Below, piece after piece: positions 1 to 47,340 of a DNA stretch of 47,340 nt. Each line of letters opens with the position of its first letter. Within the stretch, counting starts at the first letter, position 1. A model generated the notes under the pieces. That model searched no databases and had not been told where the DNA came from. It worked only from the letters and a program-made list of their open reading frames with translations. The translations under genes and the position numbers were made by a program. The stretch is from Patescibacteria group bacterium (GTDB lineage: Bacteria > Patescibacteriota > Microgenomatia > Woykebacterales > 2-01-FULL-43-14), in the NCBI GenBank assembly GCA_023485445.1, contig JAMCZT010000032.1:1-47340 (forward strand), read 5' to 3'.

Positions 1-43
1 ACAAGACTCTTTCAGTCTTTGTTAATTTAGTATGTTTGCTCAA
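1..43 (-). CDS. IS30 transposase, N-terminal fragment
   Basis: Fourteen codons are visible, beginning at a TTG and reading MSKHTKLTKTERVL. A strong Shine-Dalgarno (TAGGAGGTGA) lies 6-7 bases upstream and fixes the start. The short basic, Lys/Thr-rich opening fits the helix-turn-helix N-terminus of IS30 transposases, but the fragment alone is too short to prove the family. The inverted repeat just upstream and the IS30 C-terminus at the other window edge make the assignment likely. Confidence 0.6.
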   Translation of the reverse strand, partial: MSKHTKLTKTERVL

Positions 44-122
44 AATATTCACCTCCTAACTAGTTCAGGAAGTGAATTTTACTCTTAATTATTTATCTAG
101 GGGGTTGCAATCGTTTTTAGAA
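1..122 (-). mobile_element. IS30-family element, transposase-proximal end (partial)
   Basis: This is the 5' end of an insertion sequence that runs off the left edge of the window. It holds a terminal inverted repeat at about 96-122, a short leader and the first codons of a transposase. The repeat (TCTAGGGGGTTGCAATCG and on to TTTTTAGAA) matches, in inverted orientation, the repeat at the far right edge (TCTAGGAGTTGCGTTCG and on to TTCCTAGAA). The outer boundary is placed at 122, where the two repeats stop matching. The family call rests on the transposase C-terminus at the right edge. Confidence 0.75.
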
Positions 123-153
123 CTCGTGAAAAAAAGAATTTGAATTTTTCTGA

Positions 154-165
154 TATACTTTATCT
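154..165 (+). promoter_or_regulatory. Extended -10 promoter, near-leaderless
   Basis: TATACT at 154-159 is preceded by TG (extended -10) and ends six bases before the ATG at 166. No Shine-Dalgarno is present, so transcription would start at or within a base of the start codon. The -35 region is poor. The promoter lies just outside the IS30 inverted repeat. Confidence 0.5.
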
Positions 166-870
166 ATGAACTCTTTAGACTCTTCAAAAAAGGTAAACAT
201 TGCTATAACCGGCGCAAAGGGAACGATCGGAAGTATTCTACAGGAAGGCCTGACCGATTTTGATATTACTCCTCTTGATTTACCTGATGTCGACGTAGGA
301 AATCTTGACCAAATGGTAAAGGTCTTGGCAGGACAATCCGCCGTAATTCATCTTGCCTGGAATTATGGAGCAGAAGACTTAAGTAGCGGCCAGATCAATC
401 CCGATAATTACCTCATGACCTGTTCTGTTTACGAATCCGCCCGAAGAGCTAAAGTGAAACGAGTGATCATGGCAAGCTCGGTCCACGCCCATCGTTATTC
501 AAATTTAAAAGAAGGGGAACTGCTTTCAACCGATCAGGTTCCACTTCCGGATAGCCTTTACGGAGCAAGCAAAGTTTTCGTGGAGGCCTTGGGAAGATAT
601 TATGCTAAAAATGGGCTAGAGGTAATCTGTCTTCGCTTCGGAAGAGTGCGAAAAAACGACGACCCAGGAATCGATGAACCTCAGGAAAGAATTGTTTGGC
701 TGAGTAAAAGTGACGCTCGCGGCTTGATAAGAAAATGCCTAACGATAAAGGAAGTCCCAAATAGTTTCGCTCTCGTTAACGCTGTTTCAGATAATACTGA
801 TCGGGTCCATGACGTCTCAAACCCTTTCGGCTGGGTTCCCCGGGACAATTACAAAAATACCTTTCGCTAA
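166..870 (+). CDS. NAD(P)-dependent epimerase/dehydratase (extended SDR), uronate-dehydrogenase-like
   Basis: A 234-residue Rossmann-fold protein of the extended short-chain dehydrogenase family. The dinucleotide-binding glycine motif TGAKGTIG is at residues 15-22, the catalytic Ser of MASS is near 105, and the YGASK motif gives Tyr132 and Lys136. The protein is shorter than sugar-nucleotide 4,6-dehydratases (over 300 residues). The C-terminal NPFGWVPRDN resembles the end of uronate dehydrogenases, so oxidation or epimerisation of a free sugar acid or nucleotide sugar is plausible. The substrate cannot be read from sequence. The ATG at 166 directly follows a -10 box and has no ribosome binding site. 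A separate promoter precedes the next gene, so it is probably transcribed alone. Confidence 0.8.
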   Translation: MNSLDSSKKVNIAITGAKGTIGSILQEGLTDFDITPLDLPDVDVGNLDQMVKVLAGQSAVIHLAWNYGAEDLSSGQINPDNYLMTCSVYESARRAKVKRVIMASSVHAHRYSNLKEGELLSTDQVPLPDSLYGASKVFVEALGRYYAKNGLEVICLRFGRVRKNDDPGIDEPQERIVWLSKSDARGLIRKCLTIKEVPNSFALVNAVSDNTDRVHDVSNPFGWVPRDNYKNTFR

Positions 871-877
871 GTACTAT

Positions 878-906
878 TTGCGTCCATCCAAAACAACAGC
901 TAAAAT
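878..906 (+). promoter_or_regulatory. Promoter of the 916 membrane protein gene
   Basis: TTGCGT at 878-883, a 17-base spacer and TAAAAT at 901-906. The ATG follows nine bases later, so the transcript leader would be only about two or three bases. Confidence 0.5.
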
Positions 907-915
907 ATCCATAGA

Positions 916-1773
916 ATGAAACTACCGCAATTTTCTAAAAAAGAACCAAAACCTTATTGGTACGTCGACGCGAAATGGATTTTCGGTCTCTTGCTCATCG
1001 TATCTCTAAGTATTTTGTCCTTTATTTATGGTTTGTATAAGTTAACTGAAGAAAATCCAGCCGTTGAGCTCTCAACCATTCTTATGGCTTCGGCTTTTAG
1101 TCCGAATGGATTAGATGACACCGGCGACCTCAAAGAATTTAAATCAAAAATTGCTACTCAAGCTGGAGAGGTAATCTACCCCTTAGCAAACATTAAAAAC
1201 GTCTCCATAAACAAGAGCGACCTTGAAAAATACCCTCCCCAGGAGCTTCGGCTAAAACTTTTTCGCCAAATTTCCGAGCCTCTGTATTTCGAAGGGGCGG
1301 AAGGATTTGCAAAGAAACTAACGGATGATCCAAACCAACAGAAAAAGTTTGCAAACGATGCCTTCTTAGTCTCAATTTTTTCCCGAACTTTCCATCAAAA
1401 TCTACAAAATATTTTATTTATCAGCGCGATAATAAACCTGTTTTTCGTGATTGCTTTTGTTTTCTTTAGTTTTGGTTTTGGAAAAATAGGTAATCTCGGA
1501 TGGGTAATGCTTATAGTCGGCCTGCCAGGAACTTTTTTGTCGTCAATTTTAAATACGCCGACGTTACAAGTAAATACTTCAGAAGGAGCGCTAGGCGGAA
1601 GCCAACTTAAAATGATTGCCCCATTTATCTCAAACATCCCTACGTCGGCCATAAAAATATTACTATCTGGTTACCAAATAGCGGCAACAGGGGGCGCCTT
1701 ATTAATAATTTTTGCAATAATCGGAAAGTCCGCCTGGAAAATCAAAGTTAGAAGACAAAAGCTTTCTCAGTAA
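916..1773 (+). CDS. Hypothetical multi-pass membrane protein
   Basis: A 285-residue protein not recognised as a named family. It has one hydrophobic segment near the N-terminus (about residues 22-44), an outward-facing or soluble region of about 110 residues, and then three more hydrophobic segments (about 165-188, 193-212 and 245-268), with a basic tail ending KVRRQKLSQ. The loop contains no cysteines or obvious catalytic motif. The arrangement suggests an integral membrane protein with an extracytoplasmic domain between the first two helices. It is convergent with the gene at 1848. An A/T hairpin (TAAGATAA at 1805 pairing with TTATCTTA at 1823) sits between the two and could stop transcription. 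Confidence 0.65.
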   Translation: MKLPQFSKKEPKPYWYVDAKWIFGLLLIVSLSILSFIYGLYKLTEENPAVELSTILMASAFSPNGLDDTGDLKEFKSKIATQAGEVIYPLANIKNVSINKSDLEKYPPQELRLKLFRQISEPLYFEGAEGFAKKLTDDPNQQKKFANDAFLVSIFSRTFHQNLQNILFISAIINLFFVIAFVFFSFGFGKIGNLGWVMLIVGLPGTFLSSILNTPTLQVNTSEGALGGSQLKMIAPFISNIPTSAIKILLSGYQIAATGGALLIIFAIIGKSAWKIKVRRQKLSQ

Positions 1774-1847
1774 AAACCAGGTTAGTATCTAAAGAAAACA
1801 AAAATAAGATAAATTGCTATCCTTATCTTAAGCGTTATCAAAAATTA

Positions 1848-2612
1848 TCAAGGCTTAGTTAATCGCGACGCCACCCTTTTACTTTCTAAAAAGATGTCAT
1901 TAAGGGGAATGTTAAGTTCGGCGATAAACTTTCCCAAGACCATTTTTTTAAGGGAAGGGGATAAATGTTTTATCATCTTCGGAATAATTTCTTCATGGCC
2001 GCCGATGATGATAAAATTAATTCCATCTTTTTTTGCAAAATCATTCACTGCTTGGGCAATAAAATTTAAATGTTGGTGAAGATGCTCCTCAATGTGGCGA
2101 AAGATCTTGTCGTCTCGTCCGTAGTCAACCTTCTTAGCTTTAACTCGTTGAGGAACTTCCCCCTCGAAGACATCTTTATGTTCCTCGATTCTGCCGAGGT
2201 TGACCGTAAAAAGCCTTGCCTTCTGACGATCAACCATCAAAACTAAATATTTTTTATGCTCCTTTATGGTCTCTTCTATAGGATCGATAAAAGGAGAGCC
2301 GGAAATAGAAAAAATCGGTGGGAGGTAAAATTCGAAGGAAAGAACTTCCCACAACCCATCGCCAGCGGTAAAAAAGACAAAGCTTCGGTTACCCCGAGTG
2401 TCAAGGGAATCTTCTAAATATGTTTCAATTTTTTGGAGATCGTCGTGAAACATTCTTTGTTCTTTCGCGGTTAAGTTTTTGTGGATTAGAGAACGAAAAA
2501 GAGAAGAAAGGGCGCGGGTAGTGGGAGATTTTTTGCCCTCATCGGCAAGGTATACCGAGAGGATGGGAAAATGGCTATTCTTATATTTTTTTAGTTTTTT
2601 TAACATCTGCAT
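1848..2612 (-). CDS. Bacterial eRF1-like protein (baeRF family)
   Basis: A 254-residue protein resembling bacterial archaeo-eukaryotic release factor relatives. It has an N-terminal alpha/beta part with FPILSVYL, a central segment VLMVDRQKARLFTVNLG typical of the eRF1 domain-2 fold, and a C-terminal L7Ae-like part containing INFIIIGGHEE. There is no GGQ peptide-release tripeptide, so classical termination activity is not supported. Relatives are thought to act in ribosome rescue or stalling control. It starts two bases after the stop of the hibernation factor gene at 2615 and is surely cotranscribed with it, which supports a ribosome-associated role. The exact subfamily is uncertain. Confidence 0.7.
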   Translation of the reverse strand: MQMLKKLKKYKNSHFPILSVYLADEGKKSPTTRALSSLFRSLIHKNLTAKEQRMFHDDLQKIETYLEDSLDTRGNRSFVFFTAGDGLWEVLSFEFYLPPIFSISGSPFIDPIEETIKEHKKYLVLMVDRQKARLFTVNLGRIEEHKDVFEGEVPQRVKAKKVDYGRDDKIFRHIEEHLHQHLNFIAQAVNDFAKKDGINFIIIGGHEEIIPKMIKHLSPSLKKMVLGKFIAELNIPLNDIFLESKRVASRLTKP

Positions 2613-2614
2613 TT

Positions 2615-3046
2615 TTAAATACCTAGCTTCCGGATCGTCTTTTGGTCAAAGTATTCGCTATCACTTCCGAAGTGCTCTCCTTTATACGTGTCAAGTTCCC
2701 TAGTTAACCTCTTAAAACCAACCTCGAGGGCTTCATCCACCGTTTTACCATCAAAGTGGGCCACGATTGGCTTTTTAGGTAACTGTAGCCGCATCGTCCC
2801 ATCGTAATAAACAGGGCTGCTAGATTTGGGGGTTACCGAAACAATATTGACTTCTGGATCCACGGAAACATTTTCCAAAATATGATCGAGCCGCCTTTTT
2901 TTGTGTTTCCGAATAATGATTTCCAGCAAAGGAAGGTCAATCGCCATATCTGATAAAAAGCGGGAAAGACGTTTTAGTTTCCGATCAAGGTAACGTAAGG
3001 AGGAATCCGAAAGTTGAAATTTTTTGGTGGAAATTAAATATTCCAT
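2615..3046 (-). CDS. hpf: Ribosome hibernation promoting factor (HPF/RaiA family)
   Basis: A 143-residue protein with the HPF/RaiA beta-alpha-beta-beta-beta-alpha pattern: an N-terminal amphipathic region rich in KRL, a central strand pair, and a helix DEALEVGFKRLTRELDTYKG that matches the last helix of the family. It is the short type, without the C-terminal dimerisation domain of long HPF. Members bind the 30S decoding centre and silence 70S ribosomes under stress. A weak promoter (TTGCAC, 17 bases, TAAAAG) ends six bases before the ATG. It is the first gene of a two-gene operon with the eRF1-like protein. Sequence divergence from well-known HPFs leaves some doubt. Confidence 0.7.
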   Translation of the reverse strand: MEYLISTKKFQLSDSSLRYLDRKLKRLSRFLSDMAIDLPLLEIIIRKHKKRRLDHILENVSVDPEVNIVSVTPKSSSPVYYDGTMRLQLPKKPIVAHFDGKTVDEALEVGFKRLTRELDTYKGEHFGSDSEYFDQKTIRKLGI

Positions 3047-3143
3047 AACACCCTTTTATCGATTTTTCACGATTTGTGCAACAGGCTGTGGCGTCGTTGG
3101 TCGAACTGCTTTTCAAACTAAGGAGCTTTTACCTCCCCCTTTC

Positions 3144-3172
3144 TTGACTTCGACTCACACCTGAAGTTAGAT
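3144..3172 (+). promoter_or_regulatory. Promoter of the NHEJ operon
   Basis: TTGACT at 3144-3149, a 17-base spacer and TTAGAT at 3167-3172, followed by GCGAGGTAAGTC and the ku ATG at 3192. Here, unlike many genes in the window, there is a short leader with a GAGGT-type ribosome binding site. Confidence 0.55.
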
Positions 3173-3191
3173 TTCTTAAGCGAGGTAAGTC

Positions 3192-3977
3192 ATGAGACCC
3201 ATTTGGTCAGGATCGATCAGTTTTGGCTTGGTTAATATTCCAGTAAAACTCTTCTCGGCGGTGCACGAAAGGGAAATAAATTTTGATTTACTTCATAAAA
3301 AAGACCTTTCCCCCATCCGTTACGCTCGGGTTTGCGAAACAGAAGACAAAGAGATTGATTTTCATGACCTCGTCCGCGGATACGAGTACGCCAAAGGAAA
3401 TTACGTCGTGGTTGAGCTAGAAGAAATTAAAAAAGCCGACGTAGCCAAAACCCAGACCATCAGCATCGTTGACTTTTCTCCTGAAAAAGACATCGATTCC
3501 ATTTATTTTGAAAAACCTTACTTCATCGCTCCCGATAAAGGATCAGAGAAAGCTTATGCCCTTTTAAGGGAGTCCTTAACGAAAAGGAGCAAGGTCGCGA
3601 TCGCCAAATTTGTCTTAAGGACACGGGAACATCTTGGGGCGATAAAAGCCGATAATAACGTCTTGGTCTTTGAACAAATGCGCTTTTCTGAGGATTTGAG
3701 AAATCCAGCAGAACTAAACCTCCCAACCGCTAGTCTGGTTTCCGAAAAGGAACTGGATATGGCTTACCAATTAATCGACCGCTTAACCGAAAAATTTAAC
3801 CCTGAGAAATACAAAGACACTTACACAGCGGAACTAGAGCAACTTCTCGCAGAAAAAGTAGCGGGGAAGGCGCCAAAAGTAACAGGCAAAGTTCCCGAGC
3901 CAACACCATCCAAAGACCTTATGGAGGCTTTAAAGGCCAGCTTAGAAAAAGAAGTTCGGCCAGCGGCCCAAGCCTAA
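3192..3977 (+). CDS. ku: Non-homologous end-joining protein Ku
   Basis: A 261-residue bacterial Ku homolog. It begins with the hallmark SISFGLVNIPVKL, continues through the Ku beta-barrel core (YVVVELEEIKKA, IYFEKPYFIAPDKG) and ends with an Ala/Lys/Pro-rich tail after about residue 210. Bacterial Ku forms a ring-shaped homodimer that threads onto broken DNA ends and recruits LigD. Eight bases separate it from the ligase gene, and the polymerase gene follows, so the three form one operon. Length and motif order are normal, with no sign of damage. The call is secure. Confidence 0.96.
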   Translation: MRPIWSGSISFGLVNIPVKLFSAVHEREINFDLLHKKDLSPIRYARVCETEDKEIDFHDLVRGYEYAKGNYVVVELEEIKKADVAKTQTISIVDFSPEKDIDSIYFEKPYFIAPDKGSEKAYALLRESLTKRSKVAIAKFVLRTREHLGAIKADNNVLVFEQMRFSEDLRNPAELNLPTASLVSEKELDMAYQLIDRLTEKFNPEKYKDTYTAELEQLLAEKVAGKAPKVTGKVPEPTPSKDLMEALKASLEKEVRPAAQA

Positions 3978-3985
3978 AAAACACC

Positions 3986-5440
3986 ATGGGTTTAGAAACC
4001 TACCAAAAAAAGAGAAAATTTAATGCTACACCCGAACCAAAGGGAGAAATAGCAAAAAGGCGTGAGTCCCGCTTTGTCGTCCAAAAACATGCCGCCACTC
4101 ATCTCCACTATGACTTCCGATTAGAGTCAGGCGGAGTCCTAAAAAGCTGGGCAGTCCCGAAAGGTCCTCCCTTGGACCCAAAAGATAAACGGTTAGCCGT
4201 CATGGTTGAAGACCACCCCATCGAGTATCAAAAATTTGAAGGGGTTATCCCAGAGGGAAATTATGGGGCAGGGACGGTCGAAATCTGGGATAAGGGTCAT
4301 TATTTCACGCTAAACGTCAACAAAGAAAGACAGGAAAAAACCGTCGAAGAAGGTTTGAAGCAAGGGCACTTAGACCTTATCCTGGAAGGTGAAAAACTAA
4401 AAGGCGAATACACCCTGGTCAAAACGAAACTAAGCGAGAAAAGTTGGCTTTTGATAAAGAAAGAAGATCCTTACCTGGCAGTAGAAATGCCAAAGCAGGT
4501 GAAACCAATGCTCGCTACCCTAGTGGGAGAACCTTTCGACAAGGATAGCTGGCTCTTTGAGATGAAAATAGACGGGTATCGAGCAATTGCCGAAGTAAAC
4601 GGGGCAGAAGTGAATTTGTATTCCCGAAATTTTAACTCCTTTAACAATCAGTACCCCCAGATCGTCGACTCTTTGAGAAATCTGGGAAAGGTAGCGGTTC
4701 TCGACGGGGAAATCGCAGTCGTCGATAACGAAGGCAAACCTTCTTTCCAGCTTTTGCAAAATTATCCACGAGAACAGACAGGAAATCTAATTTATTTTAT
4801 TTTTGATTTGCTTTACCTCAACAAGCGTGATCTGCAAGCCCTCCCTTTGACGGAAAGGAAAAATATCTTAAGGCAAAACTTGCCCCCAAGCCCTTTTTTA
4901 AAGTTTACCGATCACATTGAAAAAAACGGAACAGCTTTTTTTAACGCCGCCAAAGAAAAGGGTCTTGAAGGGATCATGGCAAAAGATGGAAAAAGCCCGT
5001 ACCGCCAAGGAAAAAGGACTAAAGAATGGCTAAAAATAAAAACTACCCGTGTGCAAGAAGCCGTCATTGGCGGATTTACTCAACCTAAAGGGAAACGGGG
5101 TTACTTTGGGGCTTTGATTTTAGGGGTTTACGAAGGGAATAATCTGGTTTACGTCGGGCACACTGGAAGCGGGTTTGAGGAAAAAAGCCTGGAAGAGACT
5201 TTTGAAAAGTTAAAAAGGAAAATCTCTCCTGTCTCTCCCTTCAAAAATCCCCCTAAACCCAATGCTCCCGTTACTTGGCTTAGACCAGAAATGGCTTGCG
5301 AAGTAAAATATCAGGAATGGACGAAAGACGGGCACCTGAGGATGCCTATCTTTTTAAGAATGCGCGAGGATAAGCCCCCGAAAGAAATCGGCCGGGAAAA
5401 AATTTTGTCGACGAAAGAAATTTTAAAGGGGAAAAAGTGA
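3986..5440 (+). CDS. ligD: LigD: 3'-phosphoesterase plus ATP-dependent DNA ligase
   Basis: A 484-residue protein joining two of the three LigD modules. Residues about 30-150 are the 3'-phosphoesterase domain (HLHYDFRLE, WAVPKGP, EGNYGAGTV). Residues about 170-370 are the nucleotidyltransferase domain of the ligase, with KIDG motif I giving adenylated Lys194, followed by the OB-fold domain (about 375-475) ending with the usual TWLRPEMACEVKYQEWT signature. It trims 3' ends and seals double-strand breaks held by Ku. The polymerase module is missing from this chain and is encoded by the next gene, which begins at a GTG overlapping this stop codon (GTGA). All catalytic motifs that can be read are intact. 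Confidence 0.95.
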   Translation: MGLETYQKKRKFNATPEPKGEIAKRRESRFVVQKHAATHLHYDFRLESGGVLKSWAVPKGPPLDPKDKRLAVMVEDHPIEYQKFEGVIPEGNYGAGTVEIWDKGHYFTLNVNKERQEKTVEEGLKQGHLDLILEGEKLKGEYTLVKTKLSEKSWLLIKKEDPYLAVEMPKQVKPMLATLVGEPFDKDSWLFEMKIDGYRAIAEVNGAEVNLYSRNFNSFNNQYPQIVDSLRNLGKVAVLDGEIAVVDNEGKPSFQLLQNYPREQTGNLIYFIFDLLYLNKRDLQALPLTERKNILRQNLPPSPFLKFTDHIEKNGTAFFNAAKEKGLEGIMAKDGKSPYRQGKRTKEWLKIKTTRVQEAVIGGFTQPKGKRGYFGALILGVYEGNNLVYVGHTGSGFEEKSLEETFEKLKRKISPVSPFKNPPKPNAPVTWLRPEMACEVKYQEWTKDGHLRMPIFLRMREDKPPKEIGREKILSTKEILKGKK

Positions 5441-6372
5441 TCCAGTCTACCCGGGAAAAATCAACGATCGTCATAATTGATAACAAAGAAGTAAAGCTAA
5501 CAAACCTGGATAAGATTTTTTGGCAAAAAGAAGGGTACACTAAGAGAGATTTAATCGAATATTACCAAAGGATCTCCCCTTTCATCCTTCCCTACTTGGC
5601 CGATCGTCCCGAATCTTTGCATCGCTTCCCAAACGGGGTACGAGGAAAAGGTTTTTTCCAAAAAAATGTTGAATCTCCTCCGCCTTACGTCAAAACGGTA
5701 AAAATTCCCGCAGAAACGGAAAACCGGGTGATTAATTACATCGTTTGCCAGGATCTCGCAACCTTAGTTTACCTCGCAAATTTAGGCTGCATCGAACTTA
5801 ATCCTTGGCTTTCCCGAACCGTCAGCCAACATAGTCCAGATTACTGCGTCTTGGATCTTGATCCAGTCGAAATTGGTTTTGGGGCGGTAGTTCAGACTGC
5901 TTTGGTCATTCACCACCTATTAGAAAAGGCCAGTATTTCCCACTACGTCAAGACTTCTGGAGCGACCGGTTTACATATCTACATTCCTTTAAAAAGCGGC
6001 TACACCTATGAGCAATCCCGCCTTTTTGCCCAAACCATCGCTTCAATAGTCCACCAGAAAACCTCCTCTTTCACTTCATTAGAAAGGCTTCCAGAAAAAA
6101 GGGTGAGTAAAGTCTACCTGGATTATTTGCAAAATGTCTTGGGAAAAACCCTCTCAGCCCCTTACTGCCTTCGACCTAGAGACAGAGCGCCTGTCTCAAC
6201 GCCCCTACTTTGGGAAGAAATAAACGGAAAGTTAGATCCCCCTGATTTTAACATCAAGACCATTTTTAAAAGATTAGGAAAAATAGGCGACATTTGGAAA
6301 CCGCTGCGACAAGAAGGAGTCGACCTAAAGGTGGCACTAGACCGTCTGCAAAAAGTTTCCCAAAAATTTTGA
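5437..6372 (+). CDS. ligD: LigD polymerase/primase domain protein (stand-alone)
   Basis: A 311-residue archaeo-eukaryotic primase-type polymerase matching the LigD polymerase module. VLDLDP places the metal-binding aspartates at residues 140 and 142, and SGATGLHIYIPL (His180) is the second family signature. The N-terminus LTNLDKIFWQKEGYTKRDLIEYY is typical of the module. It adds nucleotides, often ribonucleotides, to break ends before ligation. The start is a GTG that overlaps the ligase stop by four bases, so translation is probably coupled. Compared with the fused LigD of Pseudomonas, the chain is split at a domain boundary. It is convergent with gltX. Confidence 0.93.
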   Translation: MIQSTREKSTIVIIDNKEVKLTNLDKIFWQKEGYTKRDLIEYYQRISPFILPYLADRPESLHRFPNGVRGKGFFQKNVESPPPYVKTVKIPAETENRVINYIVCQDLATLVYLANLGCIELNPWLSRTVSQHSPDYCVLDLDPVEIGFGAVVQTALVIHHLLEKASISHYVKTSGATGLHIYIPLKSGYTYEQSRLFAQTIASIVHQKTSSFTSLERLPEKRVSKVYLDYLQNVLGKTLSAPYCLRPRDRAPVSTPLLWEEINGKLDPPDFNIKTIFKRLGKIGDIWKPLRQEGVDLKVALDRLQKVSQKF

Positions 6373-6462
6373 GGTTTGAGGTGGAGTCGATGGAAAAATT
6401 TTCTATTAAAGATTGCTCCCTTAGCAATAAAGTCATCTGTGCCTGTCGCAAAGAAGACGTAA

Positions 6463-7890
6463 TCAAGAAAGTTTAACAAGTGCCTCTTCCAATCTTTCGA
6501 CCGTCATTTCTTTGCCAAGAACTAGCATCGTCTCAAAAAGTGGTGGGGTGGCAGTTCTTCCGGTTAAGGCAACACGGATGGTCATGAAGAGCTCTCCCGG
6601 TTTCCATTTCAACTCTTCGGCTAACCCTCGGCAAGCTTTCTCCAAGTCTTCATGTTTCCAAGCAGATTTTTTGATCACTTCCAACACGCGTTCCAACGCT
6701 TCCCGTGTCTCGCCACCCTTTCTATCTTTCTGCAGTAAAAGCTTTTTATCATAATCAATCTCATATTTAAAGAAAAAATCCGTCAAAGGAATGAAATCTT
6801 TGAGGGTAACCATCCGGTCTTGAACCAACGGGATGACTTTCTTTACCAATTCAGAATCATAGTCGGACGGAATAAAAGGCTGCAAACGTTTAGAAAGTTC
6901 CTCTGGATCAAGTTTGCGGATGTACTGGCCGTTGAACCAATTTAGCTTATCCATGTCAAAAATCGCCGGATTTTTCTGTATTCGCTCAAGGCTAAATTCT
7001 TTGATCAATTCTTCTTTTGTAAATAGATCACGGTTTTCTTTGGGCGACCAGCCTAGCAAAGCTAGAAAGTTGATCAGAGCCTCCGGCAAGTAACCTTTAT
7101 CCCGATACTCAGTCAGAGAAGTCGCCCCATGGCGCTTGCTGAGTTTAGACCGGTCAGAACCGAGAATCAGGGGAGCATGCGCATAGTATGGAGTTTTCCA
7201 TCCCATCGCTTGGTAAATCAAAATATGTTTTGGGGTTGAGGAAAGCCATTCTTCGCCCCGGATAACGTAGTTTACTTCCATCGCGTGGTCATCGACAACC
7301 ACGGCTAAGTGGTATGTGGGGTAACCGTCGGACTTAAGGAGCACCTGGTCGTCAATCTCTGAGTTTTGGAAGGTTACTTTACCGCGGACGATATCATCGA
7401 AACTCGTCTCACCTTTTTCGGGAACTTTAAGACGAATCACCGCCATTTCCTTTTTGGACAAGCGTGCTTGGCATTCTTCAGGGGAGAGATCACGGCAATG
7501 CTGGTCATAACGAGGAGCTTCACCTTTTTCCGCCTGGGCTTTTCTAACTTCTTCTAACCGCTTTGGTGAACAAAAGCAGTAATAGGCTTTCCCCAACTCA
7601 ACCAGCTTCACGGCCATTTTTTGATAGAGCTCCAGCCTTTCCGATTGAATATATGGCCCAAACGGGCCGCCTACTCCCGGCCCCTCATCCCACTCTAAAC
7701 CGAGCCATTTGAGACCTTCAATAATTTTTTCTTTACTCCCCGGCACTTCGCGGCTTTTATCAGTATCTTCGATGCGCAAGATAAATTTCCCATTTTCATG
7801 CCGGGCAAAAAGGTACTCGAATATTGTCGTCCGGATGTTCCCGATGTGAGGCTCCCCAGTCGGCGAAGGAGCAAATCTAGTCCTAACCAT
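6463..7890 (-). CDS. gltX: Glutamyl-tRNA synthetase
   Basis: A 475-residue class I aminoacyl-tRNA synthetase that charges tRNA-Glu (or Glu and Gln where no GlnRS exists). The protein opens MVRTRFAPSPTGEPHIGN, carrying the HIGH-type signature, and has the KMSKS equivalent SKLSKRHG. The C-terminal anticodon-binding half follows. The reading frame is open about 40 codons further upstream, but the ATG at 7890 is chosen because the family starts exactly here and a -10 box ends seven bases before it. The gene stands alone on the minus strand, with a divergent gene at 7949 whose promoter overlaps this one. Confidence 0.95.
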   Translation of the reverse strand: MVRTRFAPSPTGEPHIGNIRTTIFEYLFARHENGKFILRIEDTDKSREVPGSKEKIIEGLKWLGLEWDEGPGVGGPFGPYIQSERLELYQKMAVKLVELGKAYYCFCSPKRLEEVRKAQAEKGEAPRYDQHCRDLSPEECQARLSKKEMAVIRLKVPEKGETSFDDIVRGKVTFQNSEIDDQVLLKSDGYPTYHLAVVVDDHAMEVNYVIRGEEWLSSTPKHILIYQAMGWKTPYYAHAPLILGSDRSKLSKRHGATSLTEYRDKGYLPEALINFLALLGWSPKENRDLFTKEELIKEFSLERIQKNPAIFDMDKLNWFNGQYIRKLDPEELSKRLQPFIPSDYDSELVKKVIPLVQDRMVTLKDFIPLTDFFFKYEIDYDKKLLLQKDRKGGETREALERVLEVIKKSAWKHEDLEKACRGLAEELKWKPGELFMTIRVALTGRTATPPLFETMLVLGKEMTVERLEEALVKLS

Positions 7891-7893
7891 ACC

Positions 7894-7926
7894 TTGAATT
7901 TTAGCACAGCTAAATGTTATACTCAA
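7894..7926. promoter_or_regulatory. Overlapping divergent promoters, gltX / 7949 gene
   Basis: On the plus strand, TTGAAT (7894-7899), 17 bases, TTATAC (7917-7922) drives the gene at 7949. On the minus strand, TTGAGT (7921-7926), 17 bases, TAAAAT (7898-7903) drives gltX and ends seven bases before its ATG. The -10 of each promoter overlaps the -35 of the other, so both cannot be occupied by polymerase at the same time. Confidence 0.65.
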
Positions 7927-7948
7927 CCATGTAAGAGGAACCTGTCCT

Positions 7949-9037
7949 ATGACATTATCTGAAGTTGCCGAGTCTTGCCGCAAGTTTATCCGTTGGGGAA
8001 TCGTTGGCATCATTGCGCTATTTATCCTGATTTCTCTCTGGAACGCAGCTTATAATTACTGGCAAGCAACTCATCCAAAACCTCCACCAAAACCAACCGT
8101 CGCGTTCGGAAAATTACCAGTTCTTTCGACCCCGCCGTCTTTGGTTAATCTCACTAACCTAAAGTTAACTTTGGAAACGATCAACGGAAAGACCCCGGAA
8201 GTCCCGACAATCTTGCCGGTTTACGTCATGCCGCATCCTCAACCAAACTTGCTAAATGATGAAAATGCCAAGAAAGTTGCCTTAGCTTTTGGTTTCAAAA
8301 ATGATCCGACGGTAAACTCAAAAACCGAATACCTTTGGAACGACCCAAACTTGCCGAATCAAAGTTTTAAAATTAACCCTTTAAATGGGAATTTTGAATA
8401 CCGTTACGATTACGTTAACGATCCATCTGTCTTGAACAAGCCACTTTCGATCAAGAAAGAGGACGCCATTAATTTAGCCAGAGGCTTTGTAGGCAGTCAC
8501 GTGTCTTTGCCGGATGACCTATCGGGCGCTTCTTCCTCCGTTGAATTTCTAAAAATCACGCAGGGCGCGGAAGAAGTCGTTGATTCGCCTTCTGATGGCA
8601 ACGCCATCAGGGTCAACCTTTCTCGAAAAGATCTCGAATTCCGTGATAAAAAATACCCTCTCATTACCCCAAGCCCGAAAGTCTCTTTAGTAAGAGTACT
8701 TATCTCACCCAGCGAAGATAAAAGAGTTCTAACCGTTAATTACGTTTACTGGCCAATCGAAATTCAAAACAGCTCCACATACCCGATAAAAACTGCAGAG
8801 CAAGCCTGGGGAGAAATCCAAAACGGTTTTGGGACGTTAGTCTACTTGGAAAGACCAAACCTAGTCAGTGCTGGTATCCAAAATATCTCCCTTGCTTACT
8901 ATGATGACGAGCAACCCCAAAATTTTCTCCAGCCGATTTATGTTTTTTCTGGAATCGGTTACACCAAAGACGGTCTTCGTTCCTCTTTCATCATTTATTT
9001 ACCAGCGGTAACTGGAGAATATATAGTTAAGCAGTGA
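7949..9037 (+). CDS. Hypothetical membrane-anchored extracytoplasmic protein
   Basis: A 362-residue protein with one N-terminal membrane segment (about residues 17-38, GIVGIIALFILISLW), a Pro/Lys-rich spacer, and a large domain of about 300 residues on the outer face. The soluble part contains many beta-strand-like stretches and an NYVYWPIEI motif. No catalytic signature is recognised. An AGAGGA ribosome binding site lies about eight bases before the ATG. The last 39 bases overlap the 3' end of the convergent dacA gene. Function unknown; a cell-envelope role is inferred only from topology and neighbours. Confidence 0.65.
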   Translation: MTLSEVAESCRKFIRWGIVGIIALFILISLWNAAYNYWQATHPKPPPKPTVAFGKLPVLSTPPSLVNLTNLKLTLETINGKTPEVPTILPVYVMPHPQPNLLNDENAKKVALAFGFKNDPTVNSKTEYLWNDPNLPNQSFKINPLNGNFEYRYDYVNDPSVLNKPLSIKKEDAINLARGFVGSHVSLPDDLSGASSSVEFLKITQGAEEVVDSPSDGNAIRVNLSRKDLEFRDKKYPLITPSPKVSLVRVLISPSEDKRVLTVNYVYWPIEIQNSSTYPIKTAEQAWGEIQNGFGTLVYLERPNLVSAGIQNISLAYYDDEQPQNFLQPIYVFSGIGYTKDGLRSSFIIYLPAVTGEYIVKQ

Positions 9038-10000
9038 GGAAGTTTCTCCGAACCGATCGGAGGAATTTAAGAGAACGCTCACTACCCGATGCTTATCTTT
9101 CGTTGCGGAAGCCACCAGGCATTGACCTGCTTCTTGGGTCCAACCGGTTTTTACTCCGTCTATCCAATCTTGCCCAAGCAGACTATTTGTGCTTTCTAAG
9201 TCGTGCCAATAAACCTTGTCCACACTGCTAATGTTAATCCGCTTGGTCTTAATAATCTTGTTAAAAAAAGGGTTTTTTAAAGCGTAAGCAGTCAAATAAG
9301 AAAAATCTCTTGCCGTAGTGAAATGGTTTTTCTCAGGCAAGCCAGAAGAATTTACAAAGTGAGTATTTTTCATATTCAATTCTTCGGCTTTTTTATTCAT
9401 AGAGTAAATAAATTGTTCATATCCACTTGGATAGCTTGCGGCTAAAACATAAGCGGCGTCATTACCAGATTTAACTAGCAAACCGTAGAGAAGGTTTTCG
9501 ACGCTTATCCTCTCACCCTCTACTAACCCCATTAGACTGCCTTCAGTCTGCAAGTTAGAAACCGTCAAGACATCAGTTAACTTGTACGCCTCTAAAGCTA
9601 CCACCGCCGTCATTATTTTTGTCGTCGAGGCTGGGGCTAAAGGAGTATCCAGATTTTTCTGGAAAAGCACTTTGGCCGAGTCAAGGTCAAGGACTAGGGC
9701 AGAAGTAGCGGTCAGCTCAGGTGGTGAACTTTTCACAGTCATGACTGGATAAACCGCGGGAGAAGGCACGGAAAAAGGAAGCGCCTTGACTAATGGTTCT
9801 TTAAGAATTAACTTTTCAGATTCGTAAGGGTTGTTGACAGGGTTCATCGAAAAGAAAATAAAAACAATTGCGGAGGTAAAAACGAACAAAACGGTTGTTT
9901 TTCTTTTACTGAATAGCTTACGAGAGAGGCGGTCTGCCCAACTTTTAAGGTAGGACGTCAAAGTTGAGAGGTATCCTTTAGCTTCATTTCTTTCCATCAT
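8999..10000 (-). CDS. dacA: D-alanyl-D-alanine carboxypeptidase (PBP5-like, peptidase S11)
   Basis: A 333-residue penicillin-binding protein that trims the terminal D-Ala of peptidoglycan stem peptides. A membrane anchor spans about residues 37-51. The active-site motifs are complete and in order: SxxK (Ser125, Lys128 in ASTTK), SGN at 178-180 and KTG at 284-286. It lacks the C-terminal domain and amphipathic helix of enterobacterial PBP5. Its start overlaps the stop of the upstream reading frame by 17 bases. Its 5' half lies in a 904-bp direct duplication: this copy is the intact one, and the other copy is the chimeric gene directly upstream. Confidence 0.9.
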   Translation of the reverse strand: MMERNEAKGYLSTLTSYLKSWADRLSRKLFSKRKTTVLFVFTSAIVFIFFSMNPVNNPYESEKLILKEPLVKALPFSVPSPAVYPVMTVKSSPPELTATSALVLDLDSAKVLFQKNLDTPLAPASTTKIMTAVVALEAYKLTDVLTVSNLQTEGSLMGLVEGERISVENLLYGLLVKSGNDAAYVLAASYPSGYEQFIYSMNKKAEELNMKNTHFVNSSGLPEKNHFTTARDFSYLTAYALKNPFFNKIIKTKRINISSVDKVYWHDLESTNSLLGQDWIDGVKTGWTQEAGQCLVASATKDKHRVVSVLLNSSDRFGETSSLLNYIFSSYRW

Positions 10001-10366
10001 CTTTGAATTTCGCTAAGGAGATGTCAATGCGGGTAACGTCCCTGGGGAAAAGGGCAGCCTCGCGGATATTGTCGGCCCCGATTATTTTCGCTGTCAGCCT
10101 TTCCAACCCGATGGCTAATCCCCCTTCCGCCGGCATGCCGTATTTAAAGGCTTGGAGATAAAAACTAAAATTTTCCGGCTTTATGCTTCTTTTTTTCATG
10201 CTTTCCACTAATTGGTCATAATCGTTAATGCGTTGCCCGCCAGTGGTTATCTCAACTCCTCGGAAAAGCAAGTCAAAACTTTTTGTGTATCCTGGGTCGG
10301 ATTCGTCAGGCATAGTGTAAAGCGGCCTGTGCTCAACTGGCTGATGGGTCACGAAAACAAACTCGC
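9463..10366. repeat. 904-bp tandem duplication, copy 1
   Basis: This unit runs from within dacA through the dacA/aspS overlap into the 3' third of aspS. The identical sequence follows immediately at 10367-11270. The boundary word TACCAGATTT occurs at 9463, 10367 and 11271, exactly 904 bases apart each time. It is the only homology at the original endpoints, so it marks a junction formed at ten bases of microhomology. No mismatch was seen in the stretches compared by eye. Confidence 0.95.
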
Positions 10367-10904
10367 TACCAGATTTAACTAGCAAACCGTAGAGAAGGTT
10401 TTCGACGCTTATCCTCTCACCCTCTACTAACCCCATTAGACTGCCTTCAGTCTGCAAGTTAGAAACCGTCAAGACATCAGTTAACTTGTACGCCTCTAAA
10501 GCTACCACCGCCGTCATTATTTTTGTCGTCGAGGCTGGGGCTAAAGGAGTATCCAGATTTTTCTGGAAAAGCACTTTGGCCGAGTCAAGGTCAAGGACTA
10601 GGGCAGAAGTAGCGGTCAGCTCAGGTGGTGAACTTTTCACAGTCATGACTGGATAAACCGCGGGAGAAGGCACGGAAAAAGGAAGCGCCTTGACTAATGG
10701 TTCTTTAAGAATTAACTTTTCAGATTCGTAAGGGTTGTTGACAGGGTTCATCGAAAAGAAAATAAAAACAATTGCGGAGGTAAAAACGAACAAAACGGTT
10801 GTTTTTCTTTTACTGAATAGCTTACGAGAGAGGCGGTCTGCCCAACTTTTAAGGTAGGACGTCAAAGTTGAGAGGTATCCTTTAGCTTCATTTCTTTCCA
10901 TCAT
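9984..10904 (-). CDS. Chimeric DacA-AspRS fusion created by tandem duplication
   Basis: A 306-residue open frame whose first 179 residues are identical to DacA (membrane anchor, SxxK motif) and whose remainder is identical to the last 127 residues of AspRS (motif 3, GGLAIGLERL). The join falls at KSG/SEF within the shared ten-base word and happens to be in frame. It has lost the Asn of the SGN motif and the whole KTG region, and it has only part of the AspRS core, so neither enzyme activity is expected. Both its start and its stop keep the same 17-base overlaps with its neighbours as the parent genes. It sits between intact aspS and intact dacA. It is either a very recent duplication or an assembly artefact. 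Confidence 0.8.
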   Translation of the reverse strand: MMERNEAKGYLSTLTSYLKSWADRLSRKLFSKRKTTVLFVFTSAIVFIFFSMNPVNNPYESEKLILKEPLVKALPFSVPSPAVYPVMTVKSSPPELTATSALVLDLDSAKVLFQKNLDTPLAPASTTKIMTAVVALEAYKLTDVLTVSNLQTEGSLMGLVEGERISVENLLYGLLVKSGSEFVFVTHQPVEHRPLYTMPDESDPGYTKSFDLLFRGVEITTGGQRINDYDQLVESMKKRSIKPENFSFYLQAFKYGMPAEGGLAIGLERLTAKIIGADNIREAALFPRDVTRIDISLAKFKDDGKK

Positions 10905-11270
10905 CTTTGAATTTCGCTAAGGAGATGTCAATGCGGGTAACGTCCCTGGGGAAAAGGGCAGCCTCGCGGATATTGTCGGCCCCGATTATTTTCGCTGTCA
11001 GCCTTTCCAACCCGATGGCTAATCCCCCTTCCGCCGGCATGCCGTATTTAAAGGCTTGGAGATAAAAACTAAAATTTTCCGGCTTTATGCTTCTTTTTTT
11101 CATGCTTTCCACTAATTGGTCATAATCGTTAATGCGTTGCCCGCCAGTGGTTATCTCAACTCCTCGGAAAAGCAAGTCAAAACTTTTTGTGTATCCTGGG
11201 TCGGATTCGTCAGGCATAGTGTAAAGCGGCCTGTGCTCAACTGGCTGATGGGTCACGAAAACAAACTCGC
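10367..11270. repeat. 904-bp tandem duplication, copy 2
   Basis: This is the second exact copy of the 904-bp unit. It contributes the 3' part of intact aspS and the 5' part of the chimeric gene. The right boundary at 11271 repeats the word TACCAGATTT and is followed by unique aspS sequence (CTCCGCCACATAG). Confidence 0.95.
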
Positions 11271-12246
11271 TACCAGATTTCTCCGCCACATAGGCGGAGA
11301 AATCCCGCTCATCCTGAGGGGAAAGATCTGGCTCGTGCAAGACTTTCCGGCCAAATTCCTTTTCGATTATCTTTTGGGCCTCCCTTAACTTAAAACTAGG
11401 AATTTCCTTCACTTCCGGCAGTTTAACTCCTAGAAAACCAACTTCCGTTTTTGCCGCTTGTGCCAAATATGGAAAAAGGTACTTCAAAAAATCAACTTCC
11501 AAAGCCATTACGTCCGTGTGGTCTTTTATAAAACCAAATTCGAAATCTAAACTGGTGTATTCGTTTAGGTGACGAGTCGTGTTGTGTTCTTCAGCGCGGT
11601 AAACCTCGCCAATAGTAAAAACTCTCTCGTAAACCCCGACCATAATTTGCTTATAAAATTGGGGGCTTTGGGCGAGAAACGCTTTACGGGAAAAATAGTC
11701 AACGCGAAAAACATTTGCCCCACCTTCCGTGGCTTCGGCGGTAATTTTTGGGACAAAAACTTCCGTAAATCCACGTTCGGCCAAAAAGTCACGAAAAGCA
11801 CGGACAATTTCTGCCTCGATCCTAAAAATGGCCCTGTTCTTAGCGTGGCGCAGAGTCAAGGGGCGATAGTCTAGAGCCGTGTCGAGGTTAATCTCCAGGT
11901 CTTTGGCACCAAAGTCAAAAGGCAAAGTTTCCGCGTCACTAATTAATTCAACTTTCTTGGCTTCGACTTCCACCGTTCCGGTAGGCAAATCTGGATTTTC
12001 CGATCCCTTCGGCCGAGCATTCACAGTACCAACCAAAGAAATCACATCTTGTAAACTCAAGGTTGAGGCAACCTCATGAGCTTCCGTCGAAACCTTCGGG
12101 TTCACCACTACTTGCACTGTCCCCGAGTAATCGCGAACATCAAGAAAAATCAATTTCCCATGATCCCGCCGGCTCTCGACCCAACCCTTAAGAAGCACCT
12201 CTTGTCCAACTTTTTCAATTGTCTCAATAATTAAGTTTCGTTCCAT
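10888..12246 (-). CDS. aspS: Aspartyl-tRNA synthetase, archaeal/non-discriminating type
   Basis: A 452-residue class II synthetase. An N-terminal OB fold (LKGWVESRRDHGKLIFLDVRD) binds the anticodon. The catalytic core has FTIGEVYRAEEHNTTRHL (motif 2 region) and GGLAIGLERLTAKI (motif 3). It lacks the large GAD insertion of standard bacterial AspRS, and its length and motifs match the archaeal-type enzyme, which often charges both tRNA-Asp and tRNA-Asn. The ATG at 12246 (MERNLIIETIEK) is preferred over one six codons upstream by homology. The 3' third lies in the 904-bp duplication, but this copy is complete. It heads the aspS-chimera-dacA overlap chain. Confidence 0.92.
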   Translation of the reverse strand: MERNLIIETIEKVGQEVLLKGWVESRRDHGKLIFLDVRDYSGTVQVVVNPKVSTEAHEVASTLSLQDVISLVGTVNARPKGSENPDLPTGTVEVEAKKVELISDAETLPFDFGAKDLEINLDTALDYRPLTLRHAKNRAIFRIEAEIVRAFRDFLAERGFTEVFVPKITAEATEGGANVFRVDYFSRKAFLAQSPQFYKQIMVGVYERVFTIGEVYRAEEHNTTRHLNEYTSLDFEFGFIKDHTDVMALEVDFLKYLFPYLAQAAKTEVGFLGVKLPEVKEIPSFKLREAQKIIEKEFGRKVLHEPDLSPQDERDFSAYVAEKSGSEFVFVTHQPVEHRPLYTMPDESDPGYTKSFDLLFRGVEITTGGQRINDYDQLVESMKKRSIKPENFSFYLQAFKYGMPAEGGLAIGLERLTAKIIGADNIREAALFPRDVTRIDISLAKFKDDGKK

Positions 12247-12433
12247 ACTTACGGAATGTATCAAGTATAAAGTATTTAGTATTAAGTATGAGAAAAAAAG
12301 TTTTATTCATTATACTTAATACTTGATACTTAATTCTATTGTCATTATCCGACAAATAGCCCCCAGGCGTCAAATGGAAAATGTAAGGGTTACTCCGAGC
12401 GCCATTGCAAGCGATAGATGGAGGCAAGATGTG
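12247..12433. other. Intergenic gap with iterated AT-rich repeat
   Basis: No gene is supported here. The stretch 12257-12335 consists of variants of a TACTTAA/TACTTGA unit on both strands and can fold into a hairpin with a perfect 12-bp stem (AGTATTAAGTAT at 12278-12289 with its complement at 12312-12323). It separates the aspS promoter region from the end of the first PsbP-like gene and may act as a weak bidirectional transcription barrier. Short reading frames across it are low-complexity and lack ribosome binding sites. Confidence 0.5.
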
Positions 12434-13546
12434 TTAGTTACTTTCTTGAAGAGATGTGATAAGGGAGCTAAAAATACTTTGATAGTTTTCGTTCGTTTTT
12501 TGTTTCAGAAATAAGCAATAGAGGTTATTTCCTTTTTCAATATAAACAACCTGCCAATACTTTCCGACATCACTCGGGTTACTTTTTTCATTCATCACCC
12601 CCGTTACTCTAGTTGCTGTTCCGAATGGAGTATTTAGTGTATCCTGAGTAGTGTTTGTCAAATATCCCTTATCATTTGTAATTATTTGGGTAGTTGTAAA
12701 CCCATTTGATTCCAAACGATGTACGTAAACGTTAATTTCACTCTCCCACTTATTAGGACTAAACCGAGCTTGTCCAAAATCAGCTCCAGTATCTGTTTCT
12801 GTCTTTATTTCCCAAGTTGAAGGGTATTTGATTGTGTACCCAATAGCAGGAGATAAATTTGTACTCTTATAAGTATATGTTTTCCAATCAGCAGTTGAAT
12901 CGGTTTGACTTTGGTCGGTGAATTTGAAGGTGGAGAGGATTTGGTTAAATATGGCCATATCACTATCTACAGTAGCATAGACGCTTAGAGTTTTTTTACC
13001 AACATTTAATGGTAGATCAAGCCTGATTGTACATTTAGGAGCACACTGATTAGTTCGGTAATAGTGCCCTTTAACACCACTTATAGTCATCTCTTTATAC
13101 TCTGTAATGAGATCAATCCCATTTTGGTTTTGATTACTAGTTGGAGATGTGCTGAAAGGTCGGGTTAAAACTTCAATACCCATAACTGGAACTTTTGATT
13201 GATCAATAGTGTTATTTTCAAAGCTACCTTCAAAGCTACCAATATTAGGAGGATAGAATTTCGTTGAGATAGTATTTTCAACATAAGTCCAATCCTTGGG
13301 ATATTTGACAGAGTAGCCATAAAGATTATTTGTATATGTTTTCCAATTTGCTGTAGCACTCGGAGAAGCTGAAGAAGTGCTGGTTTTGGAAGTGGGAACG
13401 CTAGTGTTATCGGTTGATTTGGGAGTGATTGAAGCTTGATAGTAGGTACCAGCAAAAAAGGCAATAAAAGGAAGGGTGATGAAAACAATCCCGGCGAGGA
13501 TTTTGGAAGTGTTAGTAACAGTTGTTAATTCTTTCGGCAGTTCCAT
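12434..13546 (-). CDS. Membrane-anchored two-domain PsbP-like protein, paralog A1
   Basis: A 370-residue surface protein: a short cytoplasmic start (MELPKEL), one membrane helix (about residues 15-36), a Ser/Thr-rich spacer (STSSASPSA), then two PsbP-like domains. Each domain opens with a WKTY...YPxxW signature (YSVKYPKDWTYVE; YTIKYPSTWEIKT), and they are joined by the linker ILSTFKFTDQSQTDS. The domain call rests on the YPxxW pattern and the fold-like strand order; the function is unknown. The ATG at 13546 is chosen over one three codons upstream because all paralogs start here and a -10 box ends exactly seven bases before it. A transposase remnant is inserted right upstream of its promoter. 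Confidence 0.75.
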   Translation of the reverse strand: MELPKELTTVTNTSKILAGIVFITLPFIAFFAGTYYQASITPKSTDNTSVPTSKTSTSSASPSATANWKTYTNNLYGYSVKYPKDWTYVENTISTKFYPPNIGSFEGSFENNTIDQSKVPVMGIEVLTRPFSTSPTSNQNQNGIDLITEYKEMTISGVKGHYYRTNQCAPKCTIRLDLPLNVGKKTLSVYATVDSDMAIFNQILSTFKFTDQSQTDSTADWKTYTYKSTNLSPAIGYTIKYPSTWEIKTETDTGADFGQARFSPNKWESEINVYVHRLESNGFTTTQIITNDKGYLTNTTQDTLNTPFGTATRVTGVMNEKSNPSDVGKYWQVVYIEKGNNLYCLFLKQKTNENYQSIFSSLITSLQESN

Positions 13547-13553
13547 TGAAATC

Positions 13554-13582
13554 ATTATCTTTCTCTAGGAATCGATTGTCAA
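13554..13582 (-). promoter_or_regulatory. Leaderless promoter of paralog A1
   Basis: TTGACA (13577-13582), a 17-base spacer and GATAAT (13554-13559), ending seven bases before the ATG at 13546. The transposase remnant ends just six bases beyond the -35 box, so the promoter survived the insertion. Confidence 0.65.
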
Positions 13583-13587
13583 GTAGG

Positions 13588-14650
13588 TGTCCTGGATCAA
13601 TACTTTTGAGACAACCCTCCTTTTAGGTAACACTGATAAGGTGATAAATATCTAAGCGATTGATGCGGTCTAACATTATTGTACCAGTTAACCCAAGTAT
13701 TTAGTTTTTCTTGAAACTCTTCCGGGTACAGTAGATAATCTTCCCGTTTCAAACAGAAACTCATCTTGAATTGTCCAATTAAACCTTTCGACATAACCGG
13801 TGGTTTTAGGATGTCTTGGGTAATTCCAGAGGGGAGTTAACTTAGCTTCTTTTACTGCCTCTCCAAAGAAAGATTCAAACTCACTCCCGTTATCAGTCTG
13901 AATAGTGTGAACTTTGTACCAGGCCGTCTGAATAATCTCTTCTAAGAATTTAGCCGCACGAAGGCTTTTTAAAGACGGGACGATCTTTAACCAAGCTTGT
14001 TTGGAGACAATGTCGACCGCGGTTAAGAAGTAGTAATACTTCTCCAGGTAGTAGAACTTAACTCCGTCTAGTTGAATATATCCGGATACCTGATCTTTTG
14101 AGTTAGGACACAATCTGACTCTTTGTTTGTTTCCGTTCTGTTTTACTCTTTTTCCAGTCGGCTTACCAGCGAAGAAGTAATGTTTTCGCTTAATTAACCT
14201 ACCAATAGAGGCAGACGAAGAGGAAGCATCAGTTAAGGACAACGTAGCGCATAAAGCTTTAACAAATCCTTCAATTTTCATCTTACCCATTCTGGGATGA
14301 TCTTCTCTGAGTTGTTTTACCAGCTTAACTACGGCTGGATCTTCTTCTGGAACTCTGAAGGTATGAGGTCTCGTACTTTTTGGAATCAAGGAATTTAACT
14401 TCTTCCCAGACTTCTCGAAAATCTTCTTCCAGCGATACAGAGTTGGCCGGGAAAGCTTCGGAAAGGCTAATTTTATGCCTCCCAACCACCCTCATAGAAG
14501 ATGTTTAGGATGTGGAGTCTAAATTGGGCTTTGTCTGAAGTATCAAACCTAAGACTACGATATACAGTATTAGAATACTTTCGTCTACGATAAGTTATCT
14601 TGTTAAAATCGGCTGGCAATTTACTTTAATTGTCTCAAATGTGTTTGATC
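13588..14650 (-). mobile_element. IS481/IS3-like insertion sequence, degenerate
   Basis: An element bounded by imperfect inverted repeats: GATCAATACTTTTGAGACAA at 13595-13614 and its inverted partner at 14630-14650 (GATCAAACAC-ATTTGAGACAA). A possible outer TGT lies at 13588. It encloses one DDE transposase gene with two frameshifts. It is inserted between the 3' end of the hepT remnant and the promoter of paralog A1. The family name is tentative and rests on the transposase layout. Confidence 0.65.
13597..14619 (-). pseudogene. DDE (rve-type) transposase, two frameshifts
   Basis: The product would be about 340 residues. The N-terminal part starts at a TTG (14619, MPADFNKITYRRRK) and carries the helix-turn-helix (LSRPTLYRWKKIFEK). 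The catalytic core has all three acidic residues: Asp in YIQLDGVKF, Asp in QTDNGSEF and Glu in GYVERFNW. The C-terminus ends NNVRPHQSLRYLSPYQCYL. Frame 1 ends at about 14487 after GGWEA, and the next frame resumes with IKLAFPK. A second shift near 13752 separates DEFLF from KREDYLLYPEEFQ. Each is explained by a one-base change. The layout resembles IS481 or IS3-OrfB transposases. It is probably inactive unless both shifts are errors or programmed. Confidence 0.75.
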
Positions 14651-14993
14651 TTTTTCAGCATCTCTAGTCAACTCTTTCATCCGTTTCTTGAGTCGCGGTA
14701 AATCCTCTTTAATCGTTTTCCAGAGGATTTCCAAGTCCACCCCGAAATACTCATGAAGAACTTTATTTCTCATACTGATCATTTCTTTCCAAGGGGCATC
14801 CGGATGGCTTAATTTAAACTCGGACGATATTTCTCGCCGCCTCCCCGATTATTTCCAAATTTCGAATCACCGCGTCAATGGTCTTGGCATCAGTGTAGAA
14901 ATCGTCTTGGGAAAGATCTTTCGTAAATTGCTTAATTTTCTTCAGGGAAATTAAAATGTCGTCTAAGTAGAGGTCGGCCGTTCTTTTAGACAT
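14621..14993 (-). pseudogene. hepT: HepT-like (DUF86) toxin, frameshifted
   Basis: A HepT/DUF86 protein of about 124 residues if repaired. The N-terminal frame MSKRTADLYLDDILISL runs through the family signature NLEIIGEAARNI and then stops early. A one-base gap restores the frame to SSEFKLSHPDAPWKEMISM and the toxin motif RNKVLHEY (R-x4-H-x-Y), which is intact. The start overlaps the mntA stop by eight bases, the usual arrangement of MntA-HepT modules, where MntA adenylylates HepT to block its RNase. The last ten codons (DQTHLRQLK) lie inside the inverted repeat of the neighbouring insertion sequence, so the natural C-terminus was replaced. The toxin is likely dead. Confidence 0.7.
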
Positions 14994-15291
14994 AAACCGT
15001 TTCTTTCAAAACGTTATCTTTGATCCTTTGTTTAATGGCTTTTTTGGTCACTAAATCAACCTTGCGGCCGAGAATTTTACTCAAGGACTCCTCCAGCTCC
15101 ACAAATTTAAAAAAACCAATCGGCTCGGAAAAATCCACTAAAATATCCACATCACTTCCAGCGACGTTTTCATTTCTGGCTACCGAACCAAAAACCCCGA
15201 TTTGCTTAACATGATAATCTTTTCGGAGCTGCTCTCTATGGCTATCAATTTTACTTTTGACTTGATCTAAAGTTCCGACTGCTTTTTTCAT
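14986..15291 (-). CDS. mntA: MntA-like nucleotidyltransferase antitoxin
   Basis: A 101-residue minimal nucleotidyltransferase with the GSx10DxD signature: Gly35-Ser36 in GVFGSVARN and Asp47, Asp49 in SDVDILVDF. In MntA-HepT systems this enzyme transfers AMP to a tyrosine of HepT. The start at 15291 (MKKAVGT) is chosen over a frame extension of nine codons because the upstream stretch is a duplicated intergenic sequence also found before hicB. A TTATCA box lies seven bases before it. Its partner hepT overlaps it but is frameshifted, leaving an antitoxin without a functional toxin. Confidence 0.8.
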   Translation of the reverse strand: MKKAVGTLDQVKSKIDSHREQLRKDYHVKQIGVFGSVARNENVAGSDVDILVDFSEPIGFFKFVELEESLSKILGRKVDLVTKKAIKQRIKDNVLKETVYV

Positions 15292-15381
15292 AGCCAAATG
15301 ATAACACAAAACAAACAAAAATTCATCAGGGAATCGTGGAGAAAAAAATTATTTAGTGAATTGGAAGGTGGAAAGGATTTG
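15283..15381. repeat. ~95-bp segment duplicated at 17433-17529, copy 1
   Basis: The sequence from the MKK start of mntA through the intergenic gap to the end of paralog A2 (encoding ILSTFQFTK-stop) closely matches 17433-17529, which lies between hicB and a stranded ILPTFKFTE-stop fragment. Shared words include ATGATAACACAAAACA and AAAAATTCATCAGGGA. Confidence 0.8.
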
Positions 15382-16464
15382 ATTAAATACTGTCTCACCC
15401 TCTCGGACTTTTGAACCATCAACAGGAGTATCAAGCGCTATGCTATATACTAACTCCTCATCTTTAGAAAAGAATGACACGCCATAAGTATTTTCTGCTC
15501 CTGCTCGTGGAAGAACTTTTACTGCTTGCTGACTACCAACATTAAGAGTGTCTCTATCATACGAAGATCCCCCAAGTTCTTTGAGGCTAGCATAGGGCTT
15601 CTTTGTTTGATCATTATAATTTTTTTGCTCTCTTATCGAAAGCTTGTATACACTTTGTTCATCTTGAAAAACTTCAGTGCCGTGAAAGTTGGAAGAATGC
15701 TCAACTTGTTTCCATGTAGAAGGCAGTTTTATCTGGTAACTTTCATACCCTAAAGATGAGTCTGAGGTAATCTTATACGTTTTCCAGTTAGCAGTTGAAT
15801 CAGTTTGACTTTGATCGGTGAATTTGAAGGTGGAGAGGATTTGGTCAAAAATGTCCTTTGAAGTTTTAGAGGAGTAAATAATTTCTATTTCGTAAGTCTT
15901 TGCGTTGTTTAAAACTTTGGCGATTGTTCCAGTAAACGCTGGATTCCCTTTCTCTTGGAAATCCCATTCGATACCCGATTTGCCGTCGACTGTAATGCTT
16001 TTTACAGATAGCACCTCTTTATCCGTTACAGTATCTGAACCCTTAATCACCTGACCTACGGATCGTGTAGGCAAAGTGGAAACAGAACTTGTGCTAATAA
16101 AGATTTTCGCCCCACTCGTTGCCTGTTCTTCTAATTTATTCTTATCGTCTTGCCTAAAATCAGCACTTTCAATACTCACTGACCCATTTAAATTGTCCGC
16201 TACACTCCAGCTGTTAGGGTATTTTAAAGTAAATCCCAGAGTAGAATTTGAATATGTCTTCCAATTCGCAGTTGCGCTCGTAGTCGCAGAAGAAGTGCTG
16301 GTTTTGGGGGTTGAAACAACGGTGCTATCGGTAGACTTAGTTGCAATAGAAGCTTGGTAGGTGGCACCAATAAAGAAAGCGGCGAATGGTAAACTCACGA
16401 AAACAATCGCGGCGAGGATTTTAGAGGTGGTAGTAACAGTCGTTAGCTCTTTTGGCAGTTCCAT
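15349..16464 (-). CDS. Membrane-anchored two-domain PsbP-like protein, paralog A2
   Basis: A 371-residue member of the local family. The anchor cassette (MELPKELTTVTTTSKILAAIV, helix about residues 15-36) and STSSATTSA spacer precede domain 1 (LGFTLKYPNSWSVADN) and, after the ILSTFKFTDQSQTDSTANWKTY linker, domain 2 (YQIKLPSTWKQVEHS). It ends ILSTFQFTK, a third partial copy of the linker word, so the linker is really the C-terminal strand of each domain. The domains share little sequence with those of A1. It has its own promoter, and mntA follows 57 bases downstream. Confidence 0.75.
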   Translation of the reverse strand: MELPKELTTVTTTSKILAAIVFVSLPFAAFFIGATYQASIATKSTDSTVVSTPKTSTSSATTSATANWKTYSNSTLGFTLKYPNSWSVADNLNGSVSIESADFRQDDKNKLEEQATSGAKIFISTSSVSTLPTRSVGQVIKGSDTVTDKEVLSVKSITVDGKSGIEWDFQEKGNPAFTGTIAKVLNNAKTYEIEIIYSSKTSKDIFDQILSTFKFTDQSQTDSTANWKTYKITSDSSLGYESYQIKLPSTWKQVEHSSNFHGTEVFQDEQSVYKLSIREQKNYNDQTKKPYASLKELGGSSYDRDTLNVGSQQAVKVLPRAGAENTYGVSFFSKDEELVYSIALDTPVDGSKVREGETVFNQILSTFQFTK

Positions 16465-16471
16465 TAAAATT

Positions 16472-16500
16472 ATTAACTCACTTTTCTACATTTTCGTCAA
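16472..16500 (-). promoter_or_regulatory. Leaderless promoter of paralog A2
   Basis: TTGACG (16495-16500), 17 bases, GTTAAT (16472-16477), ending seven bases before the ATG at 16464. The sequence between the -10 box and the ATG resembles the equivalent stretch in front of paralog A5. Confidence 0.6.
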
Positions 16501-16559
16501 GAAAATACCCAAATTATAGGGTATGTTGACAAATTACGCCTTTTAGAGTAGTATTAGAA

Positions 16560-17228
16560 TTAAGAAACTTGCTTCGGATGGGTGCTTGCACCGGTTCGGG
16601 CAAGTTTTTTATTTTGAAAAACTCTTCTTTTTACTTCCTTCCAGTTCAGTCTCTTTTCTCTAATTATCCTTTCCCGAATTATTTCATAAAATATAAAGTT
16701 CTTTTTTGTTTCTTTAGCCAGAACAGCTCCTGCGACCATATCGGCAACATTAATCAACCTGTTCTTCGCACTATCAACATGAGAGATAACAAGTGATTTG
16801 TGAAGAAGTTGTGGTAAAAAACGATTAAATTCTTCCGTTTCGGAAACTCTAGAAAAATGTCGATCTAGAATTATTTCGCAAGGGTCTGAATAAAAGCTAA
16901 AAACATCATTAAGGAGTAGCCAGCAAAGAAAGGCAAAATTTTCTGGAGTATCGGGAATCTTCTTCCCCGCTTTTTCAACGATTAAAACGAAAATATCAAG
17001 CCCTTCTTCCACCACTTTTTGTAGAAATAACCTTTTCGTCTTCTCGCCCGCGGAGTAAAATTTGATCTCTTTGCTAAGATCTTTTAGTTTGCCTTTCCTT
17101 CTTAGAAATTTGATTATCCCCTCAATCTTTTTCGCGTCTTCGGTTCCAGCCGCCGCGACAATAACCACTTCGTCCCTTGGGTCCGGTAAAGTTCCCGATT
17201 CGTCAATAAAAATACTAATTCTTTTCAT
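16560..17228 (-). CDS. DUF3800 domain protein
   Basis: A 222-residue protein with the DUF3800 pattern: ISIFIDESG at the N-terminus (Asp9, Glu10), a central LDRHFSR, and a C-terminal HVDSAKNRLINVADMVAGAV corresponding to the conserved D...ADxIAG motif. The family is thought to have an RNase H-like fold and is common near mobile elements and defence genes, but its biochemical role is not established. It begins 15 bases after the hicB-like stop and is probably cotranscribed with it. The last codons form a hairpin-capable stretch. Confidence 0.8.
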   Translation of the reverse strand: MKRISIFIDESGTLPDPRDEVVIVAAAGTEDAKKIEGIIKFLRRKGKLKDLSKEIKFYSAGEKTKRLFLQKVVEEGLDIFVLIVEKAGKKIPDTPENFAFLCWLLLNDVFSFYSDPCEIILDRHFSRVSETEEFNRFLPQLLHKSLVISHVDSAKNRLINVADMVAGAVLAKETKKNFIFYEIIRERIIREKRLNWKEVKRRVFQNKKLARTGASTHPKQVS

Positions 17229-17243
17229 AAATTACCAAAGGAA

Positions 17244-17441
17244 TCAAGATTGAGGAAATTGAAAAGGTTGTAACTGAGTGCCCTCTTGGTAAAGTCCCAT
17301 GGCCTCTTGTAAATTTTTCAAAGCCTCTTCGTAGGTTTTACCAAAACTAGAAACACCCACGTTAAGACACTGAGCTATAAAATATTTGCCCTCTTTCCAA
17401 ACAACATTAGTAAAAACCTGATCTTCAGATACTTTTTTCAT
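17244..17441 (-). CDS. HicB-like antitoxin-family protein
   Basis: A 65-residue protein with the partial RNase H fold of HicB: VFTNVVWKEGKYFIAQCLNVGVSSFGKTYEEALKNLQEAM, where the YEEALxNLxEA helix is the family hallmark. It lacks a separate DNA-binding C-terminus. No HicA toxin (small double-stranded RNA-binding-like protein) is found on either side; a DUF3800 gene follows instead. The start at 17441 (MKKVSEDQ) is chosen over a nine-codon extension that lies in duplicated intergenic sequence. A TTATCA box precedes it by seven bases. Confidence 0.75.
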   Translation of the reverse strand: MKKVSEDQVFTNVVWKEGKYFIAQCLNVGVSSFGKTYEEALKNLQEAMGLYQEGTQLQPFQFPQS

Positions 17442-17529
17442 AGCTAGATGATAACACAAAACAGACAAAAATTCATCAGGGATCGTAAGAGAAATTATTC
17501 GGTGAATTTGAAGGTGGGGAGGATGTTGC
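17433..17529. repeat. ~95-bp segment duplicated at 15283-15381, copy 2
   Basis: This is the second copy of the MKK-to-ILSTFKFT segment. Here the linker fragment (minus strand ILPTFKFTE followed by a stop, about 17498-17530) is no longer attached to a gene: the preceding paralog stops at 17538 in other sequence. It is therefore the stranded C-terminus of a lost PsbP-like paralog. Confidence 0.75.
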
Positions 17530-17537
17530 CCCTTACG

Positions 17538-19054
17538 TTATTTAACGCATTTACTAAAATCAAGGGAGTTATTTACCTTTATACTCTTTAACAAATTACT
17601 AAATTCTTGGCTATCCTTTCCTCGATTATTCCAACTGATTATTAAGGCATAATTGCCAATAGAAACTACGACTCCTGATCCAGAACCTGAGTCACCTAAT
17701 GGTCCCGCTTCTATAATTAAACTATTTTTATCCTGAATTAGAACTTCCTCAAAACGATAGTAGTAACCATCCTCTATCCCATAAAGCTGCCGTCGAGAGC
17801 CTCCATTGTAGGTGACTACTTTAGCCTTGAGAATCCCTCCTACATCATTACCAAAAACTATGGCACACTCTCCATTACTTAGCTGTTCGCCAAGTTTATC
17901 AGCATTATAGAACGCCTTAGGATGTTGGAACGAGTACCCGACAGACGAAACAAATGTCTCCCAACTATCAACTTTTCCATAATCTATTTTTCTAGCCGAG
18001 AAAGAAACAGATTCAAAGTCTAACTGGCTTCGGTCGGTGAATTTGAAGGTAGAAAGGATTCGGGTAAGCATTGTTTCGGCAGAATTAGCGTTTTTGGACA
18101 AAAATGCCATTTGAATGTTGTTAAAGTATGCAAGATCCTTAACATCAATAGGATTTATAATAACTAGTATCGATTCATTTTTATAGGTTAACTTCCGATA
18201 ACTGAAGTGCTTTCCTCCAAAATTTACGACTTTTTCCTCCTCCTTTTCCGGGGGATCTAAACCCCTACCCCATCTTCGATAGAAAGTTTATACCCTTCCA
18301 TAAAAGACAACCTGATCTGCACAGGGAATGAGTCGTCTAGGATCCCGTTAGAAGGATATTTAAACGAATAATTTTTTTGAGTGTTTGTATACGTTTTCCA
18401 GTTAGTGGTTGAGTTGGTTTGACTTTGGTAGGAAAAGTCGAAAGTAGAAAGAATCTGACCAACGGTTTTTTGATACCCTCGATTATTCCCATCACGGACA
18501 TTTTCAGTAATCCTTATAAACAGTTCTTCTGCATAAGGTAAAAATATGTACTTTGTGGTCACTTCGCTAGCAACAGTGTAAGTATAACCTGAATATCTTC
18601 CCACTTTTGTTTCAGTTAAAGGCTTGTCTAGACCAAAAATTTTACCTTGACCGTTACTAATTTCTTCTTCAATAAACTCTCTTAACGTCTTTGAATTTAA
18701 TTTTTCGATCAAAAAAGTTAGGCGATATCCAGGCTTCATCTCTACACCATCCGAAGAATTAGGTTCTGCGTAACTTACAATAACTTCCCCGTTTTCTAGC
18801 TCATGTAGATCAGCGTCTGAAGGGTAATTAAATGTGAATTTATTTCTTACTTTATATGTTTTCCAATTAACCGTAGCCGAAGAGGTACTGGTTTTGGGAG
18901 TCGAAACAACATTTGTATCGGTTGATTTAGGTGTCACTGAGGCTTGGTAAGTGGTGCCAGCAAAGACAGCGATAACGGGAAGTGTTACGAAAACAATCGC
19001 GGCAAGAATCTTTGAAGTTCTAGTAACAGTGATTAATTCTTTCGGCAGTGTCAT
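17538..19054 (-). pseudogene. PsbP-like paralog A3, three-domain, frameshifted
   Basis: Read through one frameshift, this is a protein of about 505 residues. It has the anchor cassette (MTLPKELITVTRTSKILAAI), domain 1 (FTFNYPSDADLHELEN), a diverged linker (ILSTFDFSYQSQTNS), domain 2 (YSFKYPSNGILDDSF), the linker ILSTFKFTDRSQ and domain 3 (YSFQHPKAFYNADK). The first frame stops after LSIEDGVGV near 18263, in a G-rich run, and the next frame continues LDPPEKEEEKVVNFGGKHFSY. One added base restores it. The 3' part could start at an internal ATG (18110) but would lack an anchor. It is the last gene of an operon with A5 and A4 and begins three bases after the A4 stop. Confidence 0.7.
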
Positions 19055-19057
19055 AGC

Positions 19058-20164
19058 TCACTTCGAAACCTCAACTGAGGATAAAACTTTTTGCATATCC
19101 TCAGTACTTATGTATTGGGAACCAGTGACATAAAATGGCAAGCTATTTTGCACCCCCATATAGTAAGAAGAATTATTAAATGCAGACAGCCCTTGCGGCC
19201 AACCGGAAACCTTTAGGTAACTTTTACCATTGCTAAAACTAATCTCTTCGAATATTAAGTTGGAAAAGTCCCAGCTTGAATACATCGAACTTAAGTTCTT
19301 CTTTAACCATTCTCTTCTTGATTCTCCTTTATACGCATACTGAAAATCTCGATATAGGTAAATGGAAGCAACAGTTTTTGCGCTGGAGCCCTTACCATTC
19401 AGTAAATCAACGCCTTCTGATGAATTTGAGGCTAATTGTCTCTCCTTCACGGTAAACTCTTTCGGATACCTTAGCTTAAAATTAGTACCTTCAACTACTT
19501 TGTTGAAGGTACTCCAACTATTGGGAATGCTAACCTCGGTTTGATTCTGGTCGGTGAATTTGAAGGTGGAGAGGATCTGATTAAAAAATGTGAGGTCATC
19601 TCCACCCGGAGTATATAAGGAATAAACATCTTCTCCGTACTGAACAAAGGCAATCGCTGCCTTTTTCTCGCTAGGATAAATTGCTAGACCAGATATGATT
19701 GTAAAATTTAAACCACTAATCGATACAGCGTTATCTTCTTCTATTGTCATATAGATATTATTAGCATCTTTTTGTTTTTGGTTAGTAATTGTTGTATTGG
19801 GAACAAATGAAAGATTATAAGATAACGGGGTATCTATCGACCCTCCTGGATCTTCTGGAGCAAAGGCAATCGATTTAGACCCATTTTTTCCTTTCTGTTC
19901 CTGTTGAAAGTACCAAGAAGAAGGAGTTTTAAACAACAGTTTTTCAAGTGTGGTGGTTTTCCAATTCGCTGTCGCACTCGGAGAAGCTGAAGAAGTGCTG
20001 GTTTTGGAAGTGGAAACGCTAGTGTTATCGGTTGATTTGGGAGTGATTGAAGCTTGATAGTAGGTACCAGCAAAAAAGGCAATAAAAGGAAGGGTGATGA
20101 AAACAATCCCGGCGAGGATTTTGGAAGTGTTAGTAACGGTCGTTAGCTCTTTTGGCAATTTCAT
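19058..20164 (-). CDS. Membrane-anchored two-domain PsbP-like protein, paralog A4
   Basis: A 368-residue paralog. Its first 70 residues are almost identical to A1 (KELTTVTNTSKILAGIVF...STSSASPSATANWKT), and then the sequences diverge completely. Domain 1 has LLFKTPSSWYFQQEQ and ends ILSTFKFTDQNQT. Domain 2 has FKLRYPKEFTVKER and is clearly related to domain 2 of A5 (shared LSNLIFEEISFSNGKSYLKV-type stretch and a GVQNSLPFYVT ending). It starts five bases after the A5 stop without a ribosome binding site, which suggests reinitiation or coupling. Confidence 0.75.
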   Translation of the reverse strand: MKLPKELTTVTNTSKILAGIVFITLPFIAFFAGTYYQASITPKSTDNTSVSTSKTSTSSASPSATANWKTTTLEKLLFKTPSSWYFQQEQKGKNGSKSIAFAPEDPGGSIDTPLSYNLSFVPNTTITNQKQKDANNIYMTIEEDNAVSISGLNFTIISGLAIYPSEKKAAIAFVQYGEDVYSLYTPGGDDLTFFNQILSTFKFTDQNQTEVSIPNSWSTFNKVVEGTNFKLRYPKEFTVKERQLASNSSEGVDLLNGKGSSAKTVASIYLYRDFQYAYKGESRREWLKKNLSSMYSSWDFSNLIFEEISFSNGKSYLKVSGWPQGLSAFNNSSYYMGVQNSLPFYVTGSQYISTEDMQKVLSSVEVSK

Positions 20165-20169
20165 ATTTT

Positions 20170-21303
20170 TTATTTTGTAACTTCAATTGTAGACAATACC
20201 CTTAATAAATCTTCGTTGCTTAGAGCCTTACCATTCGTTACAAAGAAAGATATCCCATTTTGTATACCTAAGTAAAAAGCCTTACCCTTAAACATTTCGT
20301 TTGGCCAGTTTGTTATTTTTAGATAACTTTTTCCATTATCGAAAACAATTTCATCAAATATTAAATTAGAAAGATCAACGTCGGTATAATACTTTCCTAA
20401 AACTTCTTTAAACCAAACTCGCCTAGAACCTGTATTATATTCAGTAAAAGTGCTGGCAAAAAATTTAGAATTTGAGTTTATATCAGCTGTGTCCAGGCTA
20501 CCCTCTTTACCCACATATATGTCCCCTGAGGATGGATCATTATCACTTATCCCATATCTCGAAGGGTACTTAAACTTGAAATACGCGTCGCCGAAGAACT
20601 TATTGTAAGTTTTCCAATCAGAAGGAATCGTCATGCTAATTTTGTTCTGGGAAGAAGTATTCTCATCGGTTTGGGTTTGATCAGTGAATTTGAAGGTGGA
20701 AAGGATTTGGTCAAGCTGTTGTTGGGTCACAACATCTTTAAGTCCAAAATATTCAATCGCGACAAGTTGGTCCTGAAAAGTAATAAAGTAGGAATCATAA
20801 AGTGAAGTATCAGAACCTTGCAACGATGCGTCAGTTTTGTATTGAGTCAAGTTTCCAGTGTACCCACCTACAGTAACATTCTTTTCTAAAACTCGCTTAG
20901 TCCCTTCAACACCATGCCCATATCTGAAATCGGCACTCTTTGTAGCAGCATAAACGAAAAGATTAGATTTTTTATCAGAAGAAGAGAATTCTAAGTTGAG
21001 CATGTTATTAGCACTGGATGACGAACCTAAAACTAAAGTAGTTGGATACTTAAATGACAGTCCGTAGGTTGAATTTGAGTAAGTTCTCCAGTCAGCCGTT
21101 GCTGAAGAGGTGCTAACAGTATTCGCGGAGGAAGTACTAGTCTTAGGAGTGGAAACGACGTTTGTATCCGTTGATTTGAGAGTCACTGAAGCTTGATAGT
21201 AATTACCAGCAAAAAAAGCGATAAAGGGAAGGCTCACGAAGACAATCGCCGCGAGGGTCTTAGAAGTAGCGGTAATGGTAGTTAATTCTTTAGGCAGTTC
21301 CAT
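20170..21303 (-). CDS. Membrane-anchored two-domain PsbP-like protein, paralog A5
   Basis: A 377-residue paralog heading the A5-A4-A3 operon. The spacer after the membrane helix is longer, with the STSSA unit duplicated (STSSANTVSTSSATADW). Domain 1 carries LSFKYPTTLVLGSS and ends ILSTFKFTDQTQT. Domain 2 carries FKFKYPSRYGISDN and ends VLSTIEVTK. Domain 2 is homologous to that of A4, whereas domain 1 is not, which indicates domain exchange. Its promoter ends seven bases before the ATG. All paralogs are predicted to expose their domains outside the cytoplasmic membrane. Confidence 0.75.
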   Translation of the reverse strand: MELPKELTTITATSKTLAAIVFVSLPFIAFFAGNYYQASVTLKSTDTNVVSTPKTSTSSANTVSTSSATADWRTYSNSTYGLSFKYPTTLVLGSSSSANNMLNLEFSSSDKKSNLFVYAATKSADFRYGHGVEGTKRVLEKNVTVGGYTGNLTQYKTDASLQGSDTSLYDSYFITFQDQLVAIEYFGLKDVVTQQQLDQILSTFKFTDQTQTDENTSSQNKISMTIPSDWKTYNKFFGDAYFKFKYPSRYGISDNDPSSGDIYVGKEGSLDTADINSNSKFFASTFTEYNTGSRRVWFKEVLGKYYTDVDLSNLIFDEIVFDNGKSYLKITNWPNEMFKGKAFYLGIQNGISFFVTNGKALSNEDLLRVLSTIEVTK

Positions 21304-21310
21304 TAAAATT

Positions 21311-21340
21311 AATATACCTCTAGTAAATATTGCCTGTCAA
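21311..21340 (-). promoter_or_regulatory. Leaderless promoter of the A5-A4-A3 operon
   Basis: TTGACA (21335-21340), 18 bases, TATATT (21311-21316), ending seven bases before the ATG at 21303. There is no ribosome binding site. Confidence 0.65.
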
Positions 21341-21350
21341 GCTTTCACTA

Positions 21351-21395
21351 CGTCATTCTGGCAATCAGTCAGAAGACTGAGCGTCCAGAATGACG
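21351..21395. terminator. Nested hairpin downstream of recJ (REP-like)
   Basis: A perfect 11-bp stem, CGTCATTCTGG (21351-21361) with CCAGAATGACG (21385-21395), encloses a second small stem (CAGTC/GACTG). It lies eight bases after the recJ stop and before the A5 promoter. There is no long T-run, so it may be a REP-type element acting as a transcript end rather than a canonical intrinsic terminator. Confidence 0.55.
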
Positions 21396-21402
21396 GTAAA
21401 CG

Positions 21403-23055
21403 TTAGTTATGAGCCAGTTTAAGATCTTTGACCTTCAATTGCAGCTTCTTGTTTCCATTCCAATTATCCTCTTCCAACACAAAGGCCACGTCGACCTTCA
21501 TTCCCGGACGGAGCTTCAATTTCCACTCGCCTAGCCCGAAACCAATCGCTTCATATACCCCTTGTCTTTTCCAGGCCCCCATCACCTCGGCGCCGAGCCG
21601 CAGTTTCAAGTGCTTTCCATCACTGCCCACCGTTCGAAAATCTTTGACTTCGAAACCTCGACCCAGAAAAATCGGCTCGGGATTGCCCATCCCAAAAGGC
21701 TCAAATTGGCGTAGTTGGCGAATTGTTTCAAAACTAATCTGATCGGGAGTCACTTCCGCTTCCACTTTCAACAGCGGTGTCAGATCCTCGTCCTTCAATT
21801 TATCTTCCGCCCAAGACACCAATCTCTTTTCAAACTCCGCTAAATTTTTTGTTTCAAGGGTAAAACCGGCCGCCTGAGGATGACCACCGTGACTGACTAA
21901 AATATCGCTGCAACTACAAATCGCGTCAATGATGTTAAAACCACCGATCGATCGGGCGGAACCTTTGCTCAACTCCTCACCGCGACTGACGGCTAAAACT
22001 GGTCTGCCAAGCTCATCGGCCAGCCGCCCGGCCACCAAACCGATTACCCCCTGCTGCCAGCCTTCGTGAGACAAAACTAAGATTTTTTTCCCCTTTTCCG
22101 CGTCCGCATAAATCGTTCGGGCGTGATCTATAGTTTCCAAAGTCAATCGCTGTCGCTGCGCGTTAGTTTCCCCTAGTCTTTGGGCCAAATTCTCCGCTCG
22201 CTCTTTGCGAGTAGTTAAGAGCAGCCGTAAGGAATCCATGGCGTGCTCCATTCTCCCCATCGCATTAAGCCGAGGGGCCAGCATAAAACCAATTTCGTAT
22301 GTCCCCAGACTCCCTACTTTTACCCCAGCTTCTACCATCATCGCCTGCAGACCAAAACGGGTCGTTTGATTAAGTTGTTTCAAACCGTGCTTGACCAAAC
22401 TCCGATTTTTTCCTAAAAGAGGTACCATATCCGCGACTGTGCCTAAAGCCACCAAGTCTAACGCTTCAACCGGAATGATTTGGCCAAACTCTTTAAAAAT
22501 AGCCGTCGAGAGCTCGTAGGCGACACCTACACCAGCGAGATCAGTCGTGTGAAGGATCGCCAAAGCCTCTGGCAAATCCTCTTGCCGGTGGTGGTGATCC
22601 GTCACGATCACTTCGATCCCTAGAGAATTGGCCAGCGCTACTTCGGAGACCGCGTTGATGCCGCAGTCAACGGTGATAATCAACTTCACCCTCTTTTCAG
22701 CAATCTCCTTAATTGCTCCTTCCGAAAGGCCGTAGCCTTCTTTTTCCCGGTGGGGAATATAAGGAGTCACTTTGGCCCCAAATTTATTTAAGGTTTCCCA
22801 GAGCAGCGCCGTCGAAGTCACTCCGTCCACGTCAAAGTCGCCGTAAACCACGATTGGCTCTTTGCCTTCAACCGCTTGGCGAATCCTTTTGATCGCTTTT
22901 TTTAATTGGTCTTTCGAAATTAAGGGCTGTGGATCTAAGGAGGGATTGAAAAACTTATTCTTTTCTACTTCGTCTGTAATCTGGCGATTGTACAGAAGCT
23001 GCTCAATTAGGTCCTCTTTTACCCTCGGCGCAACCACCCAACGTTTTTCTTTCAT
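21403..23055 (-). CDS. recJ: Single-stranded-DNA-specific exonuclease RecJ
   Basis: A 550-residue 5'-3' single-strand exonuclease used in recombination and mismatch repair. The DHH phosphoesterase domain shows VYGDFDVDGVTS, ITVDCGI and VTDHHH metal-binding motifs. The DHHA1 domain has the GGHPQAAGF signature. A C-terminal OB-type domain ends at about residue 545. Length is typical. It starts nine bases after the secF stop, so it may belong to the secD-secF operon. No damage is visible. Confidence 0.93.
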   Translation of the reverse strand: MKEKRWVVAPRVKEDLIEQLLYNRQITDEVEKNKFFNPSLDPQPLISKDQLKKAIKRIRQAVEGKEPIVVYGDFDVDGVTSTALLWETLNKFGAKVTPYIPHREKEGYGLSEGAIKEIAEKRVKLIITVDCGINAVSEVALANSLGIEVIVTDHHHRQEDLPEALAILHTTDLAGVGVAYELSTAIFKEFGQIIPVEALDLVALGTVADMVPLLGKNRSLVKHGLKQLNQTTRFGLQAMMVEAGVKVGSLGTYEIGFMLAPRLNAMGRMEHAMDSLRLLLTTRKERAENLAQRLGETNAQRQRLTLETIDHARTIYADAEKGKKILVLSHEGWQQGVIGLVAGRLADELGRPVLAVSRGEELSKGSARSIGGFNIIDAICSCSDILVSHGGHPQAAGFTLETKNLAEFEKRLVSWAEDKLKDEDLTPLLKVEAEVTPDQISFETIRQLRQFEPFGMGNPEPIFLGRGFEVKDFRTVGSDGKHLKLRLGAEVMGAWKRQGVYEAIGFGLGEWKLKLRPGMKVDVAFVLEEDNWNGNKKLQLKVKDLKLAHN

Positions 23056-23064
23056 GTCAACTTT

Positions 23065-24009
23065 TCACTTTGCAATTTTTAGTTCTTTCCGATCCTGCCA
23101 CTCCTGCCAAAGAACTAACAAAGGCGAGGCGTTAAAGATTGAGGAATATGTACCAGAAAGAATTCCCACCAATAACGCCACTACGAACCAACGGATCGTT
23201 GTTCCCCCAAAAAGGATCAAAGCCACCAAAACAAAAACTACCGTCAGGGAGGTATTTAGCGACCGGCCGATGGTCTGGAGGATGGAGTGGTTAACAGTTT
23301 CGGCAAAGGTCGAGTAAACCCGCCTTTTGAGGTTTTCCCTTATCCGGTCAAAAACAACGATCGTGTCATGAACGGAAAACCCGATGACGGTCAGCAGAGC
23401 GGTTACAAATAAAGAATCCACTTCCACCTTATAGAAATGACCAAGCAAGGAAAAAACCCCCACCACGACTAGAACGTCATGAATTAACGCCAGAATGGCG
23501 CAAATACCAAAACGCCAACTGGAAGCTGGCTTTGGCACCTCACGAAAGGCAAAGGCAATATAAATAACGATCATGATCGAAGCAAAGACGATAGATAAGA
23601 TGGCGTTGCGAAGCAGTTCACCTCCGATGGTCGGGCCAACCGTTTCCAGTCGCAGCTGTTCGACCTTGCCAAACTTTTCTTCTAAGGACTTCTTAAGTTT
23701 ATCAGATTGAGCCGTTTCCAATGGGCGGGTGCGCAAAGTATAGACCTGATCCCCTGAGCGTTGAATAATAGAGACTTCCAGGCCATCTTTTTTAACCGCG
23801 TCCCGGATCTGTTGGTTTTCTTTCGCTGTCATATCTGAACTGATGTTCACTCCAGAGGAGGCTTTTTCTAGTTTCAACTCCAGCAAAGTTCCCCCGGTGA
23901 AATCTATCCCCGCGTTAAGTCCCCAGGACGCTAGGGAAAAAATCCCCGGTATAATCAAAATAGCGGACAGAAAAAAATAAATCCATTTCTTGCCAACAAC
24001 ATCTAGCAT
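23065..24009 (-). CDS. secF: Protein-export membrane protein SecF
   Basis: A 314-residue RND-type membrane protein with six predicted helices. The N-terminal region has FTGGTLLELKLEK, and the helix 4-5 region has the SecF signature VIGFSVHDTIVVFDRIREN. With SecD it uses proton motive force to pull exported proteins through SecYEG. Here it is separated from secD by two unknown genes, all on the same strand with gaps of 3 bases or overlaps, so the four are one transcript. Confidence 0.95.
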   Translation of the reverse strand: MLDVVGKKWIYFFLSAILIIPGIFSLASWGLNAGIDFTGGTLLELKLEKASSGVNISSDMTAKENQQIRDAVKKDGLEVSIIQRSGDQVYTLRTRPLETAQSDKLKKSLEEKFGKVEQLRLETVGPTIGGELLRNAILSIVFASIMIVIYIAFAFREVPKPASSWRFGICAILALIHDVLVVVGVFSLLGHFYKVEVDSLFVTALLTVIGFSVHDTIVVFDRIRENLKRRVYSTFAETVNHSILQTIGRSLNTSLTVVFVLVALILFGGTTIRWFVVALLVGILSGTYSSIFNASPLLVLWQEWQDRKELKIAK

Positions 24010-24012
24010 AAA

Positions 24013-24330
24013 TTACCTCAGTTCTCTAATATCATCTAAGACCTGGTCAGTTAACTTGGTTACAACCAGATCAATTTTATCCTCAATATTATTAACCTTT
24101 AACCTCAAAAATTCAACTACCTCGACTTCATTCGTCTTTGTTATCTTTTCCAAAAAGATCACCTTGTCCTCTTCTGCCAACTCCTCCATAATCGCGTCTA
24201 TTATCCGGCTGTTGTAAGTGTTTTCTAAGACTTGCCAAAGCTGCCTGCATTCTTCTTCCTCTAAATCAAGTAACTCCAGCTCGTTTTGGATCATCTGCGC
24301 CTGGACAAATCGCTGATATAAATTGATCAT
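24013..24330 (-). CDS. Hypothetical small acidic helical protein between secD and secF
   Basis: A 105-residue, strongly acidic, probably all-helical protein (ELELLDLEEEECRQLWQVLENTY). It has no membrane segment and no recognised motif. Its start overlaps the stop of the gene at 24327 by four bases and its stop is three bases from secF, so expression is coupled to the Sec genes. Small helical proteins of this type occur in CPR genomes, but I cannot assign a family. Confidence 0.65.
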   Translation of the reverse strand: MINLYQRFVQAQMIQNELELLDLEEEECRQLWQVLENTYNSRIIDAIMEELAEEDKVIFLEKITKTNEVEVVEFLRLKVNNIEDKIDLVVTKLTDQVLDDIRELR

Positions 24331-25304
24331 TTTTCCTCCCCATTAATCGGTCCTAGAGGAACCTTGTTTTCCGGATCATCAACAAAGAATAAAATCACTT
24401 TTCCCTTCCTCGGCCCACCCCCCAAATCTAAAAATTCCATCCCCTCTGGAGAGGCCCCAAAACTTTTCCCTGTCCATTCTGCTGGGCCGCTATCGCCTAA
24501 GGCCCCCACGACCCCCTGACCGGTTTCGGGATTGATCATGATCATTTTCCGAAACTTAAACCACTCATACATTTCCCGATAGTTATCTTTCCATCCAGGA
24601 GCAAGAAAAGTCTGGGCCACCAAGTACCAGCGTTCCCGATCCCGAGCATCCTTCGTCAAACCGAAATGGCCTTCAGAAAAATATCCCCATGCACCTAGAT
24701 GAGGGGCAATTCCCGACTGCCCATACATTAACCAGTCTTGGGCATTTTCTGCGTGCTGTGTCAGAGTATCCCCAGGAAAACGATAAAGATGCTGCTCTGC
24801 CCCCACAAAACCATAATCCGTATTAAGCTTCTTACCCTCCAACTCTTGAACCGCCTTTATCCCAGTCATTTCCTCGATTGCCTGGCTTGCTTGGCCGGCC
24901 TGCGTTCTTGTCAAAGGCTGGGGTTTTTCTGGCAAGATTTTCTTTAACTTTTCGGAAAGCTCGATCCCCTTGTCTAATTTTGCCTCAATCTTATCGACGA
25001 TAACCCCCGGAGTAGCCTCATTAACCATCGCCGGTTTTGGTTGCGGCAATTCTCTGGCTTTTCCTGTTCCAGGGGAAAGCAAAAGCATTCCGGTGATCGC
25101 AGAAGCAGTTGCCGTCTGGGCGGCCGTCGAGGTCAAGTCATCGACCGACTTGCCTTTCTTTTCCAACCATTTCAAGCTTTCCTGGTGCTTTGACTTCAAA
25201 TCTTCAACCACTGCTTCATGCCGTTTAAGTAACTTCCGATGCAGCTTATGAAAAGTCGAGGATTTTGCCTTTGACGTTTTTTTTAACTTAAAAAAGTTCT
25301 TCAT
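24327..25304 (-). CDS. Hypothetical protein between secD and secF
   Basis: A 325-residue protein of unknown function. The first 50 residues are very basic and helical (KKTSKAKSSTFHKLHRKLLKRH), followed by one hydrophobic, Ala/Thr-rich segment (about 64-80) that could be a membrane anchor. A Lys/Pro-rich spacer comes next, then a globular C-terminal domain rich in Trp, Gly and aromatic residues. That domain has GVVGALGDSGPAEWTG and KGKVILFFVDDP, faintly reminiscent of beta-barrel wall-associated domains. With the long basic N-terminus inside, the C-terminal domain would face outward. Embedding in the secDF transcript suggests a link to export or envelope assembly; this is inference. Confidence 0.65.
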   Translation of the reverse strand: MKNFFKLKKTSKAKSSTFHKLHRKLLKRHEAVVEDLKSKHQESLKWLEKKGKSVDDLTSTAAQTATASAITGMLLLSPGTGKARELPQPKPAMVNEATPGVIVDKIEAKLDKGIELSEKLKKILPEKPQPLTRTQAGQASQAIEEMTGIKAVQELEGKKLNTDYGFVGAEQHLYRFPGDTLTQHAENAQDWLMYGQSGIAPHLGAWGYFSEGHFGLTKDARDRERWYLVAQTFLAPGWKDNYREMYEWFKFRKMIMINPETGQGVVGALGDSGPAEWTGKSFGASPEGMEFLDLGGGPRKGKVILFFVDDPENKVPLGPINGEEK

Positions 25305-25319
25305 GGGAGTCTTTTGATT

Positions 25320-26642
25320 TTATTTCTTGTAAATTAATCTTAAAAAGTTCTTCGTAACCACGATTGCGCTAAACATCGAAACTAGTATCCCAACCGCTAG
25401 AGTCAAAGCAAAGTTACGGACAATTCCCGTTCCAAATCCGTAAAGGATTCCACAAGTGATAAGCGAGGAGACATTCGAATCTCGAATCGAGCTCCAAGCC
25501 CTCGCAAACCCAATCTCCATGGCAATTTTCTTCTGTTTCCCGGCGCGGAGTTCCTCCCTCATTCGCTCAAAGATCAAAATATTCGCATCCACAGCCATTC
25601 CGATGGAAAGAATAAATCCGGCGATTCCCGCGAGGGTCAAGGTAACCGGGATAAGTTTAAACAACGCCAAAGCGAGAAGAGAATAAATTATCAAAGCCCC
25701 TGCCGCCAAAATCCCAGGGAGGTGATAGTAAACAATCATAAAAACAATGACGATTGCCAAACCAATAACGCCGGCGAAAAGGCTCTTGTTGACGGATTCC
25801 TGGCCGAGAGTCGCCCCAACCGTTCTCTCTTCAGCGATTTTCACTGGGACGGGCAAAGCCCCAGCATTTAGTTGGATCGATAGTTCTTTAGCTTGATCAA
25901 CCGTAAAGTTACCCGAAATAACCCCCTCACCGCCGGTAATCGGCTCCCGTACCGTCGGCCAAGTCACAGCTTGGTCATCTAGGAAAATCACCAATGGTTT
26001 CCCCACTAACCTTTTGGTAATGTCTGCAAATTTTGAACCGCCCTCTGGTGTCATTTTGAACGAGACCACCGGCTCGGCATTTTGACTGTTAAAGTCGGCA
26101 TTGGCACTCTTTAAGTCTTTGCCGGTCAAACCAGTTTCTTTGGTGTTGTCTAAAGTGGGGACTTCTTGGGCTGAAGGTGTCACTTCTTTGAACTCTCTAA
26201 ATTCAAGCAGCGCGGTCTTACCAACTAAATCTTTTGCTTGGTTAATATCCTTGACCCCAGGAAGCTCGGCAATAATCCGGTAATCATTTCCAGACTTGGA
26301 GGTCTGAACTAATGGTTCGGAAACTCCATAAAGGTTTACCCGACGGTCAATAACGTCTCTGGCAGATTCTAAGGCCTTATCACGATCTTCGGAAGCGATA
26401 TCTTTCATGTCTGCCTGCAGGACTAACCGCGTGCCACCTTGTAAATCTAGCCCTTCCTTGATGTTGAGCTCTTTTCGAATTTTCATACCCAAAAAGTCAA
26501 CGTCGATATCTGGACCAGCAATCACGGTATCTATATGAAGTGATCCTAAGTTAATTTTTACTGGAACTTTGGGCCAATCAACAACTAGGGCAATCATCGT
26601 CATGATCACGATCCCCCAAAGTGCAAATCGTTTATTCTTCAT
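25320..26642 (-). CDS. secD: Protein-export membrane protein SecD
   Basis: A 440-residue RND-type export factor. GLDLQGGTRLVLQADM is the SecD P1-domain signature, and ITGGEGVISGNFTVDQAKELSIQLNAGALPVP precedes six membrane helices that contain LSIGMAVDANILIFERMREE. It works with SecF on the outer face of the membrane. The promoter TTGACT, 18 bases, CATAAT ends seven bases before the ATG and there is no ribosome binding site, so the operon's first gene is leaderless. Confidence 0.95.
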   Translation of the reverse strand: MKNKRFALWGIVIMTMIALVVDWPKVPVKINLGSLHIDTVIAGPDIDVDFLGMKIRKELNIKEGLDLQGGTRLVLQADMKDIASEDRDKALESARDVIDRRVNLYGVSEPLVQTSKSGNDYRIIAELPGVKDINQAKDLVGKTALLEFREFKEVTPSAQEVPTLDNTKETGLTGKDLKSANADFNSQNAEPVVSFKMTPEGGSKFADITKRLVGKPLVIFLDDQAVTWPTVREPITGGEGVISGNFTVDQAKELSIQLNAGALPVPVKIAEERTVGATLGQESVNKSLFAGVIGLAIVIVFMIVYYHLPGILAAGALIIYSLLALALFKLIPVTLTLAGIAGFILSIGMAVDANILIFERMREELRAGKQKKIAMEIGFARAWSSIRDSNVSSLITCGILYGFGTGIVRNFALTLAVGILVSMFSAIVVTKNFLRLIYKK

Positions 26643-26649
26643 CTTAAAT

Positions 26650-26679
26650 ATTATGCGACAAATTTTACTAGGAAGTCAA
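26650..26679 (-). promoter_or_regulatory. Leaderless promoter of secD
   Basis: TTGACT (26674-26679), 18 bases, CATAAT (26650-26655), with seven bases between the -10 box and the ATG at 26642. Confidence 0.6.
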
Positions 26680-26690
26680 ATGGGGTATTT

Positions 26691-27620
26691 TTAAGGAAGA
26701 TTGGAAAGAATTTCCTCCTTGCCTATGACCGCAGACCCGATCACTTTATCCGCCCCACCGTAGTAAACGTAGTACTGATCATTCAACTCAACTGCTCCGC
26801 AGGTGAAAACGACATTTGGGGTTAAACCTTCTTTTTCGTAAGTTTCAACTGGCTCAAGAATCGGTTCCGGTCCTTGATAGAGAACCTTAGTTGGATCATT
26901 TAAATCCAGCAGCAGTACTCCCAAGCGATAAATATGTTGTTTATCCACCCCATGATAAAACAAAAGCCAACCCTTTTCGGTTTTGATCGGAGGTGCCCCG
27001 GCACCTACTCGTTCACTGTCCCAAAAACCTTCTTTAGGGTCAACCAAAATCTGTTCATCTTGCCAATTTTTTAAATCAGTTGAAAAAGTAAGATACATGT
27101 GGGGATAAATCCGGTGGAGCAAAGCAAAACGGCCGTTAATTTTTTCTGGAAATAAAGTGACATCTTTAGTATCAACGTCTAAAATAATCCCCTTCCGTTC
27201 AAAAGTCTGAAAATCTTTAGTCGTAATTAAAGAAGGACGAACTCGCCAAGGAGCAGGGTGGTTAAGCGATGGGGCAAATTTTTGTTGCCGATAAGTAATC
27301 GCTTCATAAACTGAAGCGGCAGTGTAGGTAATGTAGTATGTATCTTCTATCTGAACAATCCTCGGATCTTCTACTCCCAACCGCTCATATTGATTAGTTA
27401 ACTCAGCTTCGAAGATCGGATCTTCAAATCTCTCAAAAGTAAATCCATCCACGCTTTTTGCCAACCCAAACCGGGAAAGACCATCTCCTCCGATCGCTCG
27501 ATACAATAAAACCACCTTTCCCTGAAAAATAATCGCTCCGGGGTTAAAAGTGGCCTGAATTTCCCACCAATTGGCGGTTGGTTTTAGAATTGGATTATCA
27601 TTGAGACGATTAAGTTGCAT
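26691..27620 (-). CDS. GH130-family glycoside phosphorylase/hydrolase
   Basis: A 309-residue five-bladed beta-propeller enzyme of the GH130 type, which cleaves beta-mannosidic bonds, usually by phosphorolysis. Visible signatures are NPILKP, FNPGAI, YRAIGGDGLSRFGLA, the VEDPRIV acid motif and WDSERVGAGAPPI, followed by FYHGVD. The ATG at 27620 (MQLNRLNDNPILKP) is chosen because a -10 box ends exactly seven bases before it and the promoter itself lies inside the longer open frame. The substrate is unknown. It is one of the few carbohydrate-active enzymes in the window, with the deacetylase at 33789 and the glycosyltransferase at 34963. Confidence 0.88.
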   Translation of the reverse strand: MQLNRLNDNPILKPTANWWEIQATFNPGAIIFQGKVVLLYRAIGGDGLSRFGLAKSVDGFTFERFEDPIFEAELTNQYERLGVEDPRIVQIEDTYYITYTAASVYEAITYRQQKFAPSLNHPAPWRVRPSLITTKDFQTFERKGIILDVDTKDVTLFPEKINGRFALLHRIYPHMYLTFSTDLKNWQDEQILVDPKEGFWDSERVGAGAPPIKTEKGWLLFYHGVDKQHIYRLGVLLLDLNDPTKVLYQGPEPILEPVETYEKEGLTPNVVFTCGAVELNDQYYVYYGGADKVIGSAVIGKEEILSNLP

Positions 27621-27627
27621 CATCCCA

Positions 27628-27656
27628 ATTCTTTCAAAACAAACTCTCTTAGTCAA
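27628..27656 (-). promoter_or_regulatory. Leaderless promoter of the GH130 gene
   Basis: TTGACT (27651-27656), 17 bases, AAGAAT (27628-27633), seven bases before the ATG at 27620. It decides the start: the longer frame would place codons upstream of the transcript. Confidence 0.55.
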
Positions 27657-27738
27657 GTACTTAAAATGGCACTTATCCCTGACCTCATGTAATATTTACG
27701 CTACATTTATTGCACTCATTCTAGACGTGAAGTTATTT

Positions 27739-28446
27739 TTACTCGCTAAAAGTTACCGTTTGAAGAACTTGATTTGCTTTCTTTACGTTATTTGCCATAT
27801 CAGAAGAAGAAATCTCATCAATAGACACTTCATATACAGTATTTTTTACAGGAATATAATATACAGCGAAAGGCGTCTCTCCTTGTCCGGTTACCTTTAA
27901 AGCTGGTAAACCATTAATAGTTGTTGTGCCTGCAGGAGTACCTACAGATGACGCTTTCAAATTCTTATTCCACCAATCCTCAATAGGAGTTTTTCCGTCA
28001 TACATATAGGTAGCTATTTCCAAACGAACGCTATGATCTACACTTCGAGGATATTCACTTAATAACTTAATTTTCTTGTATTGAGTATCTTCAAACACAC
28101 TCCATTCGGATGGATATTTTAAAGTAACTCCATAAGCAAGATTCGAATATATTTTCCAATTAGTAGTTTCATCAAAAGCAGTCGCTGGAGATCTTGCAGG
28201 GGTACCTGGAACTTCTTCACTACTTTTAGTTGGTGCTGTGTTTTGAGCTACAGTAGAAGGCAACGTTTGTTCCGACTTATTGTTTTTGAGAGTTCCAAAA
28301 TAATATGCCCCAGTCCCTATAATTAAGGTAAGAAGTATTACACCAAGTATTGGAAGAAGATAACCTTTTTGTTTTGGAGAAACAATTTGATTGTTTGGAT
28401 TATCTACCCTGGGATTATTCTCTAATGTGTTATTCTCTGGTTTCAT
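27739..28446 (-). CDS. Membrane-anchored single-domain PsbP-like protein
   Basis: A 235-residue relative of the island paralogs, but with an unrelated anchor. It has an Asn-rich cytoplasmic start, a membrane helix (about residues 30-52, LLPILGVILLTLIIGTGAYYF), a Ser/Thr/Pro spacer, then one domain beginning NWKIYSNLAYGVTLKYPSEWSVFED and ending VLQTVTFSE, the counterpart of the ILSTFKFT strand. It lies 6.4 kb from the island and shows no near-identical DNA with it, so it may represent the ancestral single-domain form. Confidence 0.72.
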   Translation of the reverse strand: MKPENNTLENNPRVDNPNNQIVSPKQKGYLLPILGVILLTLIIGTGAYYFGTLKNNKSEQTLPSTVAQNTAPTKSSEEVPGTPARSPATAFDETTNWKIYSNLAYGVTLKYPSEWSVFEDTQYKKIKLLSEYPRSVDHSVRLEIATYMYDGKTPIEDWWNKNLKASSVGTPAGTTTINGLPALKVTGQGETPFAVYYIPVKNTVYEVSIDEISSSDMANNVKKANQVLQTVTFSE

Positions 28447-28527
28447 AATTTTATTATTTTTTATTCATGTCTTACATGACGTTGGTATGCCCTTAAACTT
28501 TTAACCAACTAGACAAAAGGTTTTAAT

Positions 28528-29103
28528 TTATTTTAGAAGATCTTCTTCATCCCCAAGCAGCATTACCCGGCTTTTACTCAAAATGCCTAAGACAAAGGGA
28601 TCGTTACGGCGCTTGCGAAAATTAAACTCCTCTTCCGTCATCACCGTGTAGTTAATTTCTCGCCCAACCTTGTTCTCGGCGCTTCGCACGATCGCCGAAA
28701 GCTGGGGAAGAACCACGTTTCCAACAACCAAAAGATCTACATCTTGACTGCTCAATGATTTTCCCTTTACGAAAGCCCCAGAAATCATCGCATACTTGAT
28801 TTTGCCGAGTTTCATCTTTTCTTTAATGATGCTGCCGCCCAATCCAGTACTCTTGCTCACCAACCTTACAAGGTCATCGTAGTAAAGATAATCTTTCCGA
28901 AAGCCATAATACTTTCGGTTGGCTCTCGTTTCTGACTCCACCATGCCTAACTTTTCCATCCTGGCAAGTTCGGCCCGGACGGCATTAATTTCCTCCCCCA
29001 CTAATCTAACCAATTCCCGGACATAATAAATTTTCCCCGCTGGGAAAAGAAAAGTTTGTAAAAGCTTCACCCTAGTTTTTGATAAAAACAAATCAGTCAA
29101 CAT
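28528..29103 (-). CDS. Winged-helix protein fused to a nucleotidyltransferase-like domain
   Basis: A 191-residue two-domain protein. Residues about 1-75 form a winged helix (KIYYVRELVRLVGEEINAV, ARMEKLGMVESE). Residues about 100-190 resemble a minimal nucleotidyltransferase: MISGAFVKGKSLSSQDVDLLVVGNV has the spacing of the GSx10DxD motif, but the Ser of GS is Ala. That change suggests reduced or absent transfer activity, so it may be a regulator using the domain for nucleotide sensing. A CGGAGG ribosome binding site precedes the ATG. This fusion is often seen in CPR genomes. Confidence 0.75.
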   Translation of the reverse strand: MLTDLFLSKTRVKLLQTFLFPAGKIYYVRELVRLVGEEINAVRAELARMEKLGMVESETRANRKYYGFRKDYLYYDDLVRLVSKSTGLGGSIIKEKMKLGKIKYAMISGAFVKGKSLSSQDVDLLVVGNVVLPQLSAIVRSAENKVGREINYTVMTEEEFNFRKRRNDPFVLGILSKSRVMLLGDEEDLLK

Positions 29104-29154
29104 AAATGCCTCCGAATTTTAAGGCAGATAAAATTATTTAAAATTTAACTAGAC

Positions 29155-30312
29155 TTAACTACTGTATTCGATCTTCGCGCCTTTCAGCCCTCCCGCCGAA
29201 GACGGGATAACCTCGATCCAAATCTGGCCACGGTTAAGTTCTATCTCCTGGCCAGCTTGATCGTAAAACTTTGTTCTTTCTTCCCGGGAAGGCTTTTTCC
29301 AAGTTCCTTCCACGACCGTTCCGTCACGGAAGATCTTCGCGTCTCCAGAACCTACCGTTTCCATACTCAAACGACCGTAACTATCGTAAGAACTAGCCTT
29401 TACTGACTCGACCACGATATTTTTAGCGCTAAATTGCTCATCGTTTACCTTATCCTTGTAAGCAACTTTTCCGTTTTCACGGAGATAAATGTTCTTCTCT
29501 GGATCATATTTCCAGGTAACGTTGTAGGCATCGGCGCTGCCAAAATCAATGTTTATGGTTCCGGCAGTTTTTGCCGAATCAGTAGAGTCGTTCTTAAACT
29601 TCCAACTGTCAAAGCTAGGCAAAACGTTGTAGCCTCTCTTCTCGGCCGCTTCCCAAAGCTTGTCTGTGCTAGAGTAGCCGTTATGAGGAGCTGCCCGATC
29701 TGCAACCCGCCAATAGGTCGGCGCTCCAAGGAAAAATTGGTCTAAATCCTTCAAACTATACCTCTTGATCAAATCCATTGCCTCCGGACTGCCGCCCCAG
29801 TGGGCATAGCCAGCCCCGTATTCCGATAACCAGTCAAGGTAGTAAGCGCGAGCGCTTCTCACCGGCCCCACTTCTGTACTGCTGGCTAAGAAAATCGCCA
29901 TAAAACGGGTAATTCCACCCTCCGCCAAAGCCTCATAAACTACCTCCGCCTTTGACAAGCCTGATTGCGGCCTTGCGTCGACATGATTTTCAATCATTAT
30001 GGCTAAAGGAACCCTTGTTTTCCAGTTATTAACCTCACTTTTTGCGTAAAGGACTCCGTTGATCGGGTCAGGAGTATCCTTGGGTTCGTTTGGGGAAACA
30101 ACCATTGATTTTGAAGATTTAGTGGAAGAATTGCCCACCGGGGAAACGATCGTGTTTGATTGGTTAAAAGCATTCACCGCTAACGCCAAAACTCCCCCCG
30201 TTCCTAATAAAACGGCGACTAGAGTAAGTAAAGCCAAACCTCTTTTCCAGCCCGGCATCCCATCCATCTTTGCCTTCAAGGAGTTTAACTTTCCAATTAA
30301 TTTCTGGAACAT
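29155..30312 (-). CDS. DUF3048 (YerB-like) membrane-anchored protein
   Basis: A 385-residue protein. After an N-terminal membrane segment (about residues 24-46) and a Ser-rich spacer comes the DUF3048 domain with PLAIMIENHVDARPQSGLSKAEVV, GITRFMAIF and VGPVRSARAYYLDW. The C-terminal DUF3048_C part has GTWKKPSREERTKFYDQAG. Bacillus YerB is a lipoprotein of unknown function; this protein has a helix anchor without an obvious lipobox. An AGGAGG ribosome binding site is six bases before the ATG. It follows the DUF4446 gene by 12 bases in one operon. Confidence 0.88.
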   Translation of the reverse strand: MFQKLIGKLNSLKAKMDGMPGWKRGLALLTLVAVLLGTGGVLALAVNAFNQSNTIVSPVGNSSTKSSKSMVVSPNEPKDTPDPINGVLYAKSEVNNWKTRVPLAIMIENHVDARPQSGLSKAEVVYEALAEGGITRFMAIFLASSTEVGPVRSARAYYLDWLSEYGAGYAHWGGSPEAMDLIKRYSLKDLDQFFLGAPTYWRVADRAAPHNGYSSTDKLWEAAEKRGYNVLPSFDSWKFKNDSTDSAKTAGTINIDFGSADAYNVTWKYDPEKNIYLRENGKVAYKDKVNDEQFSAKNIVVESVKASSYDSYGRLSMETVGSGDAKIFRDGTVVEGTWKKPSREERTKFYDQAGQEIELNRGQIWIEVIPSSAGGLKGAKIEYSS

Positions 30313-30324
30313 AAATCCTCCTGT

Positions 30325-30792
30325 CTAACCCTTACTTTTAACGGCCACTTCGATCGCTTCTTTTTCTTCTTCCGAAAACTGGTATTTCGCTTCTTTTGCC
30401 CTTACCACTGGCTTAGCGTAAATCCGCGTGCTTTCCCGGCTATGTAAGGCGCTCACTACAATCCCGTTCCCGTCCTTATCCAAAAATGCTAAAGAAAAGC
30501 TTTGGTCCCCACCCACTTCTTTATAGGGGTTAAATCTAACCAAACCAAACTTCTGAATAAAAGCCGGCAATTGCAGGTCAAAGCTATCGCAACGTTTAAC
30601 CAATTCCTGGACCTTTTGGGAAACCAAGCCTAAATTCTCGAGATGCTGTTCGAGAACTTTTTTAAAATCCCCACTGCTAACCCCTTTAGTCAATTTTCGA
30701 TAATGGGAGTATTGCTTCCAGAAAAGGAAGGTTAAGATGAGCAGCCAGAAAAAAGCCAAGCTAGAGAAAATTAATTGCAGTTCTGCCCTCAT
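30325..30792 (-). CDS. DUF4446 family membrane protein
   Basis: A 155-residue protein with one N-terminal helix (about residues 7-25), a coiled region, and the DUF4446 core IQKFGLVRFNPYKEVGGDQSFSLAFLDKDGNGIVVSALHSRESTRIYAKPV. The family is widespread in Gram-positive bacteria and CPR and has no established function. It is the first gene of an operon with DUF3048. The ATG at 30792 is the only plausible start. Confidence 0.88.
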   Translation of the reverse strand: MRAELQLIFSSLAFFWLLILTFLFWKQYSHYRKLTKGVSSGDFKKVLEQHLENLGLVSQKVQELVKRCDSFDLQLPAFIQKFGLVRFNPYKEVGGDQSFSLAFLDKDGNGIVVSALHSRESTRIYAKPVVRAKEAKYQFSEEEKEAIEVAVKSKG

Positions 30793-30873
30793 TGAGTATA
30801 TCCTTTACTCGATATAATAGCACCTCCTGTCAAGAAACGCAAGTTACCATCCACCTCCCCAAGTCGCAAACAT

Positions 30874-30903
30874 TTGACAAATCTGATCCGAACCTATTAG
30901 TAT
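30874..30903 (+). promoter_or_regulatory. Promoter of the 30923 gene
   Basis: TTGACA (30874-30879), 18 bases, TAGTAT (30898-30903), then a GAGGT ribosome binding site nine bases before the ATG. Confidence 0.5.
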
Positions 30904-30922
30904 ATATGTTGAGGTAGATCTT

Positions 30923-31273
30923 ATGGGTAAACATAAAACAAAACAGCAAAAAATTCTCACAGAACTCCGTCAACTTAAGAAGCAAGTCGGGCAGCAGATG
31001 TCGGTTGAGTCGGAAGAAACTATTCGAGCAACGGTGCTGCATCCGGCGGAAGAAAAGACAACGGAACGAAAAATCACAACCTTCAAGATCGCACCCAATC
31101 AAGCTAGCTCATCTTCAATCGAAACTATTGCTTACAATTATTCATATGTTTATTCTGATTTAAAAAAAATAACTCTCTTAGCCTCTCTTGCAATCGGTTT
31201 TGAAGTTGTGCTAAGCTTGATTATATCTCAAGGGTATGATAAGTTGATTTTAAAGTTTTTTAGATTAAGTTAA
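30923..31273 (+). CDS. Hypothetical small membrane protein
   Basis: A 116-residue protein with a basic N-terminus (MGKHKTKQQKILTELRQLKKQ), a hydrophilic middle, and one membrane helix near the C-terminus (about residues 86-102, ASLAIGFEVVLSLIIS), so it looks tail-anchored with a large cytoplasmic part. No family is recognised. A consensus promoter and a ribosome binding site support it as a real gene. Confidence 0.65.
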   Translation: MGKHKTKQQKILTELRQLKKQVGQQMSVESEETIRATVLHPAEEKTTERKITTFKIAPNQASSSSIETIAYNYSYVYSDLKKITLLASLAIGFEVVLSLIISQGYDKLILKFFRLS

Positions 31274-31347
31274 CGAAAAATATGATCCAACCAAAGTAAG
31301 ATGTTTTTCAACGTCTTTCCGAGGGCATTGAAAGGGGGTGACAATAC

Positions 31348-31488
31348 ATGGCTTCTATGTATTGTGTGAAGTGCCGAGCTAAGCAAGAAGTCTCCAATCC
31401 TGAAAAAATCACCATGAAAAATGGTAAAGGAGCTTTGCGAGCCTCTTGTCCATCTTGCGGAACCAAGATGTTCCGAATTGGTGGTTAG
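31348..31488 (+). CDS. DUF5679-like zinc-ribbon protein
   Basis: A 46-residue protein with two CxxC knuckles, YCVKCRAKQEV and SCPSCGTKMF, separated by a conserved MKNGKGALRA segment, which would form one zinc ribbon. It matches the small DUF5679 proteins common in CPR bacteria, whose function is unknown. A strong ribosome binding site (AAAGGGGGTGAC) lies about six bases before the ATG at 31348 and decides this start over the ATG three codons later. A palindrome, a hairpin and a terminator follow. Confidence 0.8.
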   Translation: MASMYCVKCRAKQEVSNPEKITMKNGKGALRASCPSCGTKMFRIGG

Positions 31489-31498
31489 TTTTACTAAT

Positions 31499-31543
31499 CT
31501 AGACTAGTCTAGATGTCGCTCCGGCGCAGCCGGAGGAAGACAT
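31499..31543. other. Palindrome and GC-rich hairpin after the zinc-ribbon gene
   Basis: CTAGACTAGTCTAG (31499-31512) is a perfect 14-base palindrome. It is followed by a hairpin with outer stem ATGTC/GACAT and inner stem CTCCGGC/GCCGGAG around a three-base loop (31513-31543). It lies in the 3' untranslated part of the transcript, ahead of the terminator. Confidence 0.6.
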
Positions 31544-31559
31544 ATTAGCTAAAATCAAC

Positions 31560-31589
31560 AAGAAAAACCCCCGAGCGGGGGTTTTTCTT
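31560..31589. terminator. Bidirectional intrinsic terminator
   Basis: A perfect 13-bp stem (AAGAAAAACCCCC / GGGGGTTTTTCTT) with a GAGC loop. T-runs on both strands make it a terminator for the zinc-ribbon gene on the plus strand and the DoxX-like gene on the minus strand. Confidence 0.92.
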
Positions 31590-31604
31590 TTGGAATTCCT
31601 TATC

Positions 31605-32090
31605 CTATTTGAGCTCTTCTTTAGTTAAGAATTTAAAGACGAAGCCGATCAAAATCAACTCAATCAAGAACATGATAACGTTAACAGAAGAAGTTGAAGG
31701 GCTTGTCCAACCAGCAGCGAAATAGAAGTTTAAATTCATTAAAGCCCCTCCAACCAGAGCCGCTAGCAAGACCCAAAAATAAGCTCTCGCGTAACCACCT
31801 AAGCTGGTAAAGAGAAGCAAGAGACCTCCGCCAAGTAAGGCAATTCCGACCAAAAGCTCCCCATACATCGTGAGGTTTGCAAATAATTCTTTGTTGGGAA
31901 TAGCAGAAGACTTGAGAAAGTCAACATACCAGCCGTTCGGATTTTTAGCCGCCGTAAAAGCCGCCAGAGTTTTTCCGATAGTAGAGGCAAAAGTCCCGGA
32001 ATGGATTTTTTCCCAACCGCTTTGCAACCATTCATACCCGATCACCATCTGGATAAGCACTAACCAATCGAAATTTATTCGGCCTTTCAT
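31605..32090 (-). CDS. DoxX-like four-helix membrane protein
   Basis: A 161-residue integral membrane protein with four hydrophobic helices and the N-terminal VLIQMVIGYEWLQSGWEKIHSG typical of DoxX/DoxD-like proteins (a quinone-linked oxidoreductase membrane subunit family, mostly of unknown role). The ATG at 32090 is chosen because AGGAGGTGA lies seven to eight bases upstream; the alternative GTG at 32099 is part of that ribosome binding site. Transcription ends at the terminator at 31560. Confidence 0.78.
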   Translation of the reverse strand: MKGRINFDWLVLIQMVIGYEWLQSGWEKIHSGTFASTIGKTLAAFTAAKNPNGWYVDFLKSSAIPNKELFANLTMYGELLVGIALLGGGLLLLFTSLGGYARAYFWVLLAALVGGALMNLNFYFAAGWTSPSTSSVNVIMFLIELILIGFVFKFLTKEELK

Positions 32091-32153
32091 TTTTGTCACC
32101 TCCTTTTTGTAAAAATTAAAGTCCTAGTAACCGTTTACTTCTTATTGTTAATT

Positions 32154-33677
32154 TTAGGTTTCTTTTGCTCGATATTGGAGAGCTTCAGCCACATGAACGG
32201 AAGAAAGGTTTTCTTCCCCCGCCAAATCAGCAATCGTTCTGGCGATCTTTAAAACCCGATAATAACTGCGCGCTGATAAATGCATTTGGGTAATGGCCGC
32301 ACGCAAAATTTGAAGGGACTCTGGATCCAAAGAGCAGAATTCTTTCACTTCTTTCGAACCCATTTCCGCATTGCAAGTCAAGCCTACCTTTGCTAACCGC
32401 TTTGTTTGGATACTGCGAGCCTCTTGCACCCTCTTCCGGACGGTCCTTGAGTCCTCCACCCCTTGATTTGGTTGGTCAGTTAGCTTTTCAACCTTCACGG
32501 CCGGCACTTCCACGTGTAAATCTATTCTATCAAGAATCGGTCCAGAAATCCTCTTTTGGTAACGGATAATTTGGGACGGATTGCATAGGCATTCCTTATC
32601 ACGGTCACCTAAAAAACCGCAAGGACATGGGTTGGCGGCAGCCACTAACGTAAACATTGTCGGGAAGCTCACTGTCCCTTGAGCACGGCTAACGGTGACA
32701 AAACCATCTTCAAGAGGTTGCCGGAGCGCCTCTAAAATCGAACGGGGAAATTCGGGAAACTCGTCCAAGAAAAGTACCCCTCGATGAGCCAAAGAAATCT
32801 CTCCTGGTTTTGGATGGCTCCCGCCGCCAATTAATCCCACGCTACTAGTAGTGTGATGGGGAGAACGGAAAGGCCTTTTTTTGATAATCGGCTCTTCTGT
32901 AGGAAGCTGACCAACCACGGAGTATATCTTGCTCACCTCCAAGGCTTCTTCAAAAGTAAAATCTGGCAAAATCGAGGCGAGAGTCCTGGCCAACAAAGTT
33001 TTTCCCGCCCCCGGCGGTCCTTTCAAGAGAATATTGTGTCCCCCGGCCGCGCAAATTTCCAAAGCACGTTTCGCGTGTTCTTGTCCCTGAACGTCTTTCA
33101 TGTCAAATTCCGGTTCACTCGAATTCGAAAAATCAAAGCTAACTAGCGGCTGGGGAACGATCAAATTGCTTTGGTTTAAATGATAAAAAAGTTGGGATAA
33201 ATTTTCTACTGGGTAAATTTCCACGCCCTCGATGATTGCCGCTTCTTTGGCGTTTATGGCCGGAAGAAAAACACGGCGGTAGCCTTCTTCCTTGGCTAAA
33301 ATAATTAAAGGCAGGACTCCGTTCGTATGGCGGAGAGAACCATCCAGGGAAAGTTCTCCCAAGACTAAGGATTGCGAAAGATCCCCTTCTAGCTGTCCTG
33401 AGGCCATCATCAACCCTAATGCAATAGGTAAATCGTAAGCGGGACCTTCTTTAGGTAAATCAGCGGGAGCAAGGTTAACGGTAATTCTTTTGGGAGGAAA
33501 ATCAGCGCCTGAATTACGGAGGGCGGAACGAACTCTTTCTTTGGCTTCTTCAACCGCCTTATCGGGCAACCCAACAATCGTAAAAGAAGGCAGCCCTTGA
33601 GAGGCGATATCAACTTCCACTTCGATCGGAACAGAAGTCAAGCCAACCACTGCTCCAGAAATTACTTTTGCAAGCAT
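32154..33677 (-). CDS. comM: ComM/YifB-family Mg-chelatase-like AAA+ ATPase
   Basis: A 507-residue protein with an N-terminal Lon-protease-like fold (SGAVVGLTSVPIEVEVDIASQGLPSF in two segments, KRITVNLAPADLPKEG), a AAA+ core with Walker A GPPGAGKT (residues 220-227) and FLDEFPEF Walker B, and the C-terminal HLSARSYYRVLKIARTIADL domain. ComM is a hexameric branch-migration helicase that helps integrate DNA during natural transformation. The promoter TTGACA, 18 bases, GATAAT is at 33700-33729. Confidence 0.93.
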   Translation of the reverse strand: MLAKVISGAVVGLTSVPIEVEVDIASQGLPSFTIVGLPDKAVEEAKERVRSALRNSGADFPPKRITVNLAPADLPKEGPAYDLPIALGLMMASGQLEGDLSQSLVLGELSLDGSLRHTNGVLPLIILAKEEGYRRVFLPAINAKEAAIIEGVEIYPVENLSQLFYHLNQSNLIVPQPLVSFDFSNSSEPEFDMKDVQGQEHAKRALEICAAGGHNILLKGPPGAGKTLLARTLASILPDFTFEEALEVSKIYSVVGQLPTEEPIIKKRPFRSPHHTTSSVGLIGGGSHPKPGEISLAHRGVLFLDEFPEFPRSILEALRQPLEDGFVTVSRAQGTVSFPTMFTLVAAANPCPCGFLGDRDKECLCNPSQIIRYQKRISGPILDRIDLHVEVPAVKVEKLTDQPNQGVEDSRTVRKRVQEARSIQTKRLAKVGLTCNAEMGSKEVKEFCSLDPESLQILRAAITQMHLSARSYYRVLKIARTIADLAGEENLSSVHVAEALQYRAKET

Positions 33678-33699
33678 AGACAGTCACTCATTGATTTTA

Positions 33700-33729
33700 A
33701 TTATCAACTAAACGAGTTATAACTGTCAA
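33700..33729 (-). promoter_or_regulatory. Promoter of comM
   Basis: TTGACA (33724-33729), 18 bases, GATAAT (33700-33705). The start codon at 33677 follows a 22-base leader without a clear ribosome binding site. Confidence 0.6.
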
Positions 33730-33788
33730 TCTTCTCTTTGGTTTAAGATTTCTGTCTGAATAATTTTTCTTAGATACTACCGAAAGTT

Positions 33789-34817
33789 TTAATATTTATA
33801 TTCTTCTAAAACTTTAACCATGTCATGGTTGTAAAAAATACCAGGCCGGAGACGGTGAAGATAAAACAATTTTTCGTTGGAATGGTAAGTTCCTGGAATG
33901 GTTGAAACGGCCGCCGTGTAACCTGATTCTTTGACCAAGTTTAGCGTTTCACTATTGTAGGTCCCAAAAGGATAAGCAAAGGTTTTTACTTTTATCCCAA
34001 ATTTATTCTCCAGCCTTTGTTTACTTTCAAAAATTTCCCTCTTCGCCACGGAGTCTGGAGCGTTTCTCAAGTCAATATGATCTAAAGTGTGCGACCCAAT
34101 CTCAACTAAACCACTCGCGATTAGTTCCCTAATCTGGCTAGCGGATAAGTAACCAGGACGATCAATAAAATTATAGATCACGTATAAAGTAGCTTTCGTT
34201 TGATATCTCTTTAGTAAAGGAAAAACATCAGCGTAAAAGTCTTCATACCCGTCATCAAAAGACAAAATCACTCCTTTAGGCGAAAAGAGCATCCGATCAT
34301 TTATAATTTCCGGGACTTCCCGAACAAAATAAGTCTGGTATCCATTTTCCTTTAAATTCTTTAATTCATTCTCAAAAATAGCTGGCGGAATATTTAATTT
34401 TTGCCGCAGAGTATCTGAAGAGTTCAAAATATTTTCGACATAATGGTACATAATAATTGGCAATTTTCGTGAAATTTTCTGATTATTTTTTTCTGGGGCG
34501 GCAACCACAGCTTCCTTCGTGGCTTCTTTGACTAATCTTGAAGTTGACGCGCTAGGAGAAGAACTGGGAGCAAGATCCGAAGCGAGGGGAGTTCTTTTCT
34601 GGCCAACCTTTTGTTCTTGTTTCCTAAGCAAAAATAAACAGCTAAAAACGATAATGGAAAAAATCAGAAAAAAACCGATGAAAAAAAGAAATAATTTTTT
34701 GTTATTTTTAATGAATTTATCTACTGAAAACTTATCTTTTAGCGAACGGTTTAACTTTAAGGTGTTAATTTTCTTTGACTTCTTATTTACTTTGTTTTTA
34801 ACTAAATCTTTAATCAT
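33789..34817 (-). CDS. Membrane-anchored polysaccharide deacetylase (NodB/CE4)
   Basis: A 342-residue enzyme. A 40-residue, strongly basic cytoplasmic start (KNKVNKKSKKINTLK) precedes one membrane helix (about 41-64) and a Ser/Thr spacer. The NodB domain follows with LSFDDGYEDF (catalytic Asp187, Asp188) and the metal-binding HTLDH at 243-247, plus FAYPFGTYN. It likely removes acetyl groups from peptidoglycan or a capsule polymer outside the membrane. It is divergently oriented to the glycosyltransferase at 34963. Confidence 0.88.
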   Translation of the reverse strand: MIKDLVKNKVNKKSKKINTLKLNRSLKDKFSVDKFIKNNKKLFLFFIGFFLIFSIIVFSCLFLLRKQEQKVGQKRTPLASDLAPSSSPSASTSRLVKEATKEAVVAAPEKNNQKISRKLPIIMYHYVENILNSSDTLRQKLNIPPAIFENELKNLKENGYQTYFVREVPEIINDRMLFSPKGVILSFDDGYEDFYADVFPLLKRYQTKATLYVIYNFIDRPGYLSASQIRELIASGLVEIGSHTLDHIDLRNAPDSVAKREIFESKQRLENKFGIKVKTFAYPFGTYNSETLNLVKESGYTAAVSTIPGTYHSNEKLFYLHRLRPGIFYNHDMVKVLEEYKY

Positions 34818-34891
34818 TACTTTTTATCTCTACTTAATTGTACCTTAGGTTGAACAAGATTTAAATGACAAGTTCGGAGAACGTAAAATAC

Positions 34892-34920
34892 TTGACATTA
34901 TTATTGATATATAATATTAT
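34892..34920 (+). promoter_or_regulatory. Promoter of the GT4 glycosyltransferase gene
   Basis: TTGACA (34892-34897), 17 bases, TATTAT (34915-34920), in a very AT-rich stretch. A second TATAAT at 34928-34933 could serve as an alternative -10. An AAGG ribosome binding site precedes the ATG at 34963. Confidence 0.5.
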
Positions 34921-34962
34921 ATTATTGTATAATATTTTAAACTTCTAAAGCAAGGTCTTTTT

Positions 34963-35997
34963 ATGAAAATCGCCCAGCTCTCCCCGATGATTGAGCGGGT
35001 TCCTCCAAAAAAATACGGCGGAACAGAAAGAGTCGTCAGCGTGCTGACGGAAGAACTCGTGAGAAGAGGGCATGAAGTTACTCTTTTTGCTTCCGGCGAC
35101 TCTGTTACCACGGCAAACCTGGAATCAGTTTACCCTAAACCTCTTCGCGAGGCCAAAATTAATGAATTCCAAATCTTTCAACTATTAAACGCCGGAGCGG
35201 GCTTTGAAAAAAGCAATGAATTTGACTTGGTTCATAGCCACCTAGATTACTACGGCCTCCCTTTTGGCCACATTTCGAAGGTTCCCGTCTTAACTACCCT
35301 GCACGGCTCCTTTAACCTCGAAAACCGTTACATTTATTCTGCCTATGCTGACCTAAATTATGTTTCGATCTCCAATGCCCAACGAAAACCTTTACCTATC
35401 CTTAATTATGTCGCTACCATTCACCACGGAATTGACGTGGGTAGCTTCCCTTTTTCTGAAGAAAAAGACGAATACCTCCTCTTTGTCGGCCGCATTTCAC
35501 CAGAAAAAGGAGTCCATTTTGCGATCGACGCGGCAAAATATTTACATAAAAATCTAATTATCGCCGCCAAACTCGATCCCCACCAAAAAAACGATGTCCG
35601 CTACTTTGAAGAGATGATCGAGCCTCAACTCGGTGGAGAGCAAGTCAAATGGGTCGGCGAGATCGATACAGAAGAAAGAAATCGCCTGATGAGCCGAGCC
35701 TGTTGTCTTCTTCACCCCATCGGATGGAGGGAACCCTTTGGTCTAGTTATGATCGAAGCGATGGCCTGCGGAACACCAGTTATCGCCTTTAACCGTGGGT
35801 CCGTCCCAGAGGTTCTTGAACATGGGAAAACGGGATATATCGTTGAGGACTTGGAAGAAATGGTTTCCGTTTATGAAAACATCAGCCAGATTCCTCCGAC
35901 TACCTGTCGTGATCACGTCGAAAAAAACTTTAGTGTCAGTAAAATGGTTGATCAGTACGAAAAAATTTATGAGGAATTGGTTAGTAAAAAGAAATAA
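34963..35997 (+). CDS. Glycosyltransferase family 4 protein
   Basis: A 344-residue GT-B fold retaining glycosyltransferase. The N-terminal acceptor domain has PPKKYGGTERVVSVLTEELVRRGHEV split by a conserved glycine pair and DLVHSHLDYYGLP. The C-terminal donor domain has FVGRISPEKG and the E-x7-E motif EPFGLVMIEAMACGTPVIAF (from about residue 256). The nucleotide-sugar donor is unknown. It probably builds a surface glycan or glycolipid. It ends five bases before the 3' end of the RNase P RNA on the opposite strand. Confidence 0.92.
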   Translation: MKIAQLSPMIERVPPKKYGGTERVVSVLTEELVRRGHEVTLFASGDSVTTANLESVYPKPLREAKINEFQIFQLLNAGAGFEKSNEFDLVHSHLDYYGLPFGHISKVPVLTTLHGSFNLENRYIYSAYADLNYVSISNAQRKPLPILNYVATIHHGIDVGSFPFSEEKDEYLLFVGRISPEKGVHFAIDAAKYLHKNLIIAAKLDPHQKNDVRYFEEMIEPQLGGEQVKWVGEIDTEERNRLMSRACCLLHPIGWREPFGLVMIEAMACGTPVIAFNRGSVPEVLEHGKTGYIVEDLEEMVSVYENISQIPPTTCRDHVEKNFSVSKMVDQYEKIYEELVSKKK

Positions 35998-36002
35998 ATT
36001 GT

Positions 36003-36388
36003 CCAAGGGTAGTTCGTAAGCCAGATTCTGTTTTTCCTTCCTTGCAATAAAGCTTAGAAGAATAGACGATCATCTATCTAGGTATGACAAGTAAATGAGC
36101 ACACCTTCCATCGATCCTTTAAGTCGACGAATGCCCTCGTCTTTGGTACTCGGCGAGCCGCCTGATAACGTACCATTCGGAGGTTGCAGCAGGGAGGATT
36201 GCCTCCCCCATAGCTTTACGCGACGGGGGACCCTTGCGGGCGTTTCACCCGAGCTTTACCTCGGTTCGTCACTGTTGCTCTTACTAGGCCTTTTCGGCTC
36301 CTCACCTTACGGTGGGCACCCTGCTCTGCGCTGTCTGGACTTTCCTCTCTACATTTTCTGAAGAGTGATCATCCGACTACCCTTGAAC
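36003..36388 (-). ncRNA. rnpB: RNase P RNA
   Basis: The catalytic RNA that removes the 5' leader of tRNA precursors. The minus strand shows the conserved 5' core GAGGAAAGTCCAGACA, the GGGTGAAACGCCCGCAAGG region, and the 3' core ACAGAATCTGGCTTACGAA. Helix P1 forms between CAAGGGTAGT at the 5' end and ACTACCCTTG at the 3' end, which fixes both termini. A length near 385 bases and the visible elements fit bacterial type A. It is transcribed from its own consensus promoter. Apparent reading frames across it are not genes. Confidence 0.95.
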
Positions 36389-36394
36389 GGCCTA

Positions 36395-36423
36395 ATTATA
36401 CCACAAGTTAGCCTCAAATTCAA
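36395..36423 (-). promoter_or_regulatory. Promoter of rnpB
   Basis: TTGAAT (36418-36423), 17 bases, TATAAT (36395-36400). Transcription would begin about seven bases on, at the base of helix P1, which calibrates the start distance used for the leaderless genes. Confidence 0.75.
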
Positions 36424-36463
36424 CTGTTCGGATTCCAATGAGAACTCATGAAAAATCGAAGAA

Positions 36464-37504
36464 TTATTTTGTCTTTTCTAAAGCAAAAAGGATTGCTACC
36501 CTCGCTGTCGCCACTATAGGGACAGCTAAAACAAAACCAACTGGTCCCGCTAGGTGCCCGCCAGCTAAGGTAGAAAAAAGGACGACCAAGGGATGCAGCT
36601 CCGTGACTCGACTTAAAACTTGGGGGATAACAAAGTAATCCTCAAACTGCCTAAACAAGACATAACCAAGGATTACGAGGGAGGCAGACGTAACGGGATC
36701 AAAGCCAAAACGACTCGTCCCGGTCAAAAAGGCCGTGGCGGTTACCAAAGTTGTCGCGACGATCGGACCGAAGTAAGGAATAAGCTCTAAGAAACCAGTC
36801 ACGATCGCTAAAACTAAGGCAAATTTTATCCCTAAAAAGGTCAAGAAAATGAAAGAAATCGTGGTCATAATCAAAACCAAGAGGACTTGTCCACGCAGGT
36901 AACTCCCTAAGACTCGATTAATCCTCCTGAGCAGTTCTTCCCAAGATTCTTTTTGTTTCTCTGAAAGGTACTTTTCGATGAAAGTAAACAACTTCCTTCC
37001 ATCCTTGAGAAAATAGAAAGTCGCAATTAAAAAGATCAACACGGCAATTAACTTATTGGCCGCGCCACTGAAGAAGGGCCAAAGATTATTTTGTAAATTA
37101 TCAGCTTCCTTCCTTAGGGTATTCGTACTTTCCACAACAACCATTTTTAAACCGAACTTTTGTCCTCCAACCTCCCAATGGGGAAGCGAATCGAGTTGAC
37201 CGGCGTCGAAAATGTTTGTTTCTTTCGTCTCGGAAATTAATTGGTTCGTTTCCTTTAAAAGCACCCCACTAATATAGATAAAAGTCGTCAAAGTCACCCC
37301 AATCACCGCAAGGTAAATAAGCAAGACGGAAATGACCCTTGGCAGATGGGTTTTAGAAGATAAAAAATCAACCACGGGGTTGAAAATGTAAGCAAAAATA
37401 GCCGCTAAAATGAAGGGAACAACGATCGACCTTTCCAAGAAAAGGAAAAATAAAATAATTAGTGCGGTTCCTAAAAGAATAGTGTTTTTAGTAGAACTAA
37501 ACAT
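36464..37504 (-). CDS. AI-2E family (PerM-type) permease
   Basis: A 346-residue multi-pass membrane protein with the family's layout: two N-terminal helices (IVVPFILAAIFAYIFNPVVDFL), a hydrophilic stretch, then five to six helices with GSYLRGQVLLVLIM, GFLELIPYFGPI and the conserved ELHPLVVLFSTLAGG. Members export signalling molecules or act as sodium/proton antiporters; the substrate is unknown here. It follows miaA by 15 bases and probably ends the miaB-miaA operon. Confidence 0.9.
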   Translation of the reverse strand: MFSSTKNTILLGTALIILFFLFLERSIVVPFILAAIFAYIFNPVVDFLSSKTHLPRVISVLLIYLAVIGVTLTTFIYISGVLLKETNQLISETKETNIFDAGQLDSLPHWEVGGQKFGLKMVVVESTNTLRKEADNLQNNLWPFFSGAANKLIAVLIFLIATFYFLKDGRKLFTFIEKYLSEKQKESWEELLRRINRVLGSYLRGQVLLVLIMTTISFIFLTFLGIKFALVLAIVTGFLELIPYFGPIVATTLVTATAFLTGTSRFGFDPVTSASLVILGYVLFRQFEDYFVIPQVLSRVTELHPLVVLFSTLAGGHLAGPVGFVLAVPIVATARVAILFALEKTK

Positions 37505-37519
37505 ATCCTCGATTGTAAG

Positions 37520-38482
37520 CTATCCTAAATTTTGCGCCTCACAACTCTCCACCGTATTGTACCATTCTTTCACCAAACTTTCCACTTCTTTCCTAAAGTC
37601 TGCTTCCGTAATGTCAAACCAAAAAATACGGCTGTCTTTTTTAAACCAGGTCAATTGCCGGCGAATGTAGCCGTGGGTGTCAAATTTCGTGCGCTGTATC
37701 GCGTCTTTCAAGCTTAACTTCTTCTGTAAATACATGGCTACTTGTCGGTAACCAATCCCACTCATCGCGGGTAGCCCAGGTTTGTATTTTTTCAAAAGAT
37801 CTTTAACCTCTTCGATAAACCCTTCTTTAAACCACTGCTCAATTCGTCTATCGGCTCTTTCATAAAGAATTTCTCGAGGGGCGACTAAGCCAATCACTAA
37901 AGAATCAAAGTCAGCTTTAAATTTTTCCTGCAAGGTAGAAATTGGTTGCCCGGTTAAGTAGTATACTTCCAAGGCACGGATAATCCGGCGAGGGTTCTTC
38001 TGATCTATACGAAAAGCAGTCTCAGGATCAACTCTTTCTAATTCCGCGACTAAATGAGCTAAAGGCTTACGCTCTAACTTTTCCCTAAGTTTCAAATCGG
38101 GAGGAACTTTAGGAATTTTTAATCCTTCGGTCACAGCTTGAACATAAAGCCCTGTACCACCCACTAGAATCGGTAGTTTTCCCCGAGATTGGATATCTTC
38201 AATAGCTTGATACGCTAATTGCTGATAATCGGCCACACTAAATGTCTCGTCAGGCTTAATTACGTTATAAAGATGTATCTGTACGCCTCGAACAATCCAC
38301 TTCCCCTTTTCTTTTATCACTTTTTTATCCGCGACTTCTTTTCCTGTTCCGATGTCCATGCCTTGATAAATCTGTCTACTATCGGCCGAAACTATTTCCC
38401 CGCTAAATTTTTTCGCTAATTTTATAGCGAGATCGGTCTTACCAGTCGCCGTTGGGCCGACAATAACGAGAAGTTTGATCAT
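37520..38482 (-). CDS. miaA: tRNA dimethylallyltransferase MiaA
   Basis: A 320-residue enzyme that adds the dimethylallyl group to A37 of tRNAs reading UNN codons. The P-loop GPTATGKT is at residues 9-16, and SADSRQIYQGMDIGTGK, LVGGTGLYVQAV and PRRIIRALEVY follow in normal order. The ATG at 38482 (MIKLLVIVG) is chosen: the longer open frame reaches 48 codons into miaB and has no homology. It lies four bases after the miaB stop, so both enzymes of the ms2i6A pathway are made together. Confidence 0.94.
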   Translation of the reverse strand: MIKLLVIVGPTATGKTDLAIKLAKKFSGEIVSADSRQIYQGMDIGTGKEVADKKVIKEKGKWIVRGVQIHLYNVIKPDETFSVADYQQLAYQAIEDIQSRGKLPILVGGTGLYVQAVTEGLKIPKVPPDLKLREKLERKPLAHLVAELERVDPETAFRIDQKNPRRIIRALEVYYLTGQPISTLQEKFKADFDSLVIGLVAPREILYERADRRIEQWFKEGFIEEVKDLLKKYKPGLPAMSGIGYRQVAMYLQKKLSLKDAIQRTKFDTHGYIRRQLTWFKKDSRIFWFDITEADFRKEVESLVKEWYNTVESCEAQNLG

Positions 38483-38486
38483 ATAA

Positions 38487-39584
38487 TTAATCCTCTTTGG
38501 ACTTCTGCCTGGATTTATTAACCAAGTCATCCAACACGTGAAACCTTCGCTTTTTTTCTTCTTTCGAAACGTCGTCTTTGAAAAATTTTGCCGCCGCCGT
38601 TCCCGGTCGGGGAGAGTACCTTCCAATGTAAGCTACTTTGAATCCAATTTCCTTAAAGGTTTGGACAGTATTTTCAAACTGTTCTTTCGTCTCCCCCGGA
38701 AAGCCGACGATTACATCAGTGCCAAACTCAACGTTGGGAATTTTTGCCCTGATTTTTTTAACCAGGTCTTTATACTGGGCCACTGTGTACTTTCGATTCA
38801 TTCTGGCTAAGATGACGTCATTCCCGGATTGAATCGGCAAATGGATGTAACGATCAAGTTTTTTCTCTCTAGCAATCAAGTCAATTAATTGTTCAGAAAA
38901 ATCTTGCGGATTTGAAGTTAAAAAGTGAACTTTTTCAAGTCCCGAGACTTTACAAACGGCTTCTAGTAAGTCGGCAAAGTTAGTCTTGGAACCGTTTCCT
39001 TTTTGATTTTGATCCGGAATCTCAAAATCCTTTCCGTAACTGTTAACATTTTGGCCGAGTAAGGTTACTTCTTTATAACCAATCCTGGCCAACTGTTCTA
39101 CTTCCTTTAAAATATCTTCGAAAGGCCGAGACACTTCCCGCCCTTTGGAATAAGGGACGACGCAGTAAGTGCAAAAGTTATTACAACCAATTGAAATGGG
39201 AACCCAAGCGTGTTTTTTATCAGCACGGACGGAAGGGTAATCAAAACCTACCTCCTCAAGAGATAGAAATTCATCCACCCAGGGCATCTTTTTCTTCAAA
39301 TCCTTGAGCTGTTTTCCGCTTTTGTCATTTAAAGCCCGTCCGGCAACACAGCCGGTCAAGACCACTTTAAAGTTTTTATTTTTATCTTTCTGCTTGACTT
39401 TTTTTCCCAAGCCATAAACTCGATCTTCCGCGGACTGGCGGACGGAGCAAGTGTTGATAACGAAAATATCAGCCTCAGCAAGGGATCTTGCCTCCGAATA
39501 TCCCCGAGCTTCGTAAGCGCCAGCGATCCTTTCGGAGTCAGCAAGATTCATTTGGCAACCAAAAGTTTGGATAAAGTATTTCAT
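38487..39584 (-). CDS. miaB: tRNA-2-methylthio-N6-dimethylallyladenosine synthase MiaB (no TRAM domain)
   Basis: A 365-residue radical-SAM methylthiotransferase. The N-terminal UPF0004 domain has the three cluster cysteines (TFGCQMN, NTCSVR, LTGCVAG), and the radical-SAM domain has CNNFCTYC (C-x3-C-x2-C). The chain ends KEEKKRRFHVLDDLVNKS plus a few residues, just where the TRAM RNA-binding domain normally begins, so it is about 70 residues shorter than usual. The ATG at 39584 gives MKYFIQTFGCQ. An extended -10 (TGTTAAAAT) ends eight bases upstream. It is followed directly by miaA. Confidence 0.9.
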   Translation of the reverse strand: MKYFIQTFGCQMNLADSERIAGAYEARGYSEARSLAEADIFVINTCSVRQSAEDRVYGLGKKVKQKDKNKNFKVVLTGCVAGRALNDKSGKQLKDLKKKMPWVDEFLSLEEVGFDYPSVRADKKHAWVPISIGCNNFCTYCVVPYSKGREVSRPFEDILKEVEQLARIGYKEVTLLGQNVNSYGKDFEIPDQNQKGNGSKTNFADLLEAVCKVSGLEKVHFLTSNPQDFSEQLIDLIAREKKLDRYIHLPIQSGNDVILARMNRKYTVAQYKDLVKKIRAKIPNVEFGTDVIVGFPGETKEQFENTVQTFKEIGFKVAYIGRYSPRPGTAAAKFFKDDVSKEEKKRRFHVLDDLVNKSRQKSKED

Positions 39585-39689
39585 CGAAAGTGATTTTAAC
39601 ATAAATTGAGGCTAAATCATAGGGAGAAAAGAAAGGGTCGCCTTGTCATTTCTTTTTCTAAAACGACTTTTGCGACCCAAAAAGTCTTA

Positions 39690-39911
39690 TCAATCCCAAC
39701 TAAGCAAAGCCATTCCGGCGGAGAAACAAAGAAGAGCCGTTAATCTGTATGCAAGGCGTACGTTGATAAAATCCTTTCCCCCCAGTCTTATTGTCCATGA
39801 AGCTAGGTAATGAAAGATACTCACCAAAGCTTCGGCAACAGAATCAAAAATTGTCAAAAACAAAATCCAGGCATAGAATTCGATCTTCTTTCGAAATGAT
39901 TTCTCTACCAC
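39690..39911 (-). CDS. Small membrane protein
   Basis: A 73-residue protein with two hydrophobic segments (about 14-36, AWILFLTIFDSVAEALVSIF, and 53-70). It starts at GTG, which is supported by an AAGGAG ribosome binding site seven bases upstream. No family is recognised. It may be a small membrane subunit or regulator; its nearest neighbours are unrelated in function. Confidence 0.55.
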   Translation of the reverse strand: MVEKSFRKKIEFYAWILFLTIFDSVAEALVSIFHYLASWTIRLGGKDFINVRLAYRLTALLCFSAGMALLSWD

Positions 39912-40140
39912 TTCTTACTCCTTTAAAAGAGCAATTCCAACCTCTCGTTTGTCCCCTTTATACCAAACTTTCATGGTCAAAATCAATACTACCTTCCAAC
40001 AAGCTTGATCTTTTTCTTTTTTAAAAAATCGTCTATAATTTTATTAACGTCCAAAGAAGGAGGTGAGCATTAAGATTTAGTTCTCAAGATAATCTGTTGT
40101 AGGTAACCAAAATTCCAGTGGTGGTAAGAAGGGAGAAGTA

Positions 40141-40350
40141 ATGCTAAATCTTAACGGTTTGGATCGGTTTGGAGGACTTCCTATTGGCACAGTTTTTTCC
40201 CTACCGGGCCGGCAAGAAGAGACCCTCCAAAAAAGCGACCGATACTATGCCCGACCTGTCCGACGAACCAGAAATCAGTGGGAGATAATCGGGGATCAAA
40301 AAGGGGGATTTTTCGATACTGATCCAGTAATAGTTCTAGATAACCGTTAA
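40141..40350 (+). CDS. Hypothetical small protein
   Basis: A 69-residue, Arg/Gly-rich soluble protein (GGLPIGTVFSLPGRQEE, DRYYARPVRRTRNQWEII) of unknown function. It is supported by a GGGAG ribosome binding site six bases before the ATG and by an intrinsic terminator ten bases after the stop. The upstream 80 bases contain another strong Shine-Dalgarno-like word (GAAGGAGGTGAG at about 40059) with no reading frame behind it, so the transcript may have a structured leader. Confidence 0.6.
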   Translation: MLNLNGLDRFGGLPIGTVFSLPGRQEETLQKSDRYYARPVRRTRNQWEIIGDQKGGFFDTDPVIVLDNR

Positions 40351-40360
40351 AGCATCCCTG

Positions 40361-40406
40361 CACCCTTGTGATAATTGCAGACAAAGCAATTCGCAAGGGT
40401 GTTTTT
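40361..40406 (+). terminator. Intrinsic terminator of the 40141 gene
   Basis: An eight-bp stem CACCCTTG (40361-40368) with CAAGGGTG (40394-40401), followed by a run of five T. The loop contains a second small pairing (ATTGC/GCAAT). Confidence 0.8.
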
Positions 40407-40422
40407 GCTGAAAATCTTGAAA

Positions 40423-40797
40423 TTAAGTTAAGTGGTGGATAAAAATAATCAAACCCACGGCAAGGGAACTAACTGCCGCAACCAAGACGGCTCCGGCCGC
40501 ACAATCCTTTGCCGCTTTAGACAACGGATGAAAATCAGGAGAAACTAGGTCAATTGTATTTTCAATCGAGGTGTTAATCAATTCTGTCGTTAAGACAAAA
40601 CTGATCACTAGTATTAAAGCCAACCACTCACTAGTCGTAATCCTGAAAAATATTCCAGCAAATACGGCAAGGAAACTCGCTATTAGTTGGAGTTGAAATC
40701 TTGGCTCATCCCGCAAACCCTCCATAATTCCGGCAAAAGCGTGTTTAAAGCTGATCGCGTGTTTCTTCGGATGATGGTTATTTAGATGGCTAAGCAT
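40423..40797 (-). CDS. dgkA: Diacylglycerol/undecaprenol kinase family protein
   Basis: A 124-residue integral membrane kinase with three helices. The family signature ELINTSIENTIDLVSPDFHPLSKAAKD is split here as ELINTSIENTIDLV and HPLSKAAKD and carries the catalytic Glu and Asp residues. Gram-positive relatives phosphorylate undecaprenol to feed cell-wall lipid carrier synthesis, which fits a cell with peptidoglycan enzymes. It lies 30 bases downstream of the HU gene. Confidence 0.9.
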   Translation of the reverse strand: MLSHLNNHHPKKHAISFKHAFAGIMEGLRDEPRFQLQLIASFLAVFAGIFFRITTSEWLALILVISFVLTTELINTSIENTIDLVSPDFHPLSKAAKDCAAGAVLVAAVSSLAVGLIIFIHHLT

Positions 40798-40827
40798 AAC
40801 ATTTATCTCAAATATTTAAGAGTTAGC

Positions 40828-41100
40828 CTAGCGAACACCCTTCTTCAAAACTTTAGAAGCGATAAAACCAATCGCTTTCATCGAAGGGAGTTGTAAAGGC
40901 TGACCGGTTTTAGGATTTCTACCCATCCTACTACGTCGACTTCGAACAACAAAAGTGCCAAATCCGGAAATGACTACCTTATCCCCTTTATTCAAAGCCT
41001 TCTCAACGTTTTCAAAAGTCGCCTCAACAGCTTCTTTGGCTGCCTTCTTAGTCAGGTTAGCTTCTTTCGCAACCCTTTCGATCAAGTCTACTTTTAACAT
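40828..41100 (-). CDS. hup: HU-family DNA-binding protein
   Basis: A 90-residue histone-like protein. The dimerisation helices (KVDLIERVAKEANLTKKAAKE in part, FENVEKALNKGDKV) precede the beta-arm, with GFGTFVVRSRRSRMGRNPKTG as its minor-groove-binding signature. It bends and compacts DNA. A GGGGGTGAAC ribosome binding site is about five bases before the ATG. It lies 15 bases after ymdB. Confidence 0.95.
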   Translation of the reverse strand: MLKVDLIERVAKEANLTKKAAKEAVEATFENVEKALNKGDKVVISGFGTFVVRSRRSRMGRNPKTGQPLQLPSMKAIGFIASKVLKKGVR

Positions 41101-41115
41101 AAGTTCACCCCCTTT

Positions 41116-41907
41116 TTATTCCAAAATTTTATCGATTCTTTTGATCGATTTAGCCATTCCCTTTTTATCCGTTTCAACAAAAACGGAAGAAAATATCTTC
41201 GGGCCCGTCTCGACCCATTCAAATTTCTGAGGATAGGGGTATTTGTGAGCTTTGATAATCGTTTCCGGGTCTACCCCTAAAACCGAGTGCTGAGCTCCCG
41301 TCATTCCCACATCGCTCACATAAGCCGTTCCTTTAGGAAGAATCCAGGTGTCGGAAGTCGGAATGTGGGTGTGAGTCCCCGCAACTAGAGTAACCCGTCC
41401 ATCGAGATACCAACCCATGGCCATTTTTTCTGAAGTCGCTTCAGCATGAAAATCAACGATGATCGCCGCAAATTTTTCCTTAGCGCATTGGTCTGCGATA
41501 ATTTCATCTATCGTCCGGAAAGGGTCTTCTGTCGGATCGGGGATCCAAAGCCGGCCTAAAAGGTTAACTACTAAAACTTTTTCTTTTCCACTCACTGTCG
41601 CGATAGTAAAGCCAAAACCGGCCACGTCGCCGGGGTAATTTGCCGGCCGGATAATCGTCGGGTCGTTTTCTAAAAGAGGGTACGTTTCTTCTCGAAACCA
41701 AATATGGTTACCAGAGGTCATAATGTCCACCCCGTAACCGCGGATCTCGTCAATTGCCTGAGGAGTCGCCCCCTTACCATGGGAAAGGTTCTCCACGTTA
41801 GCGATCACCAAATCAACTTTTTCTTCCTCAACGAGACTGGGAAGAATTTCGCTGACGGCTTTTCGACCGAGTTTAGCAACAATGTCGCCGATGAATAATA
41901 TACGCAT
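41116..41907 (-). CDS. ymdB: YmdB-family metallophosphoesterase
   Basis: A 263-residue calcineurin-like phosphoesterase. MRILFIGDIVAKLGRKAV begins the metal site (Asp8), followed by IANVENLSHGKG, MTSGNHIW, VDFHAEATSEK and GTHTHIPTSD. Bacillus YmdB hydrolyses 2',3'-cyclic nucleotides and influences biofilm and motility decisions. It follows rny by about 50 bases, the same neighbourhood seen in Firmicutes (rny-ymdB). All metal ligands appear present. Confidence 0.93.
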   Translation of the reverse strand: MRILFIGDIVAKLGRKAVSEILPSLVEEEKVDLVIANVENLSHGKGATPQAIDEIRGYGVDIMTSGNHIWFREETYPLLENDPTIIRPANYPGDVAGFGFTIATVSGKEKVLVVNLLGRLWIPDPTEDPFRTIDEIIADQCAKEKFAAIIVDFHAEATSEKMAMGWYLDGRVTLVAGTHTHIPTSDTWILPKGTAYVSDVGMTGAQHSVLGVDPETIIKAHKYPYPQKFEWVETGPKIFSSVFVETDKKGMAKSIKRIDKILE

Positions 41908-41959
41908 GAAAGTTTTCCAAACGCTTTGCTTGCCAAATTAAAAGAACTATAACTTTTAA

Positions 41960-43486
41960 CTACTTAGCCACGTCCACTGCTCGTGTCTCTCGAACTACGG
42001 TCACTTTAACCTGTCCTGGATAGGTTACGGTATCATGGATCTTTTCGGCAATATCATGGGCTAACTTCATCATCTCCCCGTCGCCAATTTCCGCAGGAAC
42101 AACCAAAACCCTAACTTCACGTCCAGCTTGAATAGCAAAGCATTTTTCCACTCCAGGGAAAGAGTTAGCCACGTTTTCCAGTTCCGTCACCCGTTTTAAG
42201 TATTCTTCCAAAGATTCCCTTCGCGCCCCTGGCCTGGCTCCGGAAATCGCATCAGCCACCGCAACAATCGCCGCTTCTAGCGAGGATTGGTTGTCATCGT
42301 GCTGTGAGCCAATCCCTTCGATAATCTCCTTAGATAAACCATTTCGCTTGGCAATATCCGCCCCGACTTCCGCGTGTGGACCTTCAACTTCCGCCGTGAC
42401 AGCCTTACCGATATCGTGAAGTAAAGCAACCTGCTTTACCAAAGTCATGTTTCCACCCACTTGGCTAGCAATTGATTTAGCCAAATTAACTACCTCTAAA
42501 GTATGTTGGAGCATATTTTGGCCGTAACTGGTCCGATATTTGAAACGGCCTAAAAGGTCGATCACTTCACGAGGTAAATGGGGCACGCCAGATTTGTAAG
42601 CAACATCCTCACCGGCCTCATGCATCAGCTTTTCGACATCTTTGCGGGTTTTCTCGACAACTTCTTCGATTCTTCCCGGCTGGATTCGGCCATCAACAAT
42701 AAGCCTCTCCAAGGTCACTTTCGCCACTTCCCGTCGAACTGGGTCAAAACAAGAAAGCCGGATCACTCCAGGAGTTTCGTCCATGTCAAAATCAACCCCA
42801 GTTGCCGCTTCTAAGGCGCGGATGTTCCGACCTTCCCGGCCGATAATCCTGCCCTTCATGTCCTCGTCAGGAAGACGGACGGTCGAAGTCGTAAACTCTG
42901 GGACGTAATCAGTCGCGGAGGACTGCATAGCGTGAACCAAAATCTCTCGAACTTTCTTGTCCGCTTCATCCTTGGCCTCTTCTTGGGATTCCTTAATCTT
43001 GCGGCCAATTTCTTCTTTTAGCTTCACCTCAGCCGCTTCCATAATCAAGTTCTTAGCTTCTTCGCGGGTCAATCCTGCCACCCGTTCCAATTTCGCAATC
43101 TGTTCTTGTTTTATCTTTTCTAAATCCTCTGATTTCTTCGCCAATTCTTCGTTTTTTGTCACAAGTTGCTTTTCCCGCTCTTCTAATGCCCCTATCTTTC
43201 TCTCCAATGACTCTTCTTTTTGACTAATTCTTTGTTCCAACTGCAAAACTTCCCGCCTAGTAGCACGGGCTTCTTCTTCAGCCGCCTTTTTTATCCGGTA
43301 AGCTTCATCTTTAGCTTCAACAACGATTTCCTTCGCTCGGGCGGAGGCTTCCGCTTCAGTAGCTTTGGACGGAAGGGGAGTAGGAGTGGTTTTTAAAGTC
43401 TGTTTCTTAGTCCAATAATATGTCGCACCTGCACCAGCTCCTAAAGCAACTAAGGACGCTGCTGCCACAATTAAATATATCAACAT
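41960..43486 (-). CDS. rny: Ribonuclease Y
   Basis: A 508-residue membrane-bound endoribonuclease that starts mRNA decay. It has an N-terminal helix (about 2-25), a long Glu/Lys-rich coiled coil (about 45-185), a KH domain with KGRIIGREGRNIRALEAATG (from residue 211), and an HD domain with LLHDIGKAV (His357, Asp358). Length and order are those of the family. It lies in the recA-recX-rny-ymdB gene run. Confidence 0.95.
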   Translation of the reverse strand: MLIYLIVAAASLVALGAGAGATYYWTKKQTLKTTPTPLPSKATEAEASARAKEIVVEAKDEAYRIKKAAEEEARATRREVLQLEQRISQKEESLERKIGALEEREKQLVTKNEELAKKSEDLEKIKQEQIAKLERVAGLTREEAKNLIMEAAEVKLKEEIGRKIKESQEEAKDEADKKVREILVHAMQSSATDYVPEFTTSTVRLPDEDMKGRIIGREGRNIRALEAATGVDFDMDETPGVIRLSCFDPVRREVAKVTLERLIVDGRIQPGRIEEVVEKTRKDVEKLMHEAGEDVAYKSGVPHLPREVIDLLGRFKYRTSYGQNMLQHTLEVVNLAKSIASQVGGNMTLVKQVALLHDIGKAVTAEVEGPHAEVGADIAKRNGLSKEIIEGIGSQHDDNQSSLEAAIVAVADAISGARPGARRESLEEYLKRVTELENVANSFPGVEKCFAIQAGREVRVLVVPAEIGDGEMMKLAHDIAEKIHDTVTYPGQVKVTVVRETRAVDVAK

Positions 43487-43570
43487 TAAAGTCCATCTCT
43501 GTTCTAAGCTAGGGGCAAAATTTAAAAATACTGGAAAATCAAGCTAATTCGTTGCCCTAGTGGTTTTATT

Positions 43571-44251
43571 CTACCTTTTTTTCAAAAGGATGTCAACGAC
43601 AGGGGCGATCACGTCCCAGTCATATCCCCGGCGCATTAAGAACTGGCCTAATTTTTTCCGGAACTCCTCTTTTTCTAAATTTCGGTAAAGGGAAAGCTTT
43701 TTCTCGCCGGCTTTCAAAGCGGATTCTTCCGGAGATCCTGTGGCTTCTTCCTGACTTTCTCTTTCTTTGGCTACTTGGTCAATAATCTCTCTGCTTACTC
43801 CTTTTTGACGTAGTTCCATTTTCAATAATCGGAAACCACGTGGGTTAAACCGAAGACGCTGCTCGACCCACCATTTTGCAAAGTCGAAATCATCAACCTG
43901 GCCATATTTTTTAAGCTGATTAATCACTTTCTCCACTGAATTCTGGTAAGCGGCTTTTTCAGTTTCTGTTTTTAAGTCTTTAAGTTTTCCTTTACGCAAA
44001 AACTGATCCCGAACCTCTTTTTCAGTTCGAGGACGATAGGATAAAAAATGGAGAGCTTTGTCCATCAATCGACTAACCTGGTCTTTTTCCACTAGCTCTT
44101 TAACCTGGACTCCAGTCAAAACCTGGCCTATTTTAAGCTTCTCCTCAAATTTTTGCTCTAAAGAAATCCCAAAGGCAAACTGACCATCTAAAAAGACACT
44201 GACCCTTTTGGAATCCTTTTTCTGCTTTTCAATGGCTGTAATCTCGTTCAC
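43571..44251 (-). CDS. recX: Regulatory protein RecX
   Basis: A 226-residue modulator that binds and caps RecA filaments. It shows three-helix repeats with [23 protein letters not shown] and [27 protein letters not shown]. It starts at a GTG overlapping the recA stop (GTGA), so the regulator is translationally coupled to its target. The N-terminal extension of about 60 residues with a beta-hairpin is common in long RecX forms. Confidence 0.9.
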
Positions 44252-45288
44252 TCTTCTTTATTGCCGCCCTCGTCCACCCCAACCGCAACCATCGGCGCGC
44301 CTTCTTTAACCGCGTCCCGAATTTTCTTTTCTATTTCCACCGCTACCTTCGGGTTTTCTTCAAGATAAACTTTAGCACCTTCACGGCCTTGAGCAATCTT
44401 TTCGTCCCCGTAACTAAACCAAGCCCCGCTCTTTTGGATAATCCCTACTTCGGCCGCGATATCTAAGATGTTACCGACTTTCGAGATCCCTTTGTCAAAC
44501 ATGATATCAAATTCCGCCACCCGAAATGGGGGAGCGACTTTATTTTTTACAACCTTGACCCGCACGCGACTGCCGGTAAAATCCCCACCGTCTTTAACAT
44601 TATCCACCTTCCGCACATCTAACCTGACGGAAGAATAAAATTTTAAAGCCCTCCCTCCTGGAGTCGTCTCAGGATTGCCAAACATAACCCCCACTTTTTC
44701 CCGCAGTTGGTTAATAAAAATCACCAGCGTGTTTGACCGGTTAATCGAAGAAGTTAACTTCCGAAGGGCTTGGGACATCAGCCTAGCCTGAATCCCCACA
44801 AAAGCATCGCCCATTTCCCCTTCAACTTCGGCTCGCGGCACCAAAGCCGCCACAGAGTCCACGACCACCACGTCCAGCGCCCCCGAGCGAACCAAGGTCT
44901 CGACGATCTCAAGGGCTTGTTCTCCGGTATCTGGTTGGGAAACTAAAAGATCTTTAATATTCACTCCCAGGGCTTGAGCACGAAGAGGGTCTAGCGCGTG
45001 CTCAGCATCGACAAAGGCCGCCGCCCCACCTTTTCGTTGGGCTTCAGCAATCACGTGAAGGGCCAAAGTGGTCTTACCGCTTCCCTCAGGCCCAAAAACT
45101 TCCACCACCCTTCCTCGCGGAAGTCCACCTACTCCCAAGGCCAAATCTAACGCCAGTGCCCCGGTCGAGATCACGTCTACTGACATCTTTTCCCCAGCGT
45201 CACCTAATTTCATGATCGAGCCTTTCCCAAACTGCTTTTCGATTTGGGACATCGCGACTTGAATTGCTTGAAGTTTCTGGTCGTCCAT
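44248..45288 (-). CDS. recA: Recombinase RecA
   Basis: A 346-residue strand-exchange protein. Walker A GPEGSGKT is at residues 66-73, Walker B is in [12 protein letters not shown], and the signature [28 protein letters not shown] is present in two parts. The C-terminal domain is intact and ends in an acidic tail. A promoter lies upstream and a GGAGGG ribosome binding site precedes the ATG. No LexA-type operator is obvious. It heads the recA-recX pair. Confidence 0.98.
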
Positions 45289-45307
45289 AAACCCTCCATC
45301 AAAATTT

Positions 45308-45336
45308 ATCTAAGTATCTTTTTAAACTACTCTCAA
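45308..45336 (-). promoter_or_regulatory. Promoter of recA
   Basis: TTGAGA (45331-45336), 17 bases, TTAGAT (45308-45313). The leader of about 12 bases carries GGAGGG, a normal Shine-Dalgarno arrangement that contrasts with the leaderless genes. Confidence 0.6.
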
Positions 45337-45575
45337 ACTTCCAAACTGTTTCAATTCTAAAGCTTTTATGCTAAAATATCAAACAATAATATCGGCTTAA
45401 ATTCGGACGATAGGGGAGGGGACAATAAGTTAAAAGTGGCAAATTTCAAAGTTATAGTTCAAAGTTTAAGCTTTTTAATAATTATTTAAAATATTGTGCG
45501 ACATGATAGAGAAGTGGAACTTAAAAATACACTTATTTCGGATTTAGACTTTCGAGTTTAAAATTTAATTTGTAA
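45337..45575. other. Intergenic region between recA and tRNA-Pro
   Basis: AT-rich, no supported gene. It contains a purine-rich GATAGGGGAGGGGACA at about 45409 that looks like a ribosome binding site but is followed only by a very short frame. A twice-repeated TTCAAAGTT lies near 45447-45468. A TAAAAT box about 15 bases before the tRNA may be its -10. Confidence 0.4.
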
Positions 45576-45652
45576 CGGGGTGTAGCTCAGTTGGTTAGAG
45601 CACTAGGCTGGGGGTCTAGTGGCCGGAGGTTCGAGTCCTCTCACCCCGACCA
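45576..45652 (+). tRNA. tRNA-Pro (anticodon GGG)
   Basis: A 77-base tRNA with a full cloverleaf: acceptor CGGGGTG/CACCCCG, D-arm GCTC/GAGC, anticodon stem CTAGG/TCTAG around loop CTGGGGG (anticodon GGG, reading CCC/CCU), T-arm GGAGG/CCTCT with TTCGAGT. The discriminator A and CCA are encoded. The C1-G72 pair is typical of bacterial tRNA-Pro. Confidence 0.96.
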
Positions 45653-45674
45653 AATTTTCAATTAAATCATATTT

Positions 45675-46217
45675 ATGATAATTAAAGTCACTTACTTTGT
45701 TCACGGTACCACTACGGATAATGAGCAGAAAATTTCTTCTGGTTGGTCAGATGTTAACCTTTCAGATTTGGGAATCCAGCAATCAATCGATCTTAAAGAC
45801 CAGGTAAAAAACAAAAAGTTTGACGTCGTTTTTTGCTCTGATTTAAAAAGAGCTATGACCTCCGCTCAATTAACTTTTGAAGGAACTGCCGCGATTATTC
45901 CCGATCCTCGGCTGAGAGAATGTAACTACGGCAGGTTTAATGGTCAACCCTCTTCGATCGTTGAGCCAATGCAGGAGAAACATATCCGCGAAAGATTTCC
46001 CGAAGGTGAAAGCTACGAAGACGTTAAAAACCGAATCGCCGACTTTCTGGAATTTTTAAAGAAAAACTATCAGGGAAAATCTATCGCGATTGTCGCTCAC
46101 AAAGCACCCCAGCTAGCTTTGGATATACTGCTTAAAAATAAGACATGGGAGCAAGCGTTTGCACAGGATTGGCGAAAAACAAAATCCTGGCAGCCTGGTT
46201 GGGATTATCAACTCTAG
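45675..46217 (+). CDS. Histidine phosphatase-like protein with altered RHG motif
   Basis: A 180-residue protein of the phosphoglycerate mutase/histidine phosphatase superfamily. The phosphate-accepting His is kept (His10 in YFVHGTT), but the usual Arg before it (RHG) is Val. LKRAMTSAQLT supplies the second-motif Arg, RECNYG supplies the acid residue (Glu82), and the second His is in IVAHKAP (His142). Loss of the Arg that binds the phosphoryl group suggests weak or altered activity. The gene directly follows tRNA-Pro and has no clear ribosome binding site. Its substrate is unknown. Confidence 0.78.
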   Translation: MIIKVTYFVHGTTTDNEQKISSGWSDVNLSDLGIQQSIDLKDQVKNKKFDVVFCSDLKRAMTSAQLTFEGTAAIIPDPRLRECNYGRFNGQPSSIVEPMQEKHIRERFPEGESYEDVKNRIADFLEFLKKNYQGKSIAIVAHKAPQLALDILLKNKTWEQAFAQDWRKTKSWQPGWDYQL

Positions 46218-46341
46218 GTAAATACAAATTTTCTTTAAGAACCTTTTATCTCAATTAAGACTTAAGGCCTTTAGTGGATGTTGGTCATGAAAGAGAAGCC
46301 GCCGGAATTTTTTCAAAAATCCCCAAGCGGCTATTATCGTC

Positions 46342-47081
46342 TTATGAGTCTAACCGAAAAACTCTATTCTTATCACTCCCCTCTGGCTTGCCTTTAAAAT
46401 CCGTAACCAGCGCCCCCGGCTTCGCGAGCAATCAGGTTGCCGGGCAAAAAGTCATAAAGTTCGTTGCCGTCGTCGATCAAGGCCTCCATTTTTCCGGCGG
46501 CAACCAGGCACATATCCAAAGAAGGCGTCCAATTTTCCGTCACTCGCGTCACTCCTAAGTTAAACAACTTTTTGATCACTTCGCTTTTATATTCTCGACA
46601 GTAGTCGTAACCGCAAACGTAGGTAACTGTCGCTCGTTTGATATCACCTTCCTGGTTGACCTGCAAGCGTCGTTTACCTAAAAAAGCCCCAACCTTTTTC
46701 CGCAAAGTAAATTCGATCAAGAATCGGATTGCCCACCACTCCGGCAATCACCTCCTCACCTTTCAGCAAAGCAAGATTGATTGAAAAATAAGGCAGACCG
46801 AGAACAAAGGTAAATTCCGATTTTTTATCCAGAAAACCTGCCTCTTCAGAAAGAAGATTATAATCAGGAAAGTTCTGAATGAGAACGTGAAGAATTTTTT
46901 CTTCGGATTCAAGATCAGCTTTGGTGCGAAAGTTGAAAACATGGGTCTTTTCTTCCACCGCCAAGCTCTCGCCGAAATATTTTTTCAACACTTCCCCACC
47001 GCTCTCCACGGCGGCGATCATTGTTTTTAAAACTAAATCCACTACCAAACTCCTCTTCCACATAATTAGTTTAGCGATCAA
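46342..47081 (-). pseudogene. Inositol monophosphatase family protein, decayed
   Basis: The remnant of an inositol monophosphatase/3'-phosphoadenosine phosphatase-like enzyme. The N-terminal frame keeps TMIAAVESGGEVLKKYFG, the NLLSEEAG metal-site motif and LGLPYFSINLALLKG, but the DPLDGT metal-binding motif that should lie between them is absent, an in-frame loss of about a dozen residues. A frameshift near 46690 separates YFAEKGWG from GAFLGKRRLQV, and another near 46400 separates AGGAGYG from DFKGKPEGSDKN. Three independent lesions make activity impossible and error unlikely as the sole cause. Confidence 0.75.
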
Positions 47082-47138
47082 TCTAATCTAAACAAACATA
47101 GTCTAAAAAATCAATACTTTCCAATCCCTAGCCTATAG

Positions 47139-47167
47139 TTGAATTTTACGTTTATTTTTGGTATAAT
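47139..47167 (+). promoter_or_regulatory. Strong promoter of an interrupted gene
   Basis: TTGAAT (47139-47144), 17 bases, TATAAT (47162-47167), the same form as the rnpB promoter. A leader with GAAAGGAGAG follows. Confidence 0.7.
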
Positions 47168-47199
47168 TGCCCAAAATAAACGAGCGAAAGGAGAGCAAA

Positions 47200-47219
47200 A
47201 TGGAATCAATTCACCCGTA
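47200..47219 (+). pseudogene. 5' end of a gene cut by IS30 insertion
   Basis: An ATG at 47200 with an excellent ribosome binding site (AAAGGAG, about seven bases upstream) opens the frame MESIHP, which is broken after about six codons by the IS30 inverted repeat beginning at 47220. In the disrupted frame a stop occurs inside the element after 14 codons. The identity of the original gene cannot be told. Confidence 0.6.
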
Positions 47220-47340
47220 TTCTAGGAACGAACGCAACTCCTAGAGCAAATTAAGGTGCTCATTAAATACTTCCTGAGCTGTCTTGTATTGTAATATTTT
47301 CCTGGGCCTGTTGTTAAGCTCCCAAATTACATCCTCCAGC
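47220..47340 (-). mobile_element. IS30-family element, transposase 3' end (partial)
   Basis: The terminal inverted repeat at 47220-47247 pairs with that at 96-122. Inside it lies the end of the transposase gene. The element runs off the right edge in the same orientation as the partial element at the left edge. Confidence 0.8.
47241..47340 (-). CDS. IS30 transposase, C-terminal fragment
   Basis: The last 32 codons read LEDVIWELNNRPRKILQYKT then AQEVFNEHLNLL and a TAG stop. The LNNRPRKxLxYxTxxEVF pattern is diagnostic of the C-terminus of IS30 transposases, just after the catalytic Glu. The stop codon lies inside the terminal inverted repeat. Confidence 0.88.
   Translation of the reverse strand, partial: LEDVIWELNNRPRKILQYKTAQEVFNEHLNLL

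Follow-up and report, generated by a model that had tools for sequence, protein, structure and literature searches.

Tandem duplication between 9-bp border matches (TDAH) has been described in E. coli and B. subtilis, with a frequency of ~3.6e-11 in one strain (PMC11111574). Earlier work cited in the same paper (Anderson and Roth 1978) described tandem duplications of the Salmonella his operon in which genes were fused at the join point. In addition, artificial concatenation has been reported in metagenome assemblies, in cases that lacked proper read support, and a guide to such errors (PMC7111523) includes miscounted repeats and falsely joined copies of one segment among the known ones.

Here, we describe an exact tandem duplication in the window, that is, the whole 47,340-nucleotide stretch of DNA analyzed from a member of the Patescibacteria. 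The duplication resembles the TDAH events in its short border matches (10 bp here), whereas those events were engineered and marker-selected. As in the his duplications, so far as the citing paper summarizes them, the novel joint fuses parts of neighboring genes and full copies lie outside; in that summary, however, the fusion gave silent genes a new promoter and was selected, whereas no benefit is visible here and the locus comes only from a draft assembly. The assembly artefacts likewise consist of identical segments, each hundreds of bases long, arranged head to tail, but a junction of 10 bp that lies within two genes does not clearly take such a form. We consider it fairly probable that the locus represents a real, recent, probably transient and microhomology-mediated tandem duplication with an inert hybrid gene. 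The observation is correct and ordinary in kind, and the type of event is well known.

The duplicated unit and its ancestral state

A maximal exact match of 914 bp with zero mismatches, offset by 904, was found in the window between 9463-10376 and 10367-11280; the identity broke off abruptly at either side. Such an exact repeat is not a product of chance. Scanning of the window located TACCAGATTT on the plus strand at 9463, 10367 and 11271; it is a 10-bp match common to dacA and aspS, and the junction was placed on it. The initial annotation, which had proposed an exact 904-bp duplication marked by these three occurrences and joined at ten bases of microhomology between the two genes, was therefore correct on these points. 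Just two copies of the 904-bp unit were present in the entire 43-contig assembly. The features of the locus are listed in Table 1.

Table 1. Features of the duplicated region and of other genes in the window.
Feature	Position	Strand	Remark
Ku	3192-3977	+	
LigD phosphoesterase-ligase	3986-5440	+	
LigD primase-polymerase	5437-6372	+	
dacA-like, D-Ala-D-Ala carboxypeptidase (Peptidase_S11), 333 aa	8999-10000	-	intact
Unit copy 1	9463-10366	.	identity continues to 10376 via 10-bp match
10-bp match, dacA side	9463-9472	.	codes KSG in conserved KSGN/SxN stretch
Hybrid ORF, 306 aa	9984-10904	-	in frame; DacA 1-179 + AspRS C-terminus
Unit copy 2	10367-11270	.	identity continues to 11280
10-bp match at novel dacA/aspS junction	10367-10376	.	
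aspS, non-discriminating-type aspartate--tRNA(Asn) ligase	10888-12246	-	intact; NF003483 over cut-off
10-bp match, aspS side	11271-11280	.	
recA	44248-45288		

In the single-copy form of the dacA/aspS region, three direct 10-bp matches with a spacing of at least 100 bp were found (2.0 expected by shuffling), and no direct match longer than 10 bp was present. The existence of some 10-bp match in dacA and aspS is at chance level; that the junction coincides precisely with one of the three longest is not. The corresponding AspRS stretch reads EKSGSEF here and EKLGSEF in the nearest relative compared, a member of the same family (G001), so the match to the KSGN motif of DacA looks accidental.

The locus of this relative has the order secF, recJ, aspS, dacA, a convergent hypothetical gene and gltX, in single copy and with an aspS/dacA overlap of 20 bp. 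The same gene order with a single copy indicates that the duplication is derived. The locus thus combines identical head-to-tail copies, a match at both parental ends that occurs once at the joint, and a single-copy ancestral arrangement in a relative, as in a microhomology-mediated tandem duplication. The aspS-dacA pair, often overlapping, is widespread in the class (L004-L037), and dacA directly followed aspS in at least 27 of the 33 loci fetched, comprising 22 within the limit of the script and five with larger overlaps of the called ORFs (L005, L009, L021, L022 and L030).

In a class-wide search of 374 genomes, including the source genome, the only full-length hybrid match among the matches listed (E to ~1e-34) came from the source genome itself, and none came from the other 373. 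A true hybrid elsewhere would rank near the top of such a list, and the duplication is so far private to its source among the matches listed. Scanning of the genome contigs recovered relatives of each half and no hybrid. One match spanning query residues 105-297 (G034) was rejected as an over-extended AspRS alignment, since this genome has a 440-residue AspRS frame with dacA as a separate ORF downstream (L007).

A mobile element was also rejected as the cause: the unit consists of dacA and aspS parts alone, without transposase, recombinase or terminal inverted repeats. The 40-mer across the junction was not found in viral contigs.

One other exact tandem duplication longer than 100 bp was identified in about 1.24 Mb from other genomes of the class, namely in a genome of the same order (G005, L102:14281-14881). 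It spans 302 bp at an offset of 299 within a Lon-like ORF, and a second such case indicates that these events occur in these genomes. It is similar to the present duplication in its exact copies and the few matching bases at its joint, but it is shorter, has an exact joint match of only 3 bp, is out of frame and lies within a single gene. Exact tandem duplications, real or not, are uncommon yet not unique in the class.

Support for the junction and the copy number

The window is contig C10 of an assembly of 899 kb in 43 contigs with 88.6% completeness. The ends of its contigs overlap one another by 127 bp, which points to a de Bruijn graph with k=127. A 10-bp match is too short to bridge such a graph; the joint should therefore rest on junction-spanning reads, and the assembler could not invent it from 10 bases. 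The copy number of two would be the assembler's choice, as short reads could not fix the count.

A few shared families of 127-190 bp were observed among the contig ends of the source genome (L039-L075 and both window ends), several of which resembled the ends of transposase genes by eye, from which it seems that this genome holds several insertion sequences in multiple copies. The assembler halted at dispersed repeats, suggesting that paired reads probably failed to bridge repeats of about that size. Contigs C5-C7 of this genome (L043-L045, about 2.7 kb) consisted entirely of N.

These features bear on an assembly or library artefact, in which chimeric reads at the 10-bp match, or a small loop walked twice, would have doubled a region that is single copy in the true genome. 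The gap closer of SPAdes accepts overlaps near 10 bases; an error at that step, however, would require read pairs facing outward in its support, as well as dead ends precisely at the match. An artefact would fit a draft in 43 contigs with k=127 graph ends and a repeat that exceeds short-read length and, to judge from the contig breaks at transposase-like repeats, probably also the insert. In addition, the 914-bp repeat is the sole within-contig exact repeat longer than 127 bp in the approximately 606 kb of the assembly read, and this class of error is on record (PMC7111523). Nevertheless, the graph demands reads across the junction, low-coverage chimeric links are usually pruned, and no alternative version of the unit was found on any leftover contig of the 43-contig assembly. 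We consider an artefact rather unlikely, as a serious minority reading.

A real junction might also reflect a copy number other than two, with either a longer array of head-to-tail units or a free circle of 904 bp in some cells. Duplication, array and circle would all yield the same junction, and short-read graphs would not separate them; the unit, however, has no recombinase, origin or known element, and the junction is the sole hint of such a form, which we regard as very improbable.

We infer that the duplication is real DNA and young. In a real and recent duplication, the 904-bp unit would have arisen between chance 10-bp matches in dacA and aspS, by slippage or replication template switching between short repeats or by microhomology end joining. 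It would be carried by the bacterial population, or part thereof, and the repeat may later collapse by recombination, recA being present in the window.

The hybrid reading frame

On the minus strand, the gene order was aspS, hybrid ORF and dacA. The native aspS/dacA overlap is 17 nt here and is present twice, at both ends of the hybrid. Intact parents and a hybrid with the same overlaps follow from a tandem duplication that ends in two adjacent codirectional genes, and the in-frame joint had a one-in-three chance. The initial annotation had described intact parent genes, normal start and stop overlaps, and an in-frame hybrid of 306 residues between the parents, in agreement with the ORFs at 8999-10000, 9984-10904 and 10888-12264. 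The aspS ORF was called by the ORF tool from a TTG at 12264; the true start of AspRS is probably the ATG at 12246, which matches the relative.

The hybrid corresponds to DacA over 179 residues and to AspRS over its last 130, with KSG common to both at the joint (around LLVKSGSEFVFV). Motifs were read from a mixed DacA/AspRS alignment (A1), which served for motif reading only because its rows are not homologous over their full length. The N-terminal anchor of DacA and SxxK (STTK) are retained, SxN is altered (SGN to SGS) and KTG is gone. The hybrid thus lacks the full set of SxxK, SxN and KTG that a functional S11 D-Ala-D-Ala carboxypeptidase has. Similarly, it has neither AspRS motif 1 nor motif 2, nor anything ahead of the last 130 residues of AspRS, and the Pfam OB domain is missing. 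The AspRS remainder includes the motif-3-like stretch GLAIGLERL, which we take to be motif 3 of the class II synthetases. A functional class II AspRS, with an OB-fold anticodon domain and motifs 1, 2 and 3, is therefore not encoded. AlphaFold prediction of the hybrid from a single sequence was uninformative (pLDDT 35.7). From its lost motifs, the hybrid protein would be expected to have no activity and would probably be degraded.

A new functional gene, encoding a membrane-anchored AspRS fragment under selection, was weighed against these results. Its ORF is open, in frame and has an overlapping start as in dacA. The in-frame joint would let ribosomes reach the intact dacA start, and the frame might thus be tolerated or favored; past the joint, the other two frames reach a stop after 5 and 10 codons, and an out-of-frame stop could possibly uncouple translation of the downstream dacA, acting as a mild filter for frame. 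However, the catalytic motifs of both parents are lost, and, with the anchor of DacA, the AspRS part would end up on the outer side of the membrane, far from tRNA and ATP. Moreover, the hybrid shows zero divergence from its parents, the frame is merely a one-in-three outcome, and no hybrid occurred in the 373 other genomes among the matches listed. A new gene is accordingly highly improbable, and a hybrid that is expressed and beneficial, a fusion gene at birth possibly formed by the products of the Ku-LigD genes 3 kb away, is likewise highly improbable.

The hybrid gene almost certainly has no use and arose as a by-product when DNA was recently copied wrongly; alternatively, it may stem from an assembly error. 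Three options had been offered in the initial annotation: the dosage-neutral duplication about to collapse is the best supported, the assembly error keeps the minority weight given above, and the new fusion gene is not upheld, as the features in its favor are automatic or one-in-three, catalytic motifs are missing and no relative carries one among the matches listed.

If real, the locus is a young tandem duplication from an uncultured bacterium and exemplifies a well-known process; should it be an artefact, it illustrates a route by which a false fusion enters databases. Caution is needed because gene callers will report a third, hybrid protein, and annotated DacA-AspRS fusions are not evidence of a new architecture.

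Neighboring genes

The genes for Ku and the two LigD parts form an operon on the plus strand (3192-6372), about 3 kb from the duplication. Within the class, five of 374 genomes yielded Ku and three of 351 the LigD polymerase domain; neither was found in G001 or G002. The polymerase domain of G140 and G145 is part of one long ORF (629 and 821 aa, respectively) beside Ku, and LigD therefore looks split here. Ku-LigD joining at microhomology has been described in bacteria (Malyarchuk 2007, as referred to in PMC7719229). It is possible, if unproven, that Ku-LigD end joining caused the duplication; one coincidence of location proves nothing, and slippage requires no Ku-LigD. The rare operon is the more useful by-product of this analysis and could allow the relation between end joining and microhomology duplications to be tested in this group.

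The relative has aspS and recJ side by side; here, the minus strand between them encodes about six related proteins (12434-21303), several of them PsbP-like, together with an rve-type transposase remnant and a DUF3800 gene. Apart from the 914-bp match, the only sizeable repeat within the window has an offset of 6618 and is exact over at most 123 bp. Most pairs of the related proteins are 40-48% identical; their N-termini are better conserved, and blocks of their DNA are identical over up to 123 bp. The cluster appears to have expanded locally and shows signs of gene conversion.
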